From contig NW_021638326.1 of assembly GCF_900090045.1 (NCBI RefSeq), positions 124,001-188,000 of the forward strand: a stretch of 64,000 nt of DNA, read 5' to 3'. The number at the start of each line of letters is the position of its first letter. Within the stretch, counting starts at the first letter, position 1. Below are positions 1 through 64,000 of this stretch, piece by piece. The notes beneath the pieces were generated by a model. It had not been told where the DNA came from and made no database searches. It saw only the letters and a program-made list of their open reading frames with translations. The DNA comes from Plasmodium malariae. Its lineage: Eukaryota > Apicomplexa > Aconoidasida > Haemosporida > Plasmodiidae. The translations under genes were made by a program, and so were the position numbers.

Positions 1-319
1 TATTTAGTTAGTACTCTACAATAAGTAAATTATATAGTTTAAACATTTGTGAATAAATTTATATCATTTTTTTTTAATTAAATTTATTTTTTTATTTAAA
101 TAATGTTAAGATAAAAATAATATAATTTGTTTTTAAAGTCATTTTACATTGTATACGTGATAAAATCAATTATAGCTATACATAGTTTGTAATGTATTTA
201 TGAAAGAATAGCAAATATAAATTTTTACATAAATATAGAATCTTTTGGTGTTAGATGCATGTTCCATTATTATCAATTTGTTTCTTTTAGAATACATTTA
301 AATATTAAATATCTATATA

Positions 320-1193
320 ATGAATCAAAAAATTATGTTGTTCCTTTTTATAAAGATTTCTACATTTATACTTTTAACATGGATATACGATTTTTACAGT
401 GAGCTGGTATGATAATATAATTTAAAGATATTTGCATTATTTATATTTTTAATGTTTTATCTTTATTAATAATTATTTCTAGAGCGAACTATGTATCGTT
501 TAAACAACAAATATGTGTAATTTTTTATTTTAGAGTACGTTTAACAAAATTATCGATAAAAACTGTAATCTTAGTAAAAAATTAGATACAAGAAATTATC
601 GATTACTGGCAAAATATAAACTGAATAATCATTCAAATAATGTGGGTTTTAAAAAAAGATTTGAGGATAATGAAACAAATAAACAAAGAGATTTATCTAA
701 TAATGAAAAGTGGATAAAAGAAAAGAACAAACAATCAAGCAGAAATTTATTAAATAAGGCCCAATACTATATAGAAGTTATAGATTATAATAATGGAATG
801 TTTGATGGAAAACATTTTCATTTTCAAAAGAAATGGGTAAAAAAAAGGGACTTTGATACTTTTCTTGCAAAGAAGAAGAGAATTGGTGATATATCTTTAA
901 AAAAAATAAAATTTAGAAGTTATAAATTTGGATTTGCTATATTTTTTGTTTTTTTTCTACTGGGAATAGGATTACCGGTATCTAGTGCATTTGATTTTTC
1001 CGATGGTAGTGGCATAGGAACACGTATTTTATATTTTCTTCAAAGTAATCTCGGTTTAGGTAGTAATGGAAATGCTCATATATTATTATTTGCAGTAACA
1101 TTCATTATGTTAGCAGTCTTGATTATAATAGCTATTTATAAGATCTTAAGAAATAATGAAAAATATCAAAAAATTAAGTTGATGATGGAGTAA
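320..1193 (+). CDS. fam-m-like exported two-TM protein (copy A)
   Basis: Two exons: 320-406 (87 bases, phase 0; donor GTATGA at 407) and 534-1193 (acceptor ..TTTTAG at 533), giving 248 aa. Exon 1 encodes MNQKIMLFLFIKISTF.. , a recessed hydrophobic signal. Exon 2 opens with a PEXEL-like site RNYRLLAK (Arg52, Leu54; Lys, not an acidic residue, at 56). Next comes the family block YNNGMFDGKHFHF, TM1 at about 161-181, TM2 at about 211-232, and the basic tail KILRNNEKYQKIKLMME. The ORF runs open back to the acceptor, so the only good Met is in exon 1. Family knowledge: I recall this type as fam-m of P. malariae, thought to be exported to the red cell with an Rh5-like fold; which letter applies (l or m) is from memory. 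Molecular function is unknown. Its 3' half is nearly identical to copy C at 59.3-59.9 kb, while the 5' half is not. Confidence 0.87.
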
Positions 1194-4100
1194 AATGAAA
1201 AATAAGTAATTTGAACTTTCGCATAAATTAATTATTAACAGAATATATTCTATGTAATATTTATACTGTTATATACTTTGTAGTATTATTTATTATATAT
1301 ATAATTTTATAAATACACGTGTGTATAAGGTATCATTTTTGTACGAAGATTAATAAATTAAGTTTTTATATTTTTTGTAGATTTAAATGTTTTAATGATT
1401 TTCATTTTGTACTACAAATTATTGTTTCAGAATAGATAAATATCATTGCTTAATATATATATTCGTGTATTAAAAGCAGATTGATATTAACTGTGTATGT
1501 ATTGAAATAAAATTAATATATAATATAAAAATTAATATACTTTTAATTATTCTATGTTACGATTGATCTTTTAAATGAAAAATACTTATGCTCTATTTTT
1601 TACCTTGTTCAATTTTAAAATAATTAAAGGTAGACGTGATGACTAAGTTACTTCGTTGATATTATGTTGAAAATAAAAATGTTTATTTTTGTATATAATC
1701 AAACGAAGTGAATGTATTATGCTACATTATGTATATTTTACTCAAAAAAAAAATCATAACTTTTATTATATAAAATAAGTTTTATTAGAAATATATAATA
1801 TAATATATTTAAAACTTAAGTTTTTTTAACAAACTTCATTTTTTTTTTTAATGGCACAATTGGAGAATTATAAATATATAATGAAATAATATTATTTTTC
1901 ATAATGGATTATTTATAGTTGTTTGCTAATATATATATTCTAGGCTATTAAAATTACATGAAAAGTTATAGTTATTTATTATTTTATTATTGTAACTAGT
2001 TGTGACAATAATATAGTTTTGACAAATTTTCTTAAATATATCTTATACAGAAATATACATATATTCATAAATGTACTATATATTTCTATTATTTTTTTTA
2101 ATATTTAAAGAATATATTAATAAATTAAATTTACATAGATACCAATATGTAATATGTTGAAATTATATCCCTTTTCCCTATTCTGTGCCATATAATTAAT
2201 ATATTATTATATTTAGAGTAATATGTTATATTGGAAGTGATATAGTAAATGTTGGCAGAGGTTTATTAAGAATTCATGATAATTCATAATTCATATTCTA
2301 ATATTTAATGTAGAATATCTAATAATATTATTCTTATAAATACATTTTATTAATATCAAAAAAATCTTAAGGTAATATAGTTATGTTTTATAAGACTTGC
2401 CAAATAAAATGTAACAGTTATATTATTTTGATTGAAATGAAATGAAATTCGGGTTAATAATAAAGAAGAAAAATATTAATTATTCTCATTGTACACTAAT
2501 CAATTCTTAGAATATGTATAAATTAATAATTCATTTTTGTATATCAACACAATAATAATTTTCAAGAACAGAAAAATATAGTAGTAAAAGAGGAAAATAA
2601 TGAAATTAGTTTTTTATATTATAAAAAAATGTATCCTGTCCATATTCCATTCAATCTAACAAAATATTCTTATTTGAAAATATATGAAACAAAAAAGAAA
2701 AGTTATTTTTTCTTATTCGTATATTTATTCAATGAATTGTCTTCACGAATAATTTAGAAGTTAATATAATTATATAATTATTAAAATAAGTACTTTTAAA
2801 TAATTATTCTGCTATGGATATTCGATACTTCTTCTTTTATTACATTACTATTTTTAATATAAATAATATAATTATTTTCTCTTTTTATCAAATTTTTTTA
2901 TTTATAATATTAATATGTCTTTCTTCATTTTTAAAATATGTTTCTTTAAATAAAATAGATATTTTGAAAATATGCACAATATATTTTTGAATATATTTAG
3001 GTATTAATATAATGACATTTACATCAATTTATAATTGTTTTTATAGGTTTATTCTTGATAATATTCTTTTATAATTATTAGATTTTAATATATATTTAAT
3101 ATACTAGCAATAGTTTTAAGAGATTATAGGTAAATTAAAAAACGTATTGGAATTTCATTTAAAAAATATAAAAGAGAACGCTAATATATATTTTGCTTGT
3201 AATGTATGCTTTATATTAATTAAATATGTATATACTCTTTATCTTATGTGGTAGAGCATAAGAATGTTTATTGAAAAGTTTCTTTTGTACGTTATGATAC
3301 TATACTATAAAAGCACATCTGTTTTTTTAATGGTAATATAATGTGATAATATCTAAATTCAAATGATTCTATTCACTAACCATGAAATTTTGATAATGTT
3401 TATATTATTAATTAAAGATAATTATTTTCTAAATAAAATATTAATAATATATAATAATATACCTTATTTATATAATATAAGGATATAATATTAAGAAGAA
3501 TGAATATATGCATTTTGTCTATGATTTTATTACCCTCTCGTGATAATTATAATAAATAAGAAAAAAATATTTTTTTTAATTTTAATTATTAATATTATTC
3601 CTGAATTAATTACATTATAGAAACAATAAACAAAATGGGGTTGTAATATTATTTGCTTAATAGAAAGAATTAAATAGAATTTTATAATATACGTATTTTT
3701 ATGGTATATGTGAACAACCAAAAATTATTACATATCAAAATGTATCTTATACTTTCGCACTATGAGACTAATATTAATTTACATTATAAATTTAAATATA
3801 TATATACAGTTATAATTGAAAAATAATATGAAAAAGAAAAATATTCAATAAGCTTATTAACTAAGATGAAAAATTAAAAAAATTATTCTGTAATTACAAA
3901 AATCAAAAAAAAAAAAAAAAAAGATGAAACTCAAAATACATAAATTATCATTAATGCGTAAATGAAAAGTAAGTCAATATTTTTTATTAACATAACATAA
4001 TATAAATAAAATTTTAAGTTTAACTGAAAGGGAAAAAATAAAAGATATATAATATTTTTTAAAATTTCTACAAAATAATTATATGTTCTTTCATTTCCTT

Positions 4101-4615
4101 TTTGTTTTAAAAAAATGTTGAAGCATATGAATTTAGTACCTTTTAATTTACATATATATTCATATTTAAATTTTATTTTTTTGATTTCATAAATATATTT
4201 TAAAATTACTATTTTTACTTTTTTTTATTTTTCAAAATATTAATTTTTCCCTCAATATTTTTGGAAAATATTAATATTAATTTATATATAGATATATTTA
4301 TTAGCGTTTTCATACATATATTGTGTTAGGTATTAATATAACTTTGTAATAGTTATTATTACATAAATTAAAATAAGTATATATAATTTGAATATTTCTA
4401 AAATAATTACATTAAAATTTTTACATTTCACATCTAGTTTTCCCTTCTATGATACACATTAATTAATAAACTTTTATCAATTACCCGTTTAGATTTCACA
4501 AAACGTATGAAATATATTTCATAAGCATCATCCGATTATATATAAATATCGTTCTAATATGTTTTTGGTGTGCATTGTGAATTTATAGAATGTATTTTGC
4601 CACAATTTAATAGGA
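1194..4615. repeat. Intergenic spacer, copy A of a long duplicated block
   Basis: No gene seen. The spacer joins the 3' ends of fam-m A and STP1-A (tail-to-tail) and is repeated almost base for base at about 59948-63350. Between 3001-3530 and 61730-62259 there is no net length change, and long runs match exactly. The 63-codon minus ORF at 3530-3721 is conserved in the copy (62259-62450) only because the whole DNA is; I do not call it a gene. A more diverged third version lies at about 35.5-37.7 kb, next to STP1-B. Confidence 0.85.
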
Positions 4616-7215
4616 CTATTCTACACTGTTATCATTATATATGGAATTCGCCCCTGAATCATCTTCTTTTATCCATTCTTCTATTTCCTGTCTAAAACTA
4701 TTCTCCCCTGTTTGAGCACGAATTTGCCCATTTTTTCTATGTTCTAAAGCAGTGTCATTAACATCAATTACTTGTTTTGGAGCATCTGATTTTCTCTTTA
4801 AATTTGCATCTGTTTTCCAATCATTTATGGAATTATCCAAATGCGATTCCTTATTTTTTATAAAATCTTCTGTTTTGCAATCTTCTAATACCATCATAAA
4901 TACTAGTATGCACATTTTTGCAATTAATTTTTTTTTTATATAACTATATAATTCTTCATAGCATTCTTTACTCTGTAATTCTTCTGAATTTAATAGTGAA
5001 ATGTTATTTTTAGTTTCTTCATTTACATACTCATCTGACAAATTGAGAAATTCTTGTGTCATTTCCTCAAAACATTTTTGTTGCAAATATTGTTCTATAA
5101 TCTTATGCTTTTTTGATATCCATTTTTTCCATAAATCTTTTTCTTTTTCTAAAAATGAAAATTTTTGATTTTCATTTGAAAAATTCATTTTTAATTCTAC
5201 ACTATTTTTTATAGAATCTTTTTCGTCTTTCCATTCATTTTTCAAATTATTAAACCAGTCTGTTTTTTTCAATTTTTCAGAAATATTTCTATGTTCTCTT
5301 ACCCATTTATTGCATAGAATTTTTTGTTTTTCAATATTATTAATGCTTTTAGTATTTTCCATTATCAGTTCCTCATTAGTCAAATTGGGATATGTGCTAT
5401 ATTCCGCTTGTGCGAACAGTTCTATGCATATATGTAAAAATTCTTGTTTTTTGTATTCCCATTCTTCATTTTTGGATTCTCCGAGTACTTCCATATGTAC
5501 TTCTATAATGGTTTTAAATCTGTCCTTTTTTTGTTTTAACGTGTTTATATTTTTTATCATGACATGTTCATGTATTTTTAATTTTTTTATAATTTGTTCT
5601 TCATCAAATAATGTGCTTTCTGTATGATAATGTGTTAAATATTTGTTTTTTTTGTCAGAAAGAGAAGGTAGAAGTATTTTAAGAAATCTCACTTTTTTTC
5701 TTTTTATGTTTTTCTTTTTTTTAAATATCCCTATTAAAGCGTACTGCAATATAAACAAAAAAAAAAAAATAAAAAAATAGATTCACAATATTATTTATTA
5801 CAATTATTATAAGTTTATCATATTTTTAATCTTCTATATTTGTTTTGCTTTAATAAAAAGAGAAAGTACAATAATAATTACAAGACTTGTTAAGATAGTT
5901 GATTTGTGCGGAACAGTTGTATTTTCTGCCTGACCTATAATTATAATTTAAATGTATATTTAATGTAGTTAGTTCAAAAACAGAAAATTAAATAGTATTA
6001 ATACTACCTAAAATTTTAGAGGGAATAGAGTTATGTGGAAAATTTGAACTTCCAGATGATGAAGGAATAATTTGAAAATCGGCTGAGGTTTCTAAGACGC
6101 CAAGACTTGTAGGCAAAGTTATAGATACAGGAGATTTTTGAGATTCTGTAGAAACTGGACTTTTAGGAAATACTGATAGTTTTGATTGTGTATGTTGTCC
6201 AGGATCTTCATGATCATCTTTAGTTTTAATAGATGAAGATTCAGATGAAGATGTTACTGGGGATATAATTTGAGATTCCTTGGCAATTCCTTTTTCAAGG
6301 GCACTATGATCTTCATGTTGGGATCGTGATTGAGGTTCAGGTTGAGGTTCAGTTTCGAGTATATCAGGTGCGCGTTTTTGTTCTTGATCTTCGCGCATTG
6401 ACGCTCTTTCGCTTTCTTTTTTGGTCACTTCTGGTAAATTTTTATTTTCTTGAGATGGAAGTTGTCCAGATTCTTTTTGAACGGTAGATCTGCAATTAGG
6501 TAGTTTGTTAAAAGTTTCGGGATCCATTATATTACATGTTTTTCTTCGACCTTTTTGCGTTTTATCTATTTCATAACAATTTTCAAAGAGTTTTTTTTTT
6601 GTCGTGAAATAACCTTTCTTTTCTTCAATCCATTCATTATATGAGTCACATTTACTTGAATAATTACTATCAGACTTAGGGTTTCCCTGTGACTGTCTTA
6701 ATTCATCCAGATAGCTTTTTCGTTTTTCACAGAAATCATCTACTTTATATTTTAATTCTAAAATTTCTAAATCATTTTGATTCATAATCAAAGGACATCC
6801 TCCTAATTTATCTAGCTTCTTATAATGAGGACTTAACCATTCTTTTAGAGCCTTTTCCCACGTTGCTTTTTCTGGTAAATAATAATATGGTGGAGACTTG
6901 TTATTAACTAGATAATTAGCCAAATATAAGCATTTATCCTTTAATACTTTTTTATCATTCTTAGCAATTATGTCATCAATATCAACTTTTATATGATTTA
7001 CAATTTTGTTGAAGATTCCATCCTTAATATATCTAAAATAAGTTGAGCCTCGAACACCCGAATACTTAATTAAAGTGAATTTTAAAAAATCATTTAAGCA
7101 TAAATTTTCATTTTTGTTTTATTATCACTTTTTTTTATTGTAAATAAATAATTTATTAATAAATTTAAGAATAATAAAAAACAATGAATATTACCTTAGG
7201 TAAACATTTTTCCAT
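4616..7215 (-). CDS. STP1: STP1 protein (copy A), possible splice defect
   Basis: Four exons, read right to left: exon 1 7195-7215 (MEKCLPK), exon 2 about 6008-7064, exon 3 5849-5934 and exon 4 4616-5743; 763 aa if all are joined. Exon 2 has Trp/Cys positions (GGCPLI, DFCEK, KTCNI) and then a Ser/Thr/Pro/Glu-rich stretch. Exon 3 carries the single TM (ILTSLVIIIVLSLFIK). Exon 4 is the charged cytoplasmic part with Trp pairs (WFNNLKNEW, LWKKWISKKH) and CILVFMMVLE, resembling the Trp-rich domains known from SURFIN, PvSTP1 and the PfEMP1 tail. Likely role: surface or host-membrane antigen on the infected red cell (inference). Odd: the exon 3 donor reads AAA|GCAAAA, where STP1-B and -C have AAA|GTA.. 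If it is not used, translation stops at a TAG five codons into the intron and the Trp-rich domain is lost. The exon 2 acceptor (AATTAAG at 7065) is also less certain than in the other copies. Confidence 0.85.
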
Positions 7216-7420
7216 AATGAATAAAAATTAATGCTCAAGTTGTAAGTAACAATCTGAAGGTAAAATAAAAATATACATCTTTTTATTGATCGATGGGGAT
7301 ATTTTAAATTAAGATAACTTAATAGGTAGGAATTATAAAATTATTATTTACATAAAAATTTATATGGGCAATGCGAGATAATTAAAAGCCCTAACATTTA
7401 TTTGTATGCCTGTTATATAC

Positions 7421-7440
7421 TTTTACGTTAAATAAATATA
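7421..7440 (-). promoter_or_regulatory. Conserved STP1 upstream block
   Basis: The plus-strand string TTTTACGTTAAATAAATATA lies about 205 bases upstream of the STP1-A start. Essentially the same string lies about 200 bases upstream of STP1-B (40618-40637). Conservation within diverged A+T-rich DNA suggests a promoter or leader element, but it could be shared ancestry only. I do not see it upstream of STP1-C. Confidence 0.4.
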
Positions 7441-10400
7441 ACTGAATATATATAATAATCATAATATGATATTAAATTAACATATATATCTTCATATAAA
7501 TGGCATGCACCATATATAAAGAAAAACCCAAATACAGAAAATAACAAATTGCACATAAGTAATGTTTATAAGTAATATAAAATTTATTCTGTACAGTTAT
7601 CTTTAATATCTATATAACTTTTATTTTTTTTCTTATTAGTAAGAACATATAAATACTATTATAAATGAATTAATGTGAGTAATTCTTTTTATTCTTTTTT
7701 TTTTTGTAAAATATATAATCTATATACCAAAAGATTTATAATACTGAAAGAATATTTCTTTTTTATTTTATTACTTTGATATTTATTTTTTGTATTAATC
7801 ATTTTTAGTGCTATATATTTTTTGTTAATACATTTTATGTTTACTATTTACCGTCTATAAATGAGTACCACAATATATAAATTATATTTAATTGTCTCTA
7901 TGGTTACCTAAAGTACAAACAAATAAAATATAATATCACTTAATATTATAAGTATATTTATACATATCATTTACCTAAAAATTAATTATTTATAATGTAT
8001 ATTATGGAATTATAAATTATTAAAACGGTATAATTTAATATTTATTTATATGTTCTTCGGTATGTGGCTATCAACACTTCTGGGTATATATAATTGAACG
8101 TGCAACAAATTCTATTTAATAAAATATATGCCTAGGTATACGGATTAATGAATATAAAATTGTCTACTTACTATAAATATGAAAAATTATTAGTTGTACT
8201 TATAGCAAAAATATTATACTATAAGCATAAACATAGGTAAAATAAATTAAATACTTATACTAAAAAATAATAACATTACAATCACAGGTAAATTACATAA
8301 TATATTATGTTAAATAGTACAATAAATACTGAAGTATCATAATTATATTTCTGTAATTATTAATATATATGTTATAATATAAATATTAAAAATATTTAAT
8401 TAATTTTTTTGGTTTCTGCTGAATTTGATAAATTTATGTAAATATAATTGTAACACTACTGATAATTATATTAGCATACATACTAAAAAGGATTATATAA
8501 TATTTTATAATACTTTTTATCAATTCATATTATAAATGGAATTACAAGACAATATAAAAGTGTTTGAAAAGAATAGATTATTCTGTTATAATGTAAATAA
8601 ATCATTTACAATTTTAATACATCCTTTGAAACAAGACAATAAAAATGTAGAACGGTAAGAAAATTAATAAAGGAATTCTAATTGCTAATGTATTTTTGTA
8701 AATAATTAACATAATCACTTAATATATTATAGTTATTATCAAGGAATCGAAATTTATAAAAAATTAATTTTTTCACGTATATATAATTTTTAATTTGAAA
8801 TTTTTGCAAATATATTTTTATACTCTTTCTTTTCATTTAATTCTTTACATTCTATCATATTTCTTTTAAAAAAAATTTTATTAGTAACAATATATGAGGA
8901 ACAAATGTAAAAATATTATATCATTTATCAAGATATTATATATGTAATTTTTGTATTTGAATATATTACATATATGGTAAATAAAATACATAATTAGAAT
9001 GTAATAGTAGATATTTATGTTAAAAATAAAAGAAAATATGATTTTCTCAAATATCTGAAAGCATTTTGAAAGAGCTCCTTAATGATTATTTTCAAATATA
9101 TATATACGAAATTTTTGTTTTCTTTTTTTTTTCTCTCTATACTATTCTATAAATTTATGAAAAAATATTTTTTTTTGTGGATATATTTTTTATTATTTTA
9201 TTTTTACGTTTGATCAAATTTATTGTATATTGCTGCAGTTTATTCATGACATTTAATTTTAAATAATAAAAAATTAATAAATATTTTTAAAAATTATTTA
9301 ATATTTTTTCCTATAACTAGCTCTATTTTATTTATATATTTAAAAATAATATTTATTATTGAAAAATATGTTTGAATATATGAAATTTTTAAGTCAATAA
9401 TTGTAATGAAATTCAAATGTATATACGTACAGAAAAGTATATAGATGGAAATAAGCTTAAAAGTAATGCTATTAAGAATACTTTAGTGGATTTATTATAA
9501 TTTTTTTTTATTTAATATAAATAAACAATGTAGTAACTATAATATAAATTTTTGTAAAAATCTCATACTAATTTAAAATTATAGTTCATATTATTTTATA
9601 GTGGAGTTTATACTTATCTATGTATTCTAATACTGCAAGTCATTTTAAACAATAATATAAATGAAAAACATGGTATAAAAATTTATTGTATGATAAATAT
9701 ATTGCAATATTATGTATAATCTTTTACTTTTGTATATAAATATAAACTAACAACATACTATGTAATAAATTTTTGATTTTGTGCTTTTACTAATAATGGA
9801 ACAAATTGTATTTATCCACATCATAATAATATAAAATGTGTAAAGTTATGATTAGATTTTAATTAATATCGTTTAATCCTAATGGATAGAATATTATTAT
9901 TATATTCATAATATGTTTAATTTTAAATTCTTAAGTTATAGCACTGATATTTTAAATATAGTGTTCTATAATCTATTATATTCTCATTATTTAATTATAA
10001 GAGTACATATGTTAATATGTGTGTTTAATTATACATTAAAATATAAGATATTCTTTATATTACTAATTTTTATTTAATTAAATGATAAATCGGTTTATCC
10101 ATTGTAGCTACTTTAAAGTTACAATTATTTAATTACTAAATTATACTTTTTGTTAAATATCCATTTATATATATTATATTGAAGTATAGATCATACGAAA
10201 TACTATTTATCCTAACTATATTCATGTTAATCAATGGTATATATAATAGACATCCAATTAAAATATTGTTTTTTGATATTTTTTGCCCGTCTGCTGCATA
10301 ATTTACAATTTTGCATAAAATATTTGTATTTTAATTTCACAAATTTTTTTCACATTATTAAATTAGTTCCCACATTTTTTTTATTGTTTTTTTAGTTTTA

Positions 10401-12970
10401 CTGTCAGTTATATAACGATATATTTGCAATATTATTATCAGAAAAAATTATTCTAATCTTTATTTTTGAATTTTTAACTTTACACTTCAACTGAATTATT
10501 TTAGAGATTATTTTATATTCATAAAAATAATTATTATTGAACATTTATATATTAGAATATTTTATAATTCTATATATTATATAAAACTTATTGTTTCCTG
10601 AATAAGGTAATCATATTCAGTGACATAATTGTTACCTGGCCATTATTTTTAATTATGCATTTAAAAAGTTGTATATTTTTTTGGAATATAACAGAAAAGT
10701 TAAAAATTTTTTTATTAGTATTAAAAAATATTATTTATTTGTAAATACAAGACTATTATGGCAATTAATTATTGTCTTAATATATAAGAGTGTTTCTTGT
10801 AGAGTGTTAACATTTTTAAGTAGAATAATTTATAATTTAGAAAAAAAAAACTGTATGGGAAATATTGCAATATATATTAATAAAATTATTGAAAATAATT
10901 ATATATATTCATATGCACCAAAATAAGAAGGTTCATCTACAAGTGACACTTGATCCTCGAACAAGGATTTTACTGAAACCAAATATCATTGAGATTCAGT
11001 GATTTTATTTGGTACATTAATATATTTTAAGATTGATACAGTTTTAAACTTCGCTACATGATTCTTACGAATACCGTAATCATTTTCAATGTTTTATCGT
11101 TGGGTACAAAATATATTTCAATTTCATACAAAACACTTATTAATACCGTTACATATTAATTTATATTTTTGGCAATAGATAACGTTTCCATATATAATAA
11201 ATGAAATGTACGAATTTTCTAGAAATAGAAAGAAAATAAAATGTATCAAACATGTAAAAAAGATGAATGTTTCAAATAATTTATTTATATAAAAAAGCTA
11301 AAGAAAAAATATATTTAAAATAGTAATACTTTAAAACACATAAATAATTAATAAATTCGATAAAAATTGGTTATTTAAGTGAATATATTATTTTTTGTTG
11401 ATTTCGTTGTATAAATTATTATAAATATGAAAAAATGTTTTAGAAATTGAAATTTAATAATATTTTATATTCATTTACTTTTATTTGTATTTTTAAAATA
11501 TTAATAATTAAACATATAAATGACATAATAAGGAAAGTATTTAAACTTTAGTGCTATATTATAAATGTATTAGGCGTATGACATATATAAGAAATAAAAG
11601 AAAAATTAAATATTTTTCTGTAAATTAATATTTTTATATATGGTCTCATTATTTAGAGAATGTAAATAATATAGATTTATAACGAATTGTTTTTTAAAAT
11701 AAATAGATCAAAAAATACTTAGGATCAATTAATGTTTCTAAAAATAACAATATTTATAAGTAAATATTTAGCAGTATTTTATTATATAGTGCACTTATTT
11801 TTCTTAATATATTTTACAATTTTTGTGCATAGATTATTATAAATTTTTATAATGGATTAAAGCACATTATATACATAAGCATTAGGTAAGAGAAAAAATG
11901 TGAGCTGCTCAAAATGTTCGAAAAAATAGAACCTGATTGTCTTCATAAAAGTTATAATGAAAATAATATACATATTAAAAAATCAAAATATGTTAATTTT
12001 AATATATGTAATTTGTTTTTTCTGTTTTTTTTAGTTTATAAATAATATTTTGGTTTCATCTGTTTTTTTTTTTTTACGTTTTAATTATTAATTGGAAAGA
12101 TAGTATTTTATAAGGAGATCAATAATATAAAGTGAATGTTCTTTTGACTGGAATATTTTTTTATAATTAAATTTCTAATTGTTACAATATGTGAGAGATA
12201 TATATGGGAATAATATATTTATACTCATTTATTCCAGTTACCATGTAAAATATGTTTCTGGGATTATGTATTTTCAAAGAATATATAAAAAATAATTTAT
12301 TCTTTCTAATATTATGAATTGAATAATCACTAAGTCATATATTTTAGTTGAATGTATTTTTATTATTTCACAATTCTATAAGTATATTGTGTCATATATA
12401 TATCTTTAGTAAATTTGCTTCAGTTGATATATTTTTAAATTAATGAAATTTATTGTAACAGTTATATGTATGCTTTACCTTTAAACATTTTTTTTTTTTT
12501 TAATACTCTTATATTTCTTTAGAATATATAAAAAAAGAAATTTAAAGATCTATGTACATGAATGTAAAAAAAATTATTTTAGATGGAAGGTATAACTTAA
12601 ACGTAATTAAAAATTATGATTTTCAAATATTAAGGTGCAAAAATAAAAAATCACACCTTGTTTGCTTTTAGAATATATATTCCTACATAGATTAAGAAGT
12701 TCGATAAATTTCTATTTTAAAAAGAATTTGTATACTATAAAAAAGTATATTTACTTGAGGAGGAATTAATGCATTTGTTCTAATTAATATAATTAATATG
12801 TTTTTTTTCTTATATTATTATGATTATTATATTATTATAATAATTGATATTTTATTAATAAAAATCAACGTTTTCAGAATAAAAATTTATATAATCAGAA
12901 TTATTATTTGTTTATAATTTTTAACATTATTAATTATTTTCTTAATATATAGAGGAATATATAATATTTA

Positions 12971-13021
12971 TATTCTCTACATTCTACATAGTGTATAAAC
13001 TCAATATTTACATATAATAAG
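12971..13021 (+). promoter_or_regulatory. Conserved element about 410 bases upstream of a fam-l start
   Basis: The segment contains TTCTCTACATTCTA and, after a short gap, AAACTCAATATTTACATATA. Related segments sit at the same distance (about 410 bases) upstream of fam-m B (28691-28740), fam-l B (54078-54128) and fam-m C (58654-58711), and about 350 bases upstream of the fam-m relic (16622-16672). The equivalent for fam-m A would fall outside the window. Promoter role is inference. Confidence 0.45.
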
Positions 13022-13389
13022 TATTCGAATATTATTTTCATAATTTATTCTGAAAAAAGTTAAAGTATTATATAATTATAACACTACGCTGAATATATAA
13101 ATTATATATTTTAAATATATATGTATTAAATCGAATTATATGATTTCAAAGCAATTATTTTTTTTTTTAAATAAAATTAAGATAAATATTACATAATGCA
13201 TTTAAAAAATTAATTTTGATTACAGAACATGTAACGTATATTATAGTTATGTATTTTTTATTATATATTTATACAGAAATAAAAATTTTTTTTTATTATT
13301 TTAATTATTTCATTTTACCATTAGAAGTATATTCTATTATTAATAACTTCTTCTTTATTGATTATATTATAATATTAAATGTCTGTATA

Positions 13390-14368
13390 ATGGAACAAAA
13401 AACAAAGACCCCCTTACTTTTTAATATTGTTGAGCTTATCCTATTATCTTGGGTGCTTCATTTTAACAGTGATGTTGTATGAAAATATTATTTAAGGATA
13501 TTTGAAATCATAATATTTTTTGGTTTTTTTCTCTATTAATACCTTTTTTTTACCTATGTATTATTTATACTATTAAATAAAAAATATTTACATTTTTTTT
13601 TAGGGCATGTTTGACATGCCATTGAATAAGTATTGCAATTGTGCGAAGGAATTTGAAGCAAGAAATTATCGATTACTAGGATATAAGTATAATATCGATT
13701 CAAAGGATATATTTACAAAAGAACAAATGCCAAATATTGGTTTGACCAACAAAAAAGATATATGTAACAGTGAGAAAGGGTTGCAAAGCAAAGTAAATAA
13801 ATCAAATGGATGTTCACCAAGTATAACAAGAAGTCGTAAAAAAGATATGAATAAAAAATCTTGTACATTTGAAACCAAAAAATATTCCCATTTGGAAAAA
13901 AAAATATTCAAGGAGCTTGATTATGAGAATTTTCTTAAAAAAAACAGAACAATTACTGATAAGATGTACAAAAAAATAATGCTTAAAAAATACAGATTAC
14001 GTTTTACTTTACCTTTATTATTTTTTTCACTGTTTTTAATCATACTCTTAATAGATTTATCATGGGGTTTGATTGATAAGAATAAGGGGTTATGGGGTGC
14101 ATTAGGGCTTTCTACCCATTTAAAAACCTTGTCTGAAGGTCCTCTGAAAAGTTTTTTACAACCATTGACAGAGTTCCAAGGGTTTTGGAAATCTGCTCTT
14201 AATTCAACGTCGAGTACTGTTAGTAAAATAAACGTATTATGGCATTTATTTGGTATTCTAATATATTTCATACCGTTCGTTATATTGGGTTTCACATTAA
14301 TATTAGGGATTATGTATTATCATAAAAAAGTTAAAAAATATGAAAAAATTAAGTTCAGAAAAAGGTAA
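13390..14368 (+). CDS. fam-l-like exported two-TM protein (copy A)
   Basis: Two exons: 13390-13476 (87 bases; donor GTATGA) and 13604-14368 (acceptor TTTTTTTTAG), 283 aa. Exon 1 begins MEQKTKTPLLFNIVELILLSW, a recessed signal. In exon 2 the PEXEL-like site ARNYRLLGYK puts Arg52-x-Leu54 at the same place as in its relatives, again without the acidic residue. The marker block KKYSHLEKKIFKELDY is at about 121-136, TM1 at 161-182 and TM2 at 241-266, ending YHKKVKKYEKIKFRKR. This is what I recall as the fam-l type in P. malariae. Function unknown; presumably exported to the red cell membrane system. It is followed 2.6 kb downstream on the same strand by a decayed fam-m copy, the same order as the intact pair at 54.5-59.9 kb. 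Confidence 0.88.
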
Positions 14369-16981
14369 AATGAATAATAGGAGACATTATTCTTTCTAAA
14401 AAGAAATATCCAATAACAACTAATATATATTATCTTTAGTGATATTCTTAATAAATATTCGCAAAACAGTATAAATTTTATAAGTAAATTTACATAAACA
14501 TACCCATTCATATATTCAACTGTAAAAAAACATGTTTTAATTTTTTTTGTGAATTTAAATGTTTTAAGTTTTTTAAATGTGTTCATTAATATGTTATCTC
14601 TGTTTAATGTCGCATTTTCGATTTTTTTATATATTTTTGTATATGTAAGTAGGTTTTTATGAAAAATAAATTTTTATGAGATAAAATTAATATATAAAAG
14701 GATAATTTACATAATTATATTGAAATAGTATGTTAATTTATAAATATAATATGTGGTACTTCCTATTTTTCTACAGCTTAAGTCTAAAATTATTATTTAT
14801 GGAAGTAATTATTAAAATGTATTATTAGATTTATATTAACTATAAATATGTCCTATTTTATAATTTATGTAAGAATGTGAATCTGTTTTGTTCCATTTAC
14901 ATACATATTTGTAATTAGTAAAACTATCATATATATTGTATAAAATATATTTTATGTAATATGTTTTATAGAATATATTTTTTGTTAATCCCTTTTTGAA
15001 AAAGGTGGAGATGTTTGGGGATGGTTTAATAGAAAAAAAAATGTATATAATTATATAATATATATATTAAATATTGATTGTTTTTAATAGTTTTTTAAAT
15101 TAAAATTATGAGTTTTTAAAATTAAAGGAAGAGCTAAAATAATTTAATTTATTATTAGTGTATTCGGCTGCGATATTAAAGATAATTTTGGAAATTCTAC
15201 TTAAATATATATTATATTGAAAATATATAGAATATATAATTTGTTAATATTTTCTTATTACAAAACAATAAAAGAAATTACTTTAAGTTAATTGCAGATG
15301 AATGTATTATATTGTGGAATTGTTTTGTTTTGTTTTTAATGATTATATATCTCATAATGTGTTTTATATATCTATGAAAATAATAATGGTCTTTATCTGT
15401 AATGAATCTAATTTTATTTTTTTCTGAAATAATAAATTAAAATGTATTTAAATATTTTTATATATATTCTATTTTTCAAGATTGTCTATAATTATGTAAT
15501 GTATAAAATTTTGAAAATGTTTTAAATATATATGAAAATATATGTAGATTATAGAAACAATTAATAACATCTTCAAAATAATTACAATTTATTAAACACA
15601 ATAAATAAGAAAAAACAATTATATTTTTTTAGATAATTTATAAATAATATTGTTATTATTTTTTAGATAATTTTTAACAATTTGTATGTACAAAATTATA
15701 TATTTGTTCGCTTTGTTTCATTCAATATATCTAATACAGAAATTTGGTTATGGAATGGTTTTTCGAATATTTTTATTTATTAAAATTGATTTTATATAGA
15801 TATAAATGAACGCATAAACATTAAATTATTATATTTTTTATTTATTACACTTAAATACACATTTAAAAAATATTCTTATATAAATATAATGTCTCATTCA
15901 TAATTATTTCTTTGTAAAAAGCATACTCAAGATAAAGGGAATATGATATTATCATGTACAAGTAGTTGTTTCTAGGAAAGTGAAAATATATCTAATATAC
16001 ATTTTAATTAAAAGATCAATTATTTTTGTATTTTTTGTTAATTCTACAGATTAATAATATATTCAAATATTTTATTTCATTCAAAAAAATATATATCCAT
16101 TGATATATGTAACAGTTCTATTATAGCAATAGGTATTTTATTTTTTGTTTTTTATTATTATTGTTACTTCTGAATATATATAGTTAAAAAAATAAATAAT
16201 AAAAAATTTAGTATATGATTATAAATAATTTTCATTAAAATTATGTAATACCACTTGAACGCAAAGATTAGAACGTTTAAAAATTATGGTACGAATATAA
16301 AAAAAAAGTCTTAATTTCACTTTAAAATAGATACTAAATCATATATTAGGTAGAATAATATAAATTTAATTTTTTAAATATATAATACGCTAAAAAAATA
16401 ATATATTCAATAAAGGAGTAATTGGATCATATGTTATAATTTAAGAAACATATAATTATATTTTTTTTTATTTAATTTTTTTTATTATTTTATTGTTTTA
16501 ATAATTAATATTTTTTTAATAATAATCGTGAAATATAATGTTTATAATATTTAATTGTTATTAGGATAATATCCATAAAATGTGTAATTAATATTTTAAT
16601 AATAGATAAACATATTATATATGCATTCTATATGTTCTATGTTTTATGGAAACTCAATATTTCAAAATAATATGGAATAAATTTTTTTTCCCATAGTTTA
16701 TTAAGAAAAGGATTTATAAAAAAACTATTTAATTAGTACACTCGATGAAATAATTTAATAATATAATTAGTATATTACGAATAAATTTAAATTATTTTTT
16801 TTAATGAAAGTGTATTTTTTAAAATATTAAAATAAAAATTTTATAATACGTTTTTAAATATATTTTTCTTTATATATATATTACAAAATTTATTACGGAA
16901 ATGTACATTTCATCATTTATTTGCGAAGAAATAATAATTTTTTTTTTTACGAATATATTAATAATATCAAAGAAGTATATC
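14369..16981. other. Gene-free spacer between fam-l A and the fam-m relic
   Basis: No coding signal on either strand beyond random short ORFs in A+T-rich DNA. The first few hundred bases are the fam-l 3' flank, opening with the shared stop context TAAAATGAAT. The last 360 bases hold the upstream element of the fam-m relic (16622-16672). Confidence 0.6.
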
Positions 16982-17848
16982 ATGGAAAAATAATTTAAAA
17001 CTATGTTATTAATTAAAAATTATGAATTATTCTTTTAACTTGATTATGTCATTTTATGAATATTATATGATAATATTATATAAGGATATATTTGCGGTAT
17101 ACATCTTGTTTTTTTGATTTTTTTTTTTTTTATTATTACAACTTTTATAATAGAATTATTCATTATATTATATATGAAATATTTACTTTTTTTCTTTTTT
17201 AGAATAAGTTTATCAGATTTTCCGATGAGAGCTATACTCTTGGTAGCAATTTAAAAATAGAACGTATAGATCCCTATCTGATTATAAAAAGGTAAGTGTT
17301 AAAATATTGTAGTATTAAAAGAATATATACCTAATCATAGTGAATGTGAAGAGAATGAATATGTAACATAAAAATGGGGAATACAAAAAGGAAAAAAACC
17401 TAATAAATCATTAAATAAGAAGAAATTCTAACACAAGTTACGGGTTACGATAAGGAAATGCTAATAGAAAATATATCGTTTTGAAAAAACATGAGTTAAT
17501 GAAAATGATTATGAGGTCTTTCAAGAATAAAATAGAAAAATTCGTCATATAGATTTAAAAAATATAACACTTAGAAGTTACGCATTTGGAGTTGATTTTT
17601 TTTCTTTTTTTCTACTTGAAAATAGGATGCCTATATTAGAAGGATTAGGTTACTTGAAAATCTACAAACAATTCTTGTAGGACTGTTAACCATTATTCCA
17701 AACTTAAACCTACTCCAGTAGAACACTTTATTTGTTCAATATTTGTTGGAATACTTATGATTTTATTAGTTATAATAATTATAATAACGATAACTAAGAT
17801 CTTAATAAATAATTAAAAATATAAAAAAATTAAGTTGAGGAATGTACA
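16982..17848 (+). pseudogene. Decayed fam-m gene
   Basis: Both exons can still be traced. Exon 1 relic, 16982 to about 17064: starts ATG GAA AAA then TAA, with further stops, but the pattern of a fam-l/m signal exon is visible. The donor is ATATGA where its relatives have GTATGA. Exon 2 relic, 17203 to about 17848: it begins after TTTTTTAG with a FNK-like start (NKFIRFSDESY). A DNA match to the PEXEL region is at about 17257-17290, then come the KKIKFRSYGFG-like stretch before TM1, TM1, and a TM2 remnant (ILLVIIIIITITKILINN). The end aligns with KIKLMME plus the stop context. Multiple stops and frameshifts rule out a product. With fam-l A it forms a fam-l/fam-m doublet whose second member has died. 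Confidence 0.8.
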
Positions 17849-18844
17849 AAATGAATTATAAGTAGTGTGCATTCTTCCCTAAGGGGATTATTAATGTGAA
17901 CAACTATATCTTTAGACATATATTTTTTTTTTATACATAGATATAAATGAAATAATTTTATAAATGTACTTGTGTATATCATATTATGTTTTTACGTTAA
18001 ATAAGAAATTATGATTTTAAATTTTTTGTGAATTTGAAAATTTAAGGAATTTTTATTTTTTATTATAAATTGTTGTTTAAGAATAATTAAATATTATTGA
18101 TTAACATATATATTCACTCATTAAAATAGATTACTATATAGAATATATATATAGGAGTTAAAATTAGGGTACAATAGAAAATATTATATAATTTCATAGA
18201 TGTCCTGTAATAATTTATATTTTAAATGAACGATGGATGTGTCCCATTTTTTATCTTATTCTAGTCTAAAATGTTTATTTATATATAAATTAAGATAAAT
18301 ATATAATTAGTTTTGTATTAAAAATTAATGTGTTTTTTTGTATTTATTGGAGCAAAGTGAACGGTATTATATAACATTGATATATAGATATAGTTACAAA
18401 ATATATTTTTACTTAAATTTTGAAACTTTAATAATTTAAAATAAGAATGAAAATACAAATAATTTACTTATAATAAATATAAAATTATATGATGACAAAT
18501 TTTTATGATGTAGTGTAAAAAAACAAATAATTTACATACGATATTGCTGTATTGGAGACATATTTTTTTTACAGCAAAGCATATAAAATTTTGTTCACAT
18601 TGAAATTATTATAATAAATTTATAAAATTAATTTTTTACAGTGAATACTTTTTTCTCATTTTTTACTAGAATTAGATTAATTTATCAAATAATGTCATGT
18701 ATATTAATTTAAAAAAACTGTATTATCCAAACCAGCAGTATAAAATATTTAAAAACTGTTACATTGAATACCAATAAATAGAGGATTAAAATATAAAATT
18801 GTAACAGATATAATTATTATTAGGATAGTAGAGGAGAAGTTATG
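17849..18844. other. fam-m-type 3' flank, no gene
   Basis: About 500 bases after the relic resemble the 3' flanks of fam-m A, B and C: the same order of a TTTTTGTGAATTT-like tract, an ATTGTTTAAGAATA-like tract, and a TTAACATATATATTC-like tract. The remainder is plain A+T-rich DNA between tail-to-tail genes. Confidence 0.55.
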
Positions 18845-19667
18845 TTATTTAAAGAATATAAATGCGTATGAAATGAAGATCGTAATTAAGCCAACCATTA
18901 ACACTAGTGCGATCCAGAAAAGGACGTAAAAAATTATAGATTTACATCGATTATTTTGTGTATATTTCATAGCATCATTCATTTTATCTATATAATTAAT
19001 AAAACTAAAATTTTTTCTTGATTTGTTATGGCTTAAAATTGAGTTATTCTTTAAATACAATTTTTTTAAAGATTTGGGTTGGTAATTGTACTGAATATTA
19101 TCATAATGTTCTAATGTGGGTGATTGTTCTTTTAAATTAGGTTCAAAGTCGAATTCTCCAAGTTCATCAAATTCTGAGTTTTTCATTAAATAATTAAATT
19201 CATCGTAAGAAGAAGCATCACTATATGGTGATTTCTTATCTTCATGAAAATGTTTATTATTCTGTAATACATATGTTTTTTTTTTAAATGCTTCAGCGCT
19301 TTCTCCTTCTAAATTAATTATTTTTTTTTTTAAAAGTTTAAATTTATCTCTGACCGATTCTACTGTTTCAATACTTAATAATCTTCTAAATTTAACATTT
19401 AATACGTTATTTCTGTTCAATTCCTTGTTCCATGATTTATCGCAGGTTTTCTAGAAGTGAATATTCATATTAAACATTTAAAAATGTATTTTTATATTAT
19501 ATAAATAAAATTCTTTTATCATATAGAAACATAAAATTAAAAAGAAAAATAAAAAAATTCAAGCATAATTACTATGATACCTTATAAAAATGTTTTAATG
19601 TCCATATTAAACAAGGAAAAATAAAAACTTTAGTAAAATGGTGCACATTTGTGTATTTCACTTTCAT
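18845..19667 (-). CDS. Plasmodium exported protein, unknown function
   Basis: Two exons on the minus strand: exon 1 19581-19667 (87 bases, donor GTATCA) and exon 2 18845-19450 (acceptor TTCTAG), 230 aa. Exon 1 encodes MKVKYTNVHHFTKVFIFPCL.. , a recessed hydrophobic signal. Exon 2 continues KTCDKSWNKEL and reaches FRRLLSIE, with Arg52-x-Leu54 where fam-l/m have theirs. The middle is acidic (SEFDELGEFDFEP). The C-terminus has one strong TM (SIIFYVLFWIALVLMVGLITIF, about 200-222) and ends FIFFK. It lacks the fam-l/m marker blocks, so it is a different family with the same front end. Export to the host cell is inference from the signal plus the PEXEL-like site. The start was chosen because no good Met lies in exon 2 before the PEXEL-like region and the splice keeps phase 0. 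Confidence 0.8.
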
Positions 19668-22600
19668 AATGAATTTTTTTAAAGTTAAAATTTATGTAAT
19701 AATTAAGACATCAGACATATATGGCATTTTCGACAATAATAAGTAAATAGTTAATTTATAATTCATATTGATTATTTTCTATTATAACAATATAAAAAGT
19801 CTTCAGATTTTTTTTATTTTTGGATAAATATAATCGTAGTACGCATTACGTTACAAGACAAAAACATATTTAAAAAAAGTTATAATTAAAAAAAATATAT
19901 TCCAGTAATAGTTATATTTAGAAATATTATTATTTCACATTTTTAAAATAAAACAAAAAAAGAATTTAATAAATATTTAAGGAAAAATTTAAAGAAATAT
20001 AATTGTTCAAAATACAAATATTTTGCTTCAAATATATAAATATATATTGGTACAATATAAATTGATAAAATATTGATTTAATAAGCATATATTATTGCAT
20101 TAGATTCTAGTAATAAAATATGCATTAAAACACATTCTAAAATTATTTTTAGAGCTTTTATGATAAAATTTATTAAAAAATATATAATAAGAATTTTTTA
20201 GAATCTATCTACTAATTATTCAAATATACTATTTTTGAGAATTATTTTTAATAAAAATTATTAAAAAAATGTGGAGGGAATAAATAAAATAGTAACAAAA
20301 TTATAATATATTAAATAAGTTTACATATAGAATGACTTTTAGATATAATTTGATCTAATGTAAATATTAGAAACTTAGTTCACAAAATAAAATTATTTAA
20401 CATATATATAGTTTTATTTTTATGTTATAACTAATATATGTAATTTTTATTTTCTATAATAATTTAACAATTAGCTCTTTTGATTCTTTGAAAACATTTT
20501 TATTTATATATGGAGCAAATAATTCAAGCATTGTAGCGATGTATATTAAAACTGTGAAATTTGAGCTACTATTATACATTGTTTTATGAATGTTTTAAAA
20601 ATGCAGATTATGATATAATGGGAAAAAAAAATTAAATTAAATAGTGAACTTTAAAAATAAAAATGTTCACAGTTTTTTAGTTTTTTATTGGTATTATTTG
20701 TGTATTTTATTTTTTTTATTTCATGTTTTTTTTTTTTTTTTTTCCTAATGATTTAATAACGTGATTTGTTATTAAAAATATTACATTTATTTTTTCTCTT
20801 TGAAAACCAGTAGCAAAAAAAATTGATAGAGAGAAATATTTTTTAAATATGTTTCAACTAAGATAAAAAAGAATTATTTTTCATTTTATAAGATAAAAAT
20901 TATCAGAAAAAAAAAAAAATATTTGTATTGATAATATAGCCTGTATTTATATGAAATATTTTAATTCTATATTTATATATTATAACATTTTTTTTTTTGG
21001 ATCTACGTTTATTTTTACAATAAAAAATTATAGTCATATTTTATAAACATTTTTTATTTCAAATACGATTTGTAAACTCGGAATTAATAAGTATTAGATG
21101 TAAATAAATACAGAAAAAAATTCAGCATGTGTCATTATTATTTTATTATTTTTAATTTGATACTGAAAACATATAAATGAAAAAAAATATATAAAAAAAA
21201 AAAAAATAGAATATAAAACAAGTAAAAACGAAAAAAACAAATATAAAATAAAGAAAAGAAAAAAAAAAAAAATAAAAGGAAAGTTGCCCCTTTTACTTCA
21301 TATGTGTACATTTATATTCATTTATATATAAAACAATAAAAAGTATGTAAACGAAATATTTGTTATTATTAGCAACCATTAAACATTTATTCATTTTTAA
21401 AGAAGAAATTTGACAAGTGTACATTCATCCCCGAATAGGAGTAAATATAACAAAAAAATGATAAGTTTTATGTTAATATTTTAATTATTCAATTTGCATT
21501 TTATTTTATTTTATTTTATTAGTTTTATACATTTATTAATTATAAAATAATTAACATGGCGTTAAGAAAAAATAAAATCCACAGTTTCATGAATATATAT
21601 GGATTTTTTATTAGTGCGAAAAAAAAAAAATAAAATAAAAAGTAAATCCCAAATGATTGAAAATATTGTAGATTTCTAAACTTTACATCTAAAATGAAAA
21701 TATTACTCTTTGTCTTATAATATTTAAAATATACAAAATAGAAATTATTGAGGTCTGATAGAAAATTAAATTTAATTTTGAATTTATATATTCTATAAAA
21801 ATTTGATTATTCCATGTAATTTTTATATTAGAAATAAGCGGAAATTTTTGTTTAGTAATATTATTTGGATGCGTTCACCATTTTGTTTACACCGGAATCA
21901 TAAGGTTATACTGTAGTTATATCAATAATCAGCAGAAGTAGAGATATTCTTGTATTTCAATAAATCATAGTTAGTTTCAGGGAAAAAAAAATAAAAAGTT
22001 AGGAAAAACGACAAAAAAACAAAAATTTTTAAATATATTTTATTTTTAGTTTTTATATATAAATGAAGGTAATATTTTTATTATTGAAATTATTTTTTAT
22101 AAAAAAACAGCCTACTTACAACAAATTTTAATTGGTTACTGCTGTAATTAACTAATTTTTATAGATTATGTTAAAAATATGTTAAGTTGGTGTTACGCCA
22201 GTAAATATATAAGGAAATATTACTATATATTTATTACATTTTTGTTTTGTTTAACTTATCATTCAACATTCAATGGGTACATAACGTTTAATAAATATTT
22301 TCGATAAATTATTAACAATGAGTAAAATATTACAAAGGACTAAATAAAGACTTCTAACTAAATAGTAGTATGAATTATATACTGAACATTTTATTTCGTA
22401 CTAAATTTATGATTACTATAATAGAATGACTTAGAAAAAAATACGAAGTTCATTCTCATTATAAAAAGTTATTAATTTGTCCCTTTTATATGAACTAGTC
22501 ACATTTACAATAATATGATATAATTACAGTGTATATATTTTTTGTTTTTATTTTTCGCTTATTATTTTTATTTTTGTTGTTGTTTGTTTAATTTTTGTAA

Positions 22601-25420
22601 ACAAAATTTTCTTATTATGAAATAAAACAGATTATGAATTAATAAAATAAAATTTTAAGTCTTATTTTTAGTTCTCCGTTGGTAAAACTATAAAACAGGA
22701 GAACAAAAGAATATCTTCTTTGCATCACAAACCTGGCATATTTTGAGCACAATTCATAATAGAATTTGAAGCAAAAAATGTAACTTTGAAAAAAAAGACA
22801 TTATCAGATGATGAATAAGGAAATAAAAAAGAGAAAACAATAAATATAAGTTAGAAAAAATTAGAGAAAATAATAATTTAAAAAAAATACAAGGACTAAT
22901 TAAAATAAAACATATAATGAATAACTTAAACCAAAGTACAAACAGTTAATATATACATTATGGAATGTAAATAAGAATAAATTTATTAATAAAAAAATAA
23001 GATATATGTCAAAATCTATTAGAAAAAATAGAAAACTTATTTTAAAAATTGTGTATTATATATATTATGCTAAATAGATGAAAATAAAAAAAAACTAAAA
23101 TTAATTAAAATATTTATAATTAAATATATATATGCAATTTACAAATATTACTTGCCTCACCACTTTTGAAATTATTAATCTTGTTTCATTGTTTCATAAA
23201 TTCAGTGTATGAAGTTTTAATATTCACTAGTATATGTAAGGTAATATTTATTTATCTTTACATAGACACTTTAATATATGATAAGCTATTAAAATAGAGT
23301 AGTTAGAACTATTTTTAAGCATAATATATTTGAGAAAAAGGTTAATTATTTCATACTTTAAAAAATTTGGTTGTATTATTAGTAATAATACATGTCGAAA
23401 ATATATAGAGGAAATGTGTGATAATTAGTATATAACCAAGATATACTTAAATATTTTGATATGGAATAAGAAGATTAATATACATTCTTAAATTTTTAAA
23501 CAATTAGTATGTATTTGTTCCTACATTTTTTATATGGTACTTTTTTAAGCTGTCTAAAAGTTCTTATTTAATATAAATATATTATATATCAATTTAATAA
23601 TACTATTTATTTATAGTATGTACATTTACTTAGGAACAAGTTAAATATTTAGAAAATAAATGTAAATTATTTATATATGATACTTTTATTTGGATGAATA
23701 TGAATAATTTATTTAAAATAACGCGAATAATTTTATTAGATATAAAATTCAAAAAAACTAATTAGAGTAAAATAAATACTTCTAAAAATAACCATCTCAA
23801 TTAGTTACATGAAAATATAAAAAAAAAAATTTTAAATGAAGTGTTATGAGTTTACGTAATTTGTTTCATTATGTATTCCTCATAATATATAACAATAGTT
23901 ATTAAGATACGACATTATATTTTTATATATAATTACGAATTTGTTCTATACGAAAAATTAAGCGGAAGTGAAGTAATAGAATATTCTATGGTTCTGAATC
24001 GATTAAATTTCCAAATACTTTTTATTATACGTATTATATATATATATATATATCCTAATCATATATGAAAGCATGAAGTAAAGAAATAATTATCTTATAT
24101 TATTTCAGTGCCACAGGGTAATATGAATTATATGACGTAAATAAAAATATAATTTCTTTTTTATTTCATTTTATTATTTATTTTTTATGGCAGTAAATTG
24201 ATTTGTCAAATTAATATGAGTTTATTATTGCATAATAAAAAATATATATTCAATATACGTTATTTTTGTAATTATCGTAATTAAATAAGTGGAACAAATA
24301 GTAAGGTAAAAAAGAATTGGAATATGAATATTTTTGTTTTTATAGGTTTATTTTATAAAAAACTAATTTATTTTATTTATATTAGTTGTATAAATTTTTT
24401 AATATAATACTTAATTTTTTATAGTATTTATTTATAAATAAATAAAAAATAAATGTATCTTTTTTACTTTTATAGAATTTTCAAGATTAAAAATTATATA
24501 TAAAATATTTTCCTAATTTTTATTATATATTATTCTTCAAATTTCGTAACGATATTATTTTATATTTTAAGTAACTTTACTTAAAATTCTTTTAACTTAT
24601 CGCAATTATTAAAGATTCTTTTTACAAATTTTACTTTTATATTTTTATTATTAATTTTTCTTTATTATTAATATTTCTATAGAATATATGAATTTTTTTA
24701 TTCTTAGGAAAAAAGAAAAGGAAAATAAGGAAAGTAACTAAATTGTTTATTTTAAAAAATTTACTTTTAGCGATAAAAAATAAATTCTATTTATATAAAT
24801 TTTATAATTATAAGGTTCTATTTGTAATTAATAGATATAAATTTATTTAACAGCTCATTTTAATTTCCCTTTTTAAACTATACAAATTATAAACGTTTCT
24901 TCAATTAAAGAATGCATAATTTAATATAATAGCGCATGAGTTTTTCAAATATCCAAGGTATATTTAACATGTAGCTTATAATTTGTGGAAAAAAAAATTT
25001 TGTCTTATTTTTTTTTTCATTTCGTATAATTAATTTTAAATTTCATTTAACGGTTTAAATAATTTAATTATTAAATAATGTTTAAAAATTATAAAAACTC
25101 AAATATATTTTTTCTGATAAGGATATATGAAAAAATTCAAAAGTTATATTCCTAATATACATTTCTATGTGAATATTTAGGGTATATATAAATATATATA
25201 TTTTTTTCTTAAAAATAAAATTAAATTGTTAAACATCAAAAGGTCAATTTAATTTTATTTCTAAAAGGTATAAATAATAAAAATTTTAATTGTTATATAA
25301 GGAAGTATATATGTATATTCCAAACATTAACAATATTTACTACATTAAAACTACTTGTAAAAAATATTCGTTTTTCTACAAATATCATTATTGAAAACAT
25401 TTACTAAAACATTTTTTAAA
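19668..25420. other. Longest gene-poor stretch, no intact gene
   Basis: About 5.7 kb of very A+T-rich DNA with many poly-A and poly-T tracts (for example 20712-20743, 21180-21265) and a TA run near 24037-24052. I find no intact gene. The only patch with coding texture is the possible fam-l/m remnant at 22674-22860. Confidence 0.6.
22674..22860 (+). pseudogene. Possible fam-l/fam-m exon 2 remnant
   Basis: After an acceptor-like TTTTTAG the DNA is less A+T-rich and reads FSVGKTIKQENKR.. in one frame. A stretch around ACCTGGCATATTTTGAGCAC aligns by eye with the Leu-Leu-Ala-x-Tyr-Lys-Gln part of the fam-l/m PEXEL region, then LKKKTLSDDE. Stops occur in every frame and no exon 1 is recognisable. 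It could be chance. Confidence 0.25.
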
Positions 25421-26510
25421 ATGATATTTTTTCTTCTAAAGTTCATATTTGTATATTCTTTATCATACTTAATACTTTTAAAAAAAAAAGTAAAAGAAAT
25501 TAGAATGCAAATAATACTCACTGTAATAGTTCATTGTGAAAATATAGTGAATTCTTTACAAACACAAAGATAATATAAGAACAAATAATGATAACATTAA
25601 TAGAAAGTGAATTTTTTTATTTTAGTGAAAAGTCTTATACTTTTCTATACAGTTGTTCCTGTTATAATTACTAAGTAGTGGTATAATAATATCATCCAAG
25701 AAAATTTGCTTAATATTCATTACTGCTTCATATTATGTATATATGTACATTAATAATAGTAGTAATAATATGAGAAAATAATTATATAACATCATTAGAA
25801 TTTAAAATATTTTATTTTACTTATAGTATTCTTTGATAATTCTTTCCATAAAATGAACATTACCCACAGAATATTATATAAAAAGTAAGATATTTTGTTG
25901 TCATATGGTGAGACATATGGAAAAAATGTAGAATTAAAAGACATATTATTTGAAAATGAATTTTATAATTCAAAAAACGAGGACGATAAAGACGAATCAT
26001 AATTTGATGGAAAATGAGAGTCTACGAATAAAATTAACATAAGAACTTCATCCAAAGGTTTAATCAAAATATTAACATCAATTATATGGAAAACATTTGA
26101 AGAGGTAGATTATTTCTTTGAAAAAATATTATATAGGTTATTTAGTCCTATATATATTTATATGATATGCACAGATTCTACCCATAAAAAAGAATTAAAA
26201 TGTTAAGATTATAAGAGTGCATATTTGATATTTGCTTTACCTGAAATATTTTATTAATGGATTTCCGTTATTTATTATATGTTCTTACTATAAAAATATT
26301 TTCGCACGCGATGAAGTAATAAAGCATGTTTTATACGAATTTATGAAATATTATGGTTATTTCGTTTTATTTTTGTTAGTTTTTTTAACTAGTTCATTGA
26401 TTATTTATATTCTTGTAAAATTCTTGAAATATAGGAAGGATATTTTTGCAATGAAGTTTAAAAATCGATATAATAAATATAGAAGCTTTAGAAAAGCATT
26501 TTTTGAATAA
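25421..26510 (+). pseudogene. Decayed exported-protein gene (relic 1)
   Basis: A possible signal exon lies at 25421-25489 (MIFFLLKFIFVYSLSYL.., donor GTAAAA). A body follows from about 25827: a PEXEL-like THRILYKK, a stop, DILLSYGETYGKN, an acidic run (NSKNEDDKDES), more stops, then a helix-like IIWKTFEEVDYFFEKIL. After a frame change there is a clear 92-codon C-terminal part (26232-26510) with two hydrophobic stretches and a basic tail. At least three in-frame stops and one frameshift mark it as a pseudogene. The relic at about 51.9-52.5 kb matches it in order (DILLS.., acidic run, TM, IYVLVNFIKY versus IYILVKFLKY). The family name is unknown to me. The first exon is the least certain part. 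Confidence 0.55.
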
Positions 26511-29110
26511 ATAATAAGGATCTACTTTTTGATTAATGATATTATATTCTCAATTAAATTCTTCATTTTATTTATATAAAATTATTTATGCATACTAGTT
26601 TATGTACTTATATATAGTGACACACAAAAGTAAAAAAATACATATTAAATATTTCCAACAGTTCAAATGTTTCTATATTTGTTTTATTAATATGTTGTAC
26701 TCTTATAAGTTAATTTGTTGTTCACACTTGTTATAACTATATAATATATATATTGTGTTTCATAGGAATGTTAAATAGATATTACTCAATATTTATAATA
26801 AAAGTATGAGGAATATATGAAATAATTATGTGTATATATAATTTATGTAAATTTTTATTATAAATTACATATCTTTATTTAATTTGATGTATTAAATTAC
26901 AATTAATACAACTTTAACTAAGAAGTGAAACTATTTACACTTCTAAGAGTCATACTTATTCTTTGTTTTTTTATGGTTGCAAGTGATTATATGAAGAATT
27001 TATTTAACAATTTAATTATATATTAGTTTTAGTTTAAGAGCACTTTGAAGTTTTTTATTTAATAAAAATATATATATGTATTTTATTTCTTGTTAATATG
27101 TACGTTTTATACAAAAGTATATTTAATAAATATTATTTTTAGAATACTGTTATGAAAAGTATATATTTCAAATCATATTTCATATAAATATATTTTTAAT
27201 ATATTTATAGAATACTTGAATAGTTAAAGATGAAATTACCCATATGAACTAATATTTTTTTACTTTTAAGTATTAGTTATTAATAGAAAATTACCAATTT
27301 TAATATTCATGTACCTTTATAATTAAAAGAAGGAAATAAATTCCGTGCATCATTACATAACGCGTATACTGGTTATATATTAAATTATTCTATGAGAATT
27401 AATTAATTCCTAATACAAAAGGAATTTTATAATAAAAAATTATTGTCCCCTTTTTTTTTTGACAGTACCGGGAGAATAAATTCTTGTGACAATTCTTACA
27501 GTATTGATACATATAAAAGAACAGTTATTAATTTTGTTATTCCTTAAACATTTTGTACTTTATGAAAATTAATCAAAAATATATAATAAAATTGAATAAA
27601 CCATTAAACAATATGTAAATAAATTTTAGGTTAAATACATATATTCCATAATGTCTTTATATATAGATATTCATTTATACAGTTGTGCTACTCTGTATTT
27701 TTTCTGTACAAATATGTTTGTAGAAGAAACAATGGGATAAAAAATGTATGTAAAAGAAGGAGGTGTTTATCATAATAGCTAAGTATTTTTTAATATAAGT
27801 AATACTCTCCAGTAAAGTAATATTCACGTTATACATATATACTAATAAATATATTATTGTGCTATAGTTAATTATGTGAGCTTTGATATATTTTTTTAAA
27901 ATGTTAAGATATATGTTTTATAAAAGTTTTAATTATATAAGAATAAAATAAATTGTTTTACTAAAGAAGATTTCTGATTTTTTGAAAAAATTAAATACTA
28001 ACTTTATTAAAAAATTTCTTCTGTAAATTTAATTTTAATCAACATGTTAAAATTAATATTTCGTATATTAATATCACGCCATTTATATTTCAAATATTGC
28101 TTTTTAAACATTGATAGAGCTTATGTGTTTCATTTTTTCTTATATGTAAATATACTTGAAGATATAGAAATTGAGATAAATTTATGCAGATATTCTCTAA
28201 AAAAAATAGAACAACATAAAAATAAAAATTTTAATATATTTTTAAGTTTTTTTTCTTTTTATATTGTTATTTCTTACAAATACTTACATTCAATTAAAAA
28301 CAAATATATATATGCATTAAGTCGAATTAAAACAATTTATTTTATAAATATAGACATATATTAAAATTAAATAATCATTTTAATATGAAAATATAATGCT
28401 AAAATGAAAATTGTTTTATAGATTAGGCAGCATATTATAAATTTAATTTATTATGTATATTATAGTTTATAAAAAATTGAAACTCTTACGAACGATATAA
28501 CAAAATATATTGTAAGCAATATTAACATTTTCAATTTATTATAATATTCATTATATTTTATAAATATCAAAAGGATTAAAATTATATAATATTTATTTAA
28601 TTAGATTTATTTATAGAAAAATATCATTAATTTTTGCAATTATTTGTTTAAAATGTGAAATGATACATTTTATATATTATAAACGTTTTATATTCTATAT
28701 ATCCTATATATTAGATAAACTCAATACTTACGAACATCATGAAGTAAAATATATATCTTTCTTTTTATGATAAAGGTTAATAAATATAAAAATTTTATAT
28801 TTCTACTATTTTAAATAATTGATATATATATCATGGATATTTATGAATGAATTCAGATTATTTTATTTTAACTTAAATTAGATTTTTAAAAATACAATTA
28901 AGATAAATATTCTATAATATATATTTAAAATCATTTTTCTTGATCTTCGTTATAAAATTATTACAATTATATATATTTCATCACGTTGTTACGAAAAAAT
29001 AATAAAAAAAAATTGGAAAAATAAATATAGTACCTTTATCATTAAATATATATTATTATAATTTTAATTTTATTCTTACTATGTATATGAGAATATAAAA
29101 AATCTATAAA
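26511..29110. other. Gene-free spacer upstream of fam-m B
   Basis: No supported gene. The first part matches, with divergence, the DNA after the related relic at about 52.5-52.9 kb, so it belongs to the same old duplication. The ORF at 28044-28364 is a low-complexity A+T ORF without family signals. The conserved fam upstream element is at 28691-28740. Confidence 0.55.
28691..28740 (+). promoter_or_regulatory. Conserved upstream element of fam-m B
   Basis: TATTCTATATATCCTA and then GATAAACTCAATACTTAC lie about 410 bases before the fam-m B start and match the elements before fam-l A, fam-l B and fam-m C in spacing and core (AAACTCAATA-TTAC). Regulatory role is inferred. Confidence 0.45.
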
Positions 29111-29936
29111 ATGGAAAAAAATATTAAAATAATCTTATATGTCAAAATTGCTTCGTTTATTCTTTCGGCGTGGATATGCTATTTTAACAATTATGAGGTA
29201 TTATAATATTATTTAAGGATATATATATTATTAATATTTTTATTGTTTTTTTTTTAATGTACGTATTTTTAGTGTGATACATTATTTATTATTTTGAATA
29301 ATAAATATTTACTTAATTTATTAGCTTACTTTTAACAAATATTTTGGTGAGAATTACGACGTTGGTAGAAAAATATATACAAGAAATGCTCGATCATTAG
29401 CAAAACATAAGCAAGAAATGTCCTCAAATATTTTAGGTTTAAAAGAAGATATAGCATTTAATGGAGAACACGATAATAAAAAAAACAAAAAATTGAATAG
29501 AAGATCGTTGAATAATGCGAGATACTATACTGAAATTATAGATTATAATAATGGAATGTTTGATGGAAAACATTTCCATTTTGAAAAAAAATGGATTACG
29601 AAAAAAGATTATGATAATATTGTTGAAAGAAATAGAAGAATTTGTGATATAGCTTTACAAAAAAAAAAGTTTAGAAGTTATGGATTTGGAGTTACTCTGT
29701 TTTTTCTTTTATTCGTGTTGGGAGTAGGATTGCCCATATTGGATGGATTAAAATATTTGGAAAGTGTGTTGAGTCCTATGAAAACGCTTCTCCAAAATGT
29801 GAGTGCTGAGAAATATACCTTTTTAATATCATTTGGAATACTTATAATTATATTAGCTGTTTTAATTATAATAATAATTCCTAGAATATTAAGAAATAAT
29901 GAAAAGTATAAAAAAATTAAGTTGATGACTGAGTAA
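29111..29936 (+). CDS. fam-m-like exported two-TM protein (copy B)
   Basis: Two exons: 29111-29197 (87 bases; donor GTATTA) and 29325-29936 (acceptor TTATTAG), 232 aa. Exon 1: MEKNIKIILYVKIASFILSAW, a recessed signal. The PEXEL-like site is RNARSLAKHK, with Arg52 and Leu54 in the usual place and Lys at 56. The block IDYNNGMFDGKHFHF is followed by TM1 at about 150-168 and TM2 at about 194-214, with the tail RILRNNEKYKKIKLMTE. The loop between the TMs is shorter and unlike copies A and C, and the whole gene is clearly more diverged from them than they are from each other. No intact fam-l lies directly before it; instead there is an exported-protein relic. Exported membrane protein of unknown function. 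Confidence 0.88.
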
Positions 29937-32580
29937 AATGAATAACAACATGTATTTTTATATAAGCTATAAATATGATTTATCATATGTAATATCCTTA
30001 ATGTTATATACTTAATAAACTCGTTTATAATTATATTAATTCTTTAAATTCAATTGTTTTTACGCTATCTCTTTTATAAGGAACAGTGTTAAATTGTGTT
30101 CTCTCTTTATTAGTGAGTTTTAATATTTTACATTTTGTATTATACGTTATTGTTGAAGAATAATTAAATAGTATTTCTTAATATGTATATTCGTGTGTTA
30201 AAATATATTGTTATTAACATTGTATGTATTGAATCAAAATTAATATATAATATTAAAATTAATATAATTTTATTGATTCCATATTAGAATTTGTATTTTA
30301 AACGAATTTTACCTAAGTTATATTTTTTATCTTCAATTAATAAATAACTGTTGATAGAAGTAATAAGAAAAGCCCATAGTTTATATTATGTTAAAAATAA
30401 AAATGTCCTTTTTTTTATTTAATCAGATAAAGTGAATGTATTATACTGAATTACATATATTTTACTCAAAAAAAAAAACATCATATTCTTTATATAAAAT
30501 AATTTTAATTAAAAATATGTAACGTATATTTATTAATTAAGACTTTTAAACAAACATCTTTTTTTATTTTTCATGGTATATGTGAGGAATTATAAATATA
30601 TAATAAAATAATATTTTTTATAAATAAGTTTCTGAGTTTAGAGAGTATGGATAATAATTTAATTTTTACCCCATATACTATTTTACTTTATTTTGTAATC
30701 TTATAAATATTATTAAGTGTAGAATTAAATCTTTTTAAAAATAGAAAAGTATATATTATTGATTTAAAAAATAAATATTCTTTTTATTTTTATGCATGAA
30801 TAAGAAAGAGCATAAATGAATACATTATGAATTTTAAATATACCTTTTTAAGCTGTAAAAACATTTTTTATATAGTTCTTCTATTTTTAAATATAAATGA
30901 AAGCAAATTTTTTATATCTGAAATTTTTTTATTTTTATAGATACCATATTATTAAAATATGCTGAATCTGTAAGGGAACTAATTAACCAATTTATATATA
31001 TTAATTCAGTTAAAAATATTTTAAGTCAGTATTACATAAGCAAATTTGTAAGGAGATGATACTTAATTAATTTTGTAATTTTCTTTTGCTGTATAATTTA
31101 TTATTCAGTTCTCTATGTATATATATGCATTAACTAATAAATAATTAGAGTAAAATAGAAAATGTTAATTAAAATATAACGAAACATTGTCCATATATAT
31201 ATTAGTAGTATTAACAACCTACTGAACACTTCTGTATAAATAAAATATATCATTAGTATATAGAAATATTCATTAAAAATACTATTAATTGGCTCCTTGT
31301 TATAAAAACTTTTGTATTTATCATTTTTATATGAACGCGTCAATGTTTTGGTAATGTTGAAAAATTTCAGTATTATGTATTTATTTTTTTACTGTTTTGA
31401 ATGTGATATTATGTATAATCTTACAAATGTTATATCTAAATTAATATCTAAAATCAGTATATATCGTAAAATCTAGGGAATAATATAATTATGTGCAACA
31501 ATTAAAATGAATGAATATTCTGAAATTTCTGATTAACAAAATAAAAGGGTATTTAAAATTTTTATGTAACTAAAAATAGGAGCTTCTCTTTATAACATAT
31601 CATATGTACAGTTACATATATAATTAGTTTCATGGAGGCTATAAATGTGGAATTTTCTTTGAATACTTAAGAATATAATAATTATCTTTTAATTTTTCTT
31701 ATTTTTTACTTATTATCATATTACTTGCTGCTACAATTACAGGAATATTTGCAGAATATTTGCTTTAGTATATATAGAAACAAAATATAGATATATAAAT
31801 AGCATTTGTTTCTATTATAATTGTTTTTGATAAAAAAATTATAATTATAAAGTAATTTTATATATTTTTTTTATTTATTATATGTTCATTTGTTTACTCC
31901 TCATAAATATAACACCTATAAAGGGGTGTTAAATGTTAAACGAAAAATTAAGTATACTGCTTTAGAGAAACATATTTAAGAATTATTAAATAATGGATAG
32001 AAATGTTTCCATTTAAATTCCATCAACAGTATTACTTTTCTCATTTATCATCATGTATTAATATGCTTACTAAAGTTGTATATATAATAACTGAAATATG
32101 AAGTTAACAATGATGAAATTGTTCTGTATTGAGTTAAATTTTCAATTCTACATAATTTTCAGAGGAAAATAATAGTAAAAATTTAAAATACAAATTTTTA
32201 TAAAAAAATTATATAAATTTTTAATTTTTTTAATGGTATCAAAGTTTGAAATTTTTTTTTTTATCTTATATAATAATATTATTGGTTGAGTTTGTAATAC
32301 TTTTTTTTTCATCTTATATTTATTTAATACTTATTTAATAATTATTACTTCACATTACTATGTAAGAAAATCAATATTTATTGAATAATCTTGTACTATA
32401 TATTCATATCTTAAAATTATTTGTTTTTCATTGACTAAAATCTTACCTATATGTATATTTTTCTGCTAATAATTCTTATATTAGTGGTGTATACATGTTA
32501 ATCTTTTCTATGAATAACTTTTATATTAACATTATTGTAATTTTTATGAACTTGTATTAATTTCTTTATATTTAGTTAAT
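29937..32580. other. fam-m B 3' flank and spacer, no gene
   Basis: About 600 bases after the stop resemble the fam-m A and C 3' flanks at reduced identity (for example TATGTATATTCGTGTGTTAA, and AAAGTGAATGTATTATA near 30429). The rest is A+T-rich with no coding signal. The minus ORF at 31134-31343 has no support. Confidence 0.55.
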
Positions 32581-32604
32581 CTTATTTATTAATATATTTC
32601 TAGA

Positions 32605-32828
32605 AGTATTCAACCTTCGTATCGGTGTCTATTAGATTTTTGAATGGACATAATATACACTGTAATTTTTGTAGCAAGGATCTTTGTGAGGTTGATAACT
32701 TATATTATGAAAAGTCTGTCTATAATTTATATTTACATTTTGTATATTTTGTAAGGATTCTTATGTTTCTTCTTCAAGTTCAATTATTTTTTTCCTTTTT
32801 AAGCGACTATGTAACGACGATTTTATAG
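32605..32828 (+). other. Exon-like ORF, unassigned
   Basis: An acceptor-like TATTTCTAG ending at 32604 is followed by an open frame to a stop at 32826-32828 (KYSTFVSVSIRFLNGHNIHC..). It has several Cys (NFCSKDLCEV) and a hydrophobic end. Base composition is less A+T-rich than the surroundings. I do not recognise it; it may be the remnant of an exported-protein exon. It sits just beyond the 3' end of the PIR relic, on the opposite strand. Confidence 0.25.
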
Positions 32829-32935
32829 GAGTAAACTATATGAAAAAATAATATATATATACATAAAAATATAATTATTTTGTGCAGGTAATTTTTAATG
32901 AACATGAACCTACTCATTTTGGTAGAATATTCACA

Positions 32936-33633
32936 CTACTGTGCATAATTTTTATTAACCTTATATAAAACAAATAGTATAAAAGATAATAATATGACAG
33001 TTGTTGTTAAACTAGTAGCAAACATATAACATTTTGGAAGTGCTAAAATTTTTGGTACATGTGGACATATAGATACATCTCCCATTGTTTCATCATATGC
33101 TTTTTTAAAATTGCTTAAGTCTTCGAAAAATTCGTTCATTCAATTTTCTTCACACTTCTTGTAATTTTCAATGTAAAATTTATAACAATTTTTAGGATTT
33201 TCTCAACTAATTGTGGCTTTATCCTTTTGAGATGTAAAATTCATAAAATCCTCATATAAATTGTACAGATTTGTTTCTCCAAAATATGTTTATCAATTTT
33301 TTTTATTTCTCGAATACATGTATTATCTATATTGGAGGAAAATTCTTTATATCCATTAAACCAACTATAATCCTTACTATATTAATTTTCTTTATTTATC
33401 CGGTAATTCATGTATTTACAGCATTTGTTGCTATCAGTTTTATAACTATATCTTTTTTTAATTATATATTTACCAATATTCTGACAAGCAGTAGTAAAAT
33501 TTTCATAAGTAATTATTAAATTGCCATCTTTTATATTACAATATAGACAAGGATTTATACTCCCCTGTGTTTCACTTGAGATAGTATTATCAAATTCCTC
33601 TTTATATTTAAAAAATAATTCCACGCAATTATC
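32936..33633 (-). pseudogene. PIR (Plasmodium interspersed repeat) pseudogene
   Basis: Minus-strand remnant of a pir/vir-type gene. The body starts after an acceptor-like TTTTTAG (33634) with DNCVELFFKYKEEF, then SINPCLYCN, NKCCKYMNYRI, NLYNLYEDFMNF and PKNCYKFYIENYKKC. It ends with the typical cytoplasm-proximal part CPHVPKI, one TM (MFATSLTTTVILLSFILFVLYKV) and a short tail. In-frame stops follow NKEN, KATIS and KKCEEN, and there is a frameshift near 33270, so no full product is possible. Exon 1 was not found. Family knowledge: PIR proteins are exported variant antigens encoded in subtelomeres. The Cys/Trp/Tyr spacing and C-terminal layout support the assignment. It is the only PIR trace in the window. 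Confidence 0.75.
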
Positions 33634-36600
33634 CTAAAAATAAAAAAATAATAATAATATATAAATTAAAAAAATCTATATTTTCATTAAATTTGTTTTC
33701 ACATTATTTGTTGGAAAACGAATTATTGAATACATTAACATATATAATTATAATAACAAAAACATAAATTTTATGTAATTCTATGAACTTTTGGATATCA
33801 TTGTAAATATGTATAAGTAAATTAAAAAATATAAATTAAATTCACATCAAGTTAATATTTATATAAATAAATAAATGATAGATCAAATGTTTATATGTGA
33901 TGCATTCCATATACTATACGATGAATTTAAAAAAACTTTCCATATTAATATCAACTCTTTAGTTTTTACATAAAATTGAAATAAGATAGAATACAATGTA
34001 CACATTATAACATAAACCTTTAGGCGTAAATATAATGATATCAAAAATTGAATTACTTTATATTAATTAAAAAAGTGTACAGAGAAAAATGGAATTTCCT
34101 AATATTTTCATTCAGAGGAAGGCTATAAAATTTTATTGAATTGTAGTACTGAAAAATAAGTTATTTCTAGTGAATACTTATATAAATTTAGCATTATAAT
34201 GGAACATATCTTTAGTAATATTTTTTGAATTTTTAGTATACTATAAATACTTAAATATTCCATCTTTAAAAAGTACATAATTTTTCCTTTTTTGAACGAT
34301 TATTTGTTCATAAGGTTAAAATGATACTTTTCAAATTAATTCAATTAATTTTCATTATAATTATAATAATATAATCGCCTCATACAATATTTATCTTTGA
34401 CATTCTTATTGTTATTAGAATTTATATAAATGAAATAGAAATTTAACTAAAATATAAATATACTATATGACAATATGTATTCTTTTGTTAAATTAAATAT
34501 ATATTATTTTTCAAAGAATTAGCTTTAATTATAATTTATTATTAGATAAACACTTTATATCGTATTATTATAAAACAATCTCTTAATACTCTTAATTGAA
34601 TTGCATATGGAGGATAACATTTTACTTTACTCTTGGTTATATTTGACTTAGTATATTATATATTTTTATAATGGATATATAAATATATACATAAAAATTA
34701 GTTATTATTATATAATAAATTAATTATAATTGTAAATTAAATATAAAAGGAAGAATAATTTAACTATTGTAATAAAAGTATTAATAAAATTTATTAACGT
34801 GATACTTTTGTATATGTAGCATCATAAAAATGTCGATTTAAATAAGAGTTAGAATTAATTATTATAATTTATGGAGAATACATCCTATTAGAAAACATAT
34901 ATATAATTCATGTTTTACTTTTAATATATAATAAAATAATTGTGATAGTGGTATAATATTATTTTTCAATTTGTAAATTTCATTACAATTCAACTTATCT
35001 AAATTATTTGTCATGTAAGTTCTACTATAAAAAACACCTATTGAAGATACTTAGAAAATAATAGTAAATAATTTCTCCTTTTTTATATAACTAATTGTTG
35101 CAAAAATTTTTTAGGCTTATATATTTTTAGTATAATATATAAGTCATATGTTATTAAATTTTAATTCTATTAAAGTATTTAGCATGTAATTAAATATATT
35201 TTAAAATAAAAGTTGTGAAAAAAAAAAAATTTCTTTATTATTACTATATGTGTGAAAAGAATCGTCTTTTTTTCATGAACTATTAGGAAGATAATATACT
35301 AGCATAATTATTAAAAATGTTAAATATTTTTTAAATGTTGTTTTACAATAGATGTTTTATTTTTCTTATTTTATATTTTAATGTATAACTTTAACATGTC
35401 TTTTTTTTAGTTTTTTAAAATCTGTTTTAACTAATAAAATAAACATGTCAAAATGCACAGTATATATTATCAAAAATTATAGTTGTATTGAAAGTTTTTT
35501 TTGTACTAATATATAACTAAATTTATAGGTTTATATGTAGCAATATTTTTTTATAATTATTTGTATTTAATTTATTTTTGATATACTTTCAAACGCTTTA
35601 AGAGATTAGAAGTAAAATAAAAAATTTTGTTAACTGCCATATAATACATAAAGTATATAAGAAACATACATATTTAATGTGATTGTAGTTTACATTTTAT
35701 ATTAATTAAATATGTATTAAATATATATTTTATATTATAAAGAGTAAAAATATCTATTGTAAACTATCTTATATGTGTTAATTTAATAAACATTAAGAGA
35801 ATTTTATTTTTGTTACTGGTAATATAAAATGAGAATATATAAGTTCTGTTAATTTTATTCAAGTATTTTGAAATATGTATAATGATAATACAAATAATAA
35901 CTTAATTAATTATATTCTAAAGAAATATTATTAATATATTATAATACACTTTCTTTATATATTATAAGGTAATCATATTGCAAAGATGCAAATACGTTTG
36001 AAATATAGTTATACTGCCTTCTCGTAATAATTATAATTGCATAAAAAAAATATGTTAATTATTAATATTATTACTACATTAATAATATTATTTAAAAAAA
36101 TAAACCTAGTTAAGTTATTATAATTTTTACGTAATATAAAGCGGTAAATAGAAAATATTAATACAATTAAATTTATGGCTTATAGTAACACTAAAAAATT
36201 ATTACAAATCTACATGGATTTTATATTTCCCCTCATAAATCTAATATTAGTTTATTTTATAAATATATATAAATATAATTTAAAAAGTTATATAAAAGAT
36301 ATAAATAATAAATAATTTTATAAAAGAATAGATAAAAAAGAAATGGTATTCTGTAATTACAAAAAAAAAAAGAAAAAAAGGAAAAATATGTACGTCAAAA
36401 TATATAAATTCTCTTCAAAATGTAAAACGAATATAATTGAAAGTTTTTTATTAATATAACTTAATAAAAAGAAAATTAGAAATTATATTCAAAAGAAAAA
36501 AATAAAAATATGTGATTTATTTTAAAATTCCTATAAAATAACTATATTACTTTTCATTTCTACTTATTTTTAAAAAAATCTTAAAGATTACTGATTTAGA

Positions 36601-37788
36601 ATTATTTAATATATCAACCTGTTAATATTTAATATGTATTTCTTTGATTTAGTAAAAATTATATTAAACTATAAGGTAGAAACTTAGAAAAAAAAAAAAT
36701 AATAATTATTTTTATATTTGTGCATGTTTTTTTTCAAAAAAGAATAATTTATACAAATTAATGTAAAAAACAGGACGTTCAGCATAGTTTTATTACATTC
36801 CCTTTTAAAAAGTTTTAATAATTTGATTGATCTATTAAATACATTTTATTAAAAGTTTCCAGAAAGAAAACAAAAAAACTTTAATGTTATCAGTATATAA
36901 AAATTCGTGTGAAAATTTTTATGTTACATATATATTATGAACAAAAAAGCTAAATATCTTATTATTAAATGGAATTTTAAAATATAAGTTTTTATTCTAA
37001 TAAAATATAATTAGTTTAAAAAAAAATGCTGATATATATAACAGATAAAGTGTTAAAATTTTGTAATAAGTTAACACTCTCAATCAGAGATCATCTATTA
37101 ACTCATAACCCCCTAACATATTATCATTAAGTATATAGTACATTTTTTTTATAATATCCTTTTTCATATAAGTTATATATGTATTGTCCTTATATTTTCA
37201 TATTTTAACATATTTCTTTTATTACTAACAAATTTATTATATTGATTAAAACGTGGAACAATCTAATAATGGGAATGTTTAATGAACACAATATAATTAT
37301 CTTTCTAAATGTGAAAGAAACACTACAGTTAGTAATAGAATAAAATATTGTTATATAAATTTATGTAATAATATTATATTAATTCAAAAAATAGTTTTAC
37401 GAAATTAGTGATTTTGATTTTTCATATTTTTCAGTTTCTTAATATTTTCTGAGAAGTTTACTATTTTCATATAATATTATTTTTTTTTTTTTTATTTTAT
37501 ATATGTATAAATATCGTGCTACTTGTATTGAATCAAATAATAATATATGGTTCCTTTAGATATTTTTACTGCATTAAAAAAATGTATATATATTTAGAAT
37601 ATATTTTATGTATCTGCATTCCAATCTTCATATTTCACGAGAAATTTTCTTAATTTTATATTACACTTTACATTCTTCTAATTATTTGTGCCCTCTCATA
37701 TCAAAATAATTGATGAAATATGTTTCATATGTATTATTTCATTATGAATAAATATTATAAGAATATATTATGTATATATATTATAAAT
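33634..37788. other. Spacer with a diverged STP1 3' flank
   Basis: No gene. From about 35.5 kb to 37.7 kb the DNA is recognisably related to the spacer beside STP1-A (3.0-4.6 kb) and its copy at 61.7-63.3 kb, for example CTTCTCGTAATAATTATAAT near 36010 against CCTCTCGTGATAATTATAAT at 3533, and TTCTGTAATTACAAAAA near 36350. So the STP1 3' flank travels with the gene. The part nearer the PIR relic shows nothing recognisable. Confidence 0.6.
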
Positions 37789-40416
37789 TTATAATGTATT
37801 TTTTCCTGGTACATCAATGCATTTGTTTACTTCTCCATCATTAATTATGAAATTTACGTATGTGTCATCGTCCCTTGTCCAGTCATATATTTCATTTCTA
37901 AAGTTGGGTTCCTCCTTATGATCAATATTTTCTTTATTTTTCAAAGCATTTTTGTCAGTGTCAATTAAATTATTCGCAATTTCTGTTTTTTTCCCTAAAT
38001 TTACTTCTCTCTTTAATTCATTTATAGAACTATCAAAATATGATTCGGTATTTTCTATAATATCCTCTTTTTTACATTCTTCCAATATTATCATAAATAC
38101 TAGTATGCACATTTTTGCTAGTAATTTTTTTCTTATATACTTATATAAATCTTTGTAACATTCTTTCTGCTTCAATTCTTCTGTATTTAGTAGTGAAACA
38201 TTATTTTGGGTTTCTTCATTTACATATTCATCTAACACATTGTGGAATTCCACGTTCAATCCTCTAAGCCCGTCCTGTTCCAAATGATGTTCTAAAGTTG
38301 CATGCATTTTTGATATCCACTGTCTCCATAGATCTTTTTCTCTTTCTAAAAATAATATATTTTTATTTTCATTAGAAAATTCCTTATTTAATGCTTCACC
38401 TTTTTTTTCGTGAATTTGTTCTCTTTTCCAATCCTTTTTCATATTATTAAACCAGTGTTCATTTTTTAATTTTTCAGAAAGATTTTTATGTTCTTCTATC
38501 AACTCATTCCATAGAATTTTTTGTTTTTCATTATCACTGCATGTGTCAATATTTTGCATTAGTTCAGAATTTTTTAAAATATTACACGATGTACACTGTG
38601 ATATTTCTAACTCTTTTATACATATTTCTAAGAATGCTAATTTTTTGGTTTCCCATTCTTCATTTTTGCATTCTTCTAGTACTTCCATATGTACTTCTAT
38701 TATGGTTTTGGACCTGTCTTTTTTTTGCTTTGACAAGTTTACATTTTTTGTAAGTTCATTTATTTTAATTTTTTTTATGATTTCTTTTTCATCATATATT
38801 GGCTGATCTAAATGATCATCTATTAATATCTTACTTTTATTTTTAGAAAATGAAGGTACTAGTAATCTGAGAAATTTCACTTGTCTTCTTCTCGTCTTTT
38901 TATTTTTTTTTAAATTTTCTATTAAAGCAAACTATGGCATAAGAAAAATATTTTTATAAAATAATCTATTACAATAAATAAATTATTATCATATAATTAA
39001 ATTTTTATTTCTATATTACTTTAATAAAAAGTAAAAATATAATAATAATTACGAAACTTCTTAAAATAGGTGATATATATTTATCATTTGGATTTACTTC
39101 CGAGCCTATAGCTGTAATTTATACGTAGGTATATGTTATTTATTAGAGTTATTTAAATTTTAAAAATATAAGTAGACTTGGTAATACCTGTACTATGGAG
39201 ATTTTTAAGAGGAAATTGGACTGAGGTATAACTTGATGCTTGACGAGTTAGCTCAGTATATTTGCGACTAGGCGATGCTTGTGTTTCTTGAATAACTGGA
39301 GAGGGAAATCTATTATTACGTGCTGAAGTTATGTCTGCATTATCAGGATCTCTAGATGTTTTTAATGATGTTATTACTATAGGTTGTATATCAATGGTCT
39401 CTTTAGTTGAATCTTGCATGTCTGAAGCTTCAGTTTCAGCTGTTTCTAATGAAACATGTTGTAGAAGTTCTTGTGAATCTTCTGGGGGATGTTGTACTGG
39501 AGACTCTGGTGAAATTTCTGGTTGTTGTTCATCCCTAGTTGCGGGTGTAAATATCAAATGTTTTTCTTGTTGACCTTGAGGTTTAGGAATAATTTGAGGG
39601 GTATCTTGACTTTTCTCTGGTAAAATTTTATTTTCATTTTCACGTAAATGTCCAGTACTTTCAACTGAGTTCACATTTAAGCAATAAGGAAGTTCTTTAA
39701 AAGTTTCTTCATTCATTATATCACATATCGATTCTTTAGTTAGTTTTTTGGTATTTTTTCTTGGTTCCATTTTGTAACAACTTTTGAAAAGGTCTCTCTT
39801 TTCCTTAAATTCATTATAAATTTGCTTAATCCAATTATTATATGCTTTACATTTCGTTAAACATGCATTTTCACATTTACCTGAGTTTCTTTTTTTTATG
39901 CCTTCTATTACATTCAAATCGGCAGTCTTTTTTTTACAAAAATCCTCTTCTTTATATTTTAATTCTAAAAGTTCTTTATGTTCTTTTCTTAAGATCATGG
40001 GGCATCCGCCATAATTAGTTATACCCTTAAAGTAATGATGTAGTTGAAACTTTAATAAGGATTCCCACATATGTTGACTTGTATACCGAGGAGGAGACGT
40101 TTTCCCAATTAGATAATCAGCTAAATTTATGCATTCTTCTCTAAACAAATCTTCGTTATTTGCCGTTTTTAATAAATTAGTTTTATTTTGTATGTGAGCT
40201 CTAATAGTCCTAAATTGTTGTGTAATTGTTAGCCCAAATCCTGCCGTTCCAGAAAGAGTGAAATTCTGAATTTAAAAGAATTATTAAAAATTACCTAAGT
40301 ATTATGTTTTACGTTAATTGAATTGTCACATATTTTATCATAAATAAATAATTTATGTATGAATTTAATAGTTTAAAAAAAAAAATGAATATTACCTTAG
40401 GTATACAATTTTCCAT
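37789..40416 (-). CDS. STP1: STP1 protein (copy B), complete
   Basis: Four exons on the minus strand: exon 1 40396-40416 (MENCIPK, donor GTAATA), exon 2 39188-40265 (acceptor TTCAG, donor ACAG|GTATTA), exon 3 39020-39105 (donor AAA|GTAATA) and exon 4 37789-38931 (acceptor CCATAG); 775 aa with phases 0, 1, 0. The N-terminal region carries the STP1 cysteines (EECINLADY, GGCPMI, DFCKK, CENACLTKC, KSCYK, SICDIM, PYCLN), then a Pro/Ser/Thr/Glu/Gln-rich repeat-poor stalk, one TM in exon 3 (IIIIFLLFIK), and a charged Trp-rich cytoplasmic part (WFNNMKKDW, LWRQWISKMH, CILVFMIILEECK). All splice sites are canonical, so this copy sets the model for the others. Likely a surface or host-membrane antigen; partner unknown. 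It diverges head-to-head from STP1-C, with 7.3 kb between them. Confidence 0.9.
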
Positions 40417-40617
40417 AATGACCCTAATTGATGCTCTAGTTCGTTCAAAATAAAAAACTTAAAGAAAATTGATCGTGTACACTTTGTATCAGTAGCGTAT
40501 TTTAAATATGAAGATGTATTAAAAGCAATTACATATTTATGAGCTACGTAGTAATTTATATTAGAAATATAAAGTAAATAAATTTATTATTATTTATTCT
40601 CTGAGAGTTCTATATTA

Positions 40618-40637
40618 TTTTACGTTAAATAAATATA
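40618..40637 (-). promoter_or_regulatory. Conserved STP1 upstream block (copy B)
   Basis: About 200 bases upstream of the STP1-B start, matching the block at 7421-7440 before STP1-A (core TACGTTAAATAAATATAA). Same distance and orientation relative to the gene in both. Function is inferred only. Confidence 0.4.
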
Positions 40638-42644
40638 AAACAACTTAATATATATCCTATACATGTTTTGAAATTAAATGAGAGTAAGGTATATTTTCGT
40701 GTATAAAATTTATATGACCTTCATTAAAGGAATCCCAATAACTTACAAAAAAAAAATTACATATAAATTAAATGTAAAATAAGTTAAAATTTATTATATA
40801 TAAGTATTATTAATCAATTTATTACTTTTTTTTTTGGCTCTTTTTTTTTTTTTAACGCAAAATAAAGTATATAAATACTATTGTGTATTAAGGTAAACAA
40901 TTCTTTTTGTTCAAGTTTTTTTGAAAGATAAATAATCTATAAACCAGATAATTATTAACACTTATTGTATGTTTGTTATTATGTTACATTTATCATTTTT
41001 CCCATATTGGGCACTACATTGTAATTATATTGTTAACGGTTTTTTATTTTTAATACCTTATATATAGAAATGGGAAATAATAATATATAAATTATACTAT
41101 ATTGTTTCTGTTTTTGAGAATGGTAAATAACATTATAATGCACTTAATCTATTTAATAATATATGAAAATAATCTACCAAAAATTTAATAAGTTATGCTA
41201 TACATTATGCTACAAAATAATTTTAAATAGTATACATTATCATACATATACATATATATGTATGTTCTGTACTTGTCTATTAGCACTTTTGAATAAAATT
41301 GATTTCATTTGCGCTAAATGTTAATTAATAAAGAATAAGTTAAAATATATTATTTATTGAATAAAATGTTGAATGCTTATGAAATATATGAAAAATTATT
41401 AGAATATACTTGTGAGAACGTTATTCGTACTACATGTCTAAAAAATCGTAAAATGAATTATAACTATGTAATGAAAAATAATAATACTAAATTTCACGTA
41501 AATGCAATAATATATTAAATTAAATAATACAACATTATTGAAGTTTCATAAATGTTTTTTTGTACTTATTCATATATATATTCTAATAAATACATCATAA
41601 AAATTTTTTTTTAATTTTATTTCTATTTTTATTTTTTTTTTCTGCATTTGCTATGAATATGAAAAAATCGTTTTAAGACTATTATTAAGTATTCATTTAT
41701 GATCTAGAATGACAAAATTAAGTATTAGCGTATAATATATTTTTAAATATTAATCAATAAATGAAATCACAGAACTTTTTAAAAATATTATTGCAATATA
41801 ATTTATTATTTGTTAATGTAAATATATTATTACTTATTTTAAAATTTCTTGTGAAACAAGCATATAAAAGATAATGAATAAGCAAGAAATTAAAATAATA
41901 TATATATTAATAAATTTTAGTAAATAATTATTTGAATTAGTGGTTGATGTAATATAATTATGTATAACCAATCTGTTATATTAAAGAATTAATGGTTTTT
42001 ATTTATTTGTAATTTTTGTATTTATTTTTACTCAATCTTTATTTTTTTTTCTATTCTTTATATTTTAATCCTTTACATTCCATCTCATTTTTTTTAAAAA
42101 TATTTTTATTTATTACATTGTACATGGGAATATATGTGACAATAATTCATCATTTTTAAAGATATTATATGTTTAAAATATCTCATTTGAATGTATAAGA
42201 TATGTGGAAAATATAGTACATAATATATATGTAATAGTGCTTGATTAGGTAGCAAAATAAAAGAAAATATAATTTTCTGAAATATGTGAAAGTATATTGG
42301 AAGAACATTATTATAATTGTTATCAAGTGTATATAAAACAATTTATTTCCTCTATTTTTTTTTTTTATTGTTTTATATATATATGAAAAATCTTACTGTT
42401 TTGATGTATCCTTTATTATTATATTTTTAATATATTATAAAATTTATTGCATAACATTACAGTTTATACATAACATATAATTTAAGTAAATGAAAAAAAT
42501 AGTAAATATTATTATGAATTATTTGATATTTCTCTATATTACGATAGTTATTTTATTAATTTACTTAAATAGTATATTTTAATGTTAAAATATATATATT
42601 AAATAAGTGGAATTTTCGTATAAAATGGACTAATGATATTCCAG

Positions 42645-42648
<4 letters not shown>

Positions 42649-42714
<66 letters not shown>
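42649..42714. repeat. (TA)33 microsatellite
   Basis: An uninterrupted run of 33 TA units. Shorter TA runs occur near 24037, 51368 and 62527. Likely length-variable between isolates. Confidence 0.97.
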
Positions 42715-42715
<1 letters not shown>

Positions 42716-43183
42716 CATTTTATTAAGAATACTTTTAACGGAAAAAATATGCAAAAATATTTGTATTCATTATGTATTAAAAACAAATTTCTAATAAATA
42801 TAAAAAAATTATATGCCCAATATTAATTATAATCACGTAAATACATTATACTATTGTTCACTTAAAAAAATATTATTCTTCCAAATGAATAATTAAAAAA
42901 TAATAAAAAAAAAAAAATTTACAATAATTAAAAATAATATATTATTATCTTTTTAATATATATATAATTTTGTTACGATAGCATTTATGGAAGCGCTCAT
43001 TTGGTTTTTATTAATTTTTAGCACAACTAGGTTCTCTAACTATCTTACATATAGCTGATGTTTACAATGAAATAAATAATAATGCATTTTTATATATTCA
43101 TAATAATACAAATGTAACTTACAAAACGGAATAAAAATAAACGTTGTATATAATGAAATTCCCTTAAACATTTACATTTAAAG

Positions 43184-43211
43184 AGGATTTTTCTATTTTA
43201 GTAAAAATCCT
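43184..43211. other. Perfect 9-bp inverted repeat
   Basis: AGGATTTTT (43184-43192) and AAAAATCCT (43203-43211) can pair around a 10-base loop. It is in the upstream spacer of STP1-B. A partly similar stretch lies in inverse orientation at about 10955-10985 in the STP1-A upstream spacer. No function known. Confidence 0.4.
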
Positions 43212-43783
43212 TGTTCCTAAATATTTTTTTGGGATGTTTTAATAAAACAAAATATATATATTTGAATAACTTATTTATGTTTTTATATATTAAGGAATAC
43301 TATAAAAATTATTTATTATCTTTGTAAAATATTATATTTTCTCCTTATTGAGTATATATTATATAAGGAAAATGCATTCTTATATGTACGTCGGCATAAA
43401 GTTCAGAAACCTTTCACATTAAGTCTTTTTTATATTTGCTAAATTATACATACATAAAAAATAAAATATGTATAAAATAATGTTAACAATTTTTAATGTA
43501 TTATTTATATATTTATGCTAGCTATATATTAGAATATATACAAAAAATAAAATGTTCGATTTTTATGGAATATAATGTTTTATATATGGAGTTTCAAATA
43601 TAACTTGAAGATATCTATTTTTATACTTTTCTAAAAAGAAGATTACTTTAAAATGTTTTCCTTTAATATATATTTTAATATAAATTATATGTATTACTGA
43701 TTCTAAAAAGGTTACTATGAATCAATGTAATACATACAATTATCGCATCTATGTTTAAAAATATGATTAATTATATAATAGTA

Positions 43784-44109
43784 ATATAAATAGATATGCT
43801 GAGCAAAATTGAAATAATTCATATAATCAATTGCAAATATTTTAAAATGAATATGGAACTCGTAAAAAGTATATATCTAACTTTAAAAGTGTAGAATAGT
43901 TAAAATATGTTAATGAACTACATGAAGTTGCTGAATCTCATTCATTTTTAGTTTCAGTAAAATACTTATTATAGAGATTATTGTCATATAAACAACCTTA
44001 TGCTATTAGGTGTTAATTTATTTATTATTTTTCCATAATTAGATTAATATTTAATGCAATATCTTTCATGTTTTTCCTTTTGTATTACACTATATGTCAT
44101 TCTAATTAA
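43784..44109 (+). pseudogene. Decayed exported-protein gene (relic 2)
   Basis: One frame reads NINRYAEQN, which recalls a PEXEL (R-x-L-A-E-Q) with a missing Leu. It continues through stops as NEYGTRKKYISNFKSVE, LKYVNELHEVAESHSFLVSVKYLL, RLLSYKQPYAIRC and a hydrophobic C-terminal part (FIYYFSIIRLIFNAISFMFFLLYY) ending CHSN. There are at least four internal stops but the same frame holds throughout, so this is substitution decay, not scrambling. The layout (PEXEL, charged region, helix, TM) matches the relic at 25.8-26.5 kb in general design. Family not identified. Confidence 0.45.
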
Positions 44110-47100
44110 AAACGTGAACACGTTTCTACAATCCTAATATATAACGATAATTATTTTTTACTCCATTAGAATTGTTTCTCTCTGTATGTAATTCTTAGTA
44201 ATATTTGTTTTTTCCATCTTGGCAATGATGTTGTTTTCAATAAAAAAAAAATTAAAAGATGTCGAAATGTGCAGGTGAACAAAGTGGTAAAATGCTGATA
44301 AGTGCTTTTGAAGGTCATGACATATATTAGTGTAACAAGGGATATTAAACAATATATAGAGAACAAAATTCTAATCTATAAATTTCCAATAACACATAAC
44401 TTTTTGAATATAAAAAAAGACCTTAATAAACTTAATGAAATATATTTTAAAAAAATGCAAAAAAAAAAAAAAAGTTAAAATAATTTTTTTTAATAATAAT
44501 ACTACTAATGTAATATATAAGTGTATGATTCTAACAGAATTATAAAACGTTGATAAGTGAAGAGCCGTATAAACTATTGTAACAAGGTTAAAAAAAATAT
44601 ATATTTAATTAAAAATCAAGTATTTTACTAAAATACTAAGTTATGAAATACATAAGATGAGAAAATGAAAAAGCATTAATTTTTATTGTATAAGTAATAT
44701 TCATATTATTGTTTAGTATGTACATAATAAGGATATATAAAATTTCTTCTAAGTAATCCATCTCATAATATATATAAATGGATAGTAAAAAAGAGACTTT
44801 TATTAATTGAATAAGTGTAACACGAATAGAAACGATTAAATGTAAACAGAATTATGATTAAATTAACTAAAAGTTTGTAATAGATAGAGTATATAATATA
44901 TTGTAATGCAGAATTAATATATAAATTATGTTTTTTGTACTATAGTTATATATTTGTCAAAAATATCATAACGTCTGTAATCCAAAATTTGAAATACAAA
45001 TACTATAAAATATAATTTTATATTAAAAAGATTTATAGAGAACAAAAATATGTATTCCAATGTCATTAAAAAATTTTAATTGAATATTAACAATACTATT
45101 AATATTTTATATTAAGATAATGGGGATATAATTTATTGAATTTTTTATTAAAATCAAACATATAGACAAATTTCTTGTATAGTGTTAGTAGACTCTATAT
45201 TTACTTGTATTTCTAAAAAATAAAACGTAAAATTAAAAAATATTTAAGGTAAAATAAATTTTTATGTTATAATTTTCTACTATATTATGCTTTAATACTG
45301 CTTGATCTATTGGAATATATTTATAATGACAGATTGCAGAGGGAAATAATATGAACTATAAAATTTTAATACTTAAGTGTATTTTTTTAAAATAATATAT
45401 ATGAAAGTTACTTAAATTTTTCATTTATACAAATTAAATATGAGAAAATTATATTGTGTTATATGAAGTAATCGAAAAATATTATATAGGATTGTTTTTT
45501 AGTATATTTGTAGCTAGAAATTGTGCTGCTTAATATATATTGTAATACTGATTATGTGTTTGATGTGAAATGTTTAAATGACAAACAAATCTATTTTAAT
45601 GTTAAATATTATTTTTTAAATAAATAATATATTCATAATGCCATGAAAAAATAGAATATACAATAATACGTTTGAATTTTTATTAATTTATCATTAATTT
45701 TAATGAAATGCAAAGTATAAATTTCGATACGATAAAATAATTGTAATCATTTATAAAAGCAAAATAATAAAAAATACCTTTAAAAAGAAAAAATTTGGTT
45801 ATATAAATTTTTGAAAGCAAATTTTACTTATTTGTTTTCATAATCTAAATTTATTTTGGGAAAAACATATAATTTTTTATGTTTGTACATGTTCAAATAC
45901 AATTTTAAGTTTGTTATCTATTGTATTCAATTACAACTTAAATATATAATATCCTATAATACAATAACATTATATTTATATATATTCCAATGTATACGGT
46001 TATTAAACAACATATTCCAAAAAAAAAAATTGCATATATCGTAAGAGATTAAAATAAAAAGATTGTGTTTTTGAAGGAACAAAAAATTGTATATTTATAA
46101 AGTGAAAAGTTAAAAATGCTTTATTTCATTAAATCTTAAATAGAATGAATAAACTTAACTATAATAAATTTAACTGTTTACATGAAAAAATTATTAAAAA
46201 ATTAATTATTTATTAATATATATTTTTTTATATAATTTTTTCAATATTTTTTAATCTTTTATTTACCCAATACAATTGAAGTGTTAAAATTAGATATAAA
46301 TTTACATTATAGTGGAATAACATGTAATATATATAATATGTTTAAATTGTTCTATAATTTCTTTTTCCAATTAATGTCTTAAAAATATTGTAAAATAATA
46401 TATGATTATTTTTTTTTTTATAGTAAATAATATTTACTAACAGTGTTAAGGAGATATATTCATATAGTTATCAAATGCAGTAAAAACTGAAAAAAAAAAA
46501 AACAAATTTTAATCTATTTATTTGAACATTTATATTAATAATCTGAGAAAAATTATTACGAAACTTCAACATTTTTGTTTAATTTAATATAATATTCCAT
46601 TTACATAAAATTATAATAATTTTATTTTGTATTGTAATGTTCTAACAACATTTACTTTTTTTTTTAACCATATAGTATAATAAATTTGTTTATAAGTATA
46701 ACCTAAAATTTTTCTTATTTTTAATAAGTAGTTAAATTTATTTATATTAATAAATATACGTTAATGTCCATTTTACTAATTAAAATTTAGTCCTAATGGA
46801 ATCATCCGTATCCAAATGTGGCAATATATATATCCAATAGAAAACTTATATATAATAAATTATACTAATTTAAAACTAGTAAATTTCATAATATTTACCA
46901 CAAGTAATTAAATTTAGGTAATTCATATGTATATAATGATTAGACCTTTTTGTATATATTATTTCCATATATTTTCCTCAAATATATCAACAGATTCGTA
47001 TAATTTATATATTATTAATTCTTATCAAGAGATAAAAGTATATATAAAAATTTTTTTATAATGCTATAACATTATAACGATCTATATCAAAAATAAATTA

Positions 47101-47676
47101 CAAAAGACAATAAAGAGGAACATACTATAAGTTCTTATAACGATTTTGCTTATAAATTATATGTTTCTGAACAAGTAATAGATTAAAAGTTATCATTTGC
47201 TTTCACGTAAAAATATCTATAAATATAGGCGTTAGTACTAAAAAATAAAAAAAAAATGTTATATTACGTATATTATTGTTAATTTTATGTATAAATGATG
47301 TATTTCTTATTAATGTTACTTCTGTTGTAATTTTTTATTATTAGCTATTGGGTTTTTCTTTATAAAAGATGTATATATTTTACATAAAAATATATACTTA
47401 TATTTGTTTAATATCATATTAGGATTAGAATATATTCCTTCTTGTGGCATAAGTTTTTAATATAAAAAGGATAAGAAGAATATAAAATAAATATTAATAT
47501 GTTAAATTTTTTTATAGTTCTCGCATAAATTCCTTTAATGTTTATAATTTTAGAATTTCATTTAATTAATATATTGGAATTTAATATTACTCTAACTATA
47601 AATAAAATATTATATAATTTTATTGTTAGTTAAGATAGTTATTTAGAATTACCTATAGTAATAATGTAGCTTCATC
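44110..47676. other. Upstream region of STP1-C, no gene
   Basis: Mostly plain A+T-rich DNA. A patch at about 44240-44350 is richer in G+C and open on both strands for short distances (minus ORF 44158-44352; plus reading MSKCAGEQSGKMLISAFEGH then a stop). I cannot assign it. The ORF at 45856-46044 looks random. Confidence 0.5.
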
Positions 47677-50202
47677 ATGGATTTGGTAAAATTTAATGTT
47701 TTTTAATATATCTAAATTTATACCCAATTTTTAAGTTTGTGGTAAAAACAAAAGATAAGTTAATTAAAAATTAAGGCTTAAATAATTCCTAATAATTTTT
47801 TTGAGTCTAGGGTTTGCATGGATTTGGTTCTTCGTCAGTGGAATATATTTTAAATCCCATATTTAGAAGCATAGGAAAACATATTAAAAAAATAACTTCT
47901 TCCTTAAGAGTTCAGAAAAATAAAAGAAAATTTAGAAAAAATTGCTTAGATCTGGCTGATTATATAATTGAGAGAAGCCACGCACCCTCACATATTGATC
48001 AATCTAAATGGGACTTAGCACTAAAGAATTGGTATCAAATTCAATATAAAGATCTAACTAGACATGGGGAATGCCCTATGATTATAGAGCAGAATGAGAG
48101 AAATCTTTTAGAATTAAGTTATGAAGTAAAAGATTTTCATGAAAAAAAAAATAGAGAACTCAGTCGACTAAAATCCTTCCTTACAGAAAATAATACATAT
48201 AGTTGTAATAATGATCAAGTTTGTAAGAAAATACTTAAAGGATATAATATCTGGATTAATGATAGGAAAAAATATTTTCAGGGAAAAAGAGAGCTCATTC
48301 AAAAAAATTCCTCATCTGAACAAAGGACATTAAAATTTTCAATACCAATTAGTAACTTGCTGAGCCCTGAAATATACAGTGAACTTTCTGAAACTTTACC
48401 TTCAGTTTTAGTTCCATTTGAAGAAGAAGATGGAAAAGAGAAAGGAGGAGAAGGAAAAAGAGAAGACATACCCTTAAGAGTAAGAGAAAATGCGTCTGAA
48501 AATCAAAGTACACTACAAGAAGAAGCTTCAACTTCAGGATCATCATTACTTGAAACATCTGAAACTACAAGTACAGGAAAATTACCTGGATCAGCTGTAG
48601 ATTCCACAATTCCAGAAGCTGAAAAATCAATGATTCCTAAAAATTCTGAACAACCTTCTTCATTGAATGAATCTGATCCTGTAGAACAACGTCCAACTAC
48701 TCGTGGATTAGGAGGAACTGCTGGTCATATAAGTACTATGCCATCTAATGAAGCATTAAATCCTGATTCAAGTTCTGTTTTTATTACAACCTCTAAAAGA
48801 ACAGGTATCACTTATTTTACTTATTATTATATTTTTGAAATATCTATACTAAATAATATATAAATTTTAAAAGATATTGAAGATACAGAAGGAAATCAAT
48901 ATAACGCCCACATATCGTATATTTTAACAAGCTTTCTAGTTATTATAGTATTTTCCTTTTTTATTAAAGTAAAATAAAACTAAAATATTAAAAATAACAT
49001 AAACTTGTAATTAATGTAATATTTTATTTTATAAATATATTTCTATTAAATTGTAGTATGTTTTAATAGGTATGTTTAAAAAAAAGAAAAAGATAAAAAG
49101 AAGAGAAGTTAAATTTCTGAGAATATTAGTACCTTCCTATTATAACAGAAGTAAATTTTTAAGACATAATCATTTGGAACACCCAATAAATGAAGACGAA
49201 GAAATCATTAAAAAAATAAAAATACAAGAACATAATATGAACAAAAATGAAAATGTATTATACGGAAAAAAGGACAGATCCATAACTATTATAGAAGTAC
49301 ATATGGAAATACTGGAAGAATGCAAAAATAAAGAATGGGAATATAACAAAGGAGAATTTTTAGCAATATGCCAAGAAGTATTAACAAAAAAAGAAAATAG
49401 AACCTACACTAACTTAAAAGATGATGAAGTAGTAATGGATAATATTAAAAGTACCAATGAAACTGAAAAACAAAGAAGTCTATGGAATAAATGGATGGAA
49501 AGGAATAAAATATTTTTGGAAAAATTGAGAAAAAAGGATTGGTTTAACAATCTGAAAAATGATTGGAAAGAAGAAAGATCATACATAAAAAATAGTGAAA
49601 AATTAAGAAAATATCTTTCAAATGAAAATGAAAAAGATCCATTTTTAGAAAGAAAAAAAGATATATGGAGACGTTGGGTATCAAGGAAGGGTAGTATTGT
49701 AGAAAAATATTTGGAAGAGGACTTGTTTGAAAAATTGAGAGAGGAAATATATAATATGATAGATACATATGAAAATGAAGGAAGAAAGGATGATATATTA
49801 TTTATGAATAAAGAAGAATTGGAAAACAAAGAAAATTATGAAGTATTATATAAATACTTTAAAACAAAATTATTAGAAAAACTGTGTATACTAGTATTTA
49901 TGATGGTATTAGAGGAATGTAAAAATGAGGAGTATATAGAAAATATGGAATCAGATTTCGATAATTCTATAAATGAATGTATAACAGGAAAAAACTTAGA
50001 TATTAAACCAAAAATTGAGGAAAATTTAACTGATATTAACGGAGATGTTTTAGGGAATATAAAAAATAATAAAAATTATACTTATGAGGGAGAAGACTGT
50101 TTCAGAGAAGAATTGAAAGAATGGATAAGAGAAAATGATGCATACATAAATTCCTTAGATAGTGATAATAACATAGACGAATGCTATCAAGTGGTAGAAT
50201 AA
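47677..50202 (+). CDS. STP1: STP1 protein (copy C), divergent N-terminal domain
   Basis: Exon 2 47811-48804 (acceptor AGTCTAG, donor ACAG|GTATCA), exon 3 48883-48968 (86 bases, donor AAA|GTAAAA) and exon 4 49057-50202 (acceptor TTGTAG). The best candidate for exon 1 is 47677-47685 (ATG GAT TTG, donor GTAAAA), which keeps phase 0 and gives a 125-base intron like the 130-base intron 1 of the other copies, but only three codons support it. Total is about 744 aa. The N-terminal domain keeps KNCLDLADY, GECPMI and CNNDQVCKK but has DFHEK instead of DFC-K. It also lacks the Cys residues of the next three blocks (ENCYE / KTCNI / PNC in STP1-A). A Glu/Ser/Thr-rich stalk, one TM (ILTSFLVIIVFSFFIK) and the Trp-rich tail (WFNNLKNDW, IWRRWVSRKG, CILVFMMVLEECK) are intact. 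Presumed exported surface antigen. Confidence 0.87.
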
Positions 50203-51900
50203 TACATGCTATATATTAATAAAGACAAATTCAAAATATATTTGAATAATAATCAGGAGAAGTTGTACGATATCTATGAAATAAATTTCTTAAATTTTGT
50301 TATAACCTAAGGAAGAAAGAAAAAGTAGAATGCAAAAAAATGAGTTATGTAAAATAGAAAAACAGGCATATTATATGAAGATTCAAACGTTTTTATTTAA
50401 AAGATATTCCAAGATTATATAATTGTTTTTATTCATATTAGAATATTTCTACAAAAGTTATAGTTACACATGATTCAATAAAAATAGCAATATTTTAATG
50501 TGTATATAAAACAAATAGTAATTTTTATATGTTATATAGTAGCATATTTATTTAAAAAGTTTTAAGCAATGTTTTTTTTTTTTTGATTCCTTAATAAAAG
50601 TTTTTTTTTATTGAAATATTTGGATATATTAAATTTTTTACATATATTATTAAATTGTATTTATTTTATTATCTATATTTTAGATAAGTATATAGTAAAA
50701 TTGTCGGTGCCCGGTTCCCATGAAATTGATATTAATGCGTATATCAGGATCTTATATAAAAATTTTTTTTAGTATATATATATTACATTATTTGTTAATT
50801 CTTAAATTTTCATAAATTTCACTTTAGAAATAATAAAAAGAATGCATTATTTTATATTATATAAAAACAATAATATGTCAATTAAAATAAGATGGTACAA
50901 TTATATAAAACTGTTAAATTGGATAATACGTTTTAAAATAAAAACGTTTGTACGTTAATTTAATCCTAGAATATAAATTTTATATTTTTACTGTATAAAT
51001 TCTTTTCATGTCGTAGGTTCATGTCACATTTTAATAAAACATGTGTCATATAAAAAATTTGTGTTATTTTATTTTTTTTTCTTTCATTCCTATCAATACT
51101 GTTGTATGTAGTACAAATATTTATATTTTTTAATTATAACGTAATTTTTAGAGGGTATAAACTATATATAGCCGAAAGATCATTTTTTGGATGATAAGCA
51201 ACAAATTAATAACTATATACATTGTATAAGCTAATGCACCAATTTTCACAGCATATATTATTTTTATACTAATTATGAAATAAAATCCCTATGAACTAAA
51301 GAAGTCATTTTATTTTAATTTTATTATGGAAATTATTGATTATAAAAATTTAGAATTGTTCTGTTCGAATATTAATATATATATATATATATATATATTC
51401 TTTTTTTTTTTGGAACGTTTAGGAATATTATTGGATTTACAAAAAATTATTTTTTTTTTATTGCTTTTTATATAAATTTGTTGAAAATATTTACAAAAAT
51501 ATATTTAAAATTATATATAATTTTTTATACTTTATATTTATATTCTATTTAAATATCTTTATGCGTTTTTAAGTATAAAAGGACAATGCAAATACATATA
51601 TATTTATATCGCTATCTTGTAGATAAACACTTATTATTTTTCTTAATTAAAAATATTGTAAAATTAAACAATACTAATATGAAAGAAAAAATGTAATCTT
51701 TTATTATAGTAAAAATCAGAATTATATTTTTTATTTAGGGATGTTCTAATTTATATTGCATGGCCTAATGATAACATAGCTGAGAATTTAACTTATAATT
51801 TTTTATACCTGAAATTAAATGTATAATAAGAAAATTTCCATTATAAGTACATTTATAATATTATAAATAATAAAAATATATTTTTTTCATTAATCGTATC
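50203..51900. other. 3' flank of STP1-C, no gene
   Basis: Ordinary A+T-rich spacer with poly-T tracts and a short TA run near 51368. No open frame with coding features. Unlike the flanks of STP1-A and -B it does not obviously match their 3' block, by eye. Confidence 0.5.
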
Positions 51901-52510
51901 CTAGATAAATATTTTGTTAACTAGAACTGTGAAGATGGAACCTTAAATTCAACAACCGATATATTATTATCAGAAAATGAGAAAGAACAAATAATATATA
52001 ATTAAAGATATATTATTTAAAATTGGATAAGATGATTCTGAAAATGAAAGTGATTATATTGAATAGACTTATTGATGAAAAGATTAGTGTAATGTTAAAC
52101 ATAATTCAAATTTTACGGAAAATAAATTAATCAAGAAATGAGTGTTTATTATATGTTAGTCATTTGAGGTGATAAATATATTTTTGTTTTTGAAAAATAA
52201 TTATATAGAGGATTTAGTTCTATATATTAATGTCGGTAATATACCAGTACCACTCAAAAAATAAGTATACGATATTTAGGTTGTATTAATATATTTTTAT
52301 TACTTACCTTGTAGGAATATTTTTGTTACTTTTATTATTTTTTAATCCTTTAGAAAATTTATTGTTTATTAAGAAATAAATTACGGAGAAGAATATTTTA
52401 CTCTATCAATAGAGGTACAACTACAATGAACTTAGTTACTTTATTTTGTAGTTTAATGACCATTTATGTACTTGTAAATTTTATAAAATACATAGTTGGT
52501 GTTTGAGAAA
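51900..52510 (+). pseudogene. Decayed exported-protein gene (relic 3, paralogue of relic 1)
   Basis: Fragments appear in the same order as in the relic at 25.8-26.5 kb: TDILLSENEKEQ, an acidic DDSENESDYIE, a GAAAAATAATTATATAGAGG DNA match to the helix region, a first hydrophobic stretch, and a second ending CSLMTIYVLVNFIKY (against SSLIIYILVKFLKY). Many stops and frameshifts; boundaries are approximate and no exon 1 is clear. The flanking DNA downstream also matches that after relic 1, showing one old duplication. It stands upstream of fam-l B as relic 1 stands upstream of fam-m B. Confidence 0.5.
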
Positions 52511-54494
52511 ATTAGTTATATCCTATTTACATTTCATATATTGTTTTTATAAATAATATTCTTCATGCATCTAATGAAGTTTTTCTTCATACTTAATGGA
52601 ATTATATTCTTAGCAAGAGCAATCGTTTCATAATTATAAATTTTTTCTTATGAGCACTGAATATTATATAAATATATATGGATACATAAAAGTAGAAAAA
52701 AATATATTAAATAGTTTTAACATTTTGCATGTTTATACATTAGTTCTATTATAATAATGAATCATTTTCTAGGGTAATTTAATACTCTTATGAATTGTAT
52801 ATAAATATATATTTTTCTAAGCATATAAAAGTAAAATTGATATTTCTCAATATTCATAATATAAATATTTACTTTATAAGAAAAAATTATACGTACAATA
52901 TGTATCATGTCTATTTACATTGTGATAAGTATGAGATCGTTTAAATTAATTTATAAAATTAGACTTAATATAACTTCTCTAACCTAGTGAATTAATTAAT
53001 ATTTTTAAAAATTATATAATTTTTTTTTTTTTATTGTTCTATGTGATCACTTGAATGAACATTTAAAAACATATTTAATGCATTAGTTTAATTTTCATTA
53101 TATTACGTTGTTCTTCGTATATTAAAATCAAAAAGATATCTGTTCTCGTGTTTATATGTATTTTTTATTTAAAAGTAAATATAGCAAGTCATATTTATAA
53201 AAAACTATTATGTGAAATATATGTTTCATAACTTATTTGATATAAAGATATTTTCAGTAGATATTTTTTTTTGTGCGAGTATGAAATTATGAATACATTA
53301 ATATATAATTCTTTTTTAAAGTATAAATTATTAATAGAAGATTATCGATTTAAGAATTCTTGAAACATTATTTTTATATTAGAGTTTTAAAAATTTATAC
53401 GATTACTTTTTATGTTATGTAATTTTTTGAGCTAAGAACATTTTTAAAAAATTAATTATATGTGAAACATATATTGATAAAAAAAAATTATATTGACTTT
53501 GCTATCGAATTAATTAAATAACTAAATTATATTAACTATAATGTTTTTATGTAATATTCCTTGTACAAAATTTCTCTATAAATATTTAATAATTTTTTAT
53601 TATATTTCTTATAAATATGTATATAACATTAAAAAAGAAAAAGGTAATATAAAAAAGGTCGATGAATTTATAAACATTTCTTATAGACATAATAGTATAA
53701 ATAATATCTAATTAAATACTATAACATTCAATATTTATATTAAGGAAGTAAATGATCAGTTCTTATATATCTTCCAAATATGTACTTTTTCAGTAGTTCA
53801 TATACTATAAATTTGATGTTATAAATACATTATAAATCATAATATAAAGTGTATTATTATAAAAGAATTAACAAATATACGACGAAGAGAATAATAAGAA
53901 AAGTTGTAATAAATGTTGTTTTCTTCATTTATTATTGCATTGTTAAATTTATTAATAATATTATGGGAATAACCAGTTTTTCCTTGATATATAAAATAAA
54001 AAGATATACAAATTAATAAGGATACATCAATTAAATGAGTTATACTTTACTTAATATACAGAATAACGTATTATTTATGCTCTCTACATTCTATATTTTC
54101 TATATATTCCATACTTGGTCATATTGTGAAAACATATATATAATTATTTATTTTATTTTGTAAATTAAAAAAACAATTATTTAATTAATTTACGGTATTT
54201 AATAAATAACTTATATATTTTGAATATTTATTGATGAATTATATTTATAGTATATTTTGTAATGTTACATTTTTATAAATAATATTAACATAACAATTTT
54301 AGATTATATTTTTGAAGTTATATTTCCCTTTCTCATTGTAAAACAAATTGTAATTATACATTATTTTTAATAATTTTATCAAAAAAAAAAAAAAATTAAA
54401 TAAATAATAATAGGGTTCTATATCATTAAAATTATATTATATTATTGTTAATTATATCATTTCTTCGTTTATTGGCGTATTAAATACTTATATT
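52511..54494. other. Upstream region of fam-l B, no gene
   Basis: A+T-rich. The first 400 bases resemble 26.55-26.9 kb. The conserved fam upstream element is at 54078-54128. No coding signal. Confidence 0.55.
54078..54128 (+). promoter_or_regulatory. Conserved upstream element of fam-l B
   Basis: GCTCTCTACATTCTATATTT about 410 bases before the fam-l B start aligns with the same position before fam-l A and fam-m C; the second half of the element is weaker here. Function inferred. Confidence 0.4.
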
Positions 54495-55541
54495 ATGGAA
54501 CAAAAATTTAAGTCTTTGTTATATAATAAAATTCCTATATTTATACTTTTAACTTGGATATGTCATTTTTACATTTATGTGGTTATAATAATGTCTTTTA
54601 AGTGTATATGTATTATTTATTTTTTTTGAGTTTTATTATTGTTAGTATTTTGTTTTACTGAGAATTTATTCATTTGATTAAAAAATAATTTTTTTCTATT
54701 TTTTCAGAGTAGGCAAAGTAAATCATTGGTTGAATGCTACAACCAACATAGACGGTTATACGCAAAAAATTACCGTTTACTGGCAATATATAAGCAAGAT
54801 AAGGATTCAAGTATTGTGTATTTAAAAAAAGAGATACCAAATCGAGTAAACAATATAAATGATATCGTTAATAATGAAAAATATTCCTCGGGAAAAACTA
54901 AACAGTTAAATGGGGGTTCACAAGGAAATAAAAGAAGACATAAAAAAGATATGAAAAATAAAACTTGTATATTTGAAACGAAAAAATATTCCCATTTAGA
55001 AAAAACAATCTTCAAAGAACTTGATTACGTAGATTTTCTCAAAAACAACAAAACAATTAGTGATAAGATTTACAAAAAAATAATGATTAAAAAATGCGGA
55101 TTACGAGTAGCCTTACCAATATTACTGTTTTTTGTGTTAGCAGTATCATTCATATTAGATAATTTTTGTGGATGTGGGCTTACACGTGGTTTGCTTAAAG
55201 TAATAGTTCTTATTTCACCTGCCGTAGGTGTTACTGAGCTTCAAAATTATCCATATTTTCAAGGAATTGAAAATCTCTCAAGGATATTTAAAGAGAATGC
55301 TTCTCCCGCTTTAGCAACCTTTTATATGTGGTTAACGAAATCACCTTTAAAAAGGTTTACACAAGTTTTGTTAGAAAACTCACGTACAAGAGAAGTGAGA
55401 AATTACTGTGTTTCAGGATTTTTGGGATTTCTTATATATTTTGTACCTATCTTCATATTAAGTATAATTCTTATATCAGGACTTGTTTATTATCATAAAA
55501 AAGTTAAAAAATATGAAAAAATTAAATTCAGGAAAAGGTAA
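54495..55541 (+). CDS. fam-l-like exported two-TM protein (copy B)
   Basis: Two exons: 54495-54581 (87 bases) and 54708-55541 (acceptor TTTTTCAG), 306 aa. Exon 1: MEQKFKSLLYNKIPIFILLTW. The donor is GTTATA rather than the GTATNA of its relatives but is still GT. The PEXEL-like site KNYRLLAIYK keeps Arg52 and Leu54; position 49 is Lys where the others have Arg. KKYSHLEKTIFKELDY is at 121-136, exactly as in fam-l A. TM1 is about 161-180. A longer loop with Cys pairs (NFCGCGL) precedes TM2 at about 265-289 and the tail YHKKVKKYEKIKFRKR. The inter-TM loop is 20-odd residues longer than in copy A and not similar, so this is the variable part of the family. It is followed on the same strand by fam-m C, forming an intact doublet. 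Exported protein, function unknown. Confidence 0.88.
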
Positions 55542-58500
55542 AATGAATAATAAGCAATTTTTCATTACTGTAATGAAACCATCCATATGATCTAACACAT
55601 TTCATATTTTAAATGGTATTCACAATATATATATCTATAACTTACTAAATTTTATAGATTTATGTTAATATAACTGGTTTAATTCATACGCAGCAGTATA
55701 AAAGTATATTCGTATTTTTTGTTTATAATTTTGTATGTTTTAATATCTTTCAATTTATAGTTTAAGGTATCGTCTGAGATTTATTCACTATTTTGTCTTA
55801 ATGTTTATATATGTATATTTTCATATATTCCTAGGATAAATATGTTTTTGTGCGTTATAATTAATATACATTATGGAAATTTATATAATTTTATTGATAC
55901 CATGTGTTAATTTTTATTTTAACTATGAACAATACTTATTTATATTATTTTATCACTTTCTAGTTTAAAATGATTATTTGTAGACTTATTTTAAATAATG
56001 TTTGTCAAGATTTAAATTAAATTATTATATGTCCTATTTTGTTTTCAATGACATGACGCAAATATATTCTGTTGTATTAATGTAAATATATATATTTCAT
56101 AAAAGAAAATATTATATTTATTACACAGAATAAGTTTTATGAGAAATATGTTATGGAACAATTTCATTGTAAAACACTTTCCAAAGGTTATTTTTTTTTT
56201 TTTTTGAATGATAAAAAAAACAAATTACAAATAAATAATAAAATATTATTATTAAATTTATGATACTTATAATAGTTCAATAACTCAATAATTCTATATA
56301 TTCAGAATTAAATGGAGAATTATCACGATTTATTATTTTGTTATTATTGTGAATTAATGTGTCATTTCTATGTGGTAAAAATTAAATTAATATATACTAT
56401 ATTAATACTTTACATATAGAGAATATATATTTTATATTTTTTACAATATCTAAAGTTTAATTTAATGAAATAAATGTAATCAAATATTAATTAATAATAT
56501 ACATAGATACTTTTTCTCTTTTTTTAATAATAGTTAGATTTTAAATACACTCATATCTACAAAACAAAAATAAATTATTATTAAGGGAAATAAGAAAATA
56601 TATAATATTTATACATTAATATAATAATGTGAAAGCGTTTTTTATATATATTTCCTTATTTTTTCTGGTTATCAGTGTATTATGTAAATAGTTATTATTA
56701 TTTAAAGATGAATAAAAATATATTTAATTTCAGTTGAGAATTTCTAGTTAATCTATATTAACAATGCTTGTTTTTTAAATAAAATAAAATTATAAAAAAA
56801 GTATTATTTTTTTATAAAAGTTTCATGAGTACATTACTTTTTTTTTTTTTTAATACAGATGTTTTTATTTGATCCATTAAAAAGAATATCTATATTTTTT
56901 GGTATATGTTTTGAATAAATAAATATAATAATTTTATACTAAAAATATTAAGTAATTATTTACTGTTCCAAAAAAAAAAAAAAAGAAAGAAAGAAAATAT
57001 TCTGTGTAAATGTAAAAATATTTTTAATACATTTTAGATAATAATATTGAAGAAAAAAATGAACTTCTCTATGTACTTATAGTTTTGAATACATTATCTA
57101 CTAAAAATGCAATAATTAGTATAAATAATTAAATTAAAATAACGAATTGAAAAAAATGTTATTGAAGGTACAGACGATGGAATATGCAATAAGAGATTTA
57201 TGAGAATATACATTTATAATATTATAATTCAGTTCTGGTATAAATTTTTAATAAGGACAACAATATATATTTTATAAGGATATTAACATATTTGCATATT
57301 AATTATTAAATAAACAAAATCATATATAATTTAGAAAAATATGGATTATTTTTAAATGATAAGGCTAAAAAATTATTTAGAAATCAGAAATATTACCAAC
57401 ACAGAAAAGGTATATTTATAATTTATTGTTTAATGGATTATAATATATAGTGAGTTCATTTCTCGTAATTAATTTCATAATATATATATTAGTTATTATT
57501 GGTTTTTAAAATAGGTTGCATTATGTTTTATATAGAAATATTATCTTCCACTTAAAATATAAAATGTTCAAATCATTGTAACAATTAAGGGTAGATAAAA
57601 AGGAGCTTTCATATATATTAAGATAAATGTATAAATAATTTAAAACTATATGAATGCAATGATTTTAACGTTTGTGACATTTTCACTTTTTTTTAATGTT
57701 ACCTTGTAGAAATAATATTTCATAATGAGAACAATAATTTAACTTAATATTTCAGATTATTACAAATATTTATTGAGCGTATAATATATTAATAAATATC
57801 ACTGTTATATTTACACATAAAAAAATAAATATTGGGGTATCAAATTTATTGTTGTTAATAGTTTATTTAATAAAATATTATTTGTTATTCTGTTTATATT
57901 GACTTATTAAGGTTCTACTCTGAATTATATTCATAACATTACTAATTCATAAAGGAATATCTAAAACATAACATGAAAATCGTAAAAATAACAAAAGCAA
58001 AATTAACAAAACATGCATTTTAGTAAATTATACTGTACTTTCTTATTTTTTATGGGAAATTATACACTATACATATCATACCTATTTGTAAATATATTTA
58101 AATTGAAATATTCTTTAATTAATATAATTGCTTGTAATACTTCTATAAAAATTTTTACTTCAGCGGATTTTATTTCTTATACTTTTTTACTACAGTTGTA
58201 TATTATATAAATTTATATATGTTAAAAAAACAATTAAAAAATAATATAGCTGAATATAATGATTATTCATTTATAAGTGACGGAATTAATTAAACTAAAT
58301 TAATAATTGTAATTTTTAAAAATAATGGTAGAAATATAAAAAATAAGTTCTTATTTGCTTCTATAAGGGATATTTCTTAATAGATTTGTTGGTATATTAT
58401 ATATTCATCATTTTAAAAGAATTATACAAAATAATATATTCTTTTTGATGAGAAAGTAATGCATGTATTATAATCATCATAATACAATTGCTGTTTCAAT

Positions 58501-59072
58501 AAATCATTATTTAAGTTATTATAATAATTAATGTTTTATAAAATATAACTAGTTTTTCATGAATACAATGTTTACGAATTCAGAATTATTATTGAGATAA
58601 CATCCCTAAAATTAGTAATTTTTATGTTAATATATATAGGAATATATTATTCATATGTTCCCTACATTCTCTATTGTAGACAAAATCAATATTTACATAT
58701 AATAAGAATTCACATAATTATTTCTATGTTTACTTTAAAAATAATTAATAAAATGTATTACTAATTAGTACACTATCTTAAATTAAATATATATTAAAAT
58801 ATTTTTGAATAAGTTCTAATTAATTTATTTTTATGAAACTTATTTTTATTTTAAAATAATATTATGTTATATTTTAAATAATATATTTTTAATTTTATTT
58901 TACTTTTTATATGTGGTATAATCAATCATATTTTTGTACTTTTTTTTATATATTTATAATAGAAGAGTAAAAAAAAAATTTTTTAATAAGTATAGAACTG
59001 TTTGTTATTGGAAATACATTATATTATGGTTAATTATTTCATTAATATATTATAGTGTTAAAGAACTTTATA
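55542..59072. other. Spacer inside the fam-l B / fam-m C doublet
   Basis: 3.5 kb without a gene. It opens with the shared stop context TAAAATGAATAA. ORFs such as 58013-58210 are A+T-rich and unsupported. The conserved upstream element of fam-m C lies at 58654-58711. Confidence 0.55.
58654..58711 (+). promoter_or_regulatory. Conserved upstream element of fam-m C
   Basis: TTCCCTACATTCTCTATTGT followed by AATCAATATTTACATATAAT about 410 bases before the start; the second half matches the fam-l A element (13002-13020) almost exactly although the genes belong to different subfamilies. Function inferred. Confidence 0.5.
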
Positions 59073-59947
59073 ATGAAAAACAAAATTACGCTAAACATAT
59101 TTATTAGAATTGGCATGTTTGCCATTCTATCATGGATATGCAATTTTAACAATTATATGGTATAATGGCATCAAATAAGTATATTTATTATTATTTGTAT
59201 TTTTCCTGTTTTACATTTATTAAAATAATATTTTACAATTAGTATATTTATTCTTATTAAAGATATATATTTACTTTGATTTTTTAGTATATATTTAAGA
59301 AATATTTGGATGGAATGTGTAACTATGATAGGGAAACATATACAAGAAATTATAGATTACTATCAAAATATAAAGAGCATAAGGATTCAAATAATCTATG
59401 GCTAAAAGAAAAGCTTCCCAATAATGAAGTCATTGGACAAAAAATCACATCTAATAATGAAGTAGGAACTAATAGAAAAAATAATCAATCACATAAATGT
59501 TTATTAAATAAAGCACAATATTACACAGAAGTTATAGATTATAATAATGGAATGTTTGATGGAAAACATTTCCATTTTCAAAAGAAATGGATAAAAAAAA
59601 AGGATTATGATACTTTTCTTGAAAAAAAGAAGAGAATTGGTGATATATCTTTAAAAAAAATAAAATTTAGAAGTTATAAATTTGGAATTTCCATATTTCT
59701 TGTTTTTTTTCTATTGGGAATAGGATTACCGGTATCTAGTGCATTTGGGCTTTCCGATGGTAGTCAACAAGGAAATGATATTTTATCCTTTCTTAAAAGT
59801 ACGCTGGGTTTAAGTAGTGAAAGAAATGCTTATATATTATTATTTTTAGTAACGTTCATTATGTTAGCAGTCTTGATTATAATAGCTATTTATAAGATCT
59901 TAAGAAATAATGAAAAATGTCAAAAAATTAAGTTGATGATGGAGTAA
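59073..59947 (+). CDS. fam-m-like exported two-TM protein (copy C)
   Basis: Two exons: 59073-59159 (87 bases; donor GTATAA) and 59288-59947 (acceptor TTTTTTAG), 248 aa, the same length as copy A. Exon 1: MKNKITLNIFIRIGMFAILSW. The PEXEL-like site is RNYRLLSKYK (Arg52, Leu54). From LLNKAQYY on, the protein is close to copy A: YNNGMFDGKHFHF, TM1 (FGISIFLVFFLLGIGLPVSSAF), TM2 and the tail KILRNNEKCQKIKLMME. Before that point the two are clearly different, including exon 1. This is mosaic similarity with a breakpoint inside exon 2. It is the downstream member of a fam-l/fam-m pair and is tail-to-tail with the STP1 fragment at 63.4 kb. Exported membrane protein of unknown function. Confidence 0.88.
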
Positions 59948-62900
59948 AATGAACAAAAAGTAATTTGAATTTTCACATAAATTAATTATTAATAGAATGT
60001 ATTATATGTAATATATATACTGTTATATACTTTATAGTATTATATATATAATTTTATAAATACACATATGTATAAGGTATCATTTTTGTACGAAGATTAA
60101 TAAATTAAGTTTTTATCTTTTTTGTAGATTTAAATATTTTAATGATTTTCATTTTGTACTATAAATTATTGTTTAAGAATATATATCATTGCTTAATATA
60201 TATATTTGTGTATTAAAAGCAGATTGGTATTAACTGTGTATGAATTGTATCAAAATAAATATATAATATAAAAATTAATGTAATTTAAATTATTCTATAT
60301 TACAATTGATATTCTAAACGAAAAATACATATGTTCTATTTTTTACCTTGTTCAATTCTAAAATAATTAAAGGTAGACTTGATGAGTAAGTTACTTCGTT
60401 GACATTATGTTGAAAATAAAAATGTTTATCTTTGTATATAATCAAACGAAGTGAATGTATTATGCTACATTACGTATATTTTACTAAAAAAAAAAGTCAT
60501 AACTTTTATTATATAAAATAAGTTTTATTATAAATATATTATATAATATATTTATTACTTAAGACTTTTTAACAAACTTATTTTTTTTTTATTGGTAGAA
60601 GTGGGGAATTCTATATAATGAAATAATATGATTTTTTAGAATGGATTACTTATAGTTGTTTACTAATTTATATATTCTAAGCAATTAATATTAAATGAAA
60701 AGTTATAGTTATTATTTTATTATTGGGGCTACTTGTAACAATGATAGACTTTTGACAAATTTACTTAAATATATTTTATATAGAAATATACATATATTCA
60801 TAATTGTACTATGTATTTCTATTATTTTTTAAATATTTAAAGAATATATTAATAAATTAAATTTAAATAGATACCAATATATAATATGTTGAAATTAATT
60901 CTTTTTTTTCTTTTTCTATGCCATATAATTAAAATATTATTATATATGCAGCATTATATTATATTGGAAGCGATATGATAATTGTTGGCAAAGATTTATT
61001 AAGAATTAATTATAATTGTTAATTCATGTTCTTATATTTAATGTAAAATAGCTCATAAAATTATTCTTATAAATACAATTTATAAATACCAAAAAAATCT
61101 TAAGGTAATATAGTTATGTTTTATCATACTTGACAAATAAAGTGTAACAGTTATATTATTTTGATTAAAATGAAATAAAATTCGGGTTAATAATAAAACA
61201 AAAAAACATTAAAAATTATCATTATCCACGAATCAATTCTTTGAATATATATTCACTTATAATTCGTTTTCATATATCAGCACAATAATAATTTATAAGA
61301 ACAAAAAAATATAGTAGTAAAAGAAAACAAAAATAATGAAATTACTATTTCATATTATAAATAAATGTATCTTTTTCATATTCTATACAATTTAACAAAA
61401 ATTTTCTAATTTGATATTCTAAAAAAAAAAAAAGAGAAGTTATTTTTTCTTATTAGTACATTTACTCAGCGAATTGTCTTCACGAATAATTCAGAAGTTA
61501 ATATAATTATTAAAATAAGTACTTTTAAAAAATTATTCTGCTATAGATATTCGAAGCTTCTTCTATTATTACAGTACTATTATTAATATAAAAAATATAA
61601 TTATTTTCGTATTTTATCAAATTTTTTTATTTATAATATTATTATGCCTTTCTTTAATTTTAAAATATGTTTCTTTAAATAAAATAGGCATTTTGAAAAA
61701 ATACAAAATATATTTTTGAATATATTTAGGTATTAATATAATGACATTTACATCAATTTATAATTGTTTTTATAGGTTTATTCTTGATAATATTCTTTTA
61801 TAATTATTAGATTTTAATATATATTTAATATACTAGCAATAGATTTAAGATATTATAGGTAAATTAAAAAACGTATTGGAATCTCATTTAAAAAATATAA
61901 AAGAGAACGCTAATATATATTTTGCTTGTAATGTATGCTTTATATTAATTAAATATGTATATACTCTTTATCCTATGTGGTAGAGCATAAGAATGTTTAT
62001 TGAAAAGTTTCTTATATACGTTATGATAATGTACTATAAAATATCATTCGTTTTTTTAATGGTAATATAATGTGATAATATCTAAATTCAAATGATTCTA
62101 TTCATTAACCATGAAATTTTGATAATGTTTATATTATTAATTAAAGATGATTATTTTCTAAATAAAATATTATTAATATATAATAATATACCTTTTTTAT
62201 ATATTATAAGGATATAATATTAAGAAAAATGAATATATGTATTTTGACTATGATTTTATTACCCTCTCGTGAAAATTATAATAAATAAGAAGAATATATA
62301 TTTTTTTATTTTATTTATTAAAATTATTCCTGAATTAATTAGTTTATCGAAACAATAAACAAAATGGGATTGTAATATTATTTGCTTAATAGAAAGAATT
62401 AAATAAAAATTTATAATATACGTATTTTTATGGTATATGGTAACAACCAAAAATTTTTACATATCAAAATGTATCTTATACTTCCGCACTATGAGACTAA
62501 TATAGATTTATATTATAAATTTAAATACATATATATATATATATATACAGTTTTAATAGGAAAATAATATGAAAAAAAAATTATTTAATAATCTTATAAA
62601 CTAAAGTGAAAAATTAAAAGAATTATTCTGTAATTACAAAAATCAAAAAAAAAAAAAAAAGATGAAAGTCAAAATATATAAATTATCATTAAAGCGTAAA
62701 TGAAAAATAAGTCAATATTTTTTATTAACATTACATAGTATTAATGAACTTTTAGGTTTAACTGAAAGGGAAAATATAAAAGATGTATAATGTTTTTTAA
62801 AATTTCTACAAAATAATTATATTTTCTTTCATTTCCTTTTTGTTTTAAAAAAAAGTTGAAGCTTATGAATTTAGTACTTTTTAATTTACATACATATTCA

Positions 62901-63350
62901 CATTTAGCTTTTTTTTTTTTGATTTCATAAAAATATTTAAAAATTATTATTTTTGCTTTTTTTTATTTTTCAAAATATTAATTTTTCCTTCAACCTTTTT
63001 GGAAAATATTAGTATTAATTTATATATAGATAATTTATTAGAATTTTGATGCATATATTATATTAGGTATTATATAACTTTATAATAGTTATTATTACCT
63101 AAATTAAAATAAGTATATATAATATGAATATTTTTAAGATAACTGTATTAAAAATTTTACATTTCACATCTAATTTCCTTTTCTATGTTATTCATTAATT
63201 AATAAACTTTTATTAATGATCCCTTTAGATTTCGCAAAGTGTATGAAATATGTTTTATAAGCACCATCCGATTATATATAAATATCGTTCTATTATTTTT
63301 TGGATGTGAATTATGAATTTATAGAGTGTATTTTTCCAAATTTAATAAGA
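59948..63350. repeat. Intergenic spacer, copy C of the duplicated block
   Basis: Near-identical to 1194-4615 over most of its length, with small indels (for example the TA run at 62527-62547). No gene. It contains the same inverted-repeat pair as copy A (60393-60403 and 60440-60452). Confidence 0.85.
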
Positions 63351-64000
63351 TTATTCTACTATGTTCTCGATATATATGGAATTCTGCGGTGTATCTTCTA
63401 CTCTTACCCATTTTTCTATGTCCTGGCTAAGGCCTTCCTCCCCTGTGTAAGCAGGAATTTTTCTATATTCTGTATTTTCTAGAACATTGTCATTAAATTC
63501 AATTATTTCTTTTGTAACATCTGATTTTCTCCCTAAGTTTACTTCTGTTGTCAAGTCATTTATGTAACTATCCAAAAGTAATCCCTCATTTTCTATAAAA
63601 TCTTCTTTTTTGCATTCTTCCAATACCATCATGAATACTAGTATACACAATTTTTCTAGTAATTTTTTTTTTATATATTTATATAATTCTTCATAACTTA
63701 TCTTCTGCTGTATCTCTTTTGTATTTAGAAGTGAAATATTATTTTTAAATTCTTCATTTACACTCTCATCTATCATATTGAGCAATTCTTGTGTCAATTC
63801 TTCATCCCATTCCTGTTCCAAGTATCGATCTATAATCATATGATTTTTTGATATCCACTCTCTCCATAAATCCTTTTCTTTTTCTGAAAATGAAATTTTT
63901 TGAATTTCAATTGAAAAATTCATTTTTAATTCTTCAGTTTCTTTTATGGAAGCTTTTTCTTTTTTCCATTCATTTTTCAAATAATTAAACCATACTGTTT
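63351..64000 (-). CDS. STP1: STP1 protein (copy D), 3' part of exon 4 only
   Basis: Open from the right edge of the window to a stop at 63351-63353; about 216 codons of exon 4 are visible (the frame starts two bases in from the edge at ..TVWFNYLKNEW). It carries the Trp-rich features LWREWISKNH and CILVFMMVLEECK and ends NSIYIENIVE, matching the end of STP1-A (NSIYNDNSVE). Upstream exons lie beyond the window. By eye the protein is only moderately similar to STP1-A, although the DNA just after the stop is nearly identical between the two. Confidence 0.85.
   Translation of the reverse strand, partial: TVWFNYLKNEWKKEKASIKETEELKMNFSIEIQKISFSEKEKDLWREWISKNHMIIDRYLEQEWDEELTQELLNMIDESVNEEFKNNISLLNTKEIQQKISYEELYKYIKKKLLEKLCILVFMMVLEECKKEDFIENEGLLLDSYINDLTTEVNLGRKSDVTKEIIEFNDNVLENTEYRKIPAYTGEEGLSQDIEKWVRVEDTPQNSIYIENIVE

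What the first reader, a model, noticed from the sequence alone, without database searches (positions are those of the whole stretch)
750..5300. Duplicated block in which noncoding DNA is far more conserved than the STP1 protein
Spacer 1194-4615 and its copy 59948-63350 agree almost base for base over long runs (for example 3001-3530 against 61730-62259, with no net indel). The adjoining STP1-A and STP1-D exon 4 proteins differ at roughly four residues in ten by eye. This is the reverse of purifying selection on a gene. It points to strong diversification of the STP1 tail, or to gene conversion that homogenises the flank but stops at the coding region.
Basis: seen in the sequence. Interest (0 to 1): 0.75.

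Follow-up and report, generated by a model that had tools for sequence, protein, structure and literature searches.

The report
Shuffled STP1 genes on shared spacer
In a malaria parasite genome, near-copies of one chromosome-end block keep similar noncoding DNA but carry differently shuffled ends of a surface-type gene (STP1), so the contrast that was noticed mainly records DNA exchange between gene copies, not unusual selection on the protein.

Summary
Spacer 1194-4615 is 90.8% identical to its copy (3073 of 3386 aligned bases; 96.0% in 3001-3530, no indel). The exon 4 part is 80.9% identical in DNA and 61% in protein.

The selection reading is not supported. A-D exon 4 synonymous divergence (0.29, NG86) is about three times the spacer divergence (0.096), and dN/dS is 0.58. 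One of four estimators, LWL85, gives dN/dS above 1.

Nine loci share the block. In pair C25-C17 the first 4152 bases carry no substitution, yet exon 4 dS is 0.19. In pair D-C17 the order is reversed: dS 0.047, spacer 0.096. Exon 4 has two main types, and loci switch type at different places: 4520-4557 (C10), 4898-4910 (C25), a roughly 120-base tract across the stop codon in C8, and (inferred) near 4200 in A. The exon tree and the flank trees reject each other.

Best explanation: ectopic recombination and gene conversion among subtelomeric STP1/fam loci, with boundaries not fixed at the coding region. This mechanism is known for Plasmodium antigen families; the finding is a well-resolved ordinary case.

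The parts
534..1193 (+). fam-l/fam-m-like coding exon of copy A; its first part is of head type 'a'
   Evidence: Pfam PF12420 DUF3671 'Fam-L, Fam-M like protein', E 7.9e-58; ORF
694..818 (.). Switch zone of the fam head. Left of it two head types (A, C25, C17, C46 against D, C43, C7, C10; C8 is type a to about 585 and type b from 600). Type-specific sites run densely to 694, then the next is at 818, and only 12 fall in 818-1280
   Evidence: diagnostic sites; head (1-700) identities 65.6-70.9% between types, 89.9-100% within types with C8 counted as a
1194..4615 (.). Convergent intergenic spacer of copy A. About 1194-1900 resembles sequence at other loci, one of which (window 29847-30619) overlaps the end of a fam-like ORF and its 3' flank; about 2690-4615 is STP1 3' flank
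   Evidence: left part; the other loci were not checked for fam genes; right part: 30 of 38 core matches have a converging STP1 exon 4 within 4 kb; no Rfam family or tRNA
3001..3530 (.).
4190..4191 (.). Point where the nine block members lack about 0.7 kb that other STP1 loci carry. The C25-C17 substitution-free tract ends just before it (4152); A is mostly type I from the first diagnostic site after it (4251)
   Evidence: inserts of 682-726 bases in 8 of 8 loci compared; core-to-exon distance 1084-1105 in the nine and 1603-1862 in 21 others
4616..5743 (-). STP1-A exon 4 (last exon), mostly type I, open frame; CAG acceptor next to 5743 (read by eye)
   Evidence: ORF, named STP1 homologues, sequence printed
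5988..7118 (-). STP1-A upstream large exon (variable part); among 14 loci compared, C55, C45 and C32a are the close ones
   Evidence: ORF and identity profile
59288..59947 (+). fam-l/fam-m-like coding exon of copy D, head type 'b'
   Evidence: PF12420, E 2.5e-56
59948..63350 (.). Spacer of copy D
63351..64000 (-). STP1-D exon 4, type II, cut by the window end (continues in the genome, locus L031)

Best explanation
Copies A and D belong to a set of nine subtelomeric blocks in which a fam-l/fam-m-like gene and an STP1 gene face each other across a 3.4 kb spacer. The blocks have exchanged pieces by ectopic recombination and gene conversion. A and D share a fairly recent spacer, but A now carries an exon 4 mostly of type I (as in loci C55, C45 and C32a) and D one of type II (as in C17, C43 and C7). 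The two exon types had diverged before the spacers did, so the protein looks less conserved than the noncoding DNA. Shown here: the mosaic structure, switch points in C10, C25 and C8, and the decoupled divergence. Inferred: the exact place where A was joined, that strand exchange between chromosome ends in asexual or meiotic stages made the mosaics, and that host immunity may help keep exon types diverse.
For: Nine loci on eight contigs share the block: 9 of 42 matches to 3001-3530 are at 90% or more, A included, and 9 of 9 align with A from its first bases to about 5990, C7 in two pieces. A-D: spacer K 0.096 (95% 0.082-0.113), exon dS 0.293 (0.204-0.403), dN/dS 0.58 (0.40-0.85). C25-C17: no substitution in A-coordinates 1-4152, only three 1-base indels, then exon dS 0.19. 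D-C17: spacer K 0.096 but dS 0.047; dS is below K in 9 of 36 pairs, above in 27. Spacer and exon identities do not rise together across the 36 pairs (Spearman -0.34; pairs not independent). AU tests reject the exon tree on all three flank regions and all three flank trees on the exon, with nine loci and with C17 dropped. Sawyer sum-of-squares statistic: 0 of 2000 permutations reach it in 800-4190 and in 4616-5500, with and without C17 (C7 dropped from the spacer test). Type switches to 5400: C10 0/20 then 110/117 type I; C25 1/73 then 56/62; C8 17/36 then 0/99; each 0 of 2000 permutations. Control: in recent duplicate C60C-C53 spacer and exon 4 are alike at 97-99%.
Against: The max-chi2 test shows no significant switch inside 4191-5400 for A (176 of 2000) or C46 (188 of 2000); A's switch is inferred from the change of nearest relatives near 4150-4251. 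The fam head and the near spacer do not reject each other's tree (AU p 0.157 and 0.235), and the fam tree is not rejected on the far spacer by the SH test (p 0.09) though it is by AU. Recurrent mutation in AT-rich DNA can mimic some recombination. LWL85 makes A-D dS 0.115, close to the spacer, with dN 0.144. Fourfold sites are few (8 of 39 differ). In recent duplicate C25b-C5 exon 4 is slightly less alike (98.8-99.2%) than the spacer (99.6-100%). Within type I, A-C10 has dS 0.129 above spacer K 0.095. One genome was examined, and some loci lie on small contigs (C17 is 23 kb).
Confidence: 0.91

Rival explanations
1. Diversifying (positive) selection on the STP1 cytoplasmic tail since a single duplication that also made the two spacers.
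For: Raw exon changes are mostly nonsynonymous (98.7 against 24.3 in the last 216 codons); LWL85 gives dN/dS 1.25 for A-D; NG86 dN/dS is 1.3 for C7-C8 and 1.12 for C60C-C53; a 2026 population study lists STP1 among genes with selection signals (passage of PMC13387610).
Against: dS is about 3 times the spacer divergence; NG86 dN/dS is above 1 in 1 of 36 block pairs (C7-C8, 6.5 synonymous changes) and 1 of 11 further pairs (C60C-C53, 3 synonymous changes); YN00 and ML give dN<dS in 7 of 7 pairs tried; it does not explain C25-C17 (identical spacer, exon dS 0.19) or D-C17 (exon younger than spacer).
Confidence: 0.05
2. The spacer is under functional constraint (hidden small gene, noncoding RNA or regulatory element), which keeps it alike while the exon drifts.
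For: The STP1 3' flank is recognisable at 67-79% in other loci. In distant pairs such as A-C60C its identity (about 70%) is similar to that of exon 4. Seven copies examined hold 7-12 ORFs of 45 aa or more against a mean of 5.4 in shuffles of A. A 64-aa minus-strand ORF at 3533-3724 is open in 7 of 9 copies with pN/pS 0.63.
Against: The longest ORF in A (97 aa) is within the range of 100 shuffles (longest 102); the six ORFs tested are each broken in at least one copy, and pN/pS is 0.63-1.23 in the five where it could be computed. No Rfam hit or tRNA. Invariant columns number 68-90 per 100 through the spacer with no sharp peak. Exon dS is below spacer divergence in 9 of 10 pairs of D, C17, C43, C7 and C8.
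Confidence: 0.05
3. Gene conversion homogenises the flank and is blocked at the coding boundary.
For: The C25-C17 tract ends at 4152, before the stop codon; identity falls from about 4400 onward in several pairs. Minimum recombination events per 100 informative sites are highest just outside the exon (36.0 in 4191-4618; 9 events, 25 sites) and low in it (9.2).
Against: C25 switches inside the exon (4898-4910); the C8 tract crosses the stop codon; exon 4 is itself nearly identical in other pairs (D-C7 rounds to 100% over 5001-5500). Per kb, minimum events are 15.9-21.0 in the spacer parts and 13.6 in the exon.
Confidence: 0.04
4. Assembly artefact: collapsed or mis-joined repeats make false mosaics.
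For: Long near-identical repeats are hard to assemble; C17 is a 23 kb contig and shares with C25 a 4.1 kb tract that has three 1-base indels and no substitution.
Against: Three loci show different supported switch points; in 35 of 36 pairs the spacers differ by 6% or more, too much for collapse; exon 4 stays open across the switches in A, C10, C25 and C8.
Confidence: 0.04

Closest known systems
Ectopic recombination and gene conversion of subtelomeric var genes in P. falciparum (PMC3567157, passages read)
   Same: Chromosome-end antigen-type genes exchange stretches between different chromosomes, leaving chimeric genes; longer tracts and, from an earlier study cited there, stretches of about 100 bp are described.
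   Different: Here the genes are STP1 and fam-l/fam-m-like, the events are read from differences within one genome rather than seen in culture, and they involve a shared spacer between convergent genes.
STP1/SURFIN superfamily (PMC5880244 passages; PMC5326575 passages)
   Same: The exon 4 protein is related to proteins deposited as STP1 of Plasmodium malariae; 166 STP1 genes are listed for that species.
   Different: The passages I read do not describe modular exchange of the last exon; I read passages only, no supplements.
fam-l/fam-m families of P. malariae (PMC5326575 passages)
   Same: The gene at the other end of the spacer matches Pfam 'Fam-L, Fam-M like protein'.
   Different: The published doublets are fam-l with fam-m; here one such gene faces an STP1 gene across a shared spacer in nine loci.

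Membership tests
STP1 (last exon) | Sequence similarity to named STP1 proteins | tested here: met
   58 proteins at E<=1e-3; 44 of 58 are named STP1 protein of Plasmodium malariae, the rest P. brasilianum, P. ovale, SURFIN 8.2 or unnamed
STP1 (last exon) | Multi-exon gene with a short membrane-spanning exon before the last exon (feature recalled) | tested here: inconclusive
   Splice-like sites and a short hydrophobic stretch can be read by eye between the large exons; no transcript was available
fam-l/fam-m | DUF3671 domain above the Pfam cut-off | tested here: met
   196 and 191 bits against a cut-off of 34 for copies A and D
Ectopic recombination / gene conversion mosaic | Neighbouring segments with significantly different genealogies | tested here: met
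   AU tests; fam head and near spacer are compatible with each other
Ectopic recombination / gene conversion mosaic | Clustered shared sites (tracts) beyond site-order permutation | tested here: met
   Sawyer sum of squares 0/2000 in spacer and exon; switch tests 0/2000 in C10, C25 and C8, not significant in A and C46
Ectopic recombination / gene conversion mosaic | Direct observation of the event in a parasite line | not testable with these tools
   One genome only
Positive diversifying selection | dN/dS above 1 between the copies | tested here: not met
   A-D 0.58 by NG86, interval 0.40-0.85; YN00 and ML also below 1, LWL85 1.25; site models not run

The most novel reading that the evidence does not exclude
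The fam/STP1 convergent spacer acts as a standing homology arm: because it is shared among nine blocks, it lets fam heads on one side and STP1 tails on the other be swapped as cassettes between chromosome ends, much as conserved flanks are said to serve variant antigen genes of other parasites (recalled). Minimum recombination events per kb are even along the block, which speaks for a passive arm; per informative site they are densest just downstream of the stop codon, 4191-4618, but on 9 events only.
Probability: 0.2. Interest if true: 0.5.

Novelty: new member of a known kind. Interest (0 to 1): 0.3.

Why it matters
STP1 is one of the large, little-studied gene families of Plasmodium malariae. 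The block gives a base-level example of how its last exon is reshuffled between chromosome ends. It warns that comparing flank and exon identity in subtelomeric duplicates says little about selection unless synonymous divergence and mosaicism are checked first. Nine comparable loci would make rates and tract lengths measurable once more isolates are sequenced with long reads.

Tried and rejected
Hidden gene in the spacer: only short ORFs; six tested ORFs are each broken in at least one of nine copies. A 64-aa minus-strand ORF (3533-3724) is open in 7 of 9 and stays undecided. Known RNA families or tRNAs: none. Positive selection: see rivals. Barrier at the stop codon: contradicted by the switch positions. 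Recombination hot spot beside the exon: undecided; events per kb are even, events per informative site are highest in 4191-4618, and this statistic is inflated by recurrent mutation. How far the C25-C17 identity extends to the left could not be seen; the letters were not available.

Rows dropped before counts: dN/dS used 16 of the 21 loci aligned; C45, C32a, C13 and C8b were left out for in-frame stops or truncated matches, and C34 was not included. C7, which has a deletion in the spacer, was left out of the spacer Sawyer tests and of all event counts. Type II references were D, C17, C43 and C7; type I references were C55, C45 and C32a, the last two with interrupted exon 4. Diagnostic sites where a locus had neither state were not scored. 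C17 was left out of the ORF pN/pS. One search stopped with an error, so D-C17 has no bootstrap interval; its AU part was rerun.

Full report
What was checked. The window is G000:C60:124001-188000 of a 33.6 Mb genome in 62 contigs. Of 58 homologues of the exon 4 protein, 44 are named STP1 protein of Plasmodium malariae; one (P0023) is on a contig of 256,666 bases, the length of C60. A review passage gives 33.6 Mbp for P. malariae (PMC9066925). That the genome is P. malariae is inferred, not stated by a record.

Aligning 1-5265 with 58758-64000 gives 90.8% identity in the spacer, 96.0% in 3001-3530 without a gap, 80.9% in the exon part, and 67% before 534. The exon 4 proteins are 61% identical over 215 residues. 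The high-identity block begins inside the coding exon of the fam-l/fam-m-like gene, not at a gene boundary.

The block is one of nine. Searching the genome with 3001-3530 gives 42 matches; nine, A included, are at 90% or more: A, D, C25, C17, C43, C8, C7, C10 and C46. All nine align with A from its first bases to about 5990, C7 in two pieces. The left part of the spacer (about 1194-1900) matches other loci at 69-79%. One of these is in the window (29847-30619), overlapping the end of fam-like ORF 29325-29936; the others were not checked for fam genes. The right part is STP1 3' flank: of 38 longer core matches, 30 have a listed, converging STP1 exon 4 within 4 kb. The distance from core to exon is 1084-1105 bases in the nine block members and 1603-1862 in the other 21. 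The difference is a stretch of 682-726 bases, present in 8 of 8 other loci compared and missing from the nine at 4190/4191.

Selection or history. For A-D, exon 4 has dS 0.293 and dN 0.169, while the spacer divergence is 0.096. Bootstrap intervals do not overlap: dS 0.204-0.403, spacer 0.082-0.113. At fourfold sites 8 of 39 differ, against 267 of 2964 spacer sites (Fisher p 0.022; A/T sites only, 6 of 30 against 167 of 2466, p 0.015). YN00 and ML also give dN<dS; LWL85 does not (0.144 against 0.115). Over 36 pairs of the nine loci, dS exceeds spacer divergence in 27 and falls below it in 9, all nine among D, C17, C43, C7 and C8. The type I pair A-C10 has dS 0.129 above spacer 0.095. Two pairs settle it. 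C25-C17 has no substitution in A-coordinates 1-4152 and exon dS 0.19. D-C17 has spacer 0.096 and exon dS 0.047. No single rate or selection regime on a shared history gives both.

Mosaic structure. Within 4191-6050 there are 246 sites that separate type I (C55, C45, C32a) from type II (D, C17, C43, C7). A is type I at 116 of 133 scorable sites up to 5400, starting at the first, 4251. To the left, its spacer is closest to those of C25 and C17 (K 0.062 and 0.063), and C55 and C45 are only 64-80% alike there between 2601 and 4200. C10 changes from II to I at 4520-4557, and C25 at 4898-4910. C8 has a type I tract from 4557 to 4678, across the stop codon at 4616-4618; it is type II at 99 of 99 scorable sites to the right and mostly type II to the left. 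Permutation tests support the switches in C10, C25 and C8 (0 of 2000 each) but not one within 4191-5400 in A or C46. On the other side, fam heads come in two types whose dense differences end at 694; 12 type-specific sites remain between 818 and 1280, and C8 changes head type near 590. Trees of the exon and of the far spacer are each rejected by AU tests on the other regions; the fam head and the near spacer are compatible. Sawyer tests find clustered sharing in both spacer and exon. Minimum recombination events per kb are even along the block (13.6-22.9), but per 100 informative sites they range from 8.5 in the fam head and 9.2 in the exon to 36.0 in 4191-4618. I claim no hot spot, and cannot exclude one.

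Controls. C60C (window about 32-42 kb) and C53 are a recent duplicate pair with spacer and exon 4 alike at 97-99%. C55-C45 has spacer 92-97% and exon 4 97-99%. A conserved spacer with strongly diverged exon 4 is thus not the rule in these three pairs.

Is the spacer functional? There is no known RNA. ORFs of 45 aa or more number 7-12 per copy in seven copies, against a mean of 5.4 in shuffles of A. Six were tested in nine copies and each is broken in at least one; the best, 3533-3724 on the minus strand, is open in 7 of 9 with pN/pS 0.63. Transcription was not tested. Distant STP1 loci keep about 70% identity in the 3' flank, similar to their exon 4; ordinary paralogy or weak constraint would both do.

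Literature. Ectopic recombination producing chimeric subtelomeric antigen genes is established in P. falciparum (PMC3567157, passages). For P. malariae I searched STP1 with subtelomeric (11 papers), STP1 with Plasmodium, recombination and SURFIN (5), fam-l/fam-m with recombination (2) and STP1 with gene conversion (0). In the passages read I saw no description of this exchange. Only the open library was searched and most listed papers were not opened, so this does not show that it is unpublished.

Verdict. A true observation with a known kind of cause: mosaic subtelomeric genes. It is useful as a worked, base-level case and as a caution.

Noticed in passing
window 32000-42000: The second minus-strand STP1 locus (exon 4 ORF 37789-38931) has a near-copy on contig C53, 97-99% alike over about 6.5 kb, with a dip to 90% in the upstream variable part of STP1.
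   Followed up: partly
L045 and L046 (C25 and C5): A recent duplicate pair is 99.6-100% identical through the spacer, about 99% in exon 4, but 81-97% in the upstream part of STP1: divergence grows towards the variable end.
   Followed up: partly
L041, L042, L039, L050 (C45, C32, C13, C8): STP1 copies whose exon 4 match contains several in-frame stops, so some family members are probably pseudogenes.
   Followed up: no
window 4190/4191; L040, L041, L043, L044: About 0.7 kb of STP1 3' flank is absent from the nine block members but present in the other STP1 loci compared, a marker for this subgroup.
   Followed up: partly
window 3533-3724, minus strand: A 64-aa open frame in the spacer is open in 7 of 9 block copies with pN/pS 0.63; too little to call it a gene.
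   Followed up: partly
L036 (C7), A-coordinates about 2145-2518: C7 has a deletion of roughly 400 bases in the middle of the spacer.
   Followed up: no
window 47811-50202: A third, plus-strand STP1 gene (two large ORFs) lies opposite the minus-strand one at 37789-40271; its exon 4 protein is about 50% identical to copy A's.
   Followed up: no
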